DNA from: Deuterostichococcus epilithicus
Lineage: Eukaryota > Chlorophyta > Trebouxiophyceae > Prasiolales > Stichococcaceae
DNA: 64,000 nucleotides
Assembly: GCA_033439295.1 (NCBI GenBank)
Contig: JAVTLE010000010.1
Coordinates: 2,418,001-2,482,000 of the forward strand
Direction of reading: 5' to 3'
Of this stretch, positions 1 through 64,000 are shown in pieces. The translations under genes and the position numbers were made by a program. The notes beneath the pieces are model-generated. The model was not told where the DNA came from. It made no database searches and saw only the letters and a program-made list of their open reading frames with translations. Every line of letters starts with the position of its first letter. The first letter of the stretch is position 1.

Positions 1-26
1 GGGACATCCCGTCTCGGAGCGCGCAC

Positions 27-732
27 CGTCAGTGCAAAGATGATGGCGATCAGGAAGTTGGTGAATACATAGTCCAAGAAGGTGTGGATGGGCAGGCGGC
101 CCCGCCGCTCCTGCAGTGCACAAACCGACAGGTTTCTTCTTGCTTGTTGGTCTTGCATGTCGCCTTTGTCGCGACACATGCAGAGACATCAGGCAGGAAG
201 GCCTGGATCGCGACCCAACTCCGCTACGCCTGCAATTTCCTGCGGCGTCATCCGCATCCACGGCGCAGTCCCCACCCCACAGCATGCACACTGTGCCGCT
301 TCTGACCCCCAGCACACAACACAATTCATCAACAAGGCTTGTGCACCGCCCGGGGGTGCATGCCTGACGACTTTAGAGGGCAGAAATTGATTGGCGACGA
401 CCAGCGCACTCACCAGCAGGTTGAAAATGGCAGGCCATGTTCCCAGCAGGATGAGGGCGGCAACCATGAGCTGCAGAGCATTGGTTCCGCATCATTTGAC
501 GAAACTCTCGTATGCACAAATGCGATGAGCTCTGAGGCAATGCATTGCGGGCGCTTTTGGCTAACAGTCATGCGCTAGCGCATGAGCTACAAACAGGCAC
601 GAAGTCGTGGGGCTGGCCGCAGGCACACTACATGATGAGGAAGACACGCAAGAGCCGCGGTTGCCTTATTCTGAGGAGAGATTGAAGTTTACATACCGCG
701 ATGCCGCCGCCCTTTTCCTCGACCACGTACAT
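27..732 (-). CDS. UPS: Ureide permease-like transporter, 5' part (partial)
   Basis: Three in-phase exons read 697-732, 414-470 and 27-110; the last donor (GTGCGC) lies at 26-21 and the gene continues off the left edge. The start ATG at 732 opens MYVVEEKGGGIA, followed by a membrane segment with LLGTWPAIFNLL, then ERRGRLPIHTFLDY and a second membrane segment. This order and the motifs GTWPA and ERRGRLP-HT-LDY are those of plant ureide permeases (UPS family, about 10 membrane helices, uptake of allantoin, uracil and related ureides at the plasma or plastid membrane). Only the first ~59 residues are present, so substrate cannot be judged. Donors are GTATGT, GTGAGT and GTGCGC; acceptors are CTGCAG. 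The family call is firm for the fragment; integrity of the rest is unknown. Confidence 0.8.
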
Positions 733-2104
733 GCTGACGGATCAGCGAGGCGAGACGTGGACGTTCAGCTTGACGGCGAAAGACGGTCTCTGCAATGTAT
801 GCAAGAGGGGCTGTCAGACGATTGCCACAGCGGGATGACCATGGCGTCGTCAAGGCCTACTTTCGATTCGGCTGCTGCGATCGTGCTCTGGTGACAAGAG
901 CAAAGCAACGCCTCCCCCATCTGGCGTCGCCCCCATCTTTTCACACCATGGCCACCACAGCAACTGTATGATGTCGTAGTATGTGTCGGCGTTGCGACTG
1001 GTGCAAGTTTTTCTCCTACCCACTCCCCGTCTTTGCTGCGCAATCACATCTATAGAGAAGCAAACACAGAATGCCGCCTTGGACGGCGCTCAGCAGAAGG
1101 CACCCGTCCATCTAGCACGGGAAACGGGAAACGGGAAACCCCCACATCAGCATGCATGCACGACAGTGAAACTATCAAGGACCCGCTGGGCGACCAGCGG
1201 CATCCCGCAAGATCAGCTCCACCGCAATGGCGCGACAAACCTTGTAAGGCTGCAGAATGTCCCAGGCGATCATGCATACGAGGGGTGGGCACCGGGCAGG
1301 AACCTGTCGGGTTTGAGGGTACGACCTGACAGTGAGTATGCGTGCAGCACCACTGATTGATCATCAAGGACCCGCTGGGCGTCCGACGGCATCCCACAGG
1401 CTCAGCTTCGCCGCAGTGGCACGCAATGATTTGCAAGGCTGCAATCTGTTGTGGGCGATCAGGCGCATGGACCTACGACTAGTTCAGGGCGAGCTCTTGA
1501 GTCATGGTGAGCGACTCCGGCTCTGTGACGACGGAGCAACCCGATCGTCGATCGTGAGGAGCCATTGCAATTCTGTGATATTTGCCATTCCCTAGCACAG
1601 CGAGCCAGGTGTGTCGGGGCGCGATCCTCGTGTTCAGCCCTAAAATATTCTAGGCGTCGCCAGCGAACCGGCAGCTGCCCAAGGGGCAAACACGTCGGTG
1701 GTGATCCACATGGATAAGATGGTCTCCTCTTTGAGCGAGCAGGCCGTTTACTCGTCAGACGGAAGCACACACCTTGACACTGATGGGGTTTGGTTGAGGT
1801 CGACTGACGATTGGCAGTGCACCTGCGCTTTCTGCGGCCAGAGTTCCGCACAATGGGCCTTGTGAACGCCGATGGATGTGTAGCGTGCTGTCAAGTGGTT
1901 GAAATGCCGATCTAAGACCCCGTACAGCGACGCGGGCTTCCAAAACCGATGGTTTGTCACAGCGGCAGACCCATGCCGACCACGTGACAGTGACAGTTGG
2001 ATTCCCTTGCGACCATCCAGATTATTTATGCTAGGAGAACCCAGCCGAGCCCAGCACAGCCCAGGCCTCCCAAGGCGGCATAAACTGCGACTGTGCACGT
2101 CCTC
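733..2104. other. Intergenic spacer between ureide permease and RCE1
   Basis: No exon with a recognisable motif was found on either strand. It must hold the ureide permease promoter (right of 732) and the 3' end of RCE1 (left of 2105). Open frames here are short and do not join with good splice sites. The one structured item is a degenerate direct repeat, listed separately. Confidence 0.5.
1150..1460. repeat. Degenerate direct repeat, ~115-bp unit, two copies 189 bp apart
   Basis: Copy 1 covers about 1150-1270 and copy 2 about 1335-1460. Both share a near-identical core starting at 1174 and 1363 (ATCAAGGACCCGCTGGGCG) and a second matching block ending at about 1260 and 1449 (GGCTGCA). The copies are diverged by substitutions and small indels. 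No open frame, terminal inverted repeat or target duplication was seen. Confidence 0.7.
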
Positions 2105-4120
2105 TCAGCGCCGGCCCGGCAGCGCCCCAATGATGCCGCCGCCGGCGCCGTAGAACCCCGGGTCTGTCAGCGGCCGCAGCAGCACGCCAAACAGGCCGAC
2201 GCCCGCAGCGGTTGCGCCAGTCAGCAGTGGCGCCGCCGGGTGAGCCGTCATGCGGTCAAAGTCCGGGAAGCCGAGCGCGTTGCACAGCGAGTGCACTGCA
2301 ATCGGCGCCGCGAGGTGACCGCTCCGGACGAACAGCCAGGTGGAGTACCAGCCAAAGATGCTGGTGTACAAAAATTGCGCCAGCACCTGCGCGGCGAGGG
2401 CATCGGGGAGGGCGTCATGGCCCTGAAACATCCTGTGTGTAATCTGCTGATGAGGGCCGTGGGCAGTCGTCCGGCGACTGCCCCCTTCATGCAAACGGGC
2501 ATGAGCAGGAGTGCCACTCCGCGTTGACCCAGGGCCCCTGCGATGACAGCGCATCCAGCAGCCTGCCACGTCGGCGTGCAAGCACCTGCTGGCTGACAAC
2601 GGCGAACGGTCCCTGCTGCACACTGGTCCGCATGCGCCATTGCATCGTGATCGTCGCAGATGGGCACCTGCTGGCTGGCGGCAGCGAGGGGCCGCCGCTG
2701 CAGGGTAACCAGCTCGTACAGGTGGTGCAGATGCGCCGCGCCAAAGTACAGCGGTACGAGCGCCACCGTGCGCTTCAGCGATGTGCCCTGCGCAGTAGGA
2801 TCACGTTGATCGCCTCCACGTCCATCCAAGAAGAAGGATGCCCAGTAGGAGATGTATCCCCCGGCTGTGGCTGGGCGGCAGCGACACGTCAGCAGAGTCA
2901 TGGACGGGCTGCCGCCCGTCAAGCGTGCTGCATCCTGTCAAGCCTTCCTCGATGTCCAAAAGCGACGCTCGCACGCCGCCGGAACCTCCAGGGCCACATG
3001 CACTGCAGGGGCGGCCAGGAGAGGCGGGCGCGACCCTAATCCCAAATTCGGCAGCAGCGGCACCATGCAGGCTCGGCCAGATGCATAGGAGGGCGGGCAT
3101 GCATCAGAGCACCCGAGGCAGTGGCCGTAACAGCGGCGACGCACATGTCTGTATGTATGCATCAAGACGACCAGGCATGTGTGGGCGCACCCCCAGCAGC
3201 AGCAGCGGCGCCATGCAGGCGCGGAAGGCGAACTCCTCTGTGACGGGCGCGATCAAGTAGTCGCGCAGTGCCCTGGGTCCCGCCGCAGGCGCCGTCCTCC
3301 TCTGCCGCTGCTCGCTTGCCGCACCGTCCTGCTCGTGAAATTCAAACATGGCGGATGACACAAGCCTGTCGGCTGCCATCGACACATTGCTTTTCTGCTC
3401 ACTCGACAGCCGTGCTAGGCACTCGAGGTGGAATGCACATGGATCAACTCCGACAGAAAAACCCTGCCTGCGATGCCGTGGCAACCGGGCAGGTCACTGC
3501 ACAGGGTGCTGCCCCCACTTGTGCGCGCCTGCTCCGGCAAGGTCTTTGCAGCGTCCGCAGTTCCGAGTCAGCAGTGGTCACCTCATCCCTCCGCCGGCGA
3601 CGCCTCTGCCTCTCCTCCAGGCGGTCGACCGCCAGCAGCGACAGCGGCCCCAGGAACAGCGCCGCCGTCAGGGCTACCGGGCCGCACACCGCCCGCAGCA
3701 GGCCGTCTGTTTTCAGGCCCAGTGCCGCTGGCAGCAGCCGCCACGCTTTGCCAGCGTCCTGTGTTGCGGTACATGATGTGAGGCACGGTGCGGCGGCCGA
3801 TGCAATGCGCGATGCCGCCCAGCACCCGTAGCTTGAACCGCCGCTGAGGCACTGTGCATGCGCCACGCTGCTCCTGGCAGCACGGCCACGAGCATAGCCT
3901 TACTGTTACCCATACAGGGAACCATACAGGGAACCACCTGCGTATGGGCGTGCAGCGCGTGCCACATGGGCAGCCACGCCACGCAGCAAGCCGCCAGTGC
4001 GCAGGCGGCGCGCCGATAGATTGTATCCGGGTCATCTCGTGGCAACGGCCGGCCGCGGTGCATCGGCAGCACATACGCGGCAGCAATGACGGCGCACTCC
4101 ACCCACGGCCGCCAGGTCAT
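2105..4120 (-). CDS. RCE1: CAAX prenyl protease 2 (RCE1/FACE2)
   Basis: ER-membrane glutamic intramembrane protease that removes the -aaX tripeptide from prenylated CAAX proteins. Five exons, all joined in phase 0: 3938-4120, 3582-3758, 3191-3328, 2668-2787, 2105-2422; about 311 aa, close to the usual ~300-330. Visible landmarks in order: LPRDDPDTI in the first loop, TAALFLGPL, the catalytic APVTEEFAFRAC (paired glutamates), the histidine motif FGAAHLHHLYE, then GWYSTWLFVRSGHL and HSLCNALGFP, and RPLTDPGFYG near the C terminus. The ATG at 4120 is the first in-frame ATG; the open frame extends upstream to 4315 without one. The 3' splice site of exon 3 (3328) was chosen for its pyrimidine tract; in-frame alternatives lie 20-30 bp downstream. 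Divergently arranged with PUS1. Confidence 0.9.
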
Positions 4121-4853
4121 CGTGCGCCAGGCGCTAGCGACTGAGCTGTAGGGGCTCGATGACGGTCCCCTGGCAGCCAGGCTGGCTGGCGGTGACCGTG
4201 CGGCGGCCGCTGGCGGTATTATTGATGAGATGAGGTATGGTTTGCTGTGGATTAACAGACTGAGGATGAGTTCAGGCCCTGTTTGCCGTGGCCTCCAGGG
4301 CCGTGGTAGTGCCACGAGGTACGCGGCACGGTGTGGCGGTTGTGTGATGGCCTGTTTACCGTGGCCTCTGTATCAACTCAAAATAGCGCTGCGAGGTGCA
4401 TGTAACTCGGAATGCGTACTGTTGCCTTATCAACGGGCTCTTTGGATTCGAACCCACATAAACAGCAGCGCACAATCGTACCAAGTACTTGCACGGAAAT
4501 ATGATCTTCCGGAAGCAGTTGCGACAGTAGCGGAAGGTCCTGCCCAGCATGGCGGGCCGCTGCGCAAGATCACCCGCAGATGCTGCCCCGCATGCTGCCA
4601 GTCGATGTCAGCGCTGCTGCGCATCGCTTGTGAGCGCCGCTCGCTGTGCCGACGCCTCATGCTCCGTACCAGTTGGACCACGCGCCAGCCTATCTGGGCA
4701 ACACGTTGCCCGAGAGTGACTTCGGCATCGCGTTCGATCGCAACTCTCGGCCCGCCGCCGCCTCCAAGCCGCGCACCTTGGTCGCAGGCATCCGCTCGCA
4801 CAGCGTCGCTGTTCGGCGCATCGTCAGCGCAGCCGCAACGGCGCAGCTCTGCC
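4121..4853. promoter_or_regulatory. Shared divergent promoter region RCE1 / PUS1
   Basis: The 733 bp between the start codons of RCE1 (-) and PUS1 (+) contain no other supportable gene and must carry both promoters. A T-loop-like string (GGATTCGAACCC, 4444-4455) occurs here but no tRNA cloverleaf could be folded around it. Confidence 0.45.
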
Positions 4854-7800
4854 ATGGCGACATCCGCACACCAGGCCGCAACAGCTGCGCCGCCCGCCGA
4901 CGAGACTGTCAGCCCGGCGGCAGCTGCCCAGTCGCCGGCCGCACCGCCAGCAGCGGCGACGGCTGCGCCAGTGGTGGACGGCACGGCGGCCGATTGCACG
5001 GCACCTGGCGGCCAGCAGGGCACCGACGCTCAGCTCACCAGGAAGCAGCGGTCGGCGTCGCCACAGCCGCAGCTGCAGGGCGAGGGCGGCTGCGGCGAGG
5101 GCGGCCGCATGAAGCTGGGCAAGCGGAAGGTGGCGCTGCACATTGCCTACCTCGGCACCGCTTTCCGAGGTGCATTTTCGTGGCTGCGACTGGTAGCGTA
5201 GTATCTGGCCAGTTGTCTCGCATGCATCCCATTTAACACGCCGCTCATGTCGCATGGTGGCCGGGTGTGGGTGTCACTGACACAGCCTCTGGCTGGGAAG
5301 CGGTATGCCTAGACCTGCACTTCTGCGCGAGCTGCGGCTCAGCTGTCTCGCTTCGGCCAATCGCCTCCACATCTCTGGCAGCCTCACACCCGCCAGCTTG
5401 GCGCATCCGCAGTCATGAGGGCAGTTGGAAGGACCTTGCATCCGTGACGCCTACAGTGGTATAGGGTTGTGCACATCAAATGCCCCTCAACGCCTGCAGG
5501 CCTCCAGGCGCAGCAGTCGCTGTCGACGCTGGGGGAGGGTGACACTGTGGAGGATGCGCTCGCAAAGGCGCTGGCCGTTTCGGGCGGCATCGCGCCCAGC
5601 AATGCGGCCGACCTCAAGAAGGTCGGCTGGTCGCGCAGCAGCCGCACCGACAAAGGTGCGAAATATCAAAAGTGCGAACTCTAGTATGTCCTTTGAAAGG
5701 CTCGTACGTCGTTTTGTGACTTCTTTTGACATCAAGGCCCGGCACAGCACGGCGGTATGCCACACTCGCACGGAGGCAAATGCTGGCGGAGACGGGAGGT
5801 TGCCACACACCTGGCGGCTTGAGGAGGCGGACGGTCATGCAGTGGGCCGCGCCGACAGGCTGTCAGAATTTTCTCCACCGTGCAGCCATGCAAACATTTC
5901 ACCACCTGACACCATGCCACTCACCAGCTCAGGGTCTCGGCACCGAAACCTGTTTGATACCTGTTTCAGATCATTTTTGAACCTGTGACACTACTGCCGC
6001 AGGCGTGCATGCACTGGCGGGCGTGGTGGCGCTCAAACTGGAGTGCAACCCAAACGCCTTTGCCGATGACCCGGAGGGTTTGGACATCGCTCGGGTGCGC
6101 CTGTCTGGCTTTGCTGGTCGGATGTCTTCCGATATGCAACGCTGCGCAGCCACAAGTTCAGCAGGCCTGCAGCTCTGCGAGCGACTCCTCCAGTGAAACC
6201 CTGCACGGGGCTCTTCACCAAGCATGGCTGAGATGCAGCGCACCAGCAGGGCTTTCGCAACAGCCTTTGAAATCTTTGCTCACCACGATCGAGGATGGCC
6301 CTGAGCCTGGCGCCGCGCAGGGAGTCAACGAGCACCTGCCGCCGAGCGTGCGGGTGCTCGCGGCGCAGCGCATCAACAAGGGCTTTAATGCGCGCGAGCG
6401 CTGCGGCCACCGCACCTACCACTACTTCCTGCCCGCCTCCGCCATCGGCCTCGCGCTCGACGGTGCGCGGTTTGATCTGAACCTGAGCTGAGGCCGGCGC
6501 TTCAAGGCTGCAGGGCAGGGTTCAGGGTTTTGTGGGCACAAAAGTGTGGCGACCTGCGCGTTGCTGAGGTCAAAATTTTGGAAACGCGAAAGTGGGTGTG
6601 CGCGACGCGATGCAGGCGGCGAGGAGGACGAGAGGCGGCTGGGGCTGCTGCGGGCCGCGCTGGCGCTATTCGAGGGCACGCACGCGTTCCACAATTACAC
6701 GAAGCGGAAGCTGTACCGTGCCGACACGCGCGAGGCCGCCGCCAGAAAGGTGAATATAAGCAATTTTGTTGTGGTTCTGGATGATGATTTCCTCCACTCC
6801 CCCGCACAAGGTTCGCATCTTGGTGCGCTTGACAGGATTCATCTGATGTTATGAACAGCCAGTGGACGCTCGATGTGGCACAGAGGGAAGCTTGCAGAGG
6901 CGCCACCGCACGTCACGCTGCCCGCCTGGCGATTGTGGATGGAGATCCTGCATTCCTCCGCTGGGCCGGGAGCATTCGCTTTTCGCCACAGGGCCAGGAG
7001 CTCCGCCGCCGGCGGCGGCGCGGGGCCGGTGAGGAGGAAGCCGCGGCAGCGCCAGCGGGCGGCGGCGGCGAGCCGGGCGCCGCCGTGGCGGGCGCCAGCG
7101 CGCAGGCCGCGCAGCCGCAGCAGCAGCAGCAGCAGCAGCAAACAGACGCTGCTGCGCCAGTCGAGGCGACATCGGCCGCAGCATTCCCCCCGTCGGCCGA
7201 GGCGACACCCCCAGCGGCTGCGGCTCCGGCGGACGTGCCGCTGCTGCAGGCGGCGCCCATGGACGAGGACGACGATGACGTGGCACCGGATGATGAGGCG
7301 GCAATGGCGGTGGACGCACCCGGCGAGCGGTTCAACACGCTTGGGTGAGCGGCTGCCGCCCGACAGCAAGTTGTGCTGCACAGCACAAGCAACATGCCAG
7401 CCAGGGCACAGTTCCAGGGGAGACCTGGTCGACCAGCTCGACACCGTCACGGTGAATCCCAGGAGAGACTGGTCGGGGCCATGCACTGCGGCGGTGGAGG
7501 AGGCAACAAGCAGGGCGCATCTGGGTTGGGACCTGTTCAATGAAGCTTGTGCAGGGTTCGAGTGTGCGGTGCTTACAGCCTTCCTCTGACGCCTGTCCAA
7601 TGTGGAGTCGTGGAGCTCTGCTATCGGCAGCTATCGGCAGGCTAGCTAGCCATGCTGTGACGGTCACGCACAGCAGCAGCCTGGGGCAGTCGGCCTCCGG
7701 GAGCCCTCAAAATACATTCGACAGTCGGCAGTCGGCAGTCGACAGTTGATATCCGGGAGCCCTCAAAACTCATTCGACAATGGCCAGAAGTAAGGCAGCT

Positions 7801-9641
7801 CGTGTGCCACAGGTGGGGCCACGAGCCGAAACCGGCAGGCCGGGCAAGCGGCTGAGTCACTGCCGCAGGCCGTGTCCAAAGTTCCCTGCCCGCAACCCCG
7901 CCACCGCATCTCTCGGCCAGCAGCATTCACCCTGAACCCTTCCGACCGCAGGTGGAACCACGAGATGCGGCCGGCGGACCGCATCGAGCGGTCGCACCAC
8001 CGCCACATGCGGGAGTGCCGCCTGGAGGGCGGACCCGCGCCGCTGGCGCCGGGAGGCCCTGCAGCACTCAAAATCGTCATCGCCGGCGACTCCTTCATGC
8101 TGCACCAGATCAGGTGCGCCGTCCCACCCTGTGCTCCCAGAGCCACGATTGGCCGGAAAGCAGACAGCAAGCATGATGTGCCGGTTCCCAGAGGGTCGTT
8201 GTTCGGCAGTGGCCGTCCGATTTTATTATTAATTGCTCTTGCGAAGTGTGGACATGCAAACCGCAATTTTTGCCTTGCCCAGTCCGACATCATGCACAGA
8301 ACTGCGTTCAGAAGTGCGCATCCATCCATCTTCCAAAGCTCGGGCCACTGGCTGAAGTGCTCTCTTCGCCTGCCTGCCTGCAGGCACATGGTGGGCGCCG
8401 CGGCGGCGGTGGCCACCGACCGCGTCAGCTTGGAGTTTGCAGAGGCGACGCTGCACGTGCCGGCGCGCGCGGCGCTGCCGCTGGCGCCTGGCGCGCCGCT
8501 GGCGCTCGCCGACAATGCCTTCCTCACCTTCCCCAGGCGCGCGCGCAGCCCCCACAGGCCTGTGGTTCATTTATCTACATACTTGATAATGAACGTGTCA
8601 AGGGCCTTCCGGCAACGCCTTTCTGACCTCCCCCAGGCGCGCACCAGACCTATGTTGCCCCACCAGACCTGAAGTGCCCAACCCAACTTATATTTGCGTC
8701 AAGCACGCATCGGCCCTAGACCTGTGATGGGCAGTCTTGCTCCTGGTGAGCGCTTGCCGCAAGCTTTTAGGGTTCTGTAACCCTAAAACTCAAAGCGGGG
8801 CTTTCTCGTCCCGGAAACACCCTGCGGCGTACTCTGGGGCGTTGGGCCCAGAGCAGCAGCGGCGGCGCCAGCTGCAGGCTTGCCGGCACAAGCATGCAGA
8901 GCGGCAATGTCAGAGGGTGAGTCCGCCGCTGTGTCCGCCACTGCAGGGAGCAGCCCGGCGGGCCCCTGAGCGTGCTGGCGCTGAGTGGCGACCGGCTGAC
9001 GTTGCGCGAGGGTGGCAGGGCCCTGCAGCGGTCCTTCGAGACGGAGGTGCGCACCCGACCTCTTTTTTTGCAACTAGAACAAATATAAGGAGAAGCAAGA
9101 CAGCGGTGCGCGCCCGACCCCAGCGTCGAGCTGTGCAGGGCTGCAAGCACGTTCGCAGGCAGGTTTGCATGGTTCAGGCTCCAGAAGATCCTTGGTGCGC
9201 ACCTGTGGACGCCCCGTCTTGCAGCCCGTCGACCAGCCCTGCTCTGCTCCTCCAAGGCCCAACGGCGCTGCCAGCTGCTGAACCGCACGCCACGAGTGTT
9301 GGGTGTCTGCAGAGGCGTGTGCCGTCCGGCCTCTGGGTGGCGAACACAGCCGGAATGGATGACTCCAGTGACGCTGAGCATGCACGCTTCTGCAGGTGCT
9401 GCATCCCCACATCAGCACGCTGCTGGAGGGGTCGGAGTGGGACGCCTGGTGCGAGAGGCTGGCCACGCTGGCGTACCGACCGGAGGCTGTTCAGGAGGTG
9501 CTGGCGGCGGCGCAGGCATGGAAGGCGCAGCGGCGGCCGCCGCGGCATGGAAAGGGTGCCGATGCTGATGCAGCGCTGGCTGCTGGTGTCGGAGAGGCCG
9601 CTGCTGGCGCCGAGGCGACGGCCGCCGGCACTGCTTCGTGA
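4854..9641 (+). CDS. PUS1: tRNA pseudouridine synthase, TruA/Pus1 family
   Basis: Isomerises uridine to pseudouridine in tRNA. Ten exons: 4854-5169, 5500-5655, 6003-6094, 6321-6462, 6616-6749, 6992-7344, 7952-8113, 8384-8536, 8947-9046, 9396-9641; 617 aa, every junction in phase. Motifs: [12 protein letters not shown], catalytic Asp in [10 protein letters not shown] (about residue 155), [52 protein letters not shown], and [14 protein letters not shown]. The N-terminal ~85 residues are Ala-rich and could be a targeting or disordered tail. Exon 6 (118 residues) is low complexity with a poly-Gln tract and an acidic patch; it interrupts the catalytic domain just before the WNHE segment. The exon 8 donor reads CCCAG|GCGCGC, best explained as a GC-AG intron, because the next exon then continues in frame (phase 2). 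Shift of that donor to a downstream GT is possible but adds residues. Confidence 0.93.
7108..7141 (+). repeat. CAG-rich tract encoding poly-Gln in PUS1 exon 6
   Basis: Run of CAG/CAA codons giving eight consecutive glutamines inside the low-complexity insertion of PUS1. Confidence 0.9.
7696..7779. repeat. Short direct repeat with GGCAGTC microrepeats in PUS1 intron 6
   Basis: A 28-bp block beginning TCCGGGAGCCCTCAAAA occurs at 7696-7723 and again at 7752-7779 with one or two mismatches. Between them lie three copies of a CAGTCGG/GGCAGTC heptamer (7722-7743). Intronic; no coding role. Confidence 0.8.
8765..8788. repeat. Perfect inverted repeat with telobox-like arms
   Basis: TTTTAGGGTT at 8765-8774, loop CTGT, then its exact complement AACCCTAAAA at 8779-8788. 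It lies in PUS1 intron 8, the intron with the apparent GC donor. Confidence 0.9.
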
Positions 9642-10260
9642 GGTGTCCTTCAGGGGGACGGAAGTGCGGCAGGCGGCCTTTGAGGATCCATTGCGCACGC
9701 GCTGGCCGGCATTGCGTCAGAGCAGTTGCACTCGGATAGGCACTCAGCCGCCAGCTTCTCTGATGGATCCCGAAGCAACTGGCAACGTGCACTGGCACCT
9801 GCACCTCGCACAGCTGTATTGCAAGGTGCTTGTGTGCCGATCGTGGGGAGAGAGAGCGTGTCGTTGTTTGCAGCTGCTCTTGCAATCACATCTCTAGCGT
9901 AAAACTGGAGTCGGAGGCCAACAACGATATGCTGGCAAAAGCAAGCCCCAAAGCTGCTCAACGACCAAATCCGGAAAGACTGAAGACAACTACACTTGCC
10001 TACAGCATCAGGTATTGCGATTAAAACATTCTGAGCTGACCTTGATCATATAAGCAATCAATTCTCCACAATGCATGCCTCTCACCAATGCCTGGCATGC
10101 CGTTGCGCCCCTGCAAAAAGCGGCCTCCCGCAGAACATGCACTTCATGCAGCTGCAGCTTGCACCGCCTGTGGCTCAACTCTGGCAGAGGCAATCCTGAA
10201 GGGAGTTTCGACTCTGATGGCGGCCCGCACTCCTCCCTGAATCTGTCAAAGCCTCTCGTC
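9642..10260. other. Intergenic, convergent 3' ends of PUS1 and the protein kinase
   Basis: About 620 bp between two stop codons on opposite strands. Nothing recognisable on either strand; expected to contain both 3' UTRs and poly(A) sites. Confidence 0.5.
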
Positions 10261-13200
10261 TCAGCCGAAGCAGCTGCAGCACTCGCCGCGCTCGTCCATC
10301 GCCGCCACCTCCGCCACCAGCACCCGCAGCCGCTTGGCCACCTGGCACAGCAACAAAGCATTGTCGGGAAAGTGTTGCAGCACTTCCAGCACTTGCAGAC
10401 AGCCCCGCAGTGCTGCAGCCCGCACAACCAAGCAGTTGCACGTGCCCTGCCGCCAGCATTGCACCGCAACTCTGCTGATGCGAATCTCCCAGAAACTGCC
10501 TAGAAGCTGCTCAGGGGCAAGGCGCTCCTGACGCTGGAACGCTTCCACCGGTTTGCGCAGCTGCAGCGAGCGGGTTCAGCCAGTGCACAATGTCAGCACA
10601 CGCAGCCCTGCCGCCTCTCACAGCGCTGCACCGATGCGCACCTGCGCAGCCGATGGACGGTCGGCCGGCTGCTGGGCAAGGCAGGCAGTCACCAGAGCAG
10701 TCAGCGCAGGCGGCCAGCGGCTTGGCAGCGGCGTCCGGTACCCGTATGCGACCTGCAGGAAGGATCGGGCGCAAGATGGAGGCAGGAGCAATGTCCGAGG
10801 TTGGGACGGCGCCGGCCGACCTGCTGAAGGGAGCGCAGGTGTGACATAGTGAACCTGTCGGCCTGCCTGTCACGCGCTCTTGCAGCAGCTGCTGCTGCAG
10901 CAGCAGCAGCAGCATGGATCATCGATGACGGGAGGGTGGGATTGAGAAAAGGCGCCAGTGCCAAGCTGGCTTGGATTGGCAAAGCACACGGCAGGAAGGT
11001 GGCGCACCCGCATTGCATACCTGCGGTGCCAGCAAGAGCGTCAGCGACAGCGACGCATTATAGCAGGGTTGCCATTGCAAAATGCAGCCTCCTGGCTTTT
11101 GGACAACCGGTGTGGCACTCGTGAGGCAGTGACATCGCAACGCATGCCGCTGAATTTGCTCAGGCGGATGCCAAACACCATTTGCCTCCTGCAACACATG
11201 AGCGACTCCCCACCGAGCACGCTGTGGGTTGTTGAGACAGCTCGCCCTTCTCAGGGACCACCGGAGCAGGGGGCCCAGCGTGCTCACGTTTGAAACTCCG
11301 CCACGGTGGCGGCTCCCCCGAACTCGGCCGCTGTAAGCTCTTTGCTCATGACCTCTCGGATGACGCAGCCCAGGCTGAACACGTCTATGGACACAAACAA
11401 GAAACCATCCAAAGAGGTTGCACGCAGTGCACGTTGCCGATATCGAAAGCCACAGAGGGACACGCAGAGAAAGTGCAGGGTCCGAATGCAGGCTCGGTGC
11501 ATTGTTGCTGCACATCGGACACCTGGCCACTGACTGCGACACCACCTCACCCAACATTTCTCACCAACATGACTGACAGTGGTATGTCCATCTCTGTGTG
11601 GACATGGATGGTGAAAGGCGTCACTGTGACATGTGTTCCCAGGAGTGTGCGAATGTGATTGGCCTCGTGGATGGCACGAACGACTCGCCTGCCTTTTCAT
11701 TGTAGTGCTGCGAGAGTGTCACCTCCGGCGCCATGCTGAGGAACGACCCCGTCTGACCTGCAATAAGTCAGGCACCTCCTGTCTATGCATGCCTGTGTGG
11801 CACCTATTTCCATCTTCAGGTGGCAATCTGACATCACACAGCGGCAATCATGTGTGCCGTCTGGTGGACACGAGAGCCTGCAGTGTGAAACCCCTGGCTC
11901 TCCATGACAATACCCTGCCTGTGAGGTTGCGCTGCTGATCGGCCGCCAGCGGCCCGGCCGCCACTGCCGCCTTTCCTGCGCCGCCCTTTGGCTTCGCCGC
12001 CATGCTTTTCACCCTCCTGCAAATCACAGCAGCAACACATGCTCGAGTCGTCTCTGGTGACGTTGGGGGTGGGCAGATGAAAACGACCCAACAGCAGTTG
12101 AACTTATCCCGTGAGTGTTCCTGCCCGAGCAGCGGTCCCCCCGATTGTGACTGCACGGTCTGAAAAGCGATCAACCCTAGCAGCTGCCGTGTGACGCGCC
12201 TCATGACAGTGCTCGGCTGCCGCTCGACGAAGCTGGCGTGTCGCGCAGCGCCGCCGGTGCCAACCGCGAACGAAGCAGCGTTGCGGCGCCGCTGCAGCGC
12301 GGCGCCTCCCAGGGACTTGCTGCGGCGTAGTGCCGCCTCGCTGACGGCTCTTTTGGCGACCTTGCTGCCGTCCTCAGCGGCATGCTTGGCCTCGGCCTCC
12401 GCTGCATGCTTGGCCTCGGCCTCCGCTTTGACCCGCTCCAGCCTGCGGCATTGGACAACTGAGGATCAGGGTTCGGAGAGTCCGAATCTTCGCAGGTTCT
12501 GGCCTTTCCAGTGATGGCGCGATCGTCACTGGCAATGTGGGCTGCACGAATGCCAAGCGCCGCACAGGTCGAGGCCTGATGATGAAGTTCACCTCTGCAC
12601 CTGCTGCAGCCGCAAACATGCGAACGCGTTCACGGCGCGGCTCTGTCAATGCACGCAACCCTCCTCGGCAGTGAGTTCTCCCGGCAGGAGGATCAAAAGA
12701 CTGCATACAGGCGTTCGGACGGCTTTTTCCTGTCCAGCGCCTCCACTGTGGCATGCAGCCCGAAGTCCGCCAGCTTGGCTACCAGCTGGCCATCCTCGCC
12801 TGAGGCATGCGGCAGAGCGGTGTGAAGTTGCATGTGGGTTGCAATGTAGCAGAGCACTTCAATGGGTTCTCAGAGCATCGGAGCGTGTCAAGAGTGCGGC
12901 CATGGTGAAGGGGAGCCGGGCGGCAGGACGGTGGCATCATTGCACACTCAGTCCAGCTCGACTCTTTTCAGCGCTAGGATGAAGATAGGCGTGACCGCGC
13001 ATTGCAATCAGCACAGCAGATCGTTGCTGCGCAAATACACCTATCTCTGTGCCAGGTCCTGCTGCTGAGCCGCATTGAATAGTGCTGTGTAGTTTAGCTT
13101 CGCGATGCAGGAGCAGCGCAAGTCCCGCACAAGTACCGCGCTCACACACCGCAAATCTGGTGGGAGTCTGCAACACTGTCGAACCCTTACCATGACGGAC

Positions 13201-15149
13201 GCACCTGCCGTCAGCAGCACGTTGGCCGACTTGATGTCACGGTGAATGATGAGCGGCCGCTGTGCGTGCAGGAACGCCAGGCCGTCTGCGATTTGGGCGC
13301 ACCACTGCAGCCCCTGGCTGTACGTGTAGACCACCTGGGGGGATCATGTGCAGCAGCGTTGCATCTGGGCGCAGGCCAGTGTGTACCTCCCAGGCCTGCG
13401 GGTTTGGATCAGGGTTTGTCGGAACAAGCCTCCCCGCGCAAGAAGCTGAGCAGCTGTTGCCCGAGCTTTGTCAGACAGCTACAGACGCAAGCTCAGAGAG
13501 AGAGAGAGAGAGTGCTGTGGCGCCCAAACCTTCCATCCTTTGACGGCCATCTGCGCCAGGATCTTCTCCCCCAGCGCGCCGCCGGTGCACAGCTCGGTCA
13601 CCATGAACATGCTGTCTTGCAACACGCTGGCGTGGCTGTGTTCGGCGTCAAAGCCCACACCCAGGACCCCCACTATCGCCCTGCAGCGCAGCGCAACACA
13701 CGTTGTTGTCTCATCTGCGTCCCTGTCAAGGTGGCCCTGCACACTGAACTGCCCTTTCTGACATCCTTCCCGCCAACTTCCGCTGCTAATTGGAGGCCGA
13801 CCGTGGGCTACTGGCATGCGTTCAAGCACTGACATTCCGTGGCATGTGTTTGAGCCTTGACATTCCGCACCTGTGCCGTAGGCCCGCCATCAGCACCGCC
13901 TCCTTCACAAAGTCCTCCACGTCCAGAGGGTGCTGAAAAAGCTCCGCCCGCAGGTACTTGACGGCAACATCCAGGGCCTCCTCGCCGCCTTGGGCCCCCC
14001 GCGCGACGCCACCCCCAGAAGCAGCAGCCGGATCCCGCCAGCCAGCCAGTTGGCAGTGCGCCACGGTGGCAAATGCGCCGTAACCCAGGTCCTCCACCTT
14101 CATTGGAAAGGCCAAACAACTCTTGCTGGCACACAATCACCAATCAGGACATCCTCAGAAACCACATGCGGCGGCAGCGGCGGCGGCGCGTCTTCCAGTG
14201 CGTGTAGTAAACCCAGACTCGGGCCAGGACTGCCTTACACGAGTGGCACGGGATCCGAGATCAAACGAAAGTGTCGATAGCTTGGGGGGAAAGCAGGGAG
14301 GTTTGCACCTTGCTGAGGTCGGCGGCTTCCACAAAGGCGATGCCGGCAGTGTGCCGCAGCTCCGCAAAGCGGCTGATGGCGTCCAGCGCCGCCCGGATGC
14401 TGCTGCGCTTGAGCGCGGAGTAGTGCGCCAGCGCCTGCGGGACGGAAAGCCAATGTTACATGCTAGCAGCAAAGTCCCCTCCTAATGTCACCTCGACCTC
14501 AGGAAGGCACTTGAACACTGCCTGCGGCGGCGAGCCGCGGAGACACCAAAGACATTTTGGAGTACAGCGCAGCAAGCAGACAGTAGACACAGAGTGGCAC
14601 GCGCATCATGCAGGCGTGGGCACTGCAGATCTTATTTCCACTTGCGGGCAGCAGAGCCTGACAGGTGACACCAACACCACAGCTGACCCTGCAGCGGGCC
14701 GCTTCCCATGATCCCCACGAGGTTCACATACCACCTGCGGGCGGCGGCCCGGCCTTGATCAGGTGGGACAGCAGATCAAGCCTCGGGATCTACGCTTGAG
14801 CCCCAACACGCACCTCTGCCGACGCCTGTTCCGACAGCACCGGGCGGTAGATCAGCTCAGGGCCGCCGGCGCCGCGCTCCCCGCCCGCCTGCGCCGCACC
14901 ATCCTGCCTTCCGCCAGTGGCGGCCGGCTGCTCAGACGTCGCGCCGTCCAAGGGTGGCAGGGGAGCGCCGCTCGACAACACTGCCTGGCTGTTGAAGTGC
15001 TGCGCGTTCGCCGCGGCCTTGCCGCTGGCTGCATTGTGCGGCGCGCCGGCCGGAGCTGACGGCGCATCTGCCGGCAAACTGGCCCCTGCAGTGTACTTTG
15101 TCTGTGTTGCCGCGTTTCTGACGGCTTCAGCCCCAGGCAGCGCCGACAT
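10261..15149 (-). CDS. TKL-like protein kinase with long activation-segment insertion
   Basis: Thirteen exons (right to left): 14814-15149, 14309-14434, 13871-14097, 13530-13680, 13205-13334, 12709-12799, 12200-12442, 11919-12016, 11689-11757, 11288-11384, 11008-11020, 10642-10752, 10261-10560; 663 aa with every junction in phase. Catalytic landmarks: Gly loop GYGAFATV, Lys in VAVKYL (about 201), LIIHRDIKSANVLL (HRD about 311), KLADFG (335), TGSFLSMAPEV (APE about 478), EKADVFSLGCV, and WPPALTALVTACLAQ with PADRPS in the C lobe. The N-terminal ~150 residues are Ala/Gly-rich and the C terminus has a Leu-rich tail. DFG to APE spans about 140 residues instead of the usual 20-35; the insert is Ala/Lys/Arg-rich and encoded by exons 7-8. 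Exon 11 is only 13 nt. The junction after exon 9 has a GCGAGT donor; exons 7 and 8 are also best joined through GC donors, though all-GT alternatives exist there. Substrate unknown. Confidence 0.85.
11008..11020 (-). other. 13-nt microexon of the kinase gene
   Basis: GTATGCAATGCGG, flanked by acceptor CACCGCAG and donor GTGCGC, supplies the third base of a Thr codon plus Tyr-Ala-Met-Arg. It converts phase 2 of exon 10 to phase 0 of exon 12 and yields YAMRVAYGYRTPLP, the expected start of kinase subdomain X. Confidence 0.75.
12380..12427 (-). repeat. Exact 24-bp tandem duplication in kinase exon 7
   Basis: Two identical 24-bp units, 12380-12403 and 12404-12427, encode the eight-residue repeat AEAEAKHA within the activation-segment insertion. 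Confidence 0.95.
13494..13512. repeat. (AG)n microsatellite
   Basis: About nine AG dinucleotides in the intron between kinase exons 4 and 5. Confidence 0.9.
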
Positions 15150-16906
15150 GCTGGCCGATATCTTTGCCAGGTGAGGCAGCCGCTGTCTGTCTCCCAGCGT
15201 GCCTTAGGTCTTGAGCAGGAGCGCCACGGGAAAGCTGGTGGAGGCGCAAGTCCTGGGACCGTAGCAATTCACATGCTGATGCTGCAGAATCGCTTTGCTT
15301 AGCTTGCGGTGCTGTGCCGTGTCTCGCTTTGTGGTCACTGGACTAGTTCCTGGACAGCGTGCGCAAACGCCTCTTTCTGCCGGCTGCGCAAAGTCTTGCT
15401 GTTCGAGAGGCTTTGATCGAGAACACCTACAACCAGACTTCAATGCAAGACTGCAATGCCCAGCGTCGACTGGGCGAACTGTCGACGACGCCCGGTAAAC
15501 CGCACACTACCAGCCTGGCCAGAGCCAGCCAGCTGACGCCGTGCGTTGGTTTTGACTCGCAACGTAAACGTTTCGCAACCTCAGTGCGTCAAGTATATCG
15601 CATCAACATCGCTCTGCTCTGCGTACATGGACCCTTGAGGCTCGAGCCAGAAAGTAACGTACACATCGCGCAATCTTTGATCGGTCCTTGATCGAGGGCA
15701 GCTTGGCTCGCAGACCCGCGTTTGCAACCTTGCAACGCTCAGAAAATCAGCTGACGACATATTGAGACAAAGGGCAGTGTTGCTAGCTTATGCTCTACAC
15801 CAGTGCTGCATTAGCCAGCGGTTTGAATGTTGCTTGTCCAGTCTGTTGTTTTGAGGACGGATGCAGCAGCTCTAGCGACTGCGATCTGGCAGGAGTCAGA
15901 GGTCTGACATATCTCTGTCCAGCGACATCAGCCTGCATGTGGCCTTGTGCTACCTGTACCAGCGGCAGCCACCACGACAGCCTTGCTAGCATGCACATGC
16001 TGCCCCGCCAACCGCCCCTGGCGGCTGCTTCACAGCCAACCGTCGCCGCCCGTTCCCGCCCCATGGCTGTCTGCAAGTCTCGAGCGGGCGCGGCGGGCCG
16101 CAGTTCATGTGTCATCGATGCTGCCCCAGGCAGTGCCGCCGCTATCGCAGCAAGCGGCGCCGGTGCCACTGCGGCGCCTGCAACGGCAGCATACGTAGCC
16201 AGCCAAAAGCATTCGCCGCCGGCAGTGATCGTGCCATTGCCGTTGCCGCTGCTGCAGCGAGCTCAGGCTCAGTGGCCAATTTCGGCGGGTTGGAGGCGAC
16301 AGCAAACGACGGTTGGACGTCGCGGCAGTGGTCGCTCATGCCGTGCAACAGCACAATCGTTTGGTCAGCGTGCTGCTGCGAGCACGGCGGCGCAGCATAC
16401 CGCAGCCCGCCGCCATAGTATTGCGCCTGCGGGCTCCTGCTGACCAGACCGATGAGGATGGACATGGAACTTGGCTCGTCCACGTTTGGCAGCCTGCACG
16501 TTCTGCAGCTGCGGTTTGTGGGACAGCGAACCTGCTCGCCAGATCTCCCGTCAAACTCTAGTCGGAACTGGCGACATCCGTCTTGGCATGTTCAAGAATA
16601 CCACGACTGTAACAACATGAGGGCCTCCGGTGAAGGGAGTCGCCATGATACCCTCTTACGAGGCCTGAGCAGCGCTGCGCACGAACAGTTTGATTGATTG
16701 AGCCACAATCAGTGCACAGCGCTCTGCTGCTGCTGGGCATGCAAAGTCGCGCAATCTGCATACATCTCAATCTGAGTACAGCAAGAAACGAGAAGTGTCT
16801 CCGATCAATATGGCGTCGTTCAGCGAGGGGCAGCGGCTGGTTGCAGGACAGACGCCAACCGCTGGCCTGCTGACGCCGACCTTTCCGCTGGTGTAACAAC
16901 GTGCCA
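15150..16906. other. Intergenic spacer, kinase promoter side / MgtE 3' side
   Basis: About 1.76 kb. A 217-codon open frame on + (15790-16443) and several on - are present, but they have Ala/Ser/Pro-rich composition without a recognisable domain and look like GC-rich chance frames. One minus frame around 16300-16400 includes a short string resembling a hydrolase nucleophile strand, without support from flanking exons. Confidence 0.4.
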
Positions 16907-18875
16907 TCAGGTGTGGTTTGCTGCCTGCCCCAGCAGCGGCTGCGGCCCGTGGTGCAGGGAGGGATGGATGACGGGGTCCAGGATAAGGTTGCAGCACACG
17001 CACGTGATGCCCACGCCCAAGACGTCCATGACCACCTGCAGTCGACTTGGTTGACACAGTAAGGACGGCGCGCTGGTTGACACAGTAAAGACGGCACATT
17101 GCGGTTCTGGGGTTCAGACAAGCCCACGACTCCACAGCCGCCTGTGCACCGCTCAAAAGGGCGTGGAACTTGGCTAGGACCACTGCACAGTTTCCGCTGA
17201 TGGTACTCGCTGAACAGAAGCAGACTCGACTGCTCCTGCTGATGGGCAGGCTCAGGCGCGCACAATCGCGTTGCTGCCGGCACAGGCAAACGTGCACCCA
17301 CACGCAAAACCGACGCCCAGACGATCAAGATGCTCTTGGTCATGTGATAACGGCAGTGCCAGCTTGCTCAACCGGCACCCGCCAGGGGCGCGCGCTCAGA
17401 AAAGGCCCTGCCTGGATGCTGCTGCCGGCATGGGCAGGGTCCAACCCTGCACGCGCGAGCGCAAAGGGCAGCGCCGCCCCCAGCAGCACGCTGGACAGGA
17501 CGATGAGGGCCAGGCTGGCGGCGATGGCGGCTGCGTCGCGCAGCACGCCGTGCGTTACGTACACCCGCGCCAGCCCGCCGACTGCAGGCAGCCACAGGAG
17601 AGTGACCTGGCTCCAGCAGGCCATTGATGCCTGGGCGCTGCTTGTCCGCCGGATTGATTAATTAATCAAAACGACACCAGGCGTGTCTATGGCCCCGACT
17701 ACTATCGTGCCAATGATGCCAGCCACAGCGGGCAGCAGATTGACCAGAGTTTGTTGAAAGGTTTGCATGCTGCATTGCGTTTTGCATGCTGCATTGCGCA
17801 TCGGCCTGCTCGGTGTGAAGTCCAAATCCAGAGGGCTGAGTTGCCACACGCGAGACTGGTGCTACAAGGAGCAGATTGAGCCCACCTGCCAGTGCCCCGC
17901 CCAGTAGCAGAGCTACGATCGCCTGATTAAGCAGCACCTGCCGCGCACTACGCAGCGTCGGTCGGTACTGCCCTGTCGCCTGCGGAGCAGCCAGTCAAAG
18001 CATCGCTGCAGGTCGTGCCTACACTTCAACCAAAACTTTCTCCTGGCCTGATCGGGAAGCGTCATTTCAGGTTTGCGCTTACCAGGTGCGCACAAGCACT
18101 GCAGCGTCAGGGGTCCTGCGAATAGGTGTGGCCCAGCTTCATGTACGACAGGCTCACTGCTCAAAATTGATGACCGGGCTGTATGACGCTGCTATCACGA
18201 CTGGTCCACGACAGGCCTGCTGCTTCAGGTTATGTGGCACCAGGGCAGCATGACCAGGCGGAGGCTGCAGGGCGCCTGCTTCCAATGGGGCTGCTTCTAA
18301 TGAGGCACTGCAATCAGGCGGCTTACCAGGCCACGGATGACCTTGATGGCGCTTTGATTTCCGGCGTTTCCTCCGGCGCCCACCTGCGGTGTTTTAACCC
18401 TCACGTGAAAAGGAGATCCACGGCCGACTGCGTCCTCACTCGGCCAGCTTGGCTGCGGAGGCAATGACCACATGCGGTAGGGAGGCAGCCTGCATGCCAG
18501 ACAGAAGGTTCGGGAGGCCACACCGTAAAGTGGGGGAGGGGGGAGGTCTGCGGCGCACCAGCATCGTCAGGAAGAAGGTGACCACCAGATGCCGCTTGAG
18601 CAGGTCCTGCACACGGCCGGCTACGCATATGAGCATGCCAGCAGGAGCAGGCGAAGGCGCAGTGAGCCTAGGAGTGGTTCGGCCCATCCCACTTCCGAGT
18701 GCTTGTGACGACGGCGCTCAGCAGGCACGAGGACCTCAATCGTGCAGTTCGCCGCAGCAAAGTCGCCATCACGTGCGGCATGCTGCCCTCAGGGCGCAGC
18801 ATGACGCGCACCTGATAAGCGTCCAGCACAGCGCTGCTTGCACTTTGCAGCACTAACAGGCCCAGCAGCCACCGC
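16907..18875 (-). CDS. MgtE/SLC41-type divalent cation (Mg2+) transporter, 5' end unresolved
   Basis: Membrane Mg2+ channel/transporter domain. Six in-phase exons: 18812-18875, 18559-18606, 18327-18383, 17886-17979, 17412-17581, 16907-17035 (about 187 aa, one MgtE domain, which is about the length of the domain alone). Motifs: RWLLGLLVLQSASS (first membrane helix), LLKRHLVVTFFLTML, the family signature VGAGGNAGNQSAIKVIRGL, ATGQYRPTLRSARQVLLNQA, ASLALIVLSSVLLGAALP, LDPAHAGSSIQ and VVMDVLGVGITC, ending LLGQAANHT-stop. The last intron starts CAG|GCAGGG; removing it as a GC-AG intron gives gap-free alignment to the family in the last helix. The first exon begins in phase 2 (acceptor CCGCAG), so at least one upstream coding exon remains; it may be short, or belong to the exons at 19057-20217. 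No CBS or MgtE_N domain was seen. Chloroplast or other organellar location cannot be judged. Confidence 0.85.
17049..17096. repeat. Tandem duplication, ~22-bp unit, 26-bp period, MgtE last intron
   Basis: GGTTGACACAGTAA followed by a GACGGC-type tail occurs at 17049-17070 and 17075-17096 with two mismatches. Confidence 0.85.
17762..17798. repeat. Tandem duplication, 18-bp unit, MgtE intron 4
   Basis: TTTGCATGCTGCATTGCG at 17762-17779 and again at 17781-17798, identical. Confidence 0.9.
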
Positions 18876-19056
18876 CTGCGGCAGGGGCCGGGCAATCTGG
18901 TGAGCTGTCAGTATTCAGATAGCAATGACTGCTACAGTCTGCTTGCAGGCCTGCAGCGATCCCGCCACTCGCAAGCTTCTGCGGGAAGGCTCTTGACGGC
19001 GCAGGCCGCCGGCGTCCGCATCCGCAGCTCTAACCCTATCCTGTCAGTGCGCCGCA

Positions 19057-20217
19057 CCACGGTGTCCGTCGAAAAATAAAGCACCAGCCTGCTGCAGCCG
19101 CGTGCAGACATGCGCGCCATCTGCACCCGTGGCAATACGACTCGCCACACCAATCCCTTTGACTGCGGCGCCGTCAATGTCGTGAATGTCCGAGGCGCAC
19201 CCCCTGGCCCACGCCTCCGCCACAGGCCCCGGAAGATGTGGATGTTGCGCAGGCGGAGCCGCCCCTGAACCTGCGGCTACGGCTGCTCCCCGCTTGGCCG
19301 GAATCGCCAGGCGCGCATTGGCGCCGCAATTGGCGGCCAGTTTGCCCAGGAGGTTGGCGTCATTCCCTACCCCTGTGCATGACGCGCCACAGCTGAACGG
19401 CGCGGACTGTGCATGAGGGCGCCGTTGCCTGCTCGTTGTCGTGCAGAGCGTGTTCTAGCATGTGCTGCCCAGATGACTGAATGTGTGCGTGGAGGGGCAG
19501 CAGCAGCAGCAGCAGCATTTGTTTGTAGCTTGAGTTCGCTTCGAGACTTTGGCAACTGTGCCAAATTCTCACTCGCTGACAGCCCTCACCTGGTGGATGT
19601 TGCACAGCGCTGAAGTGCGCCTGCTGCAGACGGCAGCCCGCCGCCTCCGCCGCGCCCACCAGCCGCTGGAATGCGTCCAGCGCGGCGGGCTGCCCGCTGC
19701 CACTGCCGTGTGCCAGAAAGAATATGTGCGTCACGTCGGAGTGCGCCGCCAGTGCCGCCTCCGGATTGCGTGTATCGTCGGCGATGCGGAGCGCCTGCGC
19801 CATGAGATCGTTAACTATGAAATAATTCAAGCGCATGGGACCTGTCATGCTGCTTATGGAGGCTTGATGAAGGATTAGAAAACAGCCTTGCCTCCTTGCA
19901 GGAGCCATGCATGGCGAACAGGACGGCAGCGGAGAGTGCTCGCGCATTACTGGTGAGGGGAGGGCCGGCTGCAAGGAACGGTCGCCGAGGTTCTCGGATA
20001 GATTTGCCACCTGTGCGCCAAGTTCCTGGGCTGGCGCATCCGGGAAGTTGGTGTACACTACATCCCACGCTTTCGAACATGCCAGGGACTCCGCCAGCGG
20101 TGTCGTGGCGGCAGTCAGCTCGCCAGCAATCAGGGCGACCAGTCCGCTCCTGCTGGATTCCAGGCCGTCCAGGGGATCCATGTGAACCGCCACGTGCGGC
20201 TTGTGCCTCAAGTGCAT
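19057..20217 (-). CDS. Unidentified gene or N-terminal part of the MgtE gene
   Basis: Three exons join in phase: 20011-20217 (ATG at 20217), 19590-19794, and one beginning at 19372 whose 3' end is unclear; read straight through, its frame stays open to a TGA near 19057. Donors are GTGGCA and GTGAGG; acceptors are GCGCAG and GCACAG. The product begins MHLRHKPHVAVHMDPLDG, then contains DVTHIFFLAHGSGSGQ and GVGNDANLLGKLAANCG, a hydrophobic-strand/Gly-rich pattern typical of a soluble alpha/beta fold. I do not recognise the family. It lies directly upstream of, and on the same strand as, MgtE; several phase-1 donors in the third exon (for example GTGCGG near 19070) do not match the phase-2 start of the MgtE exon, so a fusion is not demonstrated. 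The exon boundaries are inferred and uncertain. Confidence 0.35.
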
Positions 20218-20741
20218 GAGGGCATGCTGGGTGCCCGGCGCTACATGCGCCGCAAGGGGCCTCAACGCGGTCGCTGCAAATGTTTGAGTGGCACTGGACT
20301 GTATCTGGGATCCTATCTTAGACACACTAGCGATGATCAGGCGCAGTGATGGCAAGGAGCAGGAAGAAGAATCGCCGTGGTTTGGTGATCGAGTAGGATT
20401 TCGAATTGGCGCGGAATACGCAAGGCTGGTCTCTGAGATATGCACAGACTGCTAAAGCACCTGCAAATGCTGAAAATGACTAGCAGCTGAGTCCGAACCC
20501 AGAATCACTTCCGGAGCGAGCACGTGAGCAGTTCAGACCAGGTGCGACGACGGTGCAGCTCGCCAATTCCATGTTTGACGCATCAGTGTCGCCTGAAAGA
20601 TCATATGTAACAACTCCGATAGCGTTCAAGCCGCATCGGCAAACGACATCATCAGCATAAGTCCCACGTCAACTCAGCCCAGCAATCGTCAGCAACACGA
20701 ACATGATGCCCGCCTCGCAAGAACTATAGCAGCACATAGCC

Positions 20742-23700
20742 ATGGCATACCAGCCGGCATGGTTCACGCCGGAGCGCCTGCTATTCCTCTTCTGCTGCAT
20801 GAGCCTGCTGGTCTATGTCGACCGAGGCGCGCGCCTCTGCCTGACTGGTGTATTGCATATTCGTTTGCTTCCACACGCTTCCTACACTTCTCAGGTATAG
20901 ATCACAGGTATCAAGCTGGCAGCACAGCAGTGCAGCCCCTTTCAGCTCACAGGAGACCTGTTGTTGCAGGTGTCATCTCCAGCAATGGCGTGAATGGTGC
21001 CCATGATGCCAGCGGCGTGCCCGGCTATGGCATCCAGGTGACACTGCCGGCTCTGTAAGCGAACTTGAAGGAGACGTCCGGAGTGGTTGCATTAGCTCGA
21101 GCATCGCGGCGTTGAAGCTACATGAGCCAGCGTGCATGGGCAAACCAGCGATCTGCCGCCAGGCGGGCGACAGTGGTTGGGCTTGTGACATGTCAGCTGC
21201 CTTCAAAGCTCTGACTTCTGAAGCGTTGCCCGCCAAACTTCTGTTCAGCCAAGCCAATCTTTGAACAGCGCTGCTGCTGTTGGCAACTGCCTGGCCTTGG
21301 CGTACGCAATTCATGGCAGCGATCCATTTGCAGGGTGACTTTGGGCTGTCGCTGTTTGAGGACGGTGTGCTGCCCGCGGCCTTCATGGTGGGCCTGCTCG
21401 GCGCATCGCTCGTGTTCGCACAGGCCAGTCACACCGTCAACGGTGAGCCTCGGCTGTGGTGGGCGTCTCTGGACGGCAGTTCTAAGGCTTTAGTAGTCCT
21501 AGCATGTGTGCGCCCTGACGACTTCTGCCAGCAAGTGCGGCTGCTGCCGTGCACACCATTTTCATTGTCCATCGAGCACCAAGCTGGAGCTTGATCGCAA
21601 CAAGCGACAGGGCAGTGGCCGCCGCGCTGTGGCGCTCCGCATCGAAGGCAAGCTCCCAGACGAGGCACCAACTCCCCCAGCGCAGGCTTCCGGCTCATTG
21701 GCATCGGGCTGGGCATCTGGACGCTGGCGGTGGTTGGCAGCGGCGCCGCCATTGGATTCTGGAGCCTGGTGGCGTGTCGCATGTTCGTCGGCGTTGGGGA
21801 GGCATCCTTCGTGGCCCTTGCCTCGCCCTTTATTGGTGCCGCTTTTGGTCTCGACTGGCTAGATGCTGGTTGACGAAAAAGGCAGCCGATGTGCGTGGCT
21901 CCCATCGGCTTGGCGTATGCTACAGGACAGGGGCTGTTCATGATGTGCCTGGGCTGCACATATGGCAAGTGTCCATAGGTCGCTGGCAGGATGTCACATC
22001 AATGCCAAGTGCGTGACGCTGTGTGGTGACTGCTCACAACAGTTCGGGCCTTTCCTAAAAGATTTCCACTCACCAAACTGGTGCCCCCGCCGGTTGCCCC
22101 GCAGATGACAACGCGCCGCCGCAGAGCAAGTCGCGATGGCTGGCGACCTTCTACTTGTGCATTCCTGTCGGCTATGCGTTGGGCTACATTTTTGGCGGCC
22201 TGGTGGGCGGCTCCCTCGGGTAAGCTTGAACAAATCTGTGCTCGAAGCATCCTCTCCTCGAGGCCAGTCGTGCAATGTTTGTACAATCACTCAACTGCGC
22301 CATCTCAGGACACTGGCTGAGTGGGACAACAGCACCTGATGCACAGCAGCCGGCGCAACAGAAGCTGCCATCGAAGGGCCTTCCTGCATCGTCGGGGGCA
22401 GGCAGGCCCTGCTGGCGGCTGCCAAGAGCCTTTCCGGAGCATGAGAAACCAACAGCCGCCTCCTGCTGCGCAGGTGGCGCTGGGCATTCTTTCTAGAAGC
22501 GCTGGCCATGACACCCTTTGCGCTGTTCTGCCTGCTGGCGCCGCCCATCGACATCACCAAAGCTGGTGCGCCGTGTCTTCATGGAAAATTAGGGGCCATG
22601 TGTCTGTCAGTGCAGCCGCCGCAACGCTGTGCAGCACCGGCGATGTCGCTGGCAAGGCCGTTGTTCGAGCTGCAGCTTCCGTGCACAAGCACGCAAAAGT
22701 GTCCAAGCGTAGCCAGACAGCCCAGGCGGAGCTGCTGCAAACCTATGCCGACAGGCCGAGTCGCTGATGGTTGCCCCTGCCGTGCAGTGCCGGACGCTGA
22801 CAAGCGCGGGGGTGGCGAGGCGGGCGCGGCAAAGCGCAGCCAGGTGCAGGTGCTGGCTGGGGACCTGGCAGCCATCTGGCGGTGCCCCGTCTACGTCACC
22901 ACGGTCCTGGGCACGGCGGTGTACACAGGTGCGCCTCCGAGTCTCGGTCCTCGGTCCCGAAGCTGCATCAGCTTGCGGGTTGCATAACCCGGATCCGATC
23001 AGCTGGTCCAGAGCGACGTGACTGCAGTGCGCCCGCGCGTCCACGTGAGCAGGCAGCTTCGATGCAGGACCGGGACTGCTGCCCGCCGTTCATGGCGGCT
23101 GCCGCTCGTCGGAGACGGGAACGAAGCACGACTTCAAAGCGCGGCCATGCATGTGTGCGCGCTGACGGGCGGCGCTCCCTGAAGCGCGGCACCCCGGTGC
23201 GCAGGCGTGCTGGGCGCGTATGCGTACATGGGGCCAAAGGCCGGCCGGGACGTGTTTGCGCTGGCGCCCGAGACAGCAGACCTGACCTTCGGCGCCATCA
23301 CCGTGCTGACCGGCGTCCTGGGCACGGTGAGTGCTGCCTGCATCAATATCAGCATAGCACAATGTCACTCTAGTTTCATAGATCGGCCTGCTGGTGTGCA
23401 CCTCCCTCTTAGCGTCGGGGATTTCATCCCTGAACCCCTAAGCCTGCAGCAGCAGTCCACACGGCGTGCCGGCTTGGGCTGTGGCGGGCCGCCACAGCCG
23501 CGATGCCCCGGTGCAGTGTGCACCAAGACAGCGGCAATTGCTGCGGCGCCCTCGGACACAGGACCGAGCTGTCGCTGCGGATTCTCGTTGGGCAGGTCCT
23601 CACTCTGCGAACTGATCTTGTCAACTCGTGCACCGCAGGTGGGCGGCGGCATCGTGCTGGACTGCATCGGCAGCACCATCCCGCACGCGCTGGCGCTGTG

Positions 23701-24838
23701 CGCCGCGTCAGTCTTCTTCGGCGGTGTCTTCTGCGCACTTTCCTTTGCGGTGGCGGCCCGGCTGGCGCAGTTTGCGCCGCTGTTTGCCGCCGGCGAGCTG
23801 GGCCTGTTCGCCATCCAGGTAGCGACAAAGGCATGGCACGCATCGGCCAGCTGACATACCCTGGCAGGCATCGGCCAGCTGACAAGCCCTGGGCTGCATC
23901 TAAATCGCGTGAATCCCTGTCGTTTGTGTCGGCTCTGAACACAGGCCGCCTGCACTTGGACCTGCGCGCCTGCCATGCTACATCTGCATGGCGCTGACCG
24001 CCGCCGCCGGAGGTCCGCTCGCCCATTGTGTAGACGCCGCCGCTGCTGACGCCCTCGCCCTGCCACCCGACAACGCAGGCGCCAGCCAATGCGGTGCTGC
24101 TGTGGAGCGTGCCGCCGGGGCTGCGCCCGCTGGCGATGAGCCTGTCTGTGGTGGCGACACATCTTCTGGGCGACGTCCCCTCGCCGCCGCTGCTGGGCCT
24201 GCTACAGGGCTGGCTCGACAACTGGCGGTGCGTCCCCCGCTCTTCGCCCTCTCAAGTCCCGCACTGCAGGGATGGTGAAAGTTTATGATCGGAAGATTGG
24301 TCTACCTATCTGCTCTTCAGCGCGTGCAGCTCCTGCAGGGGTGCCTTGCCGTCGTCCATCGCTGCTGCCGCCACTGGGAAATCGATGATCCTCTTGCTGA
24401 TGGCACGCGACACCTGTCATTGGCAAACGAGGCACCTGCGTGCCTCCGGCAAGAGGCGCGCAGGTGTTGTGGCATTCAGGCTGGCGAGAAGCACACCGAG
24501 CGCTGCACTGGACCCCACTGCAAACAAGAGGTCTCCTGCAGCCAGCTATCTGCTGATCTCCATGGCTATCAGTGCATACACCGCATGCTGAAGACGACAT
24601 GCATCCGCGTCGCAGGCTGAGCATGACGCTGCTGTCGTCGGTGCTGCTGGCGTCGGTCGCACTGTACCTGCTCGCCATGCGGACGGCGCATGGCGAACCC
24701 GACTACCGCACTCTACGGGTCGAGTCGTCACCAGATGAAGACGGCATGGAGGCAGCGATGCCGGAGGGCGAGGCGTCGATGGCGGCGCTGCTGGCGGAGA
24801 GCTCCGACTCGCCACGGGACAATGTGCTGGCGCGGTAG
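20742..24838 (+). CDS. Spinster-like major facilitator superfamily transporter
   Basis: Plant-type spinster (SPNS) MFS transporter, 477 aa, eleven exons: 20742-20826, 20970-21037, 21334-21442, 21686-21835, 22105-22219, 22474-22565, 22788-22928, 23205-23326, 23639-23818, 24079-24227, 24616-24838. All junctions close in phase. Landmarks: SLLVYVDRG, VISSNGVNG, GDFGLSLFEDGVLPAAFMVG, RLIGIGLGIWTLAV, CRMFVGVGEASFVALASPFI, DDNAPPQSKSRWLATFYLCI, GYALGYIFGGLVGG, and late helices with IGSTIPHALALCAASVF and LLGDVPSPPLLG. About 12 membrane segments are expected. Members move sphingosine-1-phosphate, lysophospholipids or unknown solutes, so substrate is not assigned. The first donor is CGAG|GCGCGC: the GC-AG reading joins VDRG directly to VISSNGVNG as in plant homologues, whereas the next GT donor would insert seven residues. 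The C-terminal tail is acidic and hydrophilic. Confidence 0.92.
23840..23884. repeat. Direct repeat, 17-bp unit, spinster intron 9
   Basis: GCATCGGCCAGCTGACA at 23840-23856 and 23868-23884, identical, 28-bp period. Confidence 0.9.
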
Positions 24839-25567
24839 CGCAGGCAGGCTGTGGGCCCGGCGCCGGCATCCGGCACTAGAGAGTGCCCGCCACAGGGAGT
24901 CGCTTCAAAACCTGAAGAGATGCCCGCCGTCTGTGTTGCAAACATAGTCGGAAATTGCGTGCTGGCAACATGCCGGCGGAGACGCTGCAATCCCATGTCA
25001 CACAGACGACGCAGCGCACAGGCGTTTGCAGCGCAGAGGTGTGACATGGCAATGCCGATTGCTTGATTGTGCCACTACACCTTTGTGCCCACTAGGCACG
25101 TTTGTACCTGTTTGTTTCTGTGCTCTTGGTTTCAGACAGGACCGCCAACAGCAGCTCGAGTGGTGGTCAAGTCCATCTGCATCGTATGTTGTGTCTTTGA
25201 CAAACATGCGCATTCGTGATAGGTATTATATGTCAACAGTGGCCCAAACTCCAGACCACTGATAAGCAAGATGCCACATGCCGCAAGCAGCCTAGAAACT
25301 CCAGACCACAAGAATGAACAACACCTATGCCACATGCCGCAAGCGGCAAAGACTCCAGACTAGTGTAGGTAGTCAGTTTACCATACGTTCACAGCCTAAG
25401 CACTTCCTGAGGCAACATCCTTCTTTCACTTCTTTTCCATCTCAGCTTCAGATGCTGATTCTTTCACTTCAAGATGCATCAACAGAACTTGTCTTCTGTC
25501 CAGTCCTTCGCATTTCCCTTCTCGATTGCCGCAAGCTGGCGATGCAGCTTCGTGATTGACGTTGCTG
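24839..25567. other. Intergenic, convergent 3' ends of spinster and H+-ATPase
   Basis: No gene seen. Contains the degenerate ~50-bp tandem repeat listed separately; the stretch from about 25070 is noticeably more AT-rich than the coding DNA. Confidence 0.5.
25246..25361. repeat. Degenerate tandem repeat, ~50-55-bp unit, 2+ copies
   Basis: Units begin AAACTCCAGACCAC at 25246 and 25296, and a truncated third begins at 25349. Each full unit also contains ATGCCACATGCCGCAAGC (25271 and 25327). Located between two convergent genes. Confidence 0.85.
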
Positions 25568-28500
25568 TTATTGCTTCTTCTCCTGCCCCGTGCCGGCATC
25601 GCCGGCTGTGCCAGCCGTCATGTCCACCGAGACGACGTCGGCGCCCAGGCCGCGCGGCAACGTGCCGCGGCTTCTCGCTGTGGCGCGACGGCTGCGGCGG
25701 CCGATGCCAGAGGTTGACATCGCCCGCAGTTCATCGACGGATATGCCGGAAGAGCGGCTCAGGCTGCAACGAACACACAGAGTGTTTGAGGCGAAGGGGA
25801 CTCGGTGCTGCCGGCCTGGGTCCAGCTCGAGCCTGCAACTGGATTCAGACGAGCCTCCCTATGGCAGTCTGGAGGCTGAACTGATGAAGGGGCCAGATAG
25901 CCCTGCTCAAGCAACAGTGTGTAAGCTTACGATTGCAGCGGCTATGACCACCTCGACCAGACTTGCAGGCAAGGCAAAGGTCGTCGGCACCGTGACATTT
26001 TCTGAAAAGGCAAACCTGAGGGCGTTGCTCATCTGCGAGCGCATCTCCTCTTGGCTCAGCGGCGTGAGCCTCTCCTTGAGGCCAAAGCAGCGTGCAAACT
26101 TGCTCCAGATAGCCTGCAGTCACGACCGTGTCAACGCTCTCTGGCAGGGGCGACACAACAGCGCTGCAGGTTGCTTCTTGCAACACTGCGCCGGGTAGCC
26201 AGCCGCAGCCCAAAGGGATCGTCGTTGCTAGGTGAAATAACCATTGCCAATGTGGCCAAATCGACAGCTGGACGCCAAGACNGGGGCCCTCACGTTGGCG
26301 ATGACGGCGGTCTTGTCGGAGGCGGCCTCGGTCCAGGCGGCGGGTGCGTTGAGGCGTCTCACCCAGGCTGGTGCCGGCCTGCCCTCGCGCTTGCACTCCT
26401 CGCTGGCGGCTTCCGAGGCACGGAACACCTGTGCAGCAGTTGATGACGCTGCAGTGACGAAGGTTGGTTGCATTCGAATCAGTTGTGTGTTGGTTCGGTC
26501 AAGGCGCCGGCTCAACACTTGCCGTACAGATGCAATTGCCCGCAGGGTGCAAGCGGCAGGCTTTGAAGGGAGGGGTGGGGTGGGGGGAGGGGGGTGGGGG
26601 TTGGTGGGGTGTCCGTCGGCCGGCACATCGTGCACTACGACCTGTCGGTTGCTCCTGCATGCCTCGCATGCTTCGCTTGATGTGCAATCGTCACATGCTT
26701 TGCATGCTACATGACTTGAAGATTGTGATCTCACAGGGGTTACCTTGGACACAATGGTCTTCGCCAGGTCAGCCAGAATCCACCAGACAATGACATATGC
26801 CCAGGTGATGCCGATGGCGGCCCAACCTGCATGGAGGTTGCAGTGTCACAGCTCAGACCGCTGGCTGTCTGCTGTGCCTTCCCTGAAGTCTTGCCGCCTG
26901 AGCATGTACCATTTGCATTGCTGCTACAAGGGCTCAGGTGCAACGAGCTTCCGTCGTTTTTCTGTTCCTCAATTACCAATTGAGTAGGGCACTTCGGCCA
27001 TGTTCATCATCATGAAATTTGCGGCAGGTAAGGTCTGCAGCCGGTCGACACAAGTAAGACGCCGGGCTCCGGGCTTTTGTGCCGCAGCACCATGTTGAAG
27101 GCGCCCTTGGGACCCACAAAGGGCACGATCAAACGCACCGGCACCCTCCATGGCTCCACGCCCCTGGTCCGGCTCAATGTTGGCCGGCCAGTACACCGCA
27201 ATGAAGGTGGCGCCCAGCAGGAACGCTGCCACCGGCGCCAGCAGGACGAGGCTCGGCCTGCGGGCAGGCACGCTGAGGTGATCGTCCACGAATATCCAAG
27301 GTCGCACACGATGTACAGCAGGCTCCCATCGCACTCGCTGCGCAACGCAGCAGTGCCGCAGCAGCAGCGGGAGGCCTGCAGCGATATGGGGGACCAAGAG
27401 AAGGGCCTCTTGGCCACGGTAACACACTGCCAGATGCTGTGCACCTGAAGTCCTGCACCTGGAGAGAGTAGTTATATAGTTCTCACCTGGGGGCGGAGTT
27501 GGAGCCGAAGCGCCACCAGAAGCTGGGGTTGCGTGTCGCAAACAGGTTGAGCTGGATGAGCGCTGTCAGGCAAAGGTACATGACCGCCACCACCTGCGCG
27601 GGCGGACGCACGACATGCGGTCAAGTAGACGCTCCCGGCCGCTGGCACCGGTGGAGTCACACCTTGTGCCGAGCACATCTGTCTCGCAGGTGTCTTTGAG
27701 CCGCCAGCGAATGTTGGCACAGCCGGCAAGGTGTTAATCGATTGATGTGTTGCACAGGTGGACCAGCAGACCCACCTTGCCGGGGACAGGGTTCATGTCG
27801 GAGGCGGGAACGTCCAGCTGGAAATCGAAGAGGTGCCACCAGTTTGCGCGGTTTGTGGCCGCCAACACCTGTGCGGGTGCAGACTTGTCGTATCAGTGAC
27901 CTGGGACTTCCGGTAGCTACATCATGTACAGCAAACCTCGGGTGTGCGACCATGCAGGATGCCGCCGCGATCTGGATGCCACGCCCCAGCTCAGCATCCC
28001 GGCCCGAAATGACACATTGCCCGGACACCATGGCGGCCGCATATGGGCTGGGGACACGGCCACACCCTTCGTCGCCGGATCTTTTGGGTGCTCTCGGGAG
28101 TTCCCACGCGATAGCGGCTTTCTATGGAGACAGCGGCTTTCGCGTGCGGCGCACCAGCATGAGGACGGTGGCAGCAATGCCGACGCCCGCCAGGGCGATG
28201 GCCATCGCCAGGCACTTGAACATGTTCCACAGCTCTGGCCTGGGGCTGGTGTGCACCTGTGCAGGGAGTCGTATAAAGCAGCATGTCATTGAACTTGCAG
28301 TTGGGCATGAAATGAGCTGCAAAGACCCTACTACATGCCCCTCTCGCCGCCATTTCAGCCCGTTTGCAGACAACCTGATGCACCACCTAGCTGAGGCGCT
28401 CCCACTGCCAAGAGCGGTTTGTGCCACTCAATGCAGCCACCAAAGGCTGCCTTTCGTGCACGTCTGTGCTCAGGGCGCCAAACTACAGAAAAGTTCTTTT

Positions 28501-31500
28501 TGTGACCTTTATTCGAACACTAAAACAGTGTTGGCGAAGCACTTGCAGGTGTGATGTGGCTCACTGCCAAGCGGGAACGCACATTATCGAAGGAGGTGAA
28601 CATTGCCGATAGGTCATTTGTGATGGAGATGACCACCTGCATGAATGAGGATACGGCGGGCTTAGAAGCATTGCTAGTGGGCAGCTCGGGTGTGCTCCAT
28701 GCATCTGAAGTGTCAGACGACGCTCACGCACTGTTAGTCCAAGACATCGGGGCTGCAGAGCATACTAGCCCGCACCAGGACCCAGGTGGGGAACTCAAAG
28801 CGCAGGACGACGATGGCGAAGAAGAAGTAGCCGAGGATGAGCAGCGACGAGGCGATGCGGTAGATGATGTAAGTCTCCAGGCGCCGAAAGATCATGCGGG
28901 AACGGCTGATGGCCGTGATGATGGTGCTGATGCCCTCCTGTTCGAGCGCAGCATGCAGGCCAGTGCTCAGCACTTATTCGCCAGCCGCTGGTCGCAAGAG
29001 AGCATTGGCAAGGCGGCGCAGCGCCATCCTGGACAGCTGCAGCCCCATGCGGAGCATGACAGTCTGAAAGCGGACGGATGACATGCTGCTTGTAATCATC
29101 TGTCAATGCAGCAGCCGCAATGGAGGGTTACCTCGGTGAGGATGATGTCGGCAGCACCCTTGGCGGCGGCTGTCGCGCCCGCTACGGCGATGCCCACATT
29201 GGCCTTCTTCAGTGCTGGCGCATCATTGACGCCATCGCCTACATGACAAGAAGCAGTCTCGTGATGACGTCCACCCACACTGAAATGGCAGATTTCTGTT
29301 GGCCCCGGGTCTGTCCGTGCACAGCCTTCTGACAGTGTTCAGGGTCCAGCTTTGTACAGGTACACAAGGCGAGTGAATGAGATTTTAGTTAACCGCCTCA
29401 AACGTAGAAGCAGGGGCAGGGGCAGGTGCCGCTGCCTCTGTCATGTGACCGCAATGGGCATCCCATGACAGCAATGCCATTTCCCATCCGCATTCCCGGA
29501 CACCGCACACTGACGACGCACCCGTCATGCCGACGAGGCGGCCCTTGCTCTGCAGTGCATCTACGATGCGGTGCTTGTGCTCCGGGTACACGCCTGCAAA
29601 GCCGTCCACCTGCGGCGCCGCAGAATGCCGACTGTGTTGAGCCATACCATGACAGTTCGCAGCTCAGCTGGTGGACAGGTGATGGGGACCACGGGCCATG
29701 CCCCTGGAAAGCTGCAGGCGCCGTGGGGAGGGGCGCCAAAACTTGTCGCGGCTCTCACGCGTCCTGGCAGTCAGAAGGGCCTTCCCAGGTCGGGGCATGG
29801 CCGGCAGAGATGGACCGCAAACCCTACAAACCAGGCAGAGCTGTCACAGGCGCATCGCAGAGCGCAACAAGTGAGCCAGCTGTGCGGCCTGGTTGCTGGC
29901 GGTCACACTGCAAGCCTGACGGCCTTCTCGTTTTCAGTCAAGTCCACAAGGGATCCTGGGTTTGTATAACGTCACTGACTCGACCGTCGCCAGCTCACCT
30001 CGTTGACCTGGGTGGCCAGCTCGTCGTTGATGGCGCCGCCCGCCATGAGCTGCTTGCCCTCCATGATGTTGGTGCCCAGGCCCAGGCGCCGGCTGGTCTC
30101 CACCGCGATGGCCAGCTGGTCGCCAGTCACCATTTTCACCTGTGCGGCGCAGCACGCTCGGAGTTCAGGGTCAGGGCAACCGGCTGGCGGCGTGCCAACG
30201 ATGGCGGTCGCACCAGGCCAGCAGTCGTGACTGTCGAGCGCCGTGACGACTTGAGAGAGTTTGATTAGTTATCCACCTGCGCATGGGGCCAGCTCAGCAG
30301 CAGGACTGCGCTCCGGTTGGATTCAGCCCTGTTCAGGTGACCCTAGCGCCGACCGCCGCCAAGTGCGAGGCGCCGCAGATGCGCCATACCCCGATGCACA
30401 GGCTCTCATTCTCACCTCGACGCCGAGCCCCTGCGCTCGCTTGATGGTGGCGGCGGAGTCGGGGCGCGGCGGGTCCAGCAGGCTGATGAGGCCAACCAGG
30501 GCCCAGGTGGCGCCGCCGTCCGACGACTCGGCGACGCCCAGTGAGCGCAGGCCCCGCGAGGCGCGCTCGGCGATGTAGGTCTCCACCGTCTGCCGCTCGC
30601 CGGCGTCGGCGAGGCTGTCGCCAATGATCTGCAAGGGGAGCCACAAGCAGATGTTTGGCATCCAGTGGTGCGGCAGCGGACCCTCGCTGGAGGCTGTGTG
30701 GGTAGCGCGGGAAACCCTCGGCGGGCGGCAAGCTGCAGGCCGTGCCACTGTGGCTGCAAGCCAGCCGTTCAGACAAGGTCCAGGCGCCAGAGTTCAGAGT
30801 GCACGCCGTCTTCCTGCATGCCTGTGTGGTGCTCGATGCAGCACGCACAGCAGCGGCAAGAGCGATTCTGCGGGGCGGAGGCCGACCTGGGGTGCGCCCT
30901 TTGCCACCATAAGCTCGCGGCCGCCCGGGGTGACCACCACGGCGCTGGTCTTCTTGTCCACCGGGTTGAACGGCATGAACTTCTTGATCTCGTAGCCCTT
31001 GATCGCCTGGTAGCGTTGCAGCCACGAGCAGGTTTGGGGCGGCAGGAGTGCAGATCCTGAGATGCTGGGTTTCCACTGAATCCATGACATGGTGATTGTC
31101 AAGGCAGCGGCACCGCTGCCAGCTGCTGACACAGCATCGCTCCACAGGGAGAACTGGCGGCATGCATTGCAGTCGACTGATCTGGCCGGACCATACCGCG
31201 GGTGGGCGAGGCGCATTCATCACCTTTGCTCCGCCGTCGACGGCGGCAGTGACGGCAGTGTCAATGGCGTCGGCGTTGTCCCACTTGGCAGACAAGCTGG
31301 CGGCCAGCAGCACGTCGTCCGCGCTGCGGCCGCCGGCGGCCTCGATGTCCTCTTTGTCCAGGCTCAGCCTGGAAGCAGGAAGCGTTTAGAGTTCAGGGGG
31401 CAGTGGAGTATCAGCTGAGCATCGACAACACGGCTGCTGCGCAAACTCTGTGTGCAACGCTCGTGCAGAGCGCCGCAGCCCTAGGCGGCCAAGCATCGGT

Positions 31501-34500
31501 CGCACGGACACCAGCCAGTGCAGGATGCCTGGCAGGCAGGCAGCTGCAGGCAGTGGGTCCCCACAGCAGGCCAAGCAGGAGGCGGGCGCGTACTTGTTGA
31601 GCGTGAGCGTGCCGGTCTTGTCCGAGGCCAGCACCTCCACTCCCGACAGCTCCTCCAGCGCCGACAACCTGCGAGCAAGGCGCAGGTTGTCGCCCCAGGT
31701 TGGCAACTTTGGCACAAGCAAGGCTGAACGAGGCGCTTCATGAGGCAGCAAACAGCACTGACGAGTTGCCCGCTCTGCATCCTTGATGTGCCCGTGACTG
31801 AAGTTGCAGCGGCGCTCAGGGGCAAGGCTGACCCTGGAAGGTGCAACTGGAAGGTACAACTCAAGCGCAGACGTATCAGGGCAAGCACGGGTCGTGCATC
31901 TGTCAGTGCAAAGGGCGGAAAAACGCACCGGCTGACGATGGCCTTTTCTCTCACCATCTCCTGCGCGCCAATGGCCAGCACCGTGGTAGTTACCACCGGC
32001 ATGCCTGCAGCGCATCCCGCGAAGAGATTCCAGTGGCATCAGGCGAATCTGGTGTATCGTCATTTCAGGTTTGTCATGAACACGATTGCCCGCTGCTGGC
32101 ACAACCCTGACAGGGCTTGTCATCGCTGCGACAGCAGTCACGCAGGCGGCTTTGCCAATCATGCTGGCATGACCTGATGATGGCTTCCAGATCCAGCGCA
32201 CCGATGGGCACCACCGACACGAAGATGACGAAGAAGACGACGAAGCTGTAGCCGACCGGCTCCCCGCGCACCAGCAGCACGATGAAGATGGCCAGCACGC
32301 AGATGAAGGCAAAGACCCCAAAGGCAATGGTGACGCTGCCCAACACCTGGTGCATGGCGGCAGTAACACCCGTCAGCTCGATTCTGTTGTTTGTCATTGG
32401 GTTCCGGGATCAGGGTGTACTACCTACCTGTCATGTCCGGGCATGAAGCGCCGGCGGCGAGGCGACCTGGCGGGGGATAGTGACCCCCAAACTCAAGCGC
32501 CCTATCTGCCTACCAATACAACTAGAGCACCGACGCTCTGTTGAACCGGTTGGCCAGCCTCCCCACTGGATGCAGCCTGATCACATTTGGACGAATCAAG
32601 GGGTTGCGAGTCTGCACAACATGTCAGGCCGACGACAGGCCGCACAGGAACTCATCGCATGCACCTTCTGCAGGTGGCCGCGCTCCTCAGGGGCGCCCAG
32701 CAGCGCGATGGTCTTGCCGAAGAAGGTGTTGGGTCCCACTGCAGTGACCACCGCTTCCAGCTCCCCCTGTGTCACGCTCGCGCCCGACAGCACCTGCACA
32801 GCGGGTCGGACTGGTCTGTCAAAGCAGAGCAAGGCCGAGGGCGTTGCCACGTATTGTCCAATTCTTGCCTTTGTGCTTGATCTCGCAGCTGCCTCAAACG
32901 GAGCTGCCTCAAACCGCAGTCTCCATGCAAGGCAGCCATGCAAGCGGTCGCCTGCATGTGCACCAGCAATGGGCACTGGCATTTGTGGTAGCTGACTGGC
33001 ATTTGTGGTAGTGGCGAGGCAGGATGAGATGTGTTGTCCGCCATCTGGCAGACCTGGCATGGCAAGGGTTGAAGATTTGTCTGTGGGTGCTCACCGAGTC
33101 GCCTGGCTTGCGCGTCACAGGCAGCGACTCTCCGGTGAGCGATGATTCGTCGATCTTCATCGCCTCGCCTTTGCCGATCAGCTGCAAAGAGGCGGAGGCT
33201 GTCTTGTCAGCACATGCTGATGGCTGGCATGGTGGCAGTCTGGGCTGGCACACCTGCACACATGCAGGCATGCAACACTTGGGCGCTCGAGGTGCAGCAG
33301 GGAAGACAAACTGTGCACGACCATCAATCAGAGACCGCAGGCTCGACGGCAGCCTCGATGTAGACGTGACGGCACGGTCGGAGTGCTCTGATGCCACATA
33401 CTCGGCGTCAACGTAGGCAACATAGTCGGCGTTCAGATCCGCACCCGGCAGTCGGCAGGAATGACATCACCGCCCTTCAGCGCGATGATGTCGCCCATGA
33501 CCAGCTCCTTGACTTGCAGTTCACCCCACTTGCCGTTGCGCTTGACCATTGCGGTCGGCGCGGACAGCTCCTGAGCGCGAGAACCGTGGCCAGATGTGAG
33601 CTTAGGGCTGAAGAACCTGGATGCGTGCTCAGGGTGGGGCGCGCGCACTGCAGAAAGTACAGGTCGATAGGGCTTGCGCACCATCGAACCGCCCGGCTCA
33701 ATGTGACAGGCGCACCCATTTCACAGCTTCCTGCTAGACCATCCCTGCCGCCTCTGCTGCTGCTCAGCCATGGTGGACTGCGTAGCAACCGCCCCCACCC
33801 ATCCCTGCCTCCCCGTATTTTTAGATTTGTTTTTTTTCAGCTCACCTCCAGCTCTTTGATTGCGTTGCCGGCATTGCGGTCGCTGTAGTAGCCGGCCCAC
33901 ACAATGAGGTTGAGTTCGAAGAGCAGCAGCCCGAAGCTTGTCCAGCCGCGGCCGCCGTCGACCGGCACCGCCGCGCTCACCACCGCTGCAGCAACCTGCA
34001 GTGCAGGGAGGCGATCGTCAGTGCAGCACCCCCTGCACGGGGGGAGCTGGCAGGGGCGGCGTCCCGACGTGCACTGCCATGACCGGAATTCGTGCTTGGA
34101 TGAGTCAGCTGCATCAGACGGGCCCCAGCTGGTCGTAGTCTCCCAAAACACTCATCCATCTGTGCTGCAAGACTTCACGAGCGTGGGCAGCCTTGAATAC
34201 ATTGGGTCAATCCAATGGCGGATGCTTGCAGTAAAGCCTCAAATCATGCATCGTCAACGCATCATTGTGCGGACATGGCGTGAACTGCTGAAAGTATGAC
34301 TCTAGCAAAATGAAGGCGCACGATGAGGATGCAGATCCAGTCGCCAAAGCGCCGCGCGATCTTCTTCCACTCCGGCGTCTGCTTGGTTTTGACCTCATTG
34401 GCGCCAAAGCGCTCCCGCAGCTGCGCCACCTGATCGTCGCTGAGTCCATTCTCGGCGTTGGCGGGGTCGATGCCCTCAGGCCATTCTTTGGACGTCTCTG

Positions 34501-34627
34501 GCGACGGCGGCGGCGGGGCGTCTGAACGACCCGTGGATGGAGGTCCGGCTGCGGCGTTGCGGGCGGCAGGGGCTGGTGGCTCATGCAGAGGTGATGCGTT
34601 CACGGCATCGCCCTCGTTGGCAGGCAT
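25568..34627 (-). CDS. P-type plasma-membrane H+-ATPase (type IIIA)
   Basis: ATP-driven proton pump, 24 exons, 1018 aa; every junction closes in phase. Exons, right to left: 34322-34627, 33846-33995, 33445-33570, 33095-33181, 32665-32793, 32202-32346, 31929-32004, 31594-31668, 31224-31368, 30887-31006, 30416-30628, 29999-30139, 29522-29609, 29132-29238, 28776-28937, 28583-28636, 28155-28256, 27776-27868, 27487-27593, 27139-27257, 26744-26826, 26294-26428, 26016-26113, 25568-25763. Motifs: [15 protein letters not shown] (actuator), [12 protein letters not shown] (M4 proline), phosphorylation site [11 protein letters not shown] (Asp about 356), [29 protein letters not shown], and [20 protein letters not shown]. 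The extended C-terminal domain after the last membrane helix is Arg/Ser-rich and ends GTGQEKKQ; it lacks the plant YTV terminus. All donors are GT, many GTGCGN. The start ATG at 34627 precedes a Pro/Ala-rich N terminus with [18 protein letters not shown]. Confidence 0.95.
26568..26612 (+). repeat. G-rich tract (G-quadruplex candidate) in H+-ATPase intron
   Basis: Long stretch of G runs of 3-6 separated by single T or A, on the + strand (template strand of the H+-ATPase gene), within the intron 26429-26743. Confidence 0.85.
32975..33011. repeat. Tandem duplication, 17-bp unit, H+-ATPase intron 4
   Basis: ACTGGCATTTGTGGTAG at 32975-32991 and 32995-33011, identical, 20-bp period. Confidence 0.9.
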
Positions 34628-36495
34628 ACCCTGCAGCATGACGCAGCGAGAACAGACTTGAACTCTGTGCAGGCTGCGGCACCAGCATGATGACACATGG
34701 TTGTGGCAACGAACTCAGGCCACCTGCGCTGCATCACAATTCACCATGAACTCCGCCTGCTCAACTTCGCGAAAACGTTTCGTATGAGAGTTGATTTCGC
34801 ATATCAGCAGCTTATATGCTTATGAGACCGTGAAGTCATCCGTTGCATCCTTGGTCCGCCCGTACTCACACCAGCTGCAGCCTTTCACGGAGCGCGCAGA
34901 GCAAAGCAGAACTCTTGAATAAAGATGCAAGCGTTGTCGAGTTGCGCGACGCCGGCATCCAGGCGGGCAAAAACACCGGCTGCCTCACCTACCGTTGGAA
35001 GCATATTGTCGCGTGGCATATACGGCGGACAGCAAGTCACTCGCTCACAAACGGAAATCTCCACTGCAAAGGTCCTCCGTTTTTGAAAGATGGCTTTAGG
35101 CGCGCGCGCGCGCCTGTTCGATTGATGCGCCGACCGGGATTGTGACCTTGTGGTGACTGATGCTCTGCGTCTTGTTCTGCGCCGTGGGCGAAGACCTCGC
35201 TGCTCAATCTAGCAACACACAGACTGAAATGATGCAGGCGAGCAAAGTACGTGACAAATGTATCTCGATGTGCGAGCGGCAAGGCCATGTGGCTTCCGAC
35301 TGTCTGACAAAACCTGAAGACCTTACAAAGAGTACATAAGAATTCCAACAGCTGGCGATGCACTGAGCAAATTTTAGGACAGCTGGAGCGACAGAGATAT
35401 CATCCCACGTGTGTTTGTGTAGCAGGGGGCAGGGACGTAGACGTACCTAGACACTGCACCCACGGCGATGCAAACGACTTCCAACGTATGGGCGGGTGGA
35501 TGCACTCAAGGGGGGTCGGCCAGGCATGAACATGATCAGCTCAATCAGGCAGGGTCGAGCTGACGGGGTAGGGACGGGGTTCATGCCCCATGCCGATGAG
35601 TGGTCATGGCCAGGAACCTGGTTGGAAAGGTAATATGTGGAAGCCCCGACACAGTTTTCAGCCTTCTCGTTTACGCCGTCGGTTTGCTACAGCCAGACAC
35701 AATCCACTTTCCACTAGCTAGATACATGGCATGCCCAGGCGGAAGTCCCGCGCAGCCAGCCAGTTGGTGCCCTCGCCGACACAGAAGAAACGATGAAGTT
35801 CTGCCGCTACCACCCCCCCGCTTCTGGGCGATGGGATGTCAGCTGCGCAAGCACGTCGCCAGCAACTGCTGAACCAGACGGAGCGGCAGGCAGCGACTGA
35901 CAAAGCGAAGAATGGTGAGGCACACAGTCTCATGACCACTAATCAAAAGGAACAGATGGAACCAGCTGTCATGATAACTGCACCAAACATGCACCCTGCC
36001 GCCCAGAGCATCAAGAGTCCATTAGTAGGTGCTCTGAAGCCGGCTTGACAAAATTCTGTCGATTTTGAGCTAGTAGACTGTCTTTGCATCAGAACTCTTC
36101 TCACTGCTGCTCTTTGACTGTACCTATGCTGCAGCAGTCCGTGTTCCCACATTATTGCAGTTGAAGCGGAAGCTGTGGTCTTCCACGCCTTGTCTGCCGA
36201 TGTGCTGCCGCGGCGTCGCTGTTGTGTTCAGCCGCGCGCCGCGATTGCTGCAGACCAAACCGTCGAGTCTGCACACACTTCGTGTGCAGCGCCGATCCGG
36301 CTCGCTGCTGCCTTGCTGCCATGCTTGCCGCTGCGCACGGCAGACCGGGCGCGGGTGCTGCCGCCATGGCTGCCGCTGCCGATGCTGTGCTGCTACTCAA
36401 GTAGCAACAGTACAGTTGTACTGCCAAGTGCTACTGGCGCTACTGGGGCGCGCCATCGCCGGCCCTTGCAGTTCCGCCCCTCTTGCCGCGGCACG
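34628..36495. other. Intergenic, H+-ATPase promoter side / cyclin 3' side
   Basis: About 1.9 kb, relatively AT-rich at 34740-35340 and 35630-36130. Minus-strand frames near 35940-36060 encode one short hydrophobic helix but no start, splice context or known family could be established. It should contain the H+-ATPase promoter. Confidence 0.4.
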
Positions 36496-37660
36496 TCAGG
36501 CGCAGAAATCGCGGCGACGGGTCTGCCAGCCGGCGGTGGGCGCCCAATCCAGGGCCTCCATGACGTGCAGCTCCACTGCCGCCACCACCCGCCGGTCCAG
36601 GCCCAACAGCTCGCCCACCTGGAAAACCAGGGCAGACAGCCGTCAAGTGAAGAGATGCCAGCACTTGCGAAACAAGATGGCTGATCAACCCTCGGATCGC
36701 AATGTGGCAGAAGCAGTGGCGCAGTGGCAGCAGAGCTTGCAACGGACACCTGCGTAATTGATGTGACCAGCCTGGCTGCGAAAACTTGGTTGTGATCACC
36801 CTGGCTGTGAACGTTCATGGCTGCGCGAATATTGTGGCTGGCAGATATCAAACGAAGCTGTGAAACTGCACCTTGGAGGCGGAAGGCAGCCCGCGACGAC
36901 GCTCCTCAAGCTTGGCGGCCACCCACAAGCAGCCTAGCAGCGCCGCCTGCCACGGCCGCGTTGCGCCCGCCGCCACCAGAGCCTCCAGGCGCACCTGCGC
37001 AGCGGCCCCGAGGGTTTCAGGGTTTAGGAACATTGCATCCTTCGGGGTGCTTGTCGCGACGGGACACCGAAGCAGTCGTCAAGGAGGAGCCGCAACAAGA
37101 GGCGGCAGGTTCCTGTCTGCCAAAGTTGATTCGAACTCGGAGCTTGCGGCCGGCAGAAGCCGGGAGGATCGCAGTGACGCACCCTGGGCTGCAGGCGCTT
37201 CCACATGTGCAGCGTCAGCAGCAGCGTCTCGCCGCGCCGCAGCAGCAGCGTGCGCGCCCACCGGGCCAGCAGCTCCGGTGCGCTGCCAGGGCAGGCCGCT
37301 GAAGGCGGTGCCGCCAGCGCCGGCGCCGGCAGTGCAGCAGCCGCCGCCGCCACGGAAAGCGGCTGCGCAGAGCGGGCGAGCAGCTGCTCGGCCGGGTGGG
37401 CTGCCGGAACATGCCGGCCCATGGCCAGGACAGGCAGGGGAGGCACCGGCCGCACTGCCGATGCGATGCGGTGGAGTCCCCCCGGCAATGCCGCTGCCGG
37501 CGGCGACGTGCCCAGCCTCGACGTGGAGTACAGCAGCCCGGCCCGCAAGCAGCCAGAGGCGGTCGCCACGGCTAGCGGCTGCACCTGCTGGATGCAGGGC
37601 AGGCCTCCACTCTGCACCACGCCGGCACCGGGGCCGAAGACCGCCTGCGGCTGCCGCTGC

Positions 37661-37697
<37 letters not shown>

Positions 37698-39484
37698 GCT
37701 GTTGCAGCTGCTGCCGCTGGTGCTGCTGCTGCAGCAGCAGCTGTTGCTGGACGGCCAGCTGCTGCCCGAAATTGTAGGCGGTGCTCGACTGGCGCGCCTG
37801 CTGCGGCTGCGCAGCCGGTTGCTGCTGCTGCTGCTGCGCTGCGGCGCCAGCGACGCCGCGCCTTGCCTTGGCGGCCGCCAAGAGGTTGCCGAAGCGCTGC
37901 ACGCTGTGGCGCGGGTGCAGCAGCTGCGCGGCCGGCCGCGCATGAAGGGGCGCCCCGCAACGATCCGAGACACTGCGGCGCAGGCGCGCAAGACTGACAG
38001 CGTCGCCAGCGCTGCCGCCCGGGTGGTGCCCTGGCACCATCGCCGGCACGTCGTAGCGCGGCGCCCAGGCGCCGCCGANGAGCGGCGGCCCGGCCGCGCC
38101 GGGTGCGGGGCCGGGCGCGCCGCCGTGCCGGGCAGCCGGCGCAGCAAGGCCGGCGTACGGCTGGCGGACAGCAGCCTGGCTGGCGGGCACGGCATGCGCT
38201 GCGGTGCAGGCGGCAGCGGTGTGGCTCGAGACGCCATGTGCATGGTAGGCGGCGGGCATGGTGGCCGACCTGCTGAGGGCGCGGGCGCGCTCCGCTGCGG
38301 CCGCGGCCGCCGCCCGCTGCGAGAGCACCAGCTGCGCGACGCCAGCATACAGGGCGGTCTCCTGCGCCGCCGCCGCCTGCAGCGCCGCCACGTCATGAGC
38401 CGCCCATGCGGAGGCCGCCGCATGCACCTGGCCTGCATGCTGCCGCTGCTGCAGCTGCTGCTGCTGCGGCTGCGCGTCTCTGGGGAAGGCCACTGGCGCG
38501 GGCCCGGCAGTAACGTCCTGAGGCTCCGCAAACAGCTCTGGCAGCGGCCCAGAGGCCGAGGCTGCACCGGCCAACACTGCAAACTGCACGAGGCTGGTAA
38601 AGCTGCACTCGGCGTCTGCGTCGCGGGTGGCCAGTTGCGAGCTGCCGCTGCCGGGGTGCCGTGGCGCCACGCTGGGCAGTGATGGCGGCAAGCTGGGAAG
38701 CCGCAGCAGGTCTGCGCTCGCGGGGGAGGCCTCCGCACCGCCGTCAGCGGCGGCGGCGGGCGGCGTGGGCCGTTCCGGCGCTGCAAAGCCGGTCGATGTG
38801 CTGTTGACACTTGCACTGCCAGCGGCAGGCTGTGCGTGGGCCGGGGGCGTGACGCGTCGACGCTTGCCTGCAGGCAGGCGCAGCAGGGGTCAGCAGGTGG
38901 GCGGCACGTCCTGAGTGTGGAGGACTGCGCTAGACATTTGGCTGTAATGTGGATGGCGCAGGAGGCAGCTGCCAGTCGAACAGCTGCGTTCACCCTCTTG
39001 ATCATGAAGCACTCACGAATGCGAAGCAGGGGCCCTACAGCCGGGTCGTCGGCCACAGACGCACCATGTGAGGCGGCGGCGCCGGGGGTGTGCGGCAGGA
39101 AGCTGAGCTGCTGCGGCACAGCAGAGTCTGGGCTGTCCTGGCTGGATTTGAGGATGTCCCGGCTGGAGGCTGCGGCGGCGGACTGCAGGAGCGCGGCCTC
39201 GGCAGACTGCAGCAAGTGTTGGGTCGAGCCGCCGGCTGCACAGTCTTTGCGCTTCCGGCAGCTGCCGGGCTGAGCACTGAGCGCGCCACCTGAGGCCTGC
39301 GTTGAGATCAGACGTTTGTGAGGTTCAGTACTGCTCAAATCCCACCTGCGAGGGAGGTTGCATTGACCAGAGCAACAAGCATGCAGAACGTGATGCGATG
39401 CACGTCATGCACGTATGCTTGCTTTCCGCGAGTTGCTGGCGCCGCACCTGCTGACAGAGATGCTGCTGCGACCTCTCCTGCCAT
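36496..39484 (-). CDS. Cyclin-fold protein with poly-Gln N-terminal region
   Basis: Five exons: 39448-39484 (ATG 39484), 39017-39289, 37183-38867, 36872-36994, 36496-36618; 746 aa, all in phase. Residues 1 to about 660 are low complexity: a basic KRKD and KRRR stretch (possible nuclear signals), Ser/Ala-rich parts, and several Gln tracts including eleven in a row. The last ~100 residues read as one cyclin fold: LLLRRGETLLLTLHMWKRL, then QAALLGCLWVAAKLEER, then VGELLGLDRRVVAAVELHV with MEALDWAP, and the protein stops 14 residues later. The helix pattern and the CLW-A-KLEE and DRR...E-HV-EALDW motifs are those of cyclins; a second cyclin fold is absent. The kinase partner is unknown. The first exon is the least certain part; without it the frame has no ATG. 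One ambiguous base (N at 38079) affects one residue. Divergent with the BtuF-like gene. Confidence 0.75.
37663..37695 (-). repeat. (CAG)11 trinucleotide repeat, coding poly-Gln
   Basis: Eleven uninterrupted CTG units on +, read as CAG (Gln) in the cyclin gene on -. Confidence 0.95.
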
Positions 39485-41152
39485 GCGAAGGCGCTGGGCT
39501 GGGCGGCAAGCCGCGGCTGCATCGCCAAGGCCGTCATAGGTCGACCTGAGGCGCTGGAGGAGTATCAGCCAAGCGGCGCCAGCGCCAGCCGGCGGCTCAG
39601 GCACGCCGCTGCATGTCGGCAGAGCTTACTGTCCTCGGCGGGTGCAAGGCCCGAGCGGTAAATACCTGCGGCGTGAGAGAAAGCCAATGGGACAAGCACG
39701 ACTGTAAATGTCAGCTGGATCAGTGCCGCGCAGCAATGCAGGTCGGGATGGCGCACGCCAAGCGCGACGCAGAGGCCGAATTACGAGCATCCGACCCTAA
39801 GGCATTGCACTGCAAGTCTTGGGCGGGGGCTCGGACCATCCCGGACCGGCCAATAGCAAAACGGCTCCAAAAGGCACACCCCAGCCGGAGGAACTTCTTG
39901 CCGACGGCTTTCCAGCCAGGCGATGTCTTTCAGGTGCAGCGCGTCACAGTGCCGCGCCGCCTAGGGCCGAGCGTCGCCAAGTGGCAGCCTGTCCACTTCC
40001 CGCAATACCAGCGGATGACACACGAAGCCGTGTGGGCCAATCCGACAGTAGCCGCGGCTGGCGCATCGGGGTAACGCCAGCGGCGTGGATCTGAACACTG
40101 AGCAGCTGAGCTCCATGAGCGATCGACGCGCCCACGGCGGTCTCTTCTGACATCTGCCAGCTTGCCCCCCTGCACGCATCAAGGCCGCACCTCCGACAGT
40201 CCCCCGTGCGCACCCTTGGGCCTGGGACCCCCCGCCCAGAGGGTCATCGGGCAGCAGCGAAGCGGCTTTCTACCGTTGCCATAGCGAGCTGAGAGCAATG
40301 GCTGCGGGGCTTGGGCGGCCGCGTCTTGCAGCCATACAACACATGTCAGCTCTCACTGTACTGCAACGCATCGAACGCGACGCGGATGCCAGGGTGGAGA
40401 TGCCGCCCGGCGATGGAGGCATTGGGCGTTTCTTTGGTGCTGGGTCACCACCTTGAGGCGCGAAGCGTCTCTGAAGGGTGCATCTTCAAGCAGAGCCATG
40501 CGTACCACTTGCCCCCAGGCAGCGGCTGCGGAGTCCCCTAGCTCGCACCCAACCCCAACCCGGTACGTCAGCGCCGCGCGCCGCTGCAGCGCACCGCTAA
40601 AGCTGTCTGGGCAGAAGGGAGGCCAGGCGCTGATGTAGCTGGGCCTCATTCGGCACAGGGACCTCCTCTGGGATGCCCTGGTAGCTGGTACTATGACGCC
40701 CCGCACAACAAAACTCTCTCCGCGGCCTTGAGTCCGCATCAGAGAAGTCCAGACCGTTACAGAAGGAGGCGCATTTGCACGGATATCGCCGGAGTTTGCG
40801 GGGCCGACGAGCCTCCAAGAATACTCACTGCGTACGAAAAACACCCGCTTGCGCGCCACGCCTCGCGCGTCCAGTCTCACGCACACAATGTTCCAGCGCT
40901 GGCAATTGGTCCGCCCGTCGCGTTTTGCCTCCTGCCGGGACTTCCTCTTGGCACTCGTGTCTCGTGGGCCCCTCGTCGTAAACCGTCATCGAGATCTCGT
41001 CCGGCAGCCACGTCAGAATGACGTCAGACTGTCAGACAATAACATCACAACACCAATATCTTCCAGGAGGAGGAAACTACCCCCATCCTCACACGACACA
41101 TCCAAGTCCGCTCGGACGAAAGCCAGCCCCTTGCACGCACGACACGTCCAAG
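39485..41152. other. Divergent spacer cyclin / BtuF-like gene, with unresolved minus-strand frames
   Basis: Contains promoters of both flanking genes. Minus-strand frames near 40885-41030 (with TWLPDEISMTVYDEGP and a GTGCGT donor at about 40886) and a 177-codon frame at 40353-40886 could be pieces of another gene, but I could not join them or recognise a domain. Confidence 0.3.
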
Positions 41153-44100
41153 ATGGCTGCGCAGGGCACCAAACGCGGCAAGAGGCCGCTGAGGATCGTG
41201 TCCCTGTTGTCAGGTAATGCCTCCTCAGCCGGCGCTGCAGATGCCCAAAGGGTGCACCTCCCAGAGAGTGCATTCTTGCGAGTGGCCCTTATGATACCGA
41301 CATGTCCACCTTCCCTGCATTCCGTTCCCAGGGTGCGCACTCACCTCGCCTGCATCTTGCGCACCCTGCAGCATCCACGGAGATCGTGGCGCGGCTGGGC
41401 ATGGCGCAGTTCTTGGTCGGCATCAGCCACGAGTGCGACTATCCGGCTAGCATCATGCAGGTCCGTGCACCCTCCCTCCTGTCGCATGCCCGCCGCCGCC
41501 TCTCAGGCTTTGTCAACTATATGTTGAATCAATGCACACTCTCCAACGCAATGCAGCTACCCAGCTGCTCGGAGCCGAACATGGACCCGGACGCGCCCAG
41601 CGTCGCCATTGACACCGCAGTGCGAGACATCGTGAAGGTGGCGCGCCGTTGCTGTGTCACTGGTCATTCTATCGGCTTCTGCATGCTTTCAATGCTGGTA
41701 GTGGTGCACGTCTCGGCTGAGATCAATCCCATCTCATCTCTGCAGGCTGGTCGCTGTGTGTACACGATCTATGCCGACAGGTGGGTGCACAGCTGCTGTC
41801 TGCTGGCCACCGTGATCCAAAGTCTTAGGCCACCAAAAGAGGCCTCGAACAGCGCTGATGCTCTCCAATCGCTCATCGCTGCATGTGTCGCTGTTCCTGC
41901 ACCGCTCAGCGCGCCAGCGTGGCGAGCTCGGCAGGCCTGCGGGCCGCGTCAGCATGGTGGTGGGTCAACAGCGCACACCAGACATTCTGGCGCCGCGCAG
42001 GCTGGCGGAGCTGGCGCCGAACGTCATCATCACGCAGGACCAGTGCCGCGTGTGCGCCGTGTCGGAGCCGCAGCTGCGTGAGGCCGTGGACTCTTGGGCC
42101 GCTGCATGCCAGGTAGGCAGGGTTTAGGGGTCTAGGAGTCGCCCAGCTCTCCTCGGGAGCAGCGCCCTGCGGCTGCTGGCACGGAACCTGCCCGGAAGCA
42201 CACCCCGCTGGGCCATTGCCGTGAAGAAACGTCGGGCTGCGGTTTCAGCTCTAGGCTCTGGCACAGGGGTGCCAGCCTGCTGGGTAGGTCGTGTGGGGTG
42301 GTGCCAGCCTGCATTATGGGAGGCCCGGCATGATGACTTTCAGGCGGTTTGCACATGGCCCATCAGCGCCCGATCTGTGGGCGATTTACCTCAGCTCCGT
42401 TCAGCTGCAGGCCATGAAGCACTCGTTTTATCCCTGCCTGCAGCAGCAGGCAATGGGGCAACACACTGTCTTGTACACCCACCCTGACACAGTGGCAGGC
42501 TGGCGGTACAGCCTGTTGATGCATCTCTGCACCGACGACAGTGCCTCTTGCTGCAACATTGGTGCAAAACCCCCTCTGATGCAGGCTCGATGCTGCCTGG
42601 CACGTAGAACAGTCTTGCAACCAACTGCTGCCCAAGGGCGCGGGAATGGCTGGGGCAGCGCGCGCGGCGGATCTCGCAGCATTAAAACTGGCGCTCATTG
42701 GGGGAAGCTCACCGTTCCCCGGAGCACAGATTGCCAATCAGAGCGATCAGACACTGTCACTCTGACAGCATCGCCTGCAGGCCCGCTGCAGGATGTGCAT
42801 GCTGGCAGCGAAGCCCAGCGCCAGAGCCGATTTCCGGGCGGCCGGCCCCGACGGCGCGCATGTGCAGGCCGCCTGCGGCACCCGCACCGCGCCCGCCGCG
42901 TGACGGGGAACCCTGCAACCTGTTGCAACAAGATGCTGGCGCGCTGCAGACAAGCTGCACCTGGAGTGGCGGCCAGGCGGTCGTCGGCGGCGGCGAGGTG
43001 CGCATCATCTCCCTGGTGCCGCACAGCCTGGCGGACATCCGCGGCGACGTCACCAACATCGCCGCGGCGCTGGGCGTGCCGGAACGGGGCGCTCGCGTTG
43101 CGGCGCAGATGGAAGCCACCATCCAGGTGTCTGTCTTGTTGCTGCAGATGGAGCTCTGCTGCTGCAGGGAATGCACGCTGCTGCGGCAAGCTGCCTGCGC
43201 CGGGCGATATTGGTGACATTGCCGCGGATGTCCGCCAGGCTCTGCCGCAGAGCATCCTGAAAAGGCATGAGAAAGCTTCAATCTCCTTCTACTGATGCTC
43301 TGCAGGCAGTGAGGGACGCGGTCGCGGCAGTGCAGCAGCCAGGGCCGCTGCCAAAGGTGGCGCTTATAGAGTGGATTGACCCCATCATGGGCAGCGGCCA
43401 CTGGTGCGCCCTGGCAATGTAGGATCTAGGGTCCGGAACTGTGGTCTTCAACCTGATCGAGGGCAGGATCACAGTGAAGCGCCCATCGGCTGGCGCCTGC
43501 GCCGGCCGTGATACTGCTGCGTGCGGTGGAGTGGCGCATGCCAAACCGTTCAATTCCCGATCTCAAGAGGCCCTGCAATGTCCTCTGATGGCACATTCGA
43601 CCTGCCACTGCTGGACTCGGTGTGTGCCGCCCAACAGCCAACGCAACCCCTGGCAGGCTGCAAGGCATGCGCCCCAAGCTGTACGGCAGTTGCAAAGCCA
43701 GCGACTCTAAGCCAACGACTCTATGCCTGGGCTGTGAAGTGCTGGAGTTGCCCTACAATCTAAACCGGAACCCCTACCGCTGCTCCTGGGCAGGCACCCT
43801 GAATTGGCGGAGGCGGCCGGCGCTGAGTGCCTCGCGGGCGACAAGGGCGGCCACGTTGCCACGCTCAGCCTGGCGGACCTCGCGGCATTGGAGCCGGACT
43901 GCATCCTCTTTGCACCCTGCGGTGCGCTGCTCTCAACACCTCTCCGTATGCGGCCTCGGAGCGAGTGCTGCCGCCAGGACGATCCCCGCGCAGTCAGGGT
44001 GTGCCTGAGGGGCGCTGTGCGGACACCGCGCCGAGCCTTGCCCCTGGAGGAACCGGTGGTGCGCCGCGTCCATGCGTGTCGCCTTTGCTGGCGGTGACTG

Positions 44101-44845
44101 CATCACCTCCTTGTCATGAGGAATGCAAAGTCCCGTCAGTGCTGCCAGCAAGCGCCGCTGTGCTGGTTCCTGCAGGCTTCGACCTGAAGCGCAGCGCGAA
44201 GGACCTGAGCGAAGCGGAGTACCTCAATTCGCCAGGTGAGCAAAGCTTGGGCAGGGCCTCGCTTCATCTCCCTTGCCTGAAGCACGAAGGCTGTGTTCGA
44301 GGGCGAGAGGCAGCTGGGGAGCTGTGCCAGCCGCACTGGCCGGCGAGAAGCTACATCAGCCGAAATATGCGCGCCCGCCAGTGCCGTTTGCAGCTGCGAT
44401 TTCGCCTGCAGCTCCGAAACAAGCCGTCATCCGTCACGACAGCACTGGTGTCTCGCAGAGTGGAAGGCGATGCCGGCGGTGCAGAATGGCCGCGTGTTTG
44501 TCGCAGACGGGTTGACGTACTTCAACCGCAGCAGTCCGCGAGTCGTGCACTCGGCGGAGATCGTGGCGGAGGCGCTGCACCCAGAGCTGGCAGGTGGGGA
44601 TTTCAGCTCGAGTCTGAGCTTGAGTGCAGATCAGATGTGCCCGCGCACCTGATCCACATGCTCCAATTGCCTTGTCTCGCTTCGCTTCGCCAATGAGACC
44701 CATGCAAAAATGACCGGCAGGGCTGTGGGGGCACATGGGGTCTACGCTGCTGACGCTGGAGCAGACGCTCAACCCAAAGAGCTTCATCTCGCTGCCGGCG
44801 TGGCACCACCAGAATGGCCGCAGCAATGGAGATCGCTGCTGCTGA
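41153..44845 (+). CDS. BtuF/TroA-like substrate-binding protein (putative cobalamin or iron-chelate binder)
   Basis: Eleven in-phase exons: 41153-41213, 41372-41460, 41557-41637, 41746-41780, 42001-42112, 42977-43126, 43306-43403, 43794-43921, 44176-44235, 44459-44593, 44721-44845; 357 aa. Motifs match bacterial cobalamin/Fe3+-siderophore binding proteins (COG0614): RIVSLLSASTEIVARLGM, LVGISHECDYPASI, LAPNVIITQDQCRVC, SLVPHSLADIRGDV, VALIEWIDPIMGSGHWHPEL, LEPDCILFAPCGFDLKRS, and NGRVFVADGLTYFNRSSPR. The two-lobe order is complete. No signal peptide precedes the first beta strand: the N terminus is a short basic tail (GTKRGKR), so a cytosolic or organellar soluble protein is more likely than a secreted one. 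No ABC transporter partner is nearby. Bacterial origin by transfer is possible but old, given eleven exons with local-type splice sites. Ligand is inferred from the family only. Confidence 0.85.
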
Positions 44846-45610
44846 CTGGCTGCCGCATTGCAGCGCGGAAGGATGCGGCATTGCAAACTATTCTTTGCGG
44901 CGCCTGCACGCACACGTGCCGAGCAGGGGTTATTCCTTCAACTTTGATGTTTTGGCGCGCAATTTCAGTTGTAGGAACGGGACGTTCTGTGTTGACACCA
45001 GCCGTAACAGCTGGTTCCGTTTGGCCAGTAGAACCCAGCAACAGGTGCCATTTGTATCATCCAGTGTTGACAATGTGGCACCATACCTATGCGTCCGCTT
45101 GAGCGACAGGAAGGAACGGGGAGCAGTAGGTAGCTGGTGGGTGCATGCGGAATGTGATGCTTACACTTTGTCAAATTGAATACCTACGGCGCCATAGCAG
45201 GCCCGCACAGAATGGTTTTGTCACAACGAAAAGCAGAAGGTGGTTCACAGTGCTGTTCTCTGGCGTTCAAATTCCCTGTCTGAAGTGTACATGAGGCCCC
45301 AGAAGATCTGGGAAAGCGCCGGGCGAGCCGCAGCCCGCTGGGCACTCTCTGAATTGTGTACAGATCCAGACATCACACGGCAGGGCATCAAAAGTCCCTC
45401 GGGCGCCCCTGGAAAACCTCCGGGGGCGACCCGAGCCCTGCCCGAATGTACTCGTGCGGTGCCAGAGCTGACTGCCAGACGCGCGCCGCTCCCCTGGTGT
45501 GCGAACCAATCATGTCCGCGGGAGCGGCGCGGCGCCATCCTGGGTCGGGCACCCTGCTTGCCGGGCGCTGCCGCGCCGGACGGGGGCCCGAGACCCCAGG
45601 AGTCAAGCGC
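44846..45610. other. Intergenic, convergent 3' ends of BtuF-like gene and SAHH
   Basis: No gene supported. Expected to hold both 3' UTRs. Confidence 0.5.
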
Positions 45611-49880
<4,270 letters not shown>

Positions 49881-50205
49881 GATGGCTGTGCTTGAGTTCA
49901 AAGGTTTGCAGAGGATGAGTGTGCGTCTCGCTGTGTGCGGCGAGGCGAGAAAGAGCGAAGTCGGTCAGGCGGCTGACAACCAAGCACGTACTTGCTAAAC
50001 CCTGATCGACGGCAATATGCCACCGAGGTCTGGTGCCGTCAAGGCCCAACCGAGAGGCCAGCACAACAGTTCGAGGGGACAGCCGCACCGTGGCCACACA
50101 CATCACAAAACTTCAGCAGCCGCCACAGCTGTGCATTTGCTGGTGTTCTCCCTTGCCCTAACCGGCACTCGCGGCGTGCCGAAGCGGGTGTTGAGCCCTT
50201 TTACC

Positions 50206-51637
50206 CTACTCTTTGGCTTCCTCCGGGCCGTCAGACAGCAACGACTTGAGGTCGCCGCTCTGGTGCAGGCCCATCAGGATGTCGCTGCCGCCCACGAACT
50301 CGCCCTTGATGTAAAGCTGCAGATGCCCGCAAAGGATTGGGCCGCGTCAGTGCCAAAGTGCAGCCGTGACGCGGCAGATTTGCATGCACGCCAGGCCCCT
50401 GGTCAGCGCGACCATGAGCTGGGACCGCGGGCGTGGCACACGCAGACGACATCTGGTTAAATGACGCTGCCGCTGCAGACTGCGGTGCGGGTGGCATCGA
50501 GGCGCGGAGGGGCGGCGACTTCAGACACACACGCGCCCCTGCAGGCGGCTGTGAGGATTTGCAGCGCTGCGCGCCGGCTATGGCTGCGCAGACACAAGCG
50601 CGCACCTGCGGGATGGTGGGCCAGCTGCTGTACTTTTTGATGGCGTCCCGCAGGTCGGGGTCCGCCAGCACGTTGCGGCTCGCATACTCCACGCCTACGC
50701 GGTGGCACAGAAGGATTGCATCGCCGTGCGTGTGGGCACGTGCGCAGCACGCTGCTGGAGGCCGCGCCTGGCAGCAAGCGCCCGTGTCCGGCCGCAGCGC
50801 AGCCGCTTGGCCCTCATCAGTGACGCGCTTCAGTCCGGTGCCGCGTGCACAAGCGCGCGCACGCACCGGCTGGCCAGCACTGCTGGCTGCGAATCCAAAG
50901 GGTCGATGTGGACCAGGCAGAGAGGGAATCACCGTAGGCGTTGAGTATCTGGCAAGCCATGTTGCTGAAGCCGCACATGGGCGCCTCGGGGTCACCCTGC
51001 AGAGCCATTTGGCGTGCGGGTCAATCTTAAATCCTCCCTGCCTGCATCGCGCACATCGACAGCATATCCAGCTGCCGCAAAGCGCCAAAGCTACTGTCAT
51101 CGCAGCTCTTTGGAGCCCTTGCTGAGCCTGCCGGAGCTGTCTAGCTCGTGCCTGAGCCGAGCTGACGGGCACCACATGTCAGGGCTGGCCGACGAAATTC
51201 GGGGCGGCAGGAGAAGTTTTCAGCGGCACCTTCATGTAGAGCAGGACTTTGTTGGAGCCGACGTCTTCCCGGATGGCCTCCTGCACCGAGCCCGACCGCT
51301 CGCCTTTGAATTGCGGCTTGAAGTCGCTGTGCACATCGTCGCCGCCGCTGGCAAACCCGCGCAAAACGGCGGTGCCGCCTGCGGGTAGCCAGCGCACATG
51401 CGGGGGTTTGGCACGAAGGAGCCGCAAAGACGACAGACGATCGGTACAGAAAAGCAGCAGACGACCCTGATTCATGGACACGCAGCGCATGCTGGGCACA
51501 GTAAACACAGTTTGAATGATGCTCATTATGAACCCGTGATGAAGAGCTCGAGCACGATCGACATAACAGGCACCTGCTGGCGCTAGTCGCCCGGCCAGAC
51601 TGCGGGCCAGCAGTCCCGCAGAGACCCGAGCCAGCAT
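50206..51637 (-). CDS. Monothiol glutaredoxin, CGFS type (Grx5/GRXS15-like)
   Basis: Binds and transfers [2Fe-2S] clusters. Five in-phase exons: 51574-51637, 51230-51378, 50933-50996, 50606-50694, 50206-50316; 158 aa. Features: N-terminal basic, hydroxyl/Ala-rich leader ([18 protein letters not shown]), typical of a mitochondrial presequence; [16 protein letters not shown]; the active site [13 protein letters not shown] (single Cys about residue 79); [35 protein letters not shown] with the cis-Pro TIPQ; and [15 protein letters not shown]. The length and single domain match the mitochondrial class rather than the multidomain Grx3/GRXS17. Lies head-to-tail with SAHH (326 bp between its stop and the SAHH start). 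Confidence 0.95.
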
Positions 51638-52819
51638 GGCTAATAATTTGAGGTTTGAGCGCGAAGCTAGCGTCGGCGTCGGTAGGCCAGGCGTACAGGA
51701 AACTTTGCTGGAAGCGGAACGGACTGGCCCGTGTGTTGCGCCCCATTGATGGCTGCACCTGCATTCCAAAATGATGACGCCACGTGGGCATGAGTGAAAC
51801 CAGCAACGAGGGAGTTCCCAACCAGGGGGGGCGGTGAAAGTATCCTGGGACCCTTGCACATCCGATATCCCCCAACTGAAAAGTCAAGCCGCGCTTAGGT
51901 GCCCATTTACGGCATTCCGTGAGAAAGTTTGTACAACGCGGAATAGTACTCTGCCAACAGGCATCGCTGCACAAGTTGCGCAATCGGAGTTCGCAATCAA
52001 CAACCCACGGCAAGGCGCGCGAGACCAACTATAGTCATCAGGAAGTGGAAAGGTGGGAAGCCCCCGGCGGGGTCATTTAGTTGCTGAGCTCCATGGTCTC
52101 GTGTCCCACCGCGAGGCTCATGCAGGACTAGCTGGTGTTGCTTCTACTTATATTTGGCATTCCCGTTGTGTAGTCGCACCCGCCTAACGCTTGTCGTGCG
52201 CCATTTGACCACCGAGTGCGTCGCGCCGGGTACAAGTCTCCTGCTGTCCTGAAGCCGCCAGGACCGTTATCCGCGTCCCCAACCAGCACATGTGATCTAG
52301 CCTTTCTTTATTGTGAGTGCTGGCCAGCTTATCACAGCTGTGCCTCCCACCTGTGATGGTGGTAGGACTCCGTCAACCACTACGCAACTTCCGCCTCGGC
52401 TCCGAAACTCTAACAGCATCCAAATGGTAGCTCTGCACAGATTGCGATGGCGTACTTGCATCCGGCATGATCCTTCAAATCAAGCTGACCACAGGCCACC
52501 GCTGTCATGCAACCACCAGCTCTGCGTATGCTATCGTCACCCGAAGTCTCAATCGTACTCTTTTGGTACTCATACGGCCTCGTTGCGGCATTTGCCTGTC
52601 CACGATCACGCCTCTTCAACACAGCCGTATATGCCTATTTGCAGGCACTTTTACGGCGCACCAATGGGCTTGCACGCCTGCGTCTTCCGCGGCCCGCGGG
52701 GTAAGGGTGACGCCATCAGCCCGACAGCGCACGTGCGATGTGAGTCGTCGGGCGATTGCTGCGGAGGCGCCACGGCGCCCAACGCCTGCATCCGTGACGA
52801 GGCGCCTATCGACCCCGCC
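51638..52819. other. Intergenic spacer, divergent promoters of glutaredoxin and coiled-coil gene
   Basis: No supportable gene; the open frame leading into the next gene extends back to 52313 but its first half has no recognisable features. Confidence 0.4.
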
Positions 52820-54022
52820 ATGCGCAGCACGACACAACCGCGGTGGGGACACGAACGTCCCGCACAGGCACCTTCGGCAGCGGATGAGAACTCTTGGGCC
52901 GACAGTGATGGGAGCGGCGTCGACCTGGAGGCGATGGACGAGGACGATGACGCTGGGTGCATGTCAGACGCCGACTCTGGGTGCGTTTCAGTAGTTTGCT
53001 CCACATTGCCGTCCTCCGGCGGCCGACCTACCTGCGCGGGCGACGTTTTCGTACACAGCAATACGGCTCCAGCCTGTTGTACACGCAAAAGTGAATGTCT
53101 GCGAAGGCTCTTGGGCTTCAGGCCGCGTCCTCTTGTCGCGGCAAGCTGTATGAGCGGCAGTAGTGGCGACGGGGGTTGCGGGGAGCTGTTAACCGAAGCA
53201 CTGTGTCTCCAACTAATGAGTGGTGCAGCATCTGCATACGAGGCACGACAACACGAAGGCACTGACCGGCCCCTCCGAGGGGCATGCCTTACTCGCTTGT
53301 GATGCTTTTGGTCCGCCTCCCGCAGGGACAGCAGCCTGTCCGAGCGCATCAGCGGCCTGGAGGTGCGGCTCGCGCGGCGCTCTGCCGAGGTGGAGGCTCT
53401 GAAGGCGGCCGTCGCCATGGCGGCGGCGGCGATGGACGCTAGGGAGCCGCGGGACCGGTCGCCGCCGCCGCCAATGCAGCAGCGGTCGCCAGCGGCGTTG
53501 CCGCAGCAGACGCAGCGGCCGGCGGCGCTGTTGCCGCAGCGGCCGCGCCTGTTGAGCGTCCACGTCGCCAGCCGGCTGACGCGGGCGCCCAGCGATCAGG
53601 CGACGGCGGGCTATGGCACGCGCCCAGGCGTGCAGCTCGACCAGGTGGGAATTCCGCATGACACTCTGACAACATCACCAGCTGCTGCGGTCGGCCTCCC
53701 AATGCAGCGGCGCTGTATCAAAGTCACAGCCACGAGGACGTTGTGTGCAACGTCCTCCTGGAATGGAACACTGTTGATCTCAGACCAAAGCTGCAGCAGC
53801 AGCAGCAATTCAGGCAGGCTTAAGAGTTGCCAAGCGACGGCTTTATGTGTGTTTTCAGCAACCATCTGAGCCAGTTTGATCCTATTTCCCCAGCAGGCAC
53901 TGCAGCAGTGCCGCGCCTGGACAGCCAGATTCCCGGACGAGGCGCCACTCGCGCCGCAGACAGATGCGCAGCTCCTTGCGGCGCTGGAATTGTGGGGGCG
54001 CCCAATCATGCGCTGCAACTAA
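52820..54022 (+). CDS. Hypothetical coiled-coil protein
   Basis: Three in-phase exons: 52820-52980, 53326-53644, 53894-54022; 202 aa from the ATG at 52820. The first exon encodes an acidic stretch (ENSWADSDGSGVDLEAMDED), the second a short coiled coil (SERISGLEVRLARRSAEVEA) followed by a Pro/Gln/Arg-rich segment, and the third a helical end (QALQQCRAWTARFPDE...LLAALELWGRPIMRCN). Splice signals are of the local type (donors GTGCGT, GTGGGA; acceptors CCCGCAG, CCCAG). I do not recognise the family. The start is uncertain: the same frame is open upstream to 52313, with another ATG at about 52661. Confidence 0.5.
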
Positions 54023-54684
54023 GGAGCAAGTTCCTGCGCCTGCAATCGAGGCTGTACAATTCGGTGTGGCACACGGCACTGCCACTGCCCACGTGGGGCA
54101 CTGTGACACCAGCGCCTGGGTCCTAGCATGCTGCAGCATGCATGTGCGTACCTGAAGTGGGCAGTGGCGGAGGCCGCCGCACATTTGACTGCCATTTGCT
54201 AATCGAAATGCTGCAGTTACTCCTAGCAACTTTCTACATTTTGGATAGCTGCACGGCGCTCCCTAGCAAAGCGGCAGCCAAGCAGGCAGGCAGTTGCGGC
54301 ATGCAGCACGCATAAGAGGTTGTGGCACATTGCTGCAAAGCCTGCACTTTCCCCATTGAACATTGCTGTCCGAGGGTATCCGTTTCCGATGTGGTTCAGA
54401 TTGTTGCAAATGTACCTTCCTTGTGATGTTTCTGCAGCGTCGCTGGTCAGAAGGGAACTCGTTCCTTGTTTGCGTTTGCCTGCTTGGTTTGTGTAATTTG
54501 TAAGATTACCTACGACCAGTATTCCCGCTGGCTTTGGTGTTCGAAGATTTCTGCAGCTCAAGGCCATTTCAACCTCGCGACAAGGTCACCTCCGATGGAG
54601 ACGCCCCCCTCTGTCTCTCCCGCCGAGCCTGCCAACCCGACTGCCGCAGAGCCGTTTGACCCATTTGGCCACGCCGTCGGGTCA
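54023..54684. other. Intergenic, convergent 3' ends of coiled-coil gene and lumazine synthase
   Basis: No gene seen; the region 54230-54540 is AT-richer than its surroundings. Confidence 0.5.
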
Positions 54685-56194
54685 TCAGGCCTCGACAGCC
54701 TCGACACCCCACGCGGGCGCCGCCAGCCCGTCCGCCCGCAGCTGCGACATCAGGTTGCCCATCTCCAGCGCCGTCAGCGCCGCCTCCGCACCCTTGTTGC
54801 CCGTCTTGCCGCCCGCGCGGTCCAGCGCCTGCGGCAGGGTTCCGCAGCCAGCACGGCGATCAGCATCAGAAACTGGCGCGGCGGTCAGCAGCCAGCGCAG
54901 GGTACAACATGCAGCGCATGGGCTCGGCGCAGGGTTCAGCGTCCAGTATTCTGCTCAGTTGGGTGACAGGACACAACCAGGCTTGCCTGCGTGTTCCTCT
55001 GCTCAGTCCTTCTTGCTCAGAAAACACGGCGCTATGCTGACACGAAAGCACGGGTTCTGCACACTCGAAGAGTGCGCGCACCCACCTGCTCCATGTTCTC
55101 TGTCGTCAGCACGCCGAAGATGGTGGGCACGCCGGTGGTGCGGCTGACGTCCAAGATCCCGTTGGCGGCGCCGCCCGCAACGGCGTCGTAGTGCGTTGTC
55201 GCGCCGCGCACCTGCCACCAGCGACGGCGGCCTCAGCACTGCACACGACAAGCCGCCGTGCTGCTCTGCTCCGGCTGGCCGCAGGCTGATCTGACGGTGA
55301 GATGGGGGCAGCACGGCGCTGCCAGGAAGCTGATCCGGCTTCGGCAGACGACTGCGACGATCAGGGCGGCCGAGGGCTGGCGCAGCAGCAGATACAGCAG
55401 CTTGCAGGGGTATCATGGCCGCCGCACGACGCATTTCCTAGACTTGACATCTCTAAAGCCAGCTCACCACAGTGCCGATGGCCACGACAGCATCAAAGTG
55501 GCCGGAGCGTGCCATAGCGGACGCCACCACCGGGAGTTCGTACGCTCCCGGCACCCACACCACCTGTGCACAGGCGGCGCGCGGGTCGCCACTGCATCTC
55601 GTCATCCAGGATCAAGCATTGTATGGGATGCGAGGTGCCCATGAGATACCCTTGGCGCCCCGCTGACCGCTAGCGCTATCGAGCTGATGCCTGCGCCTGG
55701 GTTGCCGAGCTCTCGGCAGGCGACGTCCGGCCGCCAGTCACGCGCTGCTGCCATGTCTCAGTTCACATGTCGCAAGATAATGCCTCCAGTATGTCCCCTC
55801 GGGGTCCCGATTCCCATATCGTCGCGGCACCAATGGCCCACGCCAGCAAGTGAGCGGCACCAGCTCGGTAGACACGCCGCCTCAGCCGGCAATCTGTCCA
55901 GTCATTCACTCCAAGACGCCATCCACTCACCTCGACATTGCGCTCCGGCACGCCATGCCGCGAAAAGGCCTCCAGCGCGCCCGCCAGCAGCAGTCGGGTG
56001 ACGAGCTCGTTGAAGCGGGACACTACCACGGCAAAGCGGCTGCCCTTGTGTCCGATGGGGCTGCCGATGTGCTCTCTCACGGCCGCGCAGGGTGACGCCG
56101 TCAGCTGCCGCCGGCGCCGCAGCGGCGAGCTGTGGCACCTGAAGGCTGCTGGGTTCGCCAGGCGAGCTACAGGTGCATTGGGGCCAGACTGCAT
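54685..56194 (-). CDS. RIBH: 6,7-dimethyl-8-ribityllumazine synthase, plastid-targeted
   Basis: Penultimate enzyme of riboflavin synthesis; condenses 5-amino-6-ribitylaminouracil with dihydroxybutanone phosphate. Four exons in phase 0: 55931-56194, 55468-55563, 55086-55211, 54685-54828; 209 aa. The first ~45 residues are Ala/Ser/Arg-rich ([20 protein letters not shown]), a chloroplast transit peptide by composition. Core motifs: [60 protein letters not shown], the substrate-binding [39 protein letters not shown] and [14 protein letters not shown]. The C terminus is about 20 residues longer than in bacterial enzymes. Confidence 0.96.
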
Positions 56195-57622
56195 CAGCGA
56201 GTTGTCGCAGAGCTGCCGCGACTTCCTGTAAGAGACAGAGCCTGGGTGCTGCCAGTCTGACGCCGCCGTGTGCTGTGCACAAGCTCGTCCAATGCTGGGC
56301 AACCTCGAGCGCGAGTTGAGGGGGTAGCCTGCAGGGGTCGAGACAAACGTGATGTTTCGATCCAGGGTTTCAGATGCGGCATAGGCGCGTACCTGGCAGC
56401 ATTGCCAGTTCCGTAAATGCCTGAGCCGCAATGCCGTGATGAGCCTGTGCACGTCGCCTGGCGCTGTGGACTGTGGCGGCTGACGCGCATCCTAATGCAC
56501 TACACACCGGCAGGCGCTGCGTCCTGCCTGCCATCGGAATGGCCTGCTCCCCGGTAATGCGTGAACGCAGATGTCGACAATGTCACCTCCACGCAACGCG
56601 CCACTGCGTTCGAAATCGTTACTGGCTGAAGGAATGCGATTCAGAGCAAGAGATCGCGGCTTGCAATTCACACTGCACCGCTCCGTGCGTGATCAAAGCG
56701 TCAGGAACCCAGTAACAGCATCGAGACTCGAGCGTCCTGCAGCATTCCGCCACCGCCCTTGCGACATCGACAGGACCTCCCGATCTCCAAGGTCACGCAG
56801 CAGCAGTGTGCATGCGTTTCAGAAGCAGCAATACACTTTGATTTGAAATACTTTGGGCTACAAGCCGTGTGGGCCTGCTCCCTCCAGGCAGTTCCTATCC
56901 TGTGAATCTCTTGCGAGTTCCGAGACGGTGCAGACTGCGCACGAACGGCAAGGGCAACAGCCCCTGCCGTGAATGTTTCCTTAAATATTACATAACGTAG
57001 TGGTTCTGTGAGCTCGGCATCATGCATCGGGTGAGTGCACGTTGCCAATATTGCAGCCACTGCCCACCAGCGGTGCTTGCGAACCATTTTGGCATACAAA
57101 CACGGGACACTGCAGCCCAGTAATGACCATCACGAGCTGAATTGACCTGAACCCCTGGCGACCCTCAACGATACATTCTTGCAGGCACCAAGCGGCGCAC
57201 GGCAGGAATCGTCGTCTGCATCGTTCGGCCCGCTGGTGGTCCTCGCGACGTTGCTGTGGCTCAGCCGCGATTGATTTGCCGACACAACATCGCAACTTGA
57301 AAGCTTTTTCACAGGGGACGAAGGCATCCGCCAGTTGCCACAAGCCCCAGAGTGGATGCAGGTGCTTATGACCTTCGCCATCTCGCATGCGCCAGTCAGC
57401 TTGGCATGCAAGTGCTTCCAGGAAAACACCCGAAAGCGCATTACTCAGGAGCCTATTTCAGAAGGCACCGCAAAACACGTCAGTCCCTCTAGCAGTCCCT
57501 GGCAGCAGAAATGCCGCTGCTGCATCATCCCACAGCTTGAGCCTGCTGTCAGCGCCTGGGTCGGACGCCTCTGTGACTGCCGCCTCAGAAGCTGACAGCT
57601 CCAGCCATGAGCCGGCTGCGAC
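56195..57622. other. Intergenic spacer, divergent promoters of lumazine synthase and GT90 gene 1
   Basis: No gene supported. It may conceal a 5' exon of the GT90 gene, since its neighbouring paralogue has three exons before the equivalent of this gene's first exon. Confidence 0.4.
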
Positions 57623-60600
57623 ATGGAATCCATTCTGCCGCCGCTGCAGACGCCACTGTCAAACGACACCGCCGCTGAGCGGTCCTTCTACCTGCCCTGG
57701 ATCCTGCAGGGCCTGCAGCCCTGGGCCGCGCACGGCATCGACGAGGTGAGCCACTTCTCCCTGTGCTTTGCCACCCTCTACTGTCATCACGGCCACCACG
57801 CAATGAGCTCTTGATGACCCGGTCAGCGCCGTCGAGTCATGTGTCAGCAGCACTTAGGGACCTGCCTGTAATACTGCTTCCTTTGCACGCCGCGGAGGCT
57901 GACCTGGAGCGGTCAAGCAGCCTGGCGGCGGGACCTTACTGCTATGGCGACCAGCTGCAGGTGCAGATCGTTGGCGGCCGGCTGTTCGTCGAGTTCCAGA
58001 CCTCCAAGGAGGGCGCGTCAGCAGGGCGGGCCCGTGCCGGCTGGTGCCTGGCTGCAATGGCGCAGGTGCTCAAGCCCTAAGCCCTCAATGAGCCCATGCA
58101 GTTGCTGTGCTCGCTCGATCCAGGCCCTAGTCCATCTCGCCGTTGATACGGCGCCTTTGAGCGAGCACTGGTCATGCACGCAGCGCCGATTGGCTGCACC
58201 GCGGCGCCCCGTCATCAGGTCTGCCAACAGCTACTGACCGCAAGAGCGCGCCGGGATGGGGGCCCTGTGCGTCGTCACCCTGCACGTCACAACACTCAAC
58301 CATCATTGTCAGTGCGCTCAGGGATAGGTGCGGCCGAAGGGAGGGTGCCCTACATCATCTTCGCATTCTTGGACACGCCGCGCGCCCTTCCCCGCCAGGT
58401 GAGGCGGGGGTCCCAAAGAAAAGGAACATTCCTGTTGTCTGAATCCTGGTGCAGCACTTTGCCTGGAGCCGCTCACAAGGCGGCCTTGTATGTCCGGGCC
58501 GGGACGACACTCATCTAGTTTGGACCAAGACGACATCCTAATGAGTTCCTACAAAATAGAGGCGGACTGCACTGCAGATTCCGGACCTGGATGCTGTCAT
58601 CCACACCAGCGACTTCCCCTGCGTGCGCGCGCGCCCTGACACCCCCGACATCGAGGTTCGCATCAACCGCGAGGTGCGCGCCGCCGCTGACTCGACACCC
58701 TCGCTGCCAAACCTTCGCAAGCCAGCCACCTCCTGAACTATCAATGTCCCGCTTGGCCTGGACCCGCACATCTTTCCTCCACCTGCCAAGTGAGTGGCAG
58801 CATGTTGTTTTGGGTTTCGGCCTTGGTTGTCCAGCTGAAACGACGAAGTGTGCTCGGTGCAGCTGCCGGCGGAGCACTACGGCGGGCGTCCGATCTCTGT
58901 GTTTGGGTGCAACAGCAGCACCGGCGACTTCCTGGACCTCCTGCTTCCGGACTACACGCACAGGGGCTCCGAATACTCGCAGGTCACAGGTAAGCTACTC
59001 TCTTGTTGCGCTCCTCTGGAGCCTAGCCTCTGCTTCGATGCCTGCTTTGGGGTCCATCCCTCAGTGCTTCCTGTCTTCCAAAGGGGCGGCCGAGACATAG
59101 GCAGACAACTTCTGTGCTGTGCAAGACGCTGCAGGTTGGCATGGACGCCATGCGGCGCCTGTCTGCCGCCCCTTGTTGACTTCTGTAGTGCTAGACACCC
59201 TGTGCAGCTCGGGAAAGGGGTCTAAGACTAAACGCCATTTCGTTTGCTGGCAGCTCCGTTCGGGGAGGTGCTCAGCGGCTGGCCGCAGCAGTTCGACGCC
59301 ATCGCCGCATCGCACGCCTTCACGCCGCTGTGGCAGCGGGAGGCGCCCGTCATGTGGCGCGGCCGCTCAGATGCCGGCAGGCGCGATGGGATCAGGTGCG
59401 GCCACGCAATCCGGCACATCCATCCACAGCCATTCTGCGGGCGTGAGCGGGAGCGGCAGGATGCTGGGTCAGCAGAGTCGGCTTGACCGCCAGTCAGACA
59501 GGAGGCTGCTAAAAGGGAAGATGGTGACACTGCGCCTCCATCCACCGTGAGAAAGGCTGCTGCTGCCTCTCCACATTCGTGCGTGCTGCCGGGACCATCG
59601 TCGCTGCCCCTCGCCAGGCGCCAGTTCCTGGCCTGCCCGACTGCCCTGCGGGCGGCCGGCAACGCATCCGCGGCGGCGGTTTTCGACCTGGCGTCGCCGC
59701 GGGAGGGGGAGCCGCCCACCCCCGTCCGCCTAATGGACAATGGCAACTACAGGTGCCCTGCTCAAGCAGTGCCCTCCTCAGCAGCGGCAGAGCCGCGCTG
59801 TGATGATGGCCGACGAACAGTGTGTGCTGCATCCGCTGCTGCATGCTCGGTCAGCCGCTGACAGTCGTGTGTCGTCACCGGCGGCGGCATGTCCAAGCAG
59901 CACAACTGGGCTGTAGATGCGTGCTCGAACGATGAGCGATGACGAGGATTTGTCCTTCCTCCAGGTATCCGGTCTACATCGGTCTACATCGAGACTGAGG
60001 CGTACACGACCAACCTCAAGCACAAGCTGGCTGCCGGGTCGCCCTTGGTGCTGAAGCCCCAGTGCGCACACCTACGCCCAGTGCTTCCCTGTCCCGTCGG
60101 TAAACGAGCAAGTGCTTAGCCAATCCTCCTCCTGCATGCCCTAGCAGGTCGGGATGCGCGGCAGGGTGCCGGCACACCGGCGCTCCTGCAGGCTGCCCAG
60201 CATGCTTGCTGCAGCGGCAGGCGCCAGCCTGCGCCTGCGGGGAGTCTCCAATTGGCAAGGCATCGATTTCAGCAGGCATCGATCCTTGCTATTTAGGGTT
60301 TGTCATGTGCGTGAGGTTCGTTGCCCGAGGTGACCGGCTGCCGCCAATGTCGTGTCGCTCAGCTACCACGGGTGGTGGACGCGCGCGCTGCAGCCGGGCG
60401 TGCACCTTCTGGAGGTGTCTAACGGCGCCGACATGTGCCGGGACCTGCTCGAAAAGGTGCGCTCGCGGTGCTGCCAGGCGGGGGCGCCCCCTGTCACCCC
60501 TACTGGTGCCCCCACGACCGAGTGTTCAAGGAGGTGGCTCCCTAGCCCTTCCGTGTGGCTGCTGCCAAGGCCTGGTGCAGTTTTGGAAAGAAGCATGCCA

Positions 60601-61982
60601 GGTCGAAGTACATCAGGGAGTGGTGACGCGCAGGAATCGCGACGGGACGCGTTTGTGCATGGGAGGCGAGTCTCTGACCATCGACCAGAGCTTGGAGTGA
60701 GGACTACTGTAAACCTCTTGCAGGTGGTGCTGATGGACGCCATGATCGAGGAGCACGATGCCGCCAGCCGCGCCGCCGCAGCCGCCGGCAAGCTACCGGC
60801 CTGGAGTGAGGGGCGGCCGGACAGCAGCTGGGGGAGGGCGTCAGAGGCGGCGACGCAGCGGCGGAGCAGCAACAGCAGCAGCAGCAGCTGCGGCGCTGGA
60901 CGATGGCCCAGCGCGGTGCCGACGACGCTGCCGACACTCCCGCTGGCAGCGGCGCCCCAGCCCGCGTGGCCAGGGAGGGTACGCTGGACCGGCGGCACAG
61001 CGCCGGCGGCAGGAAGCTGGTGCGGCGCGTTGACGAGGCTGCGGCCACCGGTATGCTGGCAGCCGGGCAGCAGGAAGTTCCAGAGGCGCTGTGGGCGCGC
61101 AGCCAGGCCGCGTGGGGCAGCGACCGGCTGCCTTGGGAGATCGGCGCCGCCGGCCAGCTGGTGAGCGAGCCTGTCTTGCCACCTCCAGGACCACATCACA
61201 CTGAACACCACGACAAGAGCTTGGTCTGGCGAACAGGCCCGCGACGCTCGGAGGGTGAGCCCACTCACAAAAGCGTCCCCCCCTTGTGTGCGCGGCATTG
61301 CGAATGTGCATCGCAGCTTGTCGCTTCTGCCGGACCTGCGTGAAGCCCGGCAGCGTCGTCTCTGAGAACGCTGACTGGCAAATGGCTGCAGTTCCTGCGC
61401 GACCGGCTGCGCATGGCTGACGTGCGGCTGTACATGCGGGACATGCTGCGGGAGTACGCTGGACTGCTGCGCTTTGCGCCCCGCCCGGGCCAGGCGGCGC
61501 GGTGCATGGACTGGGACCGCATGCTGTGCGAGTTTGCCTGGCCACGCTTCTCGCAGGCGGTCCGCCGTCCCCCGTCCCGCCTGCACTTCTATCTCACTTC
61601 CGGAAGATACCTCGTTTGTTGGAGCTGCTGTGTGTTGCCGCGGGAGCCTCTGCAATGTTGACGCGTTCACACAGCGGAGCATGCGCCCTAATGCCTGCAT
61701 CTCCATTTGCCATGTTTCTGGGCCGGCGGCAGAAGGCAAGGCCGATCCTTGAGATCTGCCTGCGTACTGCAGGACGTGGAGCAAATTTCGAAGTTCGATC
61801 CCTGGACGGCTGGGCCGGATGCAAAAACTTGTGAGGACGATCAAGTTTCGGTGGATGGCTTTGGCGGCGACGGCGGGGCCAAGCCTGACGGTAGCCCAGG
61901 GCACGGCGGCACCATCTCAAATGCTGATATCACAGCAGCAGCGCGGCTGATTATGGCAAGTCGTGATGCGTGCAGCTCCTGA
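57623..61982 (+). CDS. CAP10/GT90-type glycosyltransferase, copy 1 (possibly frameshifted)
   Basis: Probable secretory-pathway O-glycosyltransferase. Exons: 57623-57745, 57898-58012, 58340-58398, 58578-58673, 58863-58989, 59254-59395, 59618-59752, 59965-60061, 60363-60456, 60724-~61160, 61392-61556, 61773-61982. Family-like motifs: GRLFVEFQ, IPDLDAVIHTSDFP, ISVFGCNSSTGDFLDLLLPD, REAPVMWRGRSDAGRR, RLMDNGNYR, YTTNLKHKLAAGSPLVLKP, ALQPGVHLLEV and YMRDMLREYAGLL. Exon 8 carries a 10-bp exact tandem duplication (59971-59990) that puts a stop in frame; with only one copy all junctions close. A second frame change is needed around 60805-60860, in a Ser/Gln-rich insert. The exon 2 donor is either GC (58013) or a GT four bases on. 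The gene end is uncertain (stop at 61661 or, through a possible GC donor at 61557, at 61982). A further 5' exon is possible. So either a decaying copy or an assembly error. Confidence 0.65.
59971..59990 (+). repeat. Exact 10-bp tandem duplication in GT90 copy 1, exon 8
   Basis: GGTCTACATC at 59971-59980 repeated at 59981-59990. Length 10 is not a multiple of three, so it shifts the reading frame. Confidence 0.97.
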
Positions 61983-62485
61983 GAACGCTCCGTCTGTTGA
62001 GTGGAGTGGCTGACAGCTGGCTTCAACGAATGAGGGGTTGATGAGCACGATACAGAACCAACCTCGTGTACGATCTCAAATTTTCGTGCATATACGCGGC
62101 TTTCGACCGCTGCCGTCGTCCGTCACAGAACAACATCACAATCGCGTTGCATACAATCAAGGCAGTCCTGACGCTGGTGGTGTAGCATTCGCAGTGCCCT
62201 GCAGGGTGCAAACATCATCCATCCACCAACTTAGCAACGCCACCTTCAGTGATGTGTCACACCCTGCAATTGATGGATCGAGAGGCATAATCCGACAGTG
62301 GTGAAGATACAATCCGCATTGCAAGCCGCAACGCACGGGGGCAGGATGGGCTGGGAGGTGAGGGGCGTAGATCTGCCGAAGACATGCAACTGCCACTGCG
62401 TTGCTGTTGCGCTGCAATTGCCTCAGCTGTGATGTGATACATATAGGCGGGTCAGGCGCCTCGCGCCGGCAGACAGCGGCAGTGG
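61983..62485. other. Intergenic between the two GT90 genes
   Basis: Holds the 3' end of copy 1 and the promoter of copy 2; no other gene seen. Confidence 0.45.
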
Positions 62486-63889
62486 ATGCCTAGCCTTGGC
62501 GCCATGCCGCTGCTGGTGCTGCCGGTATTACTGTGGTTTGCGGTCGAGATCTTCGACAACGTCGACCTGACGCCGCGCTCGGAGACGGCCACAATATTGG
62601 TCAACCAGATTCAGGCAGGAGGTGGCAGTGGCGCTTCCGATGAGGCGAACGCTGCGGAGGTGGAGTTGGCGGCTCCAATACCGTCGCCTCCGCCGCCGCC
62701 ACCCAAAGCCTGGGACTACTGGCAGAAGGTCCGTCAGCCAGCCTACGCATCACTTTGATGGCAGTGGCACACCTTTTCAGCGTGTCTGGACCCAGTCAAT
62801 GCTGCTGTCTGAGTCAGCTTGTAACAGCTGTGTCGCTCGCAACAGGCGCTGATCTCTGCAAATGCCACGGGACTGCCCCCGCCGGTATACCACGGAAACT
62901 GGATGGAGGCAGCGCATGGGCGGTTGCGCTGGTATGAAGACGATGGCAAACCGCGCCAAATGCGGCCGATCACATGGTGAACCCTCAACATCGGGTGCAC
63001 AGTGCATGTCGTCTTCCTGCCTTCTCAGCCGCCCTCTTCCCGGTGCTGCTGGGTGGGTGAGGAGGAGACGAACCTTTTTTGTGACGGAACAGCGCAGGTC
63101 CGCTCAGGCAGCAAGGCACCAGTCTTGATGCACCGGCGTGTCCGACTGGCAGGTGCTGCTGCTGGCAGCACTGCTGGACCTTAAGGAGCTTGCTGCTGCT
63201 GAACATATGCAAGAACGTGCCGGCACCTCGGATGTAGCAGTTGCACAGCTTGAACGCAGTTTCACCCCCGATCTCGGTGTGCAGGTGGGGCTATGCGGAC
63301 CCTGCGCCACAGCCCGAAGAATCCAAGGCGACAACAGGCCGCAAAGGCTCAAAAAAGCGTGGCGGCAAGGGCGGCGGCAGCAAGAAGGGCGGCGGCGGCC
63401 GCCGCAAGGGTGGTATGGCCGCCGACTCTGCGGCGACGCAGCGCGCAGACAAGGAGGATGCCGACGGCGGCGGCGGCAGCGACGGCGCCGCCGCGGCTGA
63501 GGCGGATGCGCAGCAGCGGCGGCGGCTGGCGGCGCGCAGGGACGGGACGGCCAGGCGGCTGTCGCAGAGCAGAGACACCGAGTCATGGGAGACACGCACG
63601 CCGCCGCTTCAGGCGCGTGGCACCCTCACAGGCGCCTGTCACGCAGCCAGCGCTGATCAGCAGGTCGGATGGGGGCTTCGTAGCATGCAGGATGAGTTTT
63701 CGGTGCACGCCACACTCTACACTGTCCGGAGTGGCGCAACGTTGCCTTCCCGGCGCAAAACGAAGGCCTTGACATGTGCAGGAGCGAGGCCCGGCGCCTA
63801 ATATGCGCGGCAAGGCAGAGGAACGATCCTACTACCTACCCTGGATCCTCAAAGACCTAGCGCCCTGGAAGGAGAATGGCATTGACGAG
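62486..63889 (+). CDS. CAP10/GT90-type glycosyltransferase, copy 2 (5' part, partial)
   Basis: Four exons: 62486-62728, 62846-62976, 63285-63612, 63815-63889, ending at a GTGCGC donor at 63890; the gene runs off the right edge. The start MPSLGAMPLLVLPVLLWFAV is a signal peptide or type II membrane anchor, as expected for a secretory-pathway enzyme. Then come a Pro-rich stretch before WDYWQK, a second exon with PPPVYHGNWMEAAHGRLRWY, a Lys/Gly- and Ala-rich exon (SKKRGGKGGG), and ERSYYLPWILKDLAPWKENG, which closely matches ERSFYLPWILQGLQPWAAHG of copy 1. The catalytic part is outside the window, so the family is taken from copy 1. The exon 3 donor is CAG|GCGCGT if read as GC-AG; a GT donor five bases later also closes in phase. 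Confidence 0.6.
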
Positions 63890-64000
63890 GTGCGCTCGGA
63901 GAGTGGAGGCACATACACCTACAAGTACAGACAACACCCCATGCAAACGTTACCCTGCTGCCGAATCTCAGCGTCACGACGCTTGACAGTCCTTGCGCCA

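Follow-up and report, generated by a model that had tools for sequence, protein, structure and literature searches.

The GC-initiated introns of this genome are very probably ordinary GC-AG introns of the major (U2-type) spliceosome, accounting for approximately 4–8% of introns, in which the loss at the second donor position is compensated elsewhere in the site. A donor with C in place of T at its second base would forfeit one pair with U1 snRNA, and extra A residues at −2 and +3, pairing with the standard U1 5′ end, would offset that loss. GC-biased composition, together with a U1 able to accept a single mismatch when the remainder of the site is strong, may then have allowed T-to-C changes to persist. 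From the sequence evidence we infer that the GC sites are spliced in vivo, and ordinary machinery acting on compensated sites is the simplest account.

The window, a stretch of 64,000 nucleotides on contig C9 of a 46.8-Mb genome in 21 contigs, is eukaryotic DNA, probably from the nuclear genome of a green-alga-like organism, with many introns per gene and, across its length, a GC content of ~62%. Training data of 264 kb comprised the window and four 50-kb blocks of contig C1, so four of the five training blocks derive from a single contig. The gene model combined coding, intron and intergenic Markov models, weight matrices for donors and acceptors, both strands, and frame and stop rules; it was trained without labels from an equal small starting weight for all 15 non-GT donor dinucleotides, and thus did not favour GC. 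After convergence it predicted 78 genes in the 264 kb, with the donor consensus CAG|GTGCGC and the acceptor TGCAG|G; the 36 predicted GC introns follow CAG|GCGCG. The introns counted here are predictions of this model. Margins of individual sites were obtained by banning the dinucleotide within 4 kb on either side, and neighbouring GC introns of one gene share one value.

After training, the 503 predicted introns consisted of 464 with GT donors, 36 with GC, 3 with AG and none with any other dinucleotide, a GC share of 7.2% (95% interval 5.1–9.8). With equal fixed priors, at four settings, GC received 23–27 calls and every other non-GT dinucleotide at most 4; at a prior of 0.005 the counts were 25 for GC, 4 for AG, 2 for GG and at most 1 for each of the rest. 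All five blocks contribute GC introns (6/123, 10/96, 7/99, 6/116 and 7/69), and leaving out one block at a time returned 21/476 with equal priors, the runner-up dinucleotide reaching 4, and 37/473 with trained priors. The held-out set was made up of 20 further stretches from remote parts of C9 or from other contigs; they overlap in places, and each junction was counted once. GC donors were called there in 4/71 introns with equal priors and 5/69 with trained priors; in this small set (n = 71) equal priors also gave AC 2, AA 2 and TT 1, five other non-GT calls against the four for GC.

Simulated genomes show how these counts should be read. In a genome simulated without GC donors, the caller returned GC at 0/463 introns if dinucleotide weights started equal and were then re-estimated, and at 2/870 with fixed equal priors. 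Imposing the trained 7% prior on such a genome produced 10/462 false GC calls, and the trained count of 36/503 therefore includes some false calls and may be too high. Under fixed equal priors, simulated true shares of 0, 1, 4 and 7% came back as 0.23, 0.64, 2.03 and 2.95%, and the real data returned ~4.4% to 5.3%. At a simulated 7%, both intron ends were exact in ~70% of GC calls (102/145). Weighing simulations and priors together, we put the GC-donor rate at 4–8% of introns, above ~1%. An earlier reading of the window from its sequence only (hereafter the sequence-only reading) had suggested GC donors at several percent, above the usual 1% or so, and the trained count and the estimate from 264 kb and simulations uphold it. 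Of the three AG-donor calls, two (CAG|AGGCG), at 33571–33753 (−) and 3329–3605 (−) of the window, have margins of 0.9 and 1.7 and are probably errors. U12-type introns are those with AT-AC ends or with ATATCC/GTATCC-type donors; the absence of AT donors among the 503 predicted introns and the fit of the GC donors to CAG|GCGCG both tell somewhat against this class.

GC donors carry a context of their own. A stands at −2 in 32/36 GC donors versus 272/464 GT donors (p 0.00027) and at +3 in 11/36 versus 35/464 (p 0.00013), and no significant difference between the two sets of predicted introns was found at −3, −1, +4, +5 or +6. When GC donors were simulated in the GT context and recovered by the same caller, A was present at −2 in 81/145 and at +3 in 6/145, both exceeded by the real GC donors, so the enrichment is not a detection bias; A at +3 is in fact disfavoured by the model's own donor matrix. 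Among the real predicted donors, the mean number of Watson-Crick pairs with standard U1, position +2 excluded, is 5.17 for GC and 4.37 for GT (p 4.8e-5). GC donors thereby regain ~0.8 of a U1 pair, the greater part of what +2 costs them.

Four GC sites had been claimed in the window by the sequence-only reading, and all four are present where it placed them, within one base (Table 1); the model makes six GC calls in the window. The kinase junction AAGGCAG|GCGAGT...CCATAG|AC yields the protein HYNEKA-DVFSLGCVI. Homology backs a GC intron at this position, with a Pfam kinase score of 125.2 bits compared with 100.1 for the best GT-AG form, in which 22 residues are deleted. The accompanying statement that no GT alternative could be found was too strong: the searched range holds 16 in-frame GT-AG combinations, the best having a signal score of −1.0 against 7.0 for GC. 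At the MgtE junction, ATCCAG|GCAGGG, GC splicing gives GSSIQ-VVMDVLGV within the protein stretch GSSIQVVMDVLGV. The gene model itself picked a GT form, which adds 11 residues, but the Pfam score supports the proposed GC intron (71.1 bits versus 65.9 for the GT form), and the GC form, which is the one compared with MgtE structures, aligns to them with a gap of one residue next to the junction.

Table 1. Supported, probable and predicted GC-AG introns of the window (positions counted from its first base)
Intron	Junction	Position	Strand	Basis
GC-AG intron, protein kinase gene	G|GCGAGT ... CCATAG|AC	11385..11688	−	Model call; GC form outscores best GT-AG form in Pfam
GC-AG last intron, MgtE/SLC41-like transporter gene	CAG|GCAGGG ... 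CTGCAG|GTGG	17036..17411	−	Pfam score, MgtE structure alignment
Probable GC-AG first intron, spinster-like MFS gene	CGAG|GCGCGC ... GCAG|GTGT	20827..20969	+	Model call, margin 2.0 log units
Probable GC-AG intron, PUS1-like gene	CCCAG|GCGCGC ... CTGCAG|GG	8537..8946	+	Model call, margin 15.7 log units
Predicted GC-AG intron, same kinase gene as 11385..11688	ATGAG|GCGCGT	12017..12199	−	Model call
Predicted GC-AG intron, same kinase gene as 11385..11688	CACAG|GCAGGG	11758..11918	−	Model call
Predicted GC-AG intron	TTCAG|GCGCGT	63613..63781	+	Model call, margin 5.9

At the two remaining sites homology does not decide. The spinster-like gene likely has a GC first intron; the model calls it, although at a small margin, and the GT form inserts 7 residues. 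Homology favours neither form there: the Pfam scores are 75.2 bits for GC and 75.9 for GT, and the alignment to a solved structure begins past the junction. Spinster proteins presumably read DRG-x-I-x-SNGVNG. Paralogues were considered as arbiters of this junction and set aside, all six genome matches falling in the gene's own exons. The proposed PUS1 intron is supported by its splice signals, with a score of 12.4 against 0.9 for the best GT-AG alternative, but homology does not discriminate, the junction lying outside the Pfam domain (25.2 bits for GC, 24.9 for GT). Among five further sites listed as possible GC donors, those at 12199, 11918 and 63613 are called GC by the model and those at 58013 and 61557 are not.

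Domain-level support for GC junctions extends beyond the kinase and MgtE proteins to SNM1A-like, KpsF-like and ankyrin proteins, whose genes were picked for holding GC calls and thus bear on the sites and not on the rate. Structures of DNA cross-link repair 1A match the SNM1A-like protein (E 8.7e-50), and neither of its two GC junctions falls at a gap; the first sits in the D codon of the HAHSDH stretch, and a GT alternative there reduces a Pfam match of 28.7 bits to none. In the KpsF-like protein, also with two GC junctions, the alignment to a phosphosugar isomerase is gapless and contains the second junction, with the first at two residues from its edge; by the table values, structure 3fxa spans both junctions with equal lengths. 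With a GT alternative at the second junction SIS scores 30.9 bits in place of 68.1, and the ankyrin protein falls from 56.2 bits with its GC junction to 43.8 with the alternative. A METTL16-like gene was rejected as homology evidence, its prediction containing a repeated stretch beside the GC call; one of its GC introns is in the held-out count. The PRPF40-like protein g029 likewise was not used, though an FF-type Pfam match covers one of its GC junctions.

Genes for U1 snRNA were also located. The standard 11-nt 5′ end ATACTTACCTG is present in 8/10 U1 loci, one of which (L014) lies below the Rfam cut-off, and a change at the U1 base facing donor +2 was found in none of the ten (41 of 864 first-look candidates were scored, and further copies are possible). 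Non-standard 5′ ends occur at two loci, L013 with ATACGTACCTG and L011 with ATGCTTACCTG. At L013, positions 1501–1662 (contig C10, 224723–224884) hold a divergent U1-like gene with G at position 5; it scores under the Rfam cut-off, has an altered Sm region and retains an upstream AACCCAT element (CCCAT at −67). In the window and loci L015–L034, C occupies donor +4 in 244/464 GT introns, a base with which position 5 of standard U1 does not pair. The G at position 5 of L013 could pair with this C, the commonest +4 base in donors here.

A contrary reading is that the GC calls are misreadings and the real GT donors lie some codons away, leaving lineage-specific short insertions or deletions in the proteins. 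In-frame GT-AG alternatives are indeed present within the searched range for 35/36 GC calls, the model itself took the GT form at MgtE, and homology in the spinster and PUS1 proteins is compatible with GT forms. Only 1/36 GC calls, however, is outscored on splice signals by a GT-AG alternative (5/36 have margins below 3, the site at 20827 among them), the tested alternatives cut domain scores in the kinase, MgtE, KpsF-like, SNM1A-like and ankyrin proteins, and misreading would not be expected to give GC donors their own +3A context; we regard this explanation as very unlikely. Extremely improbable is a general relaxation at +2 in which other dinucleotides also are used. Under equal priors other dinucleotides do receive occasional calls, as such a relaxation might leave, but in the training data GC outnumbers the next dinucleotide at least six-fold under equal priors, the leave-one-block-out comparison is 21 to 4, and besides GC just the three AG donors survive training; the held-out stretches are too few to contribute much here. 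The sequence-only reading had proposed that the lineage relaxed the second donor position; GC is raised, as that reading stated, but relaxation is too wide a description: GA and GG stand at 0 after training and at most 4 and 2 with equal priors, noise level, and the GC donors are compensated at −2 and +3.

An altered U1 snRNA that permits GC donors, comparable to what has been proposed for a copepod and a tunicate with GA donors, seems to us just as improbable. Two of the ten U1-like loci do deviate, but neither change faces donor +2, the other eight are standard, and L013 combines a score under the Rfam cut-off with a changed Sm region. A related idea, also very unlikely, is that the minor U1 copy at L013 co-evolved with the +4 C of CAG|GTGCGC and helps to hold donors, those with GC included, to which standard U1 pairs weakly. 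More Watson-Crick pairs would form with the L013 U1 than with standard U1 at 244/464 GT and 24/36 GC donors, and fewer at 113 GT and 7 GC donors. Compensated GC donors read by the ordinary major spliceosome remain the account that we prefer.

We take the survey cited below as PMC3033335 to be that of Iwata and Gotoh, 2011. High GC-AG usage in GC-rich algae is already published in that survey, and the present case is a further example to which measured compensation is added. Its passages on GC-AG introns give rates of 39.6% for Aureococcus anophagefferens, 22.2% for Micromonas pusilla, 7.7% for Chlorella sp. and 2.7% for Micromonas RCC299, relate the rate to genomic GC, find the U1 5′ end to be standard in Aureococcus and both Micromonas, and describe as an enigma how GC-AG introns arose in the two most extreme species (PMC3033335). 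By these figures the present genome stands at about the Chlorella level, and it shares with the GC-rich algae a high GC content and GC-AG introns well above 1%, and with the three species examined for U1 the standard 11-nt U1 5′ end. The −2A/+3A compensation measured here is absent from those passages, and the present genome is perhaps among those counted there. In a limited literature collection, no further algal GC-AG rate and no paper pairing 'trebouxiophyceae' with 'GC-AG' was found, and published cases may exist. Plants likewise combine a GC donor with an AG acceptor, at an average of ~1.2% (PMC6310983) compared with ~4–8% here. The GA-donor lineages resemble this one in a lineage-specific rise of a non-GT donor, but there the donors are GA and accompanied by a U1 variant, whereas here they are GC with standard U1 in 8/10 loci.

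Compensation at −2 and +3 offers a straightforward explanation for frequent GC donors alongside a standard U1, a point that PMC3033335 leaves open for the two most extreme species. There is also a practical consequence: gene finders that allow GT only, or GC at 1%, would put several percent of the exon borders of such genomes in the wrong place, and misplaced borders add or delete residues in conserved proteins, as the present model's own treatment of MgtE exemplifies.

Other spliceosomal components found are in keeping with ordinary machinery. ACAGAGA is kept in both U6 loci found, and the genome also contains a METTL16-like gene and two LUC7-like genes, the latter with GT donors only in the model. 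The sole strong zf-U1 match (L046) was rejected as U1C, its predicted protein not resembling U1C. A relaxed zf-U1 search returned two weak neighbouring matches on one strand of contig C12, covering profile positions 1–12 and 15–31, which look like a U1C gene split by an intron. An element, AACCCATAACTG, lies ~70 bases upstream of U1 in seven loci, L005–L011 (CCCAT at −70 or −71), and is possibly an snRNA promoter element of this lineage. At L011, a U2 snRNA gene (214–409) is located ~1.1 kb from the U1 gene (1501–1662) on the same strand.
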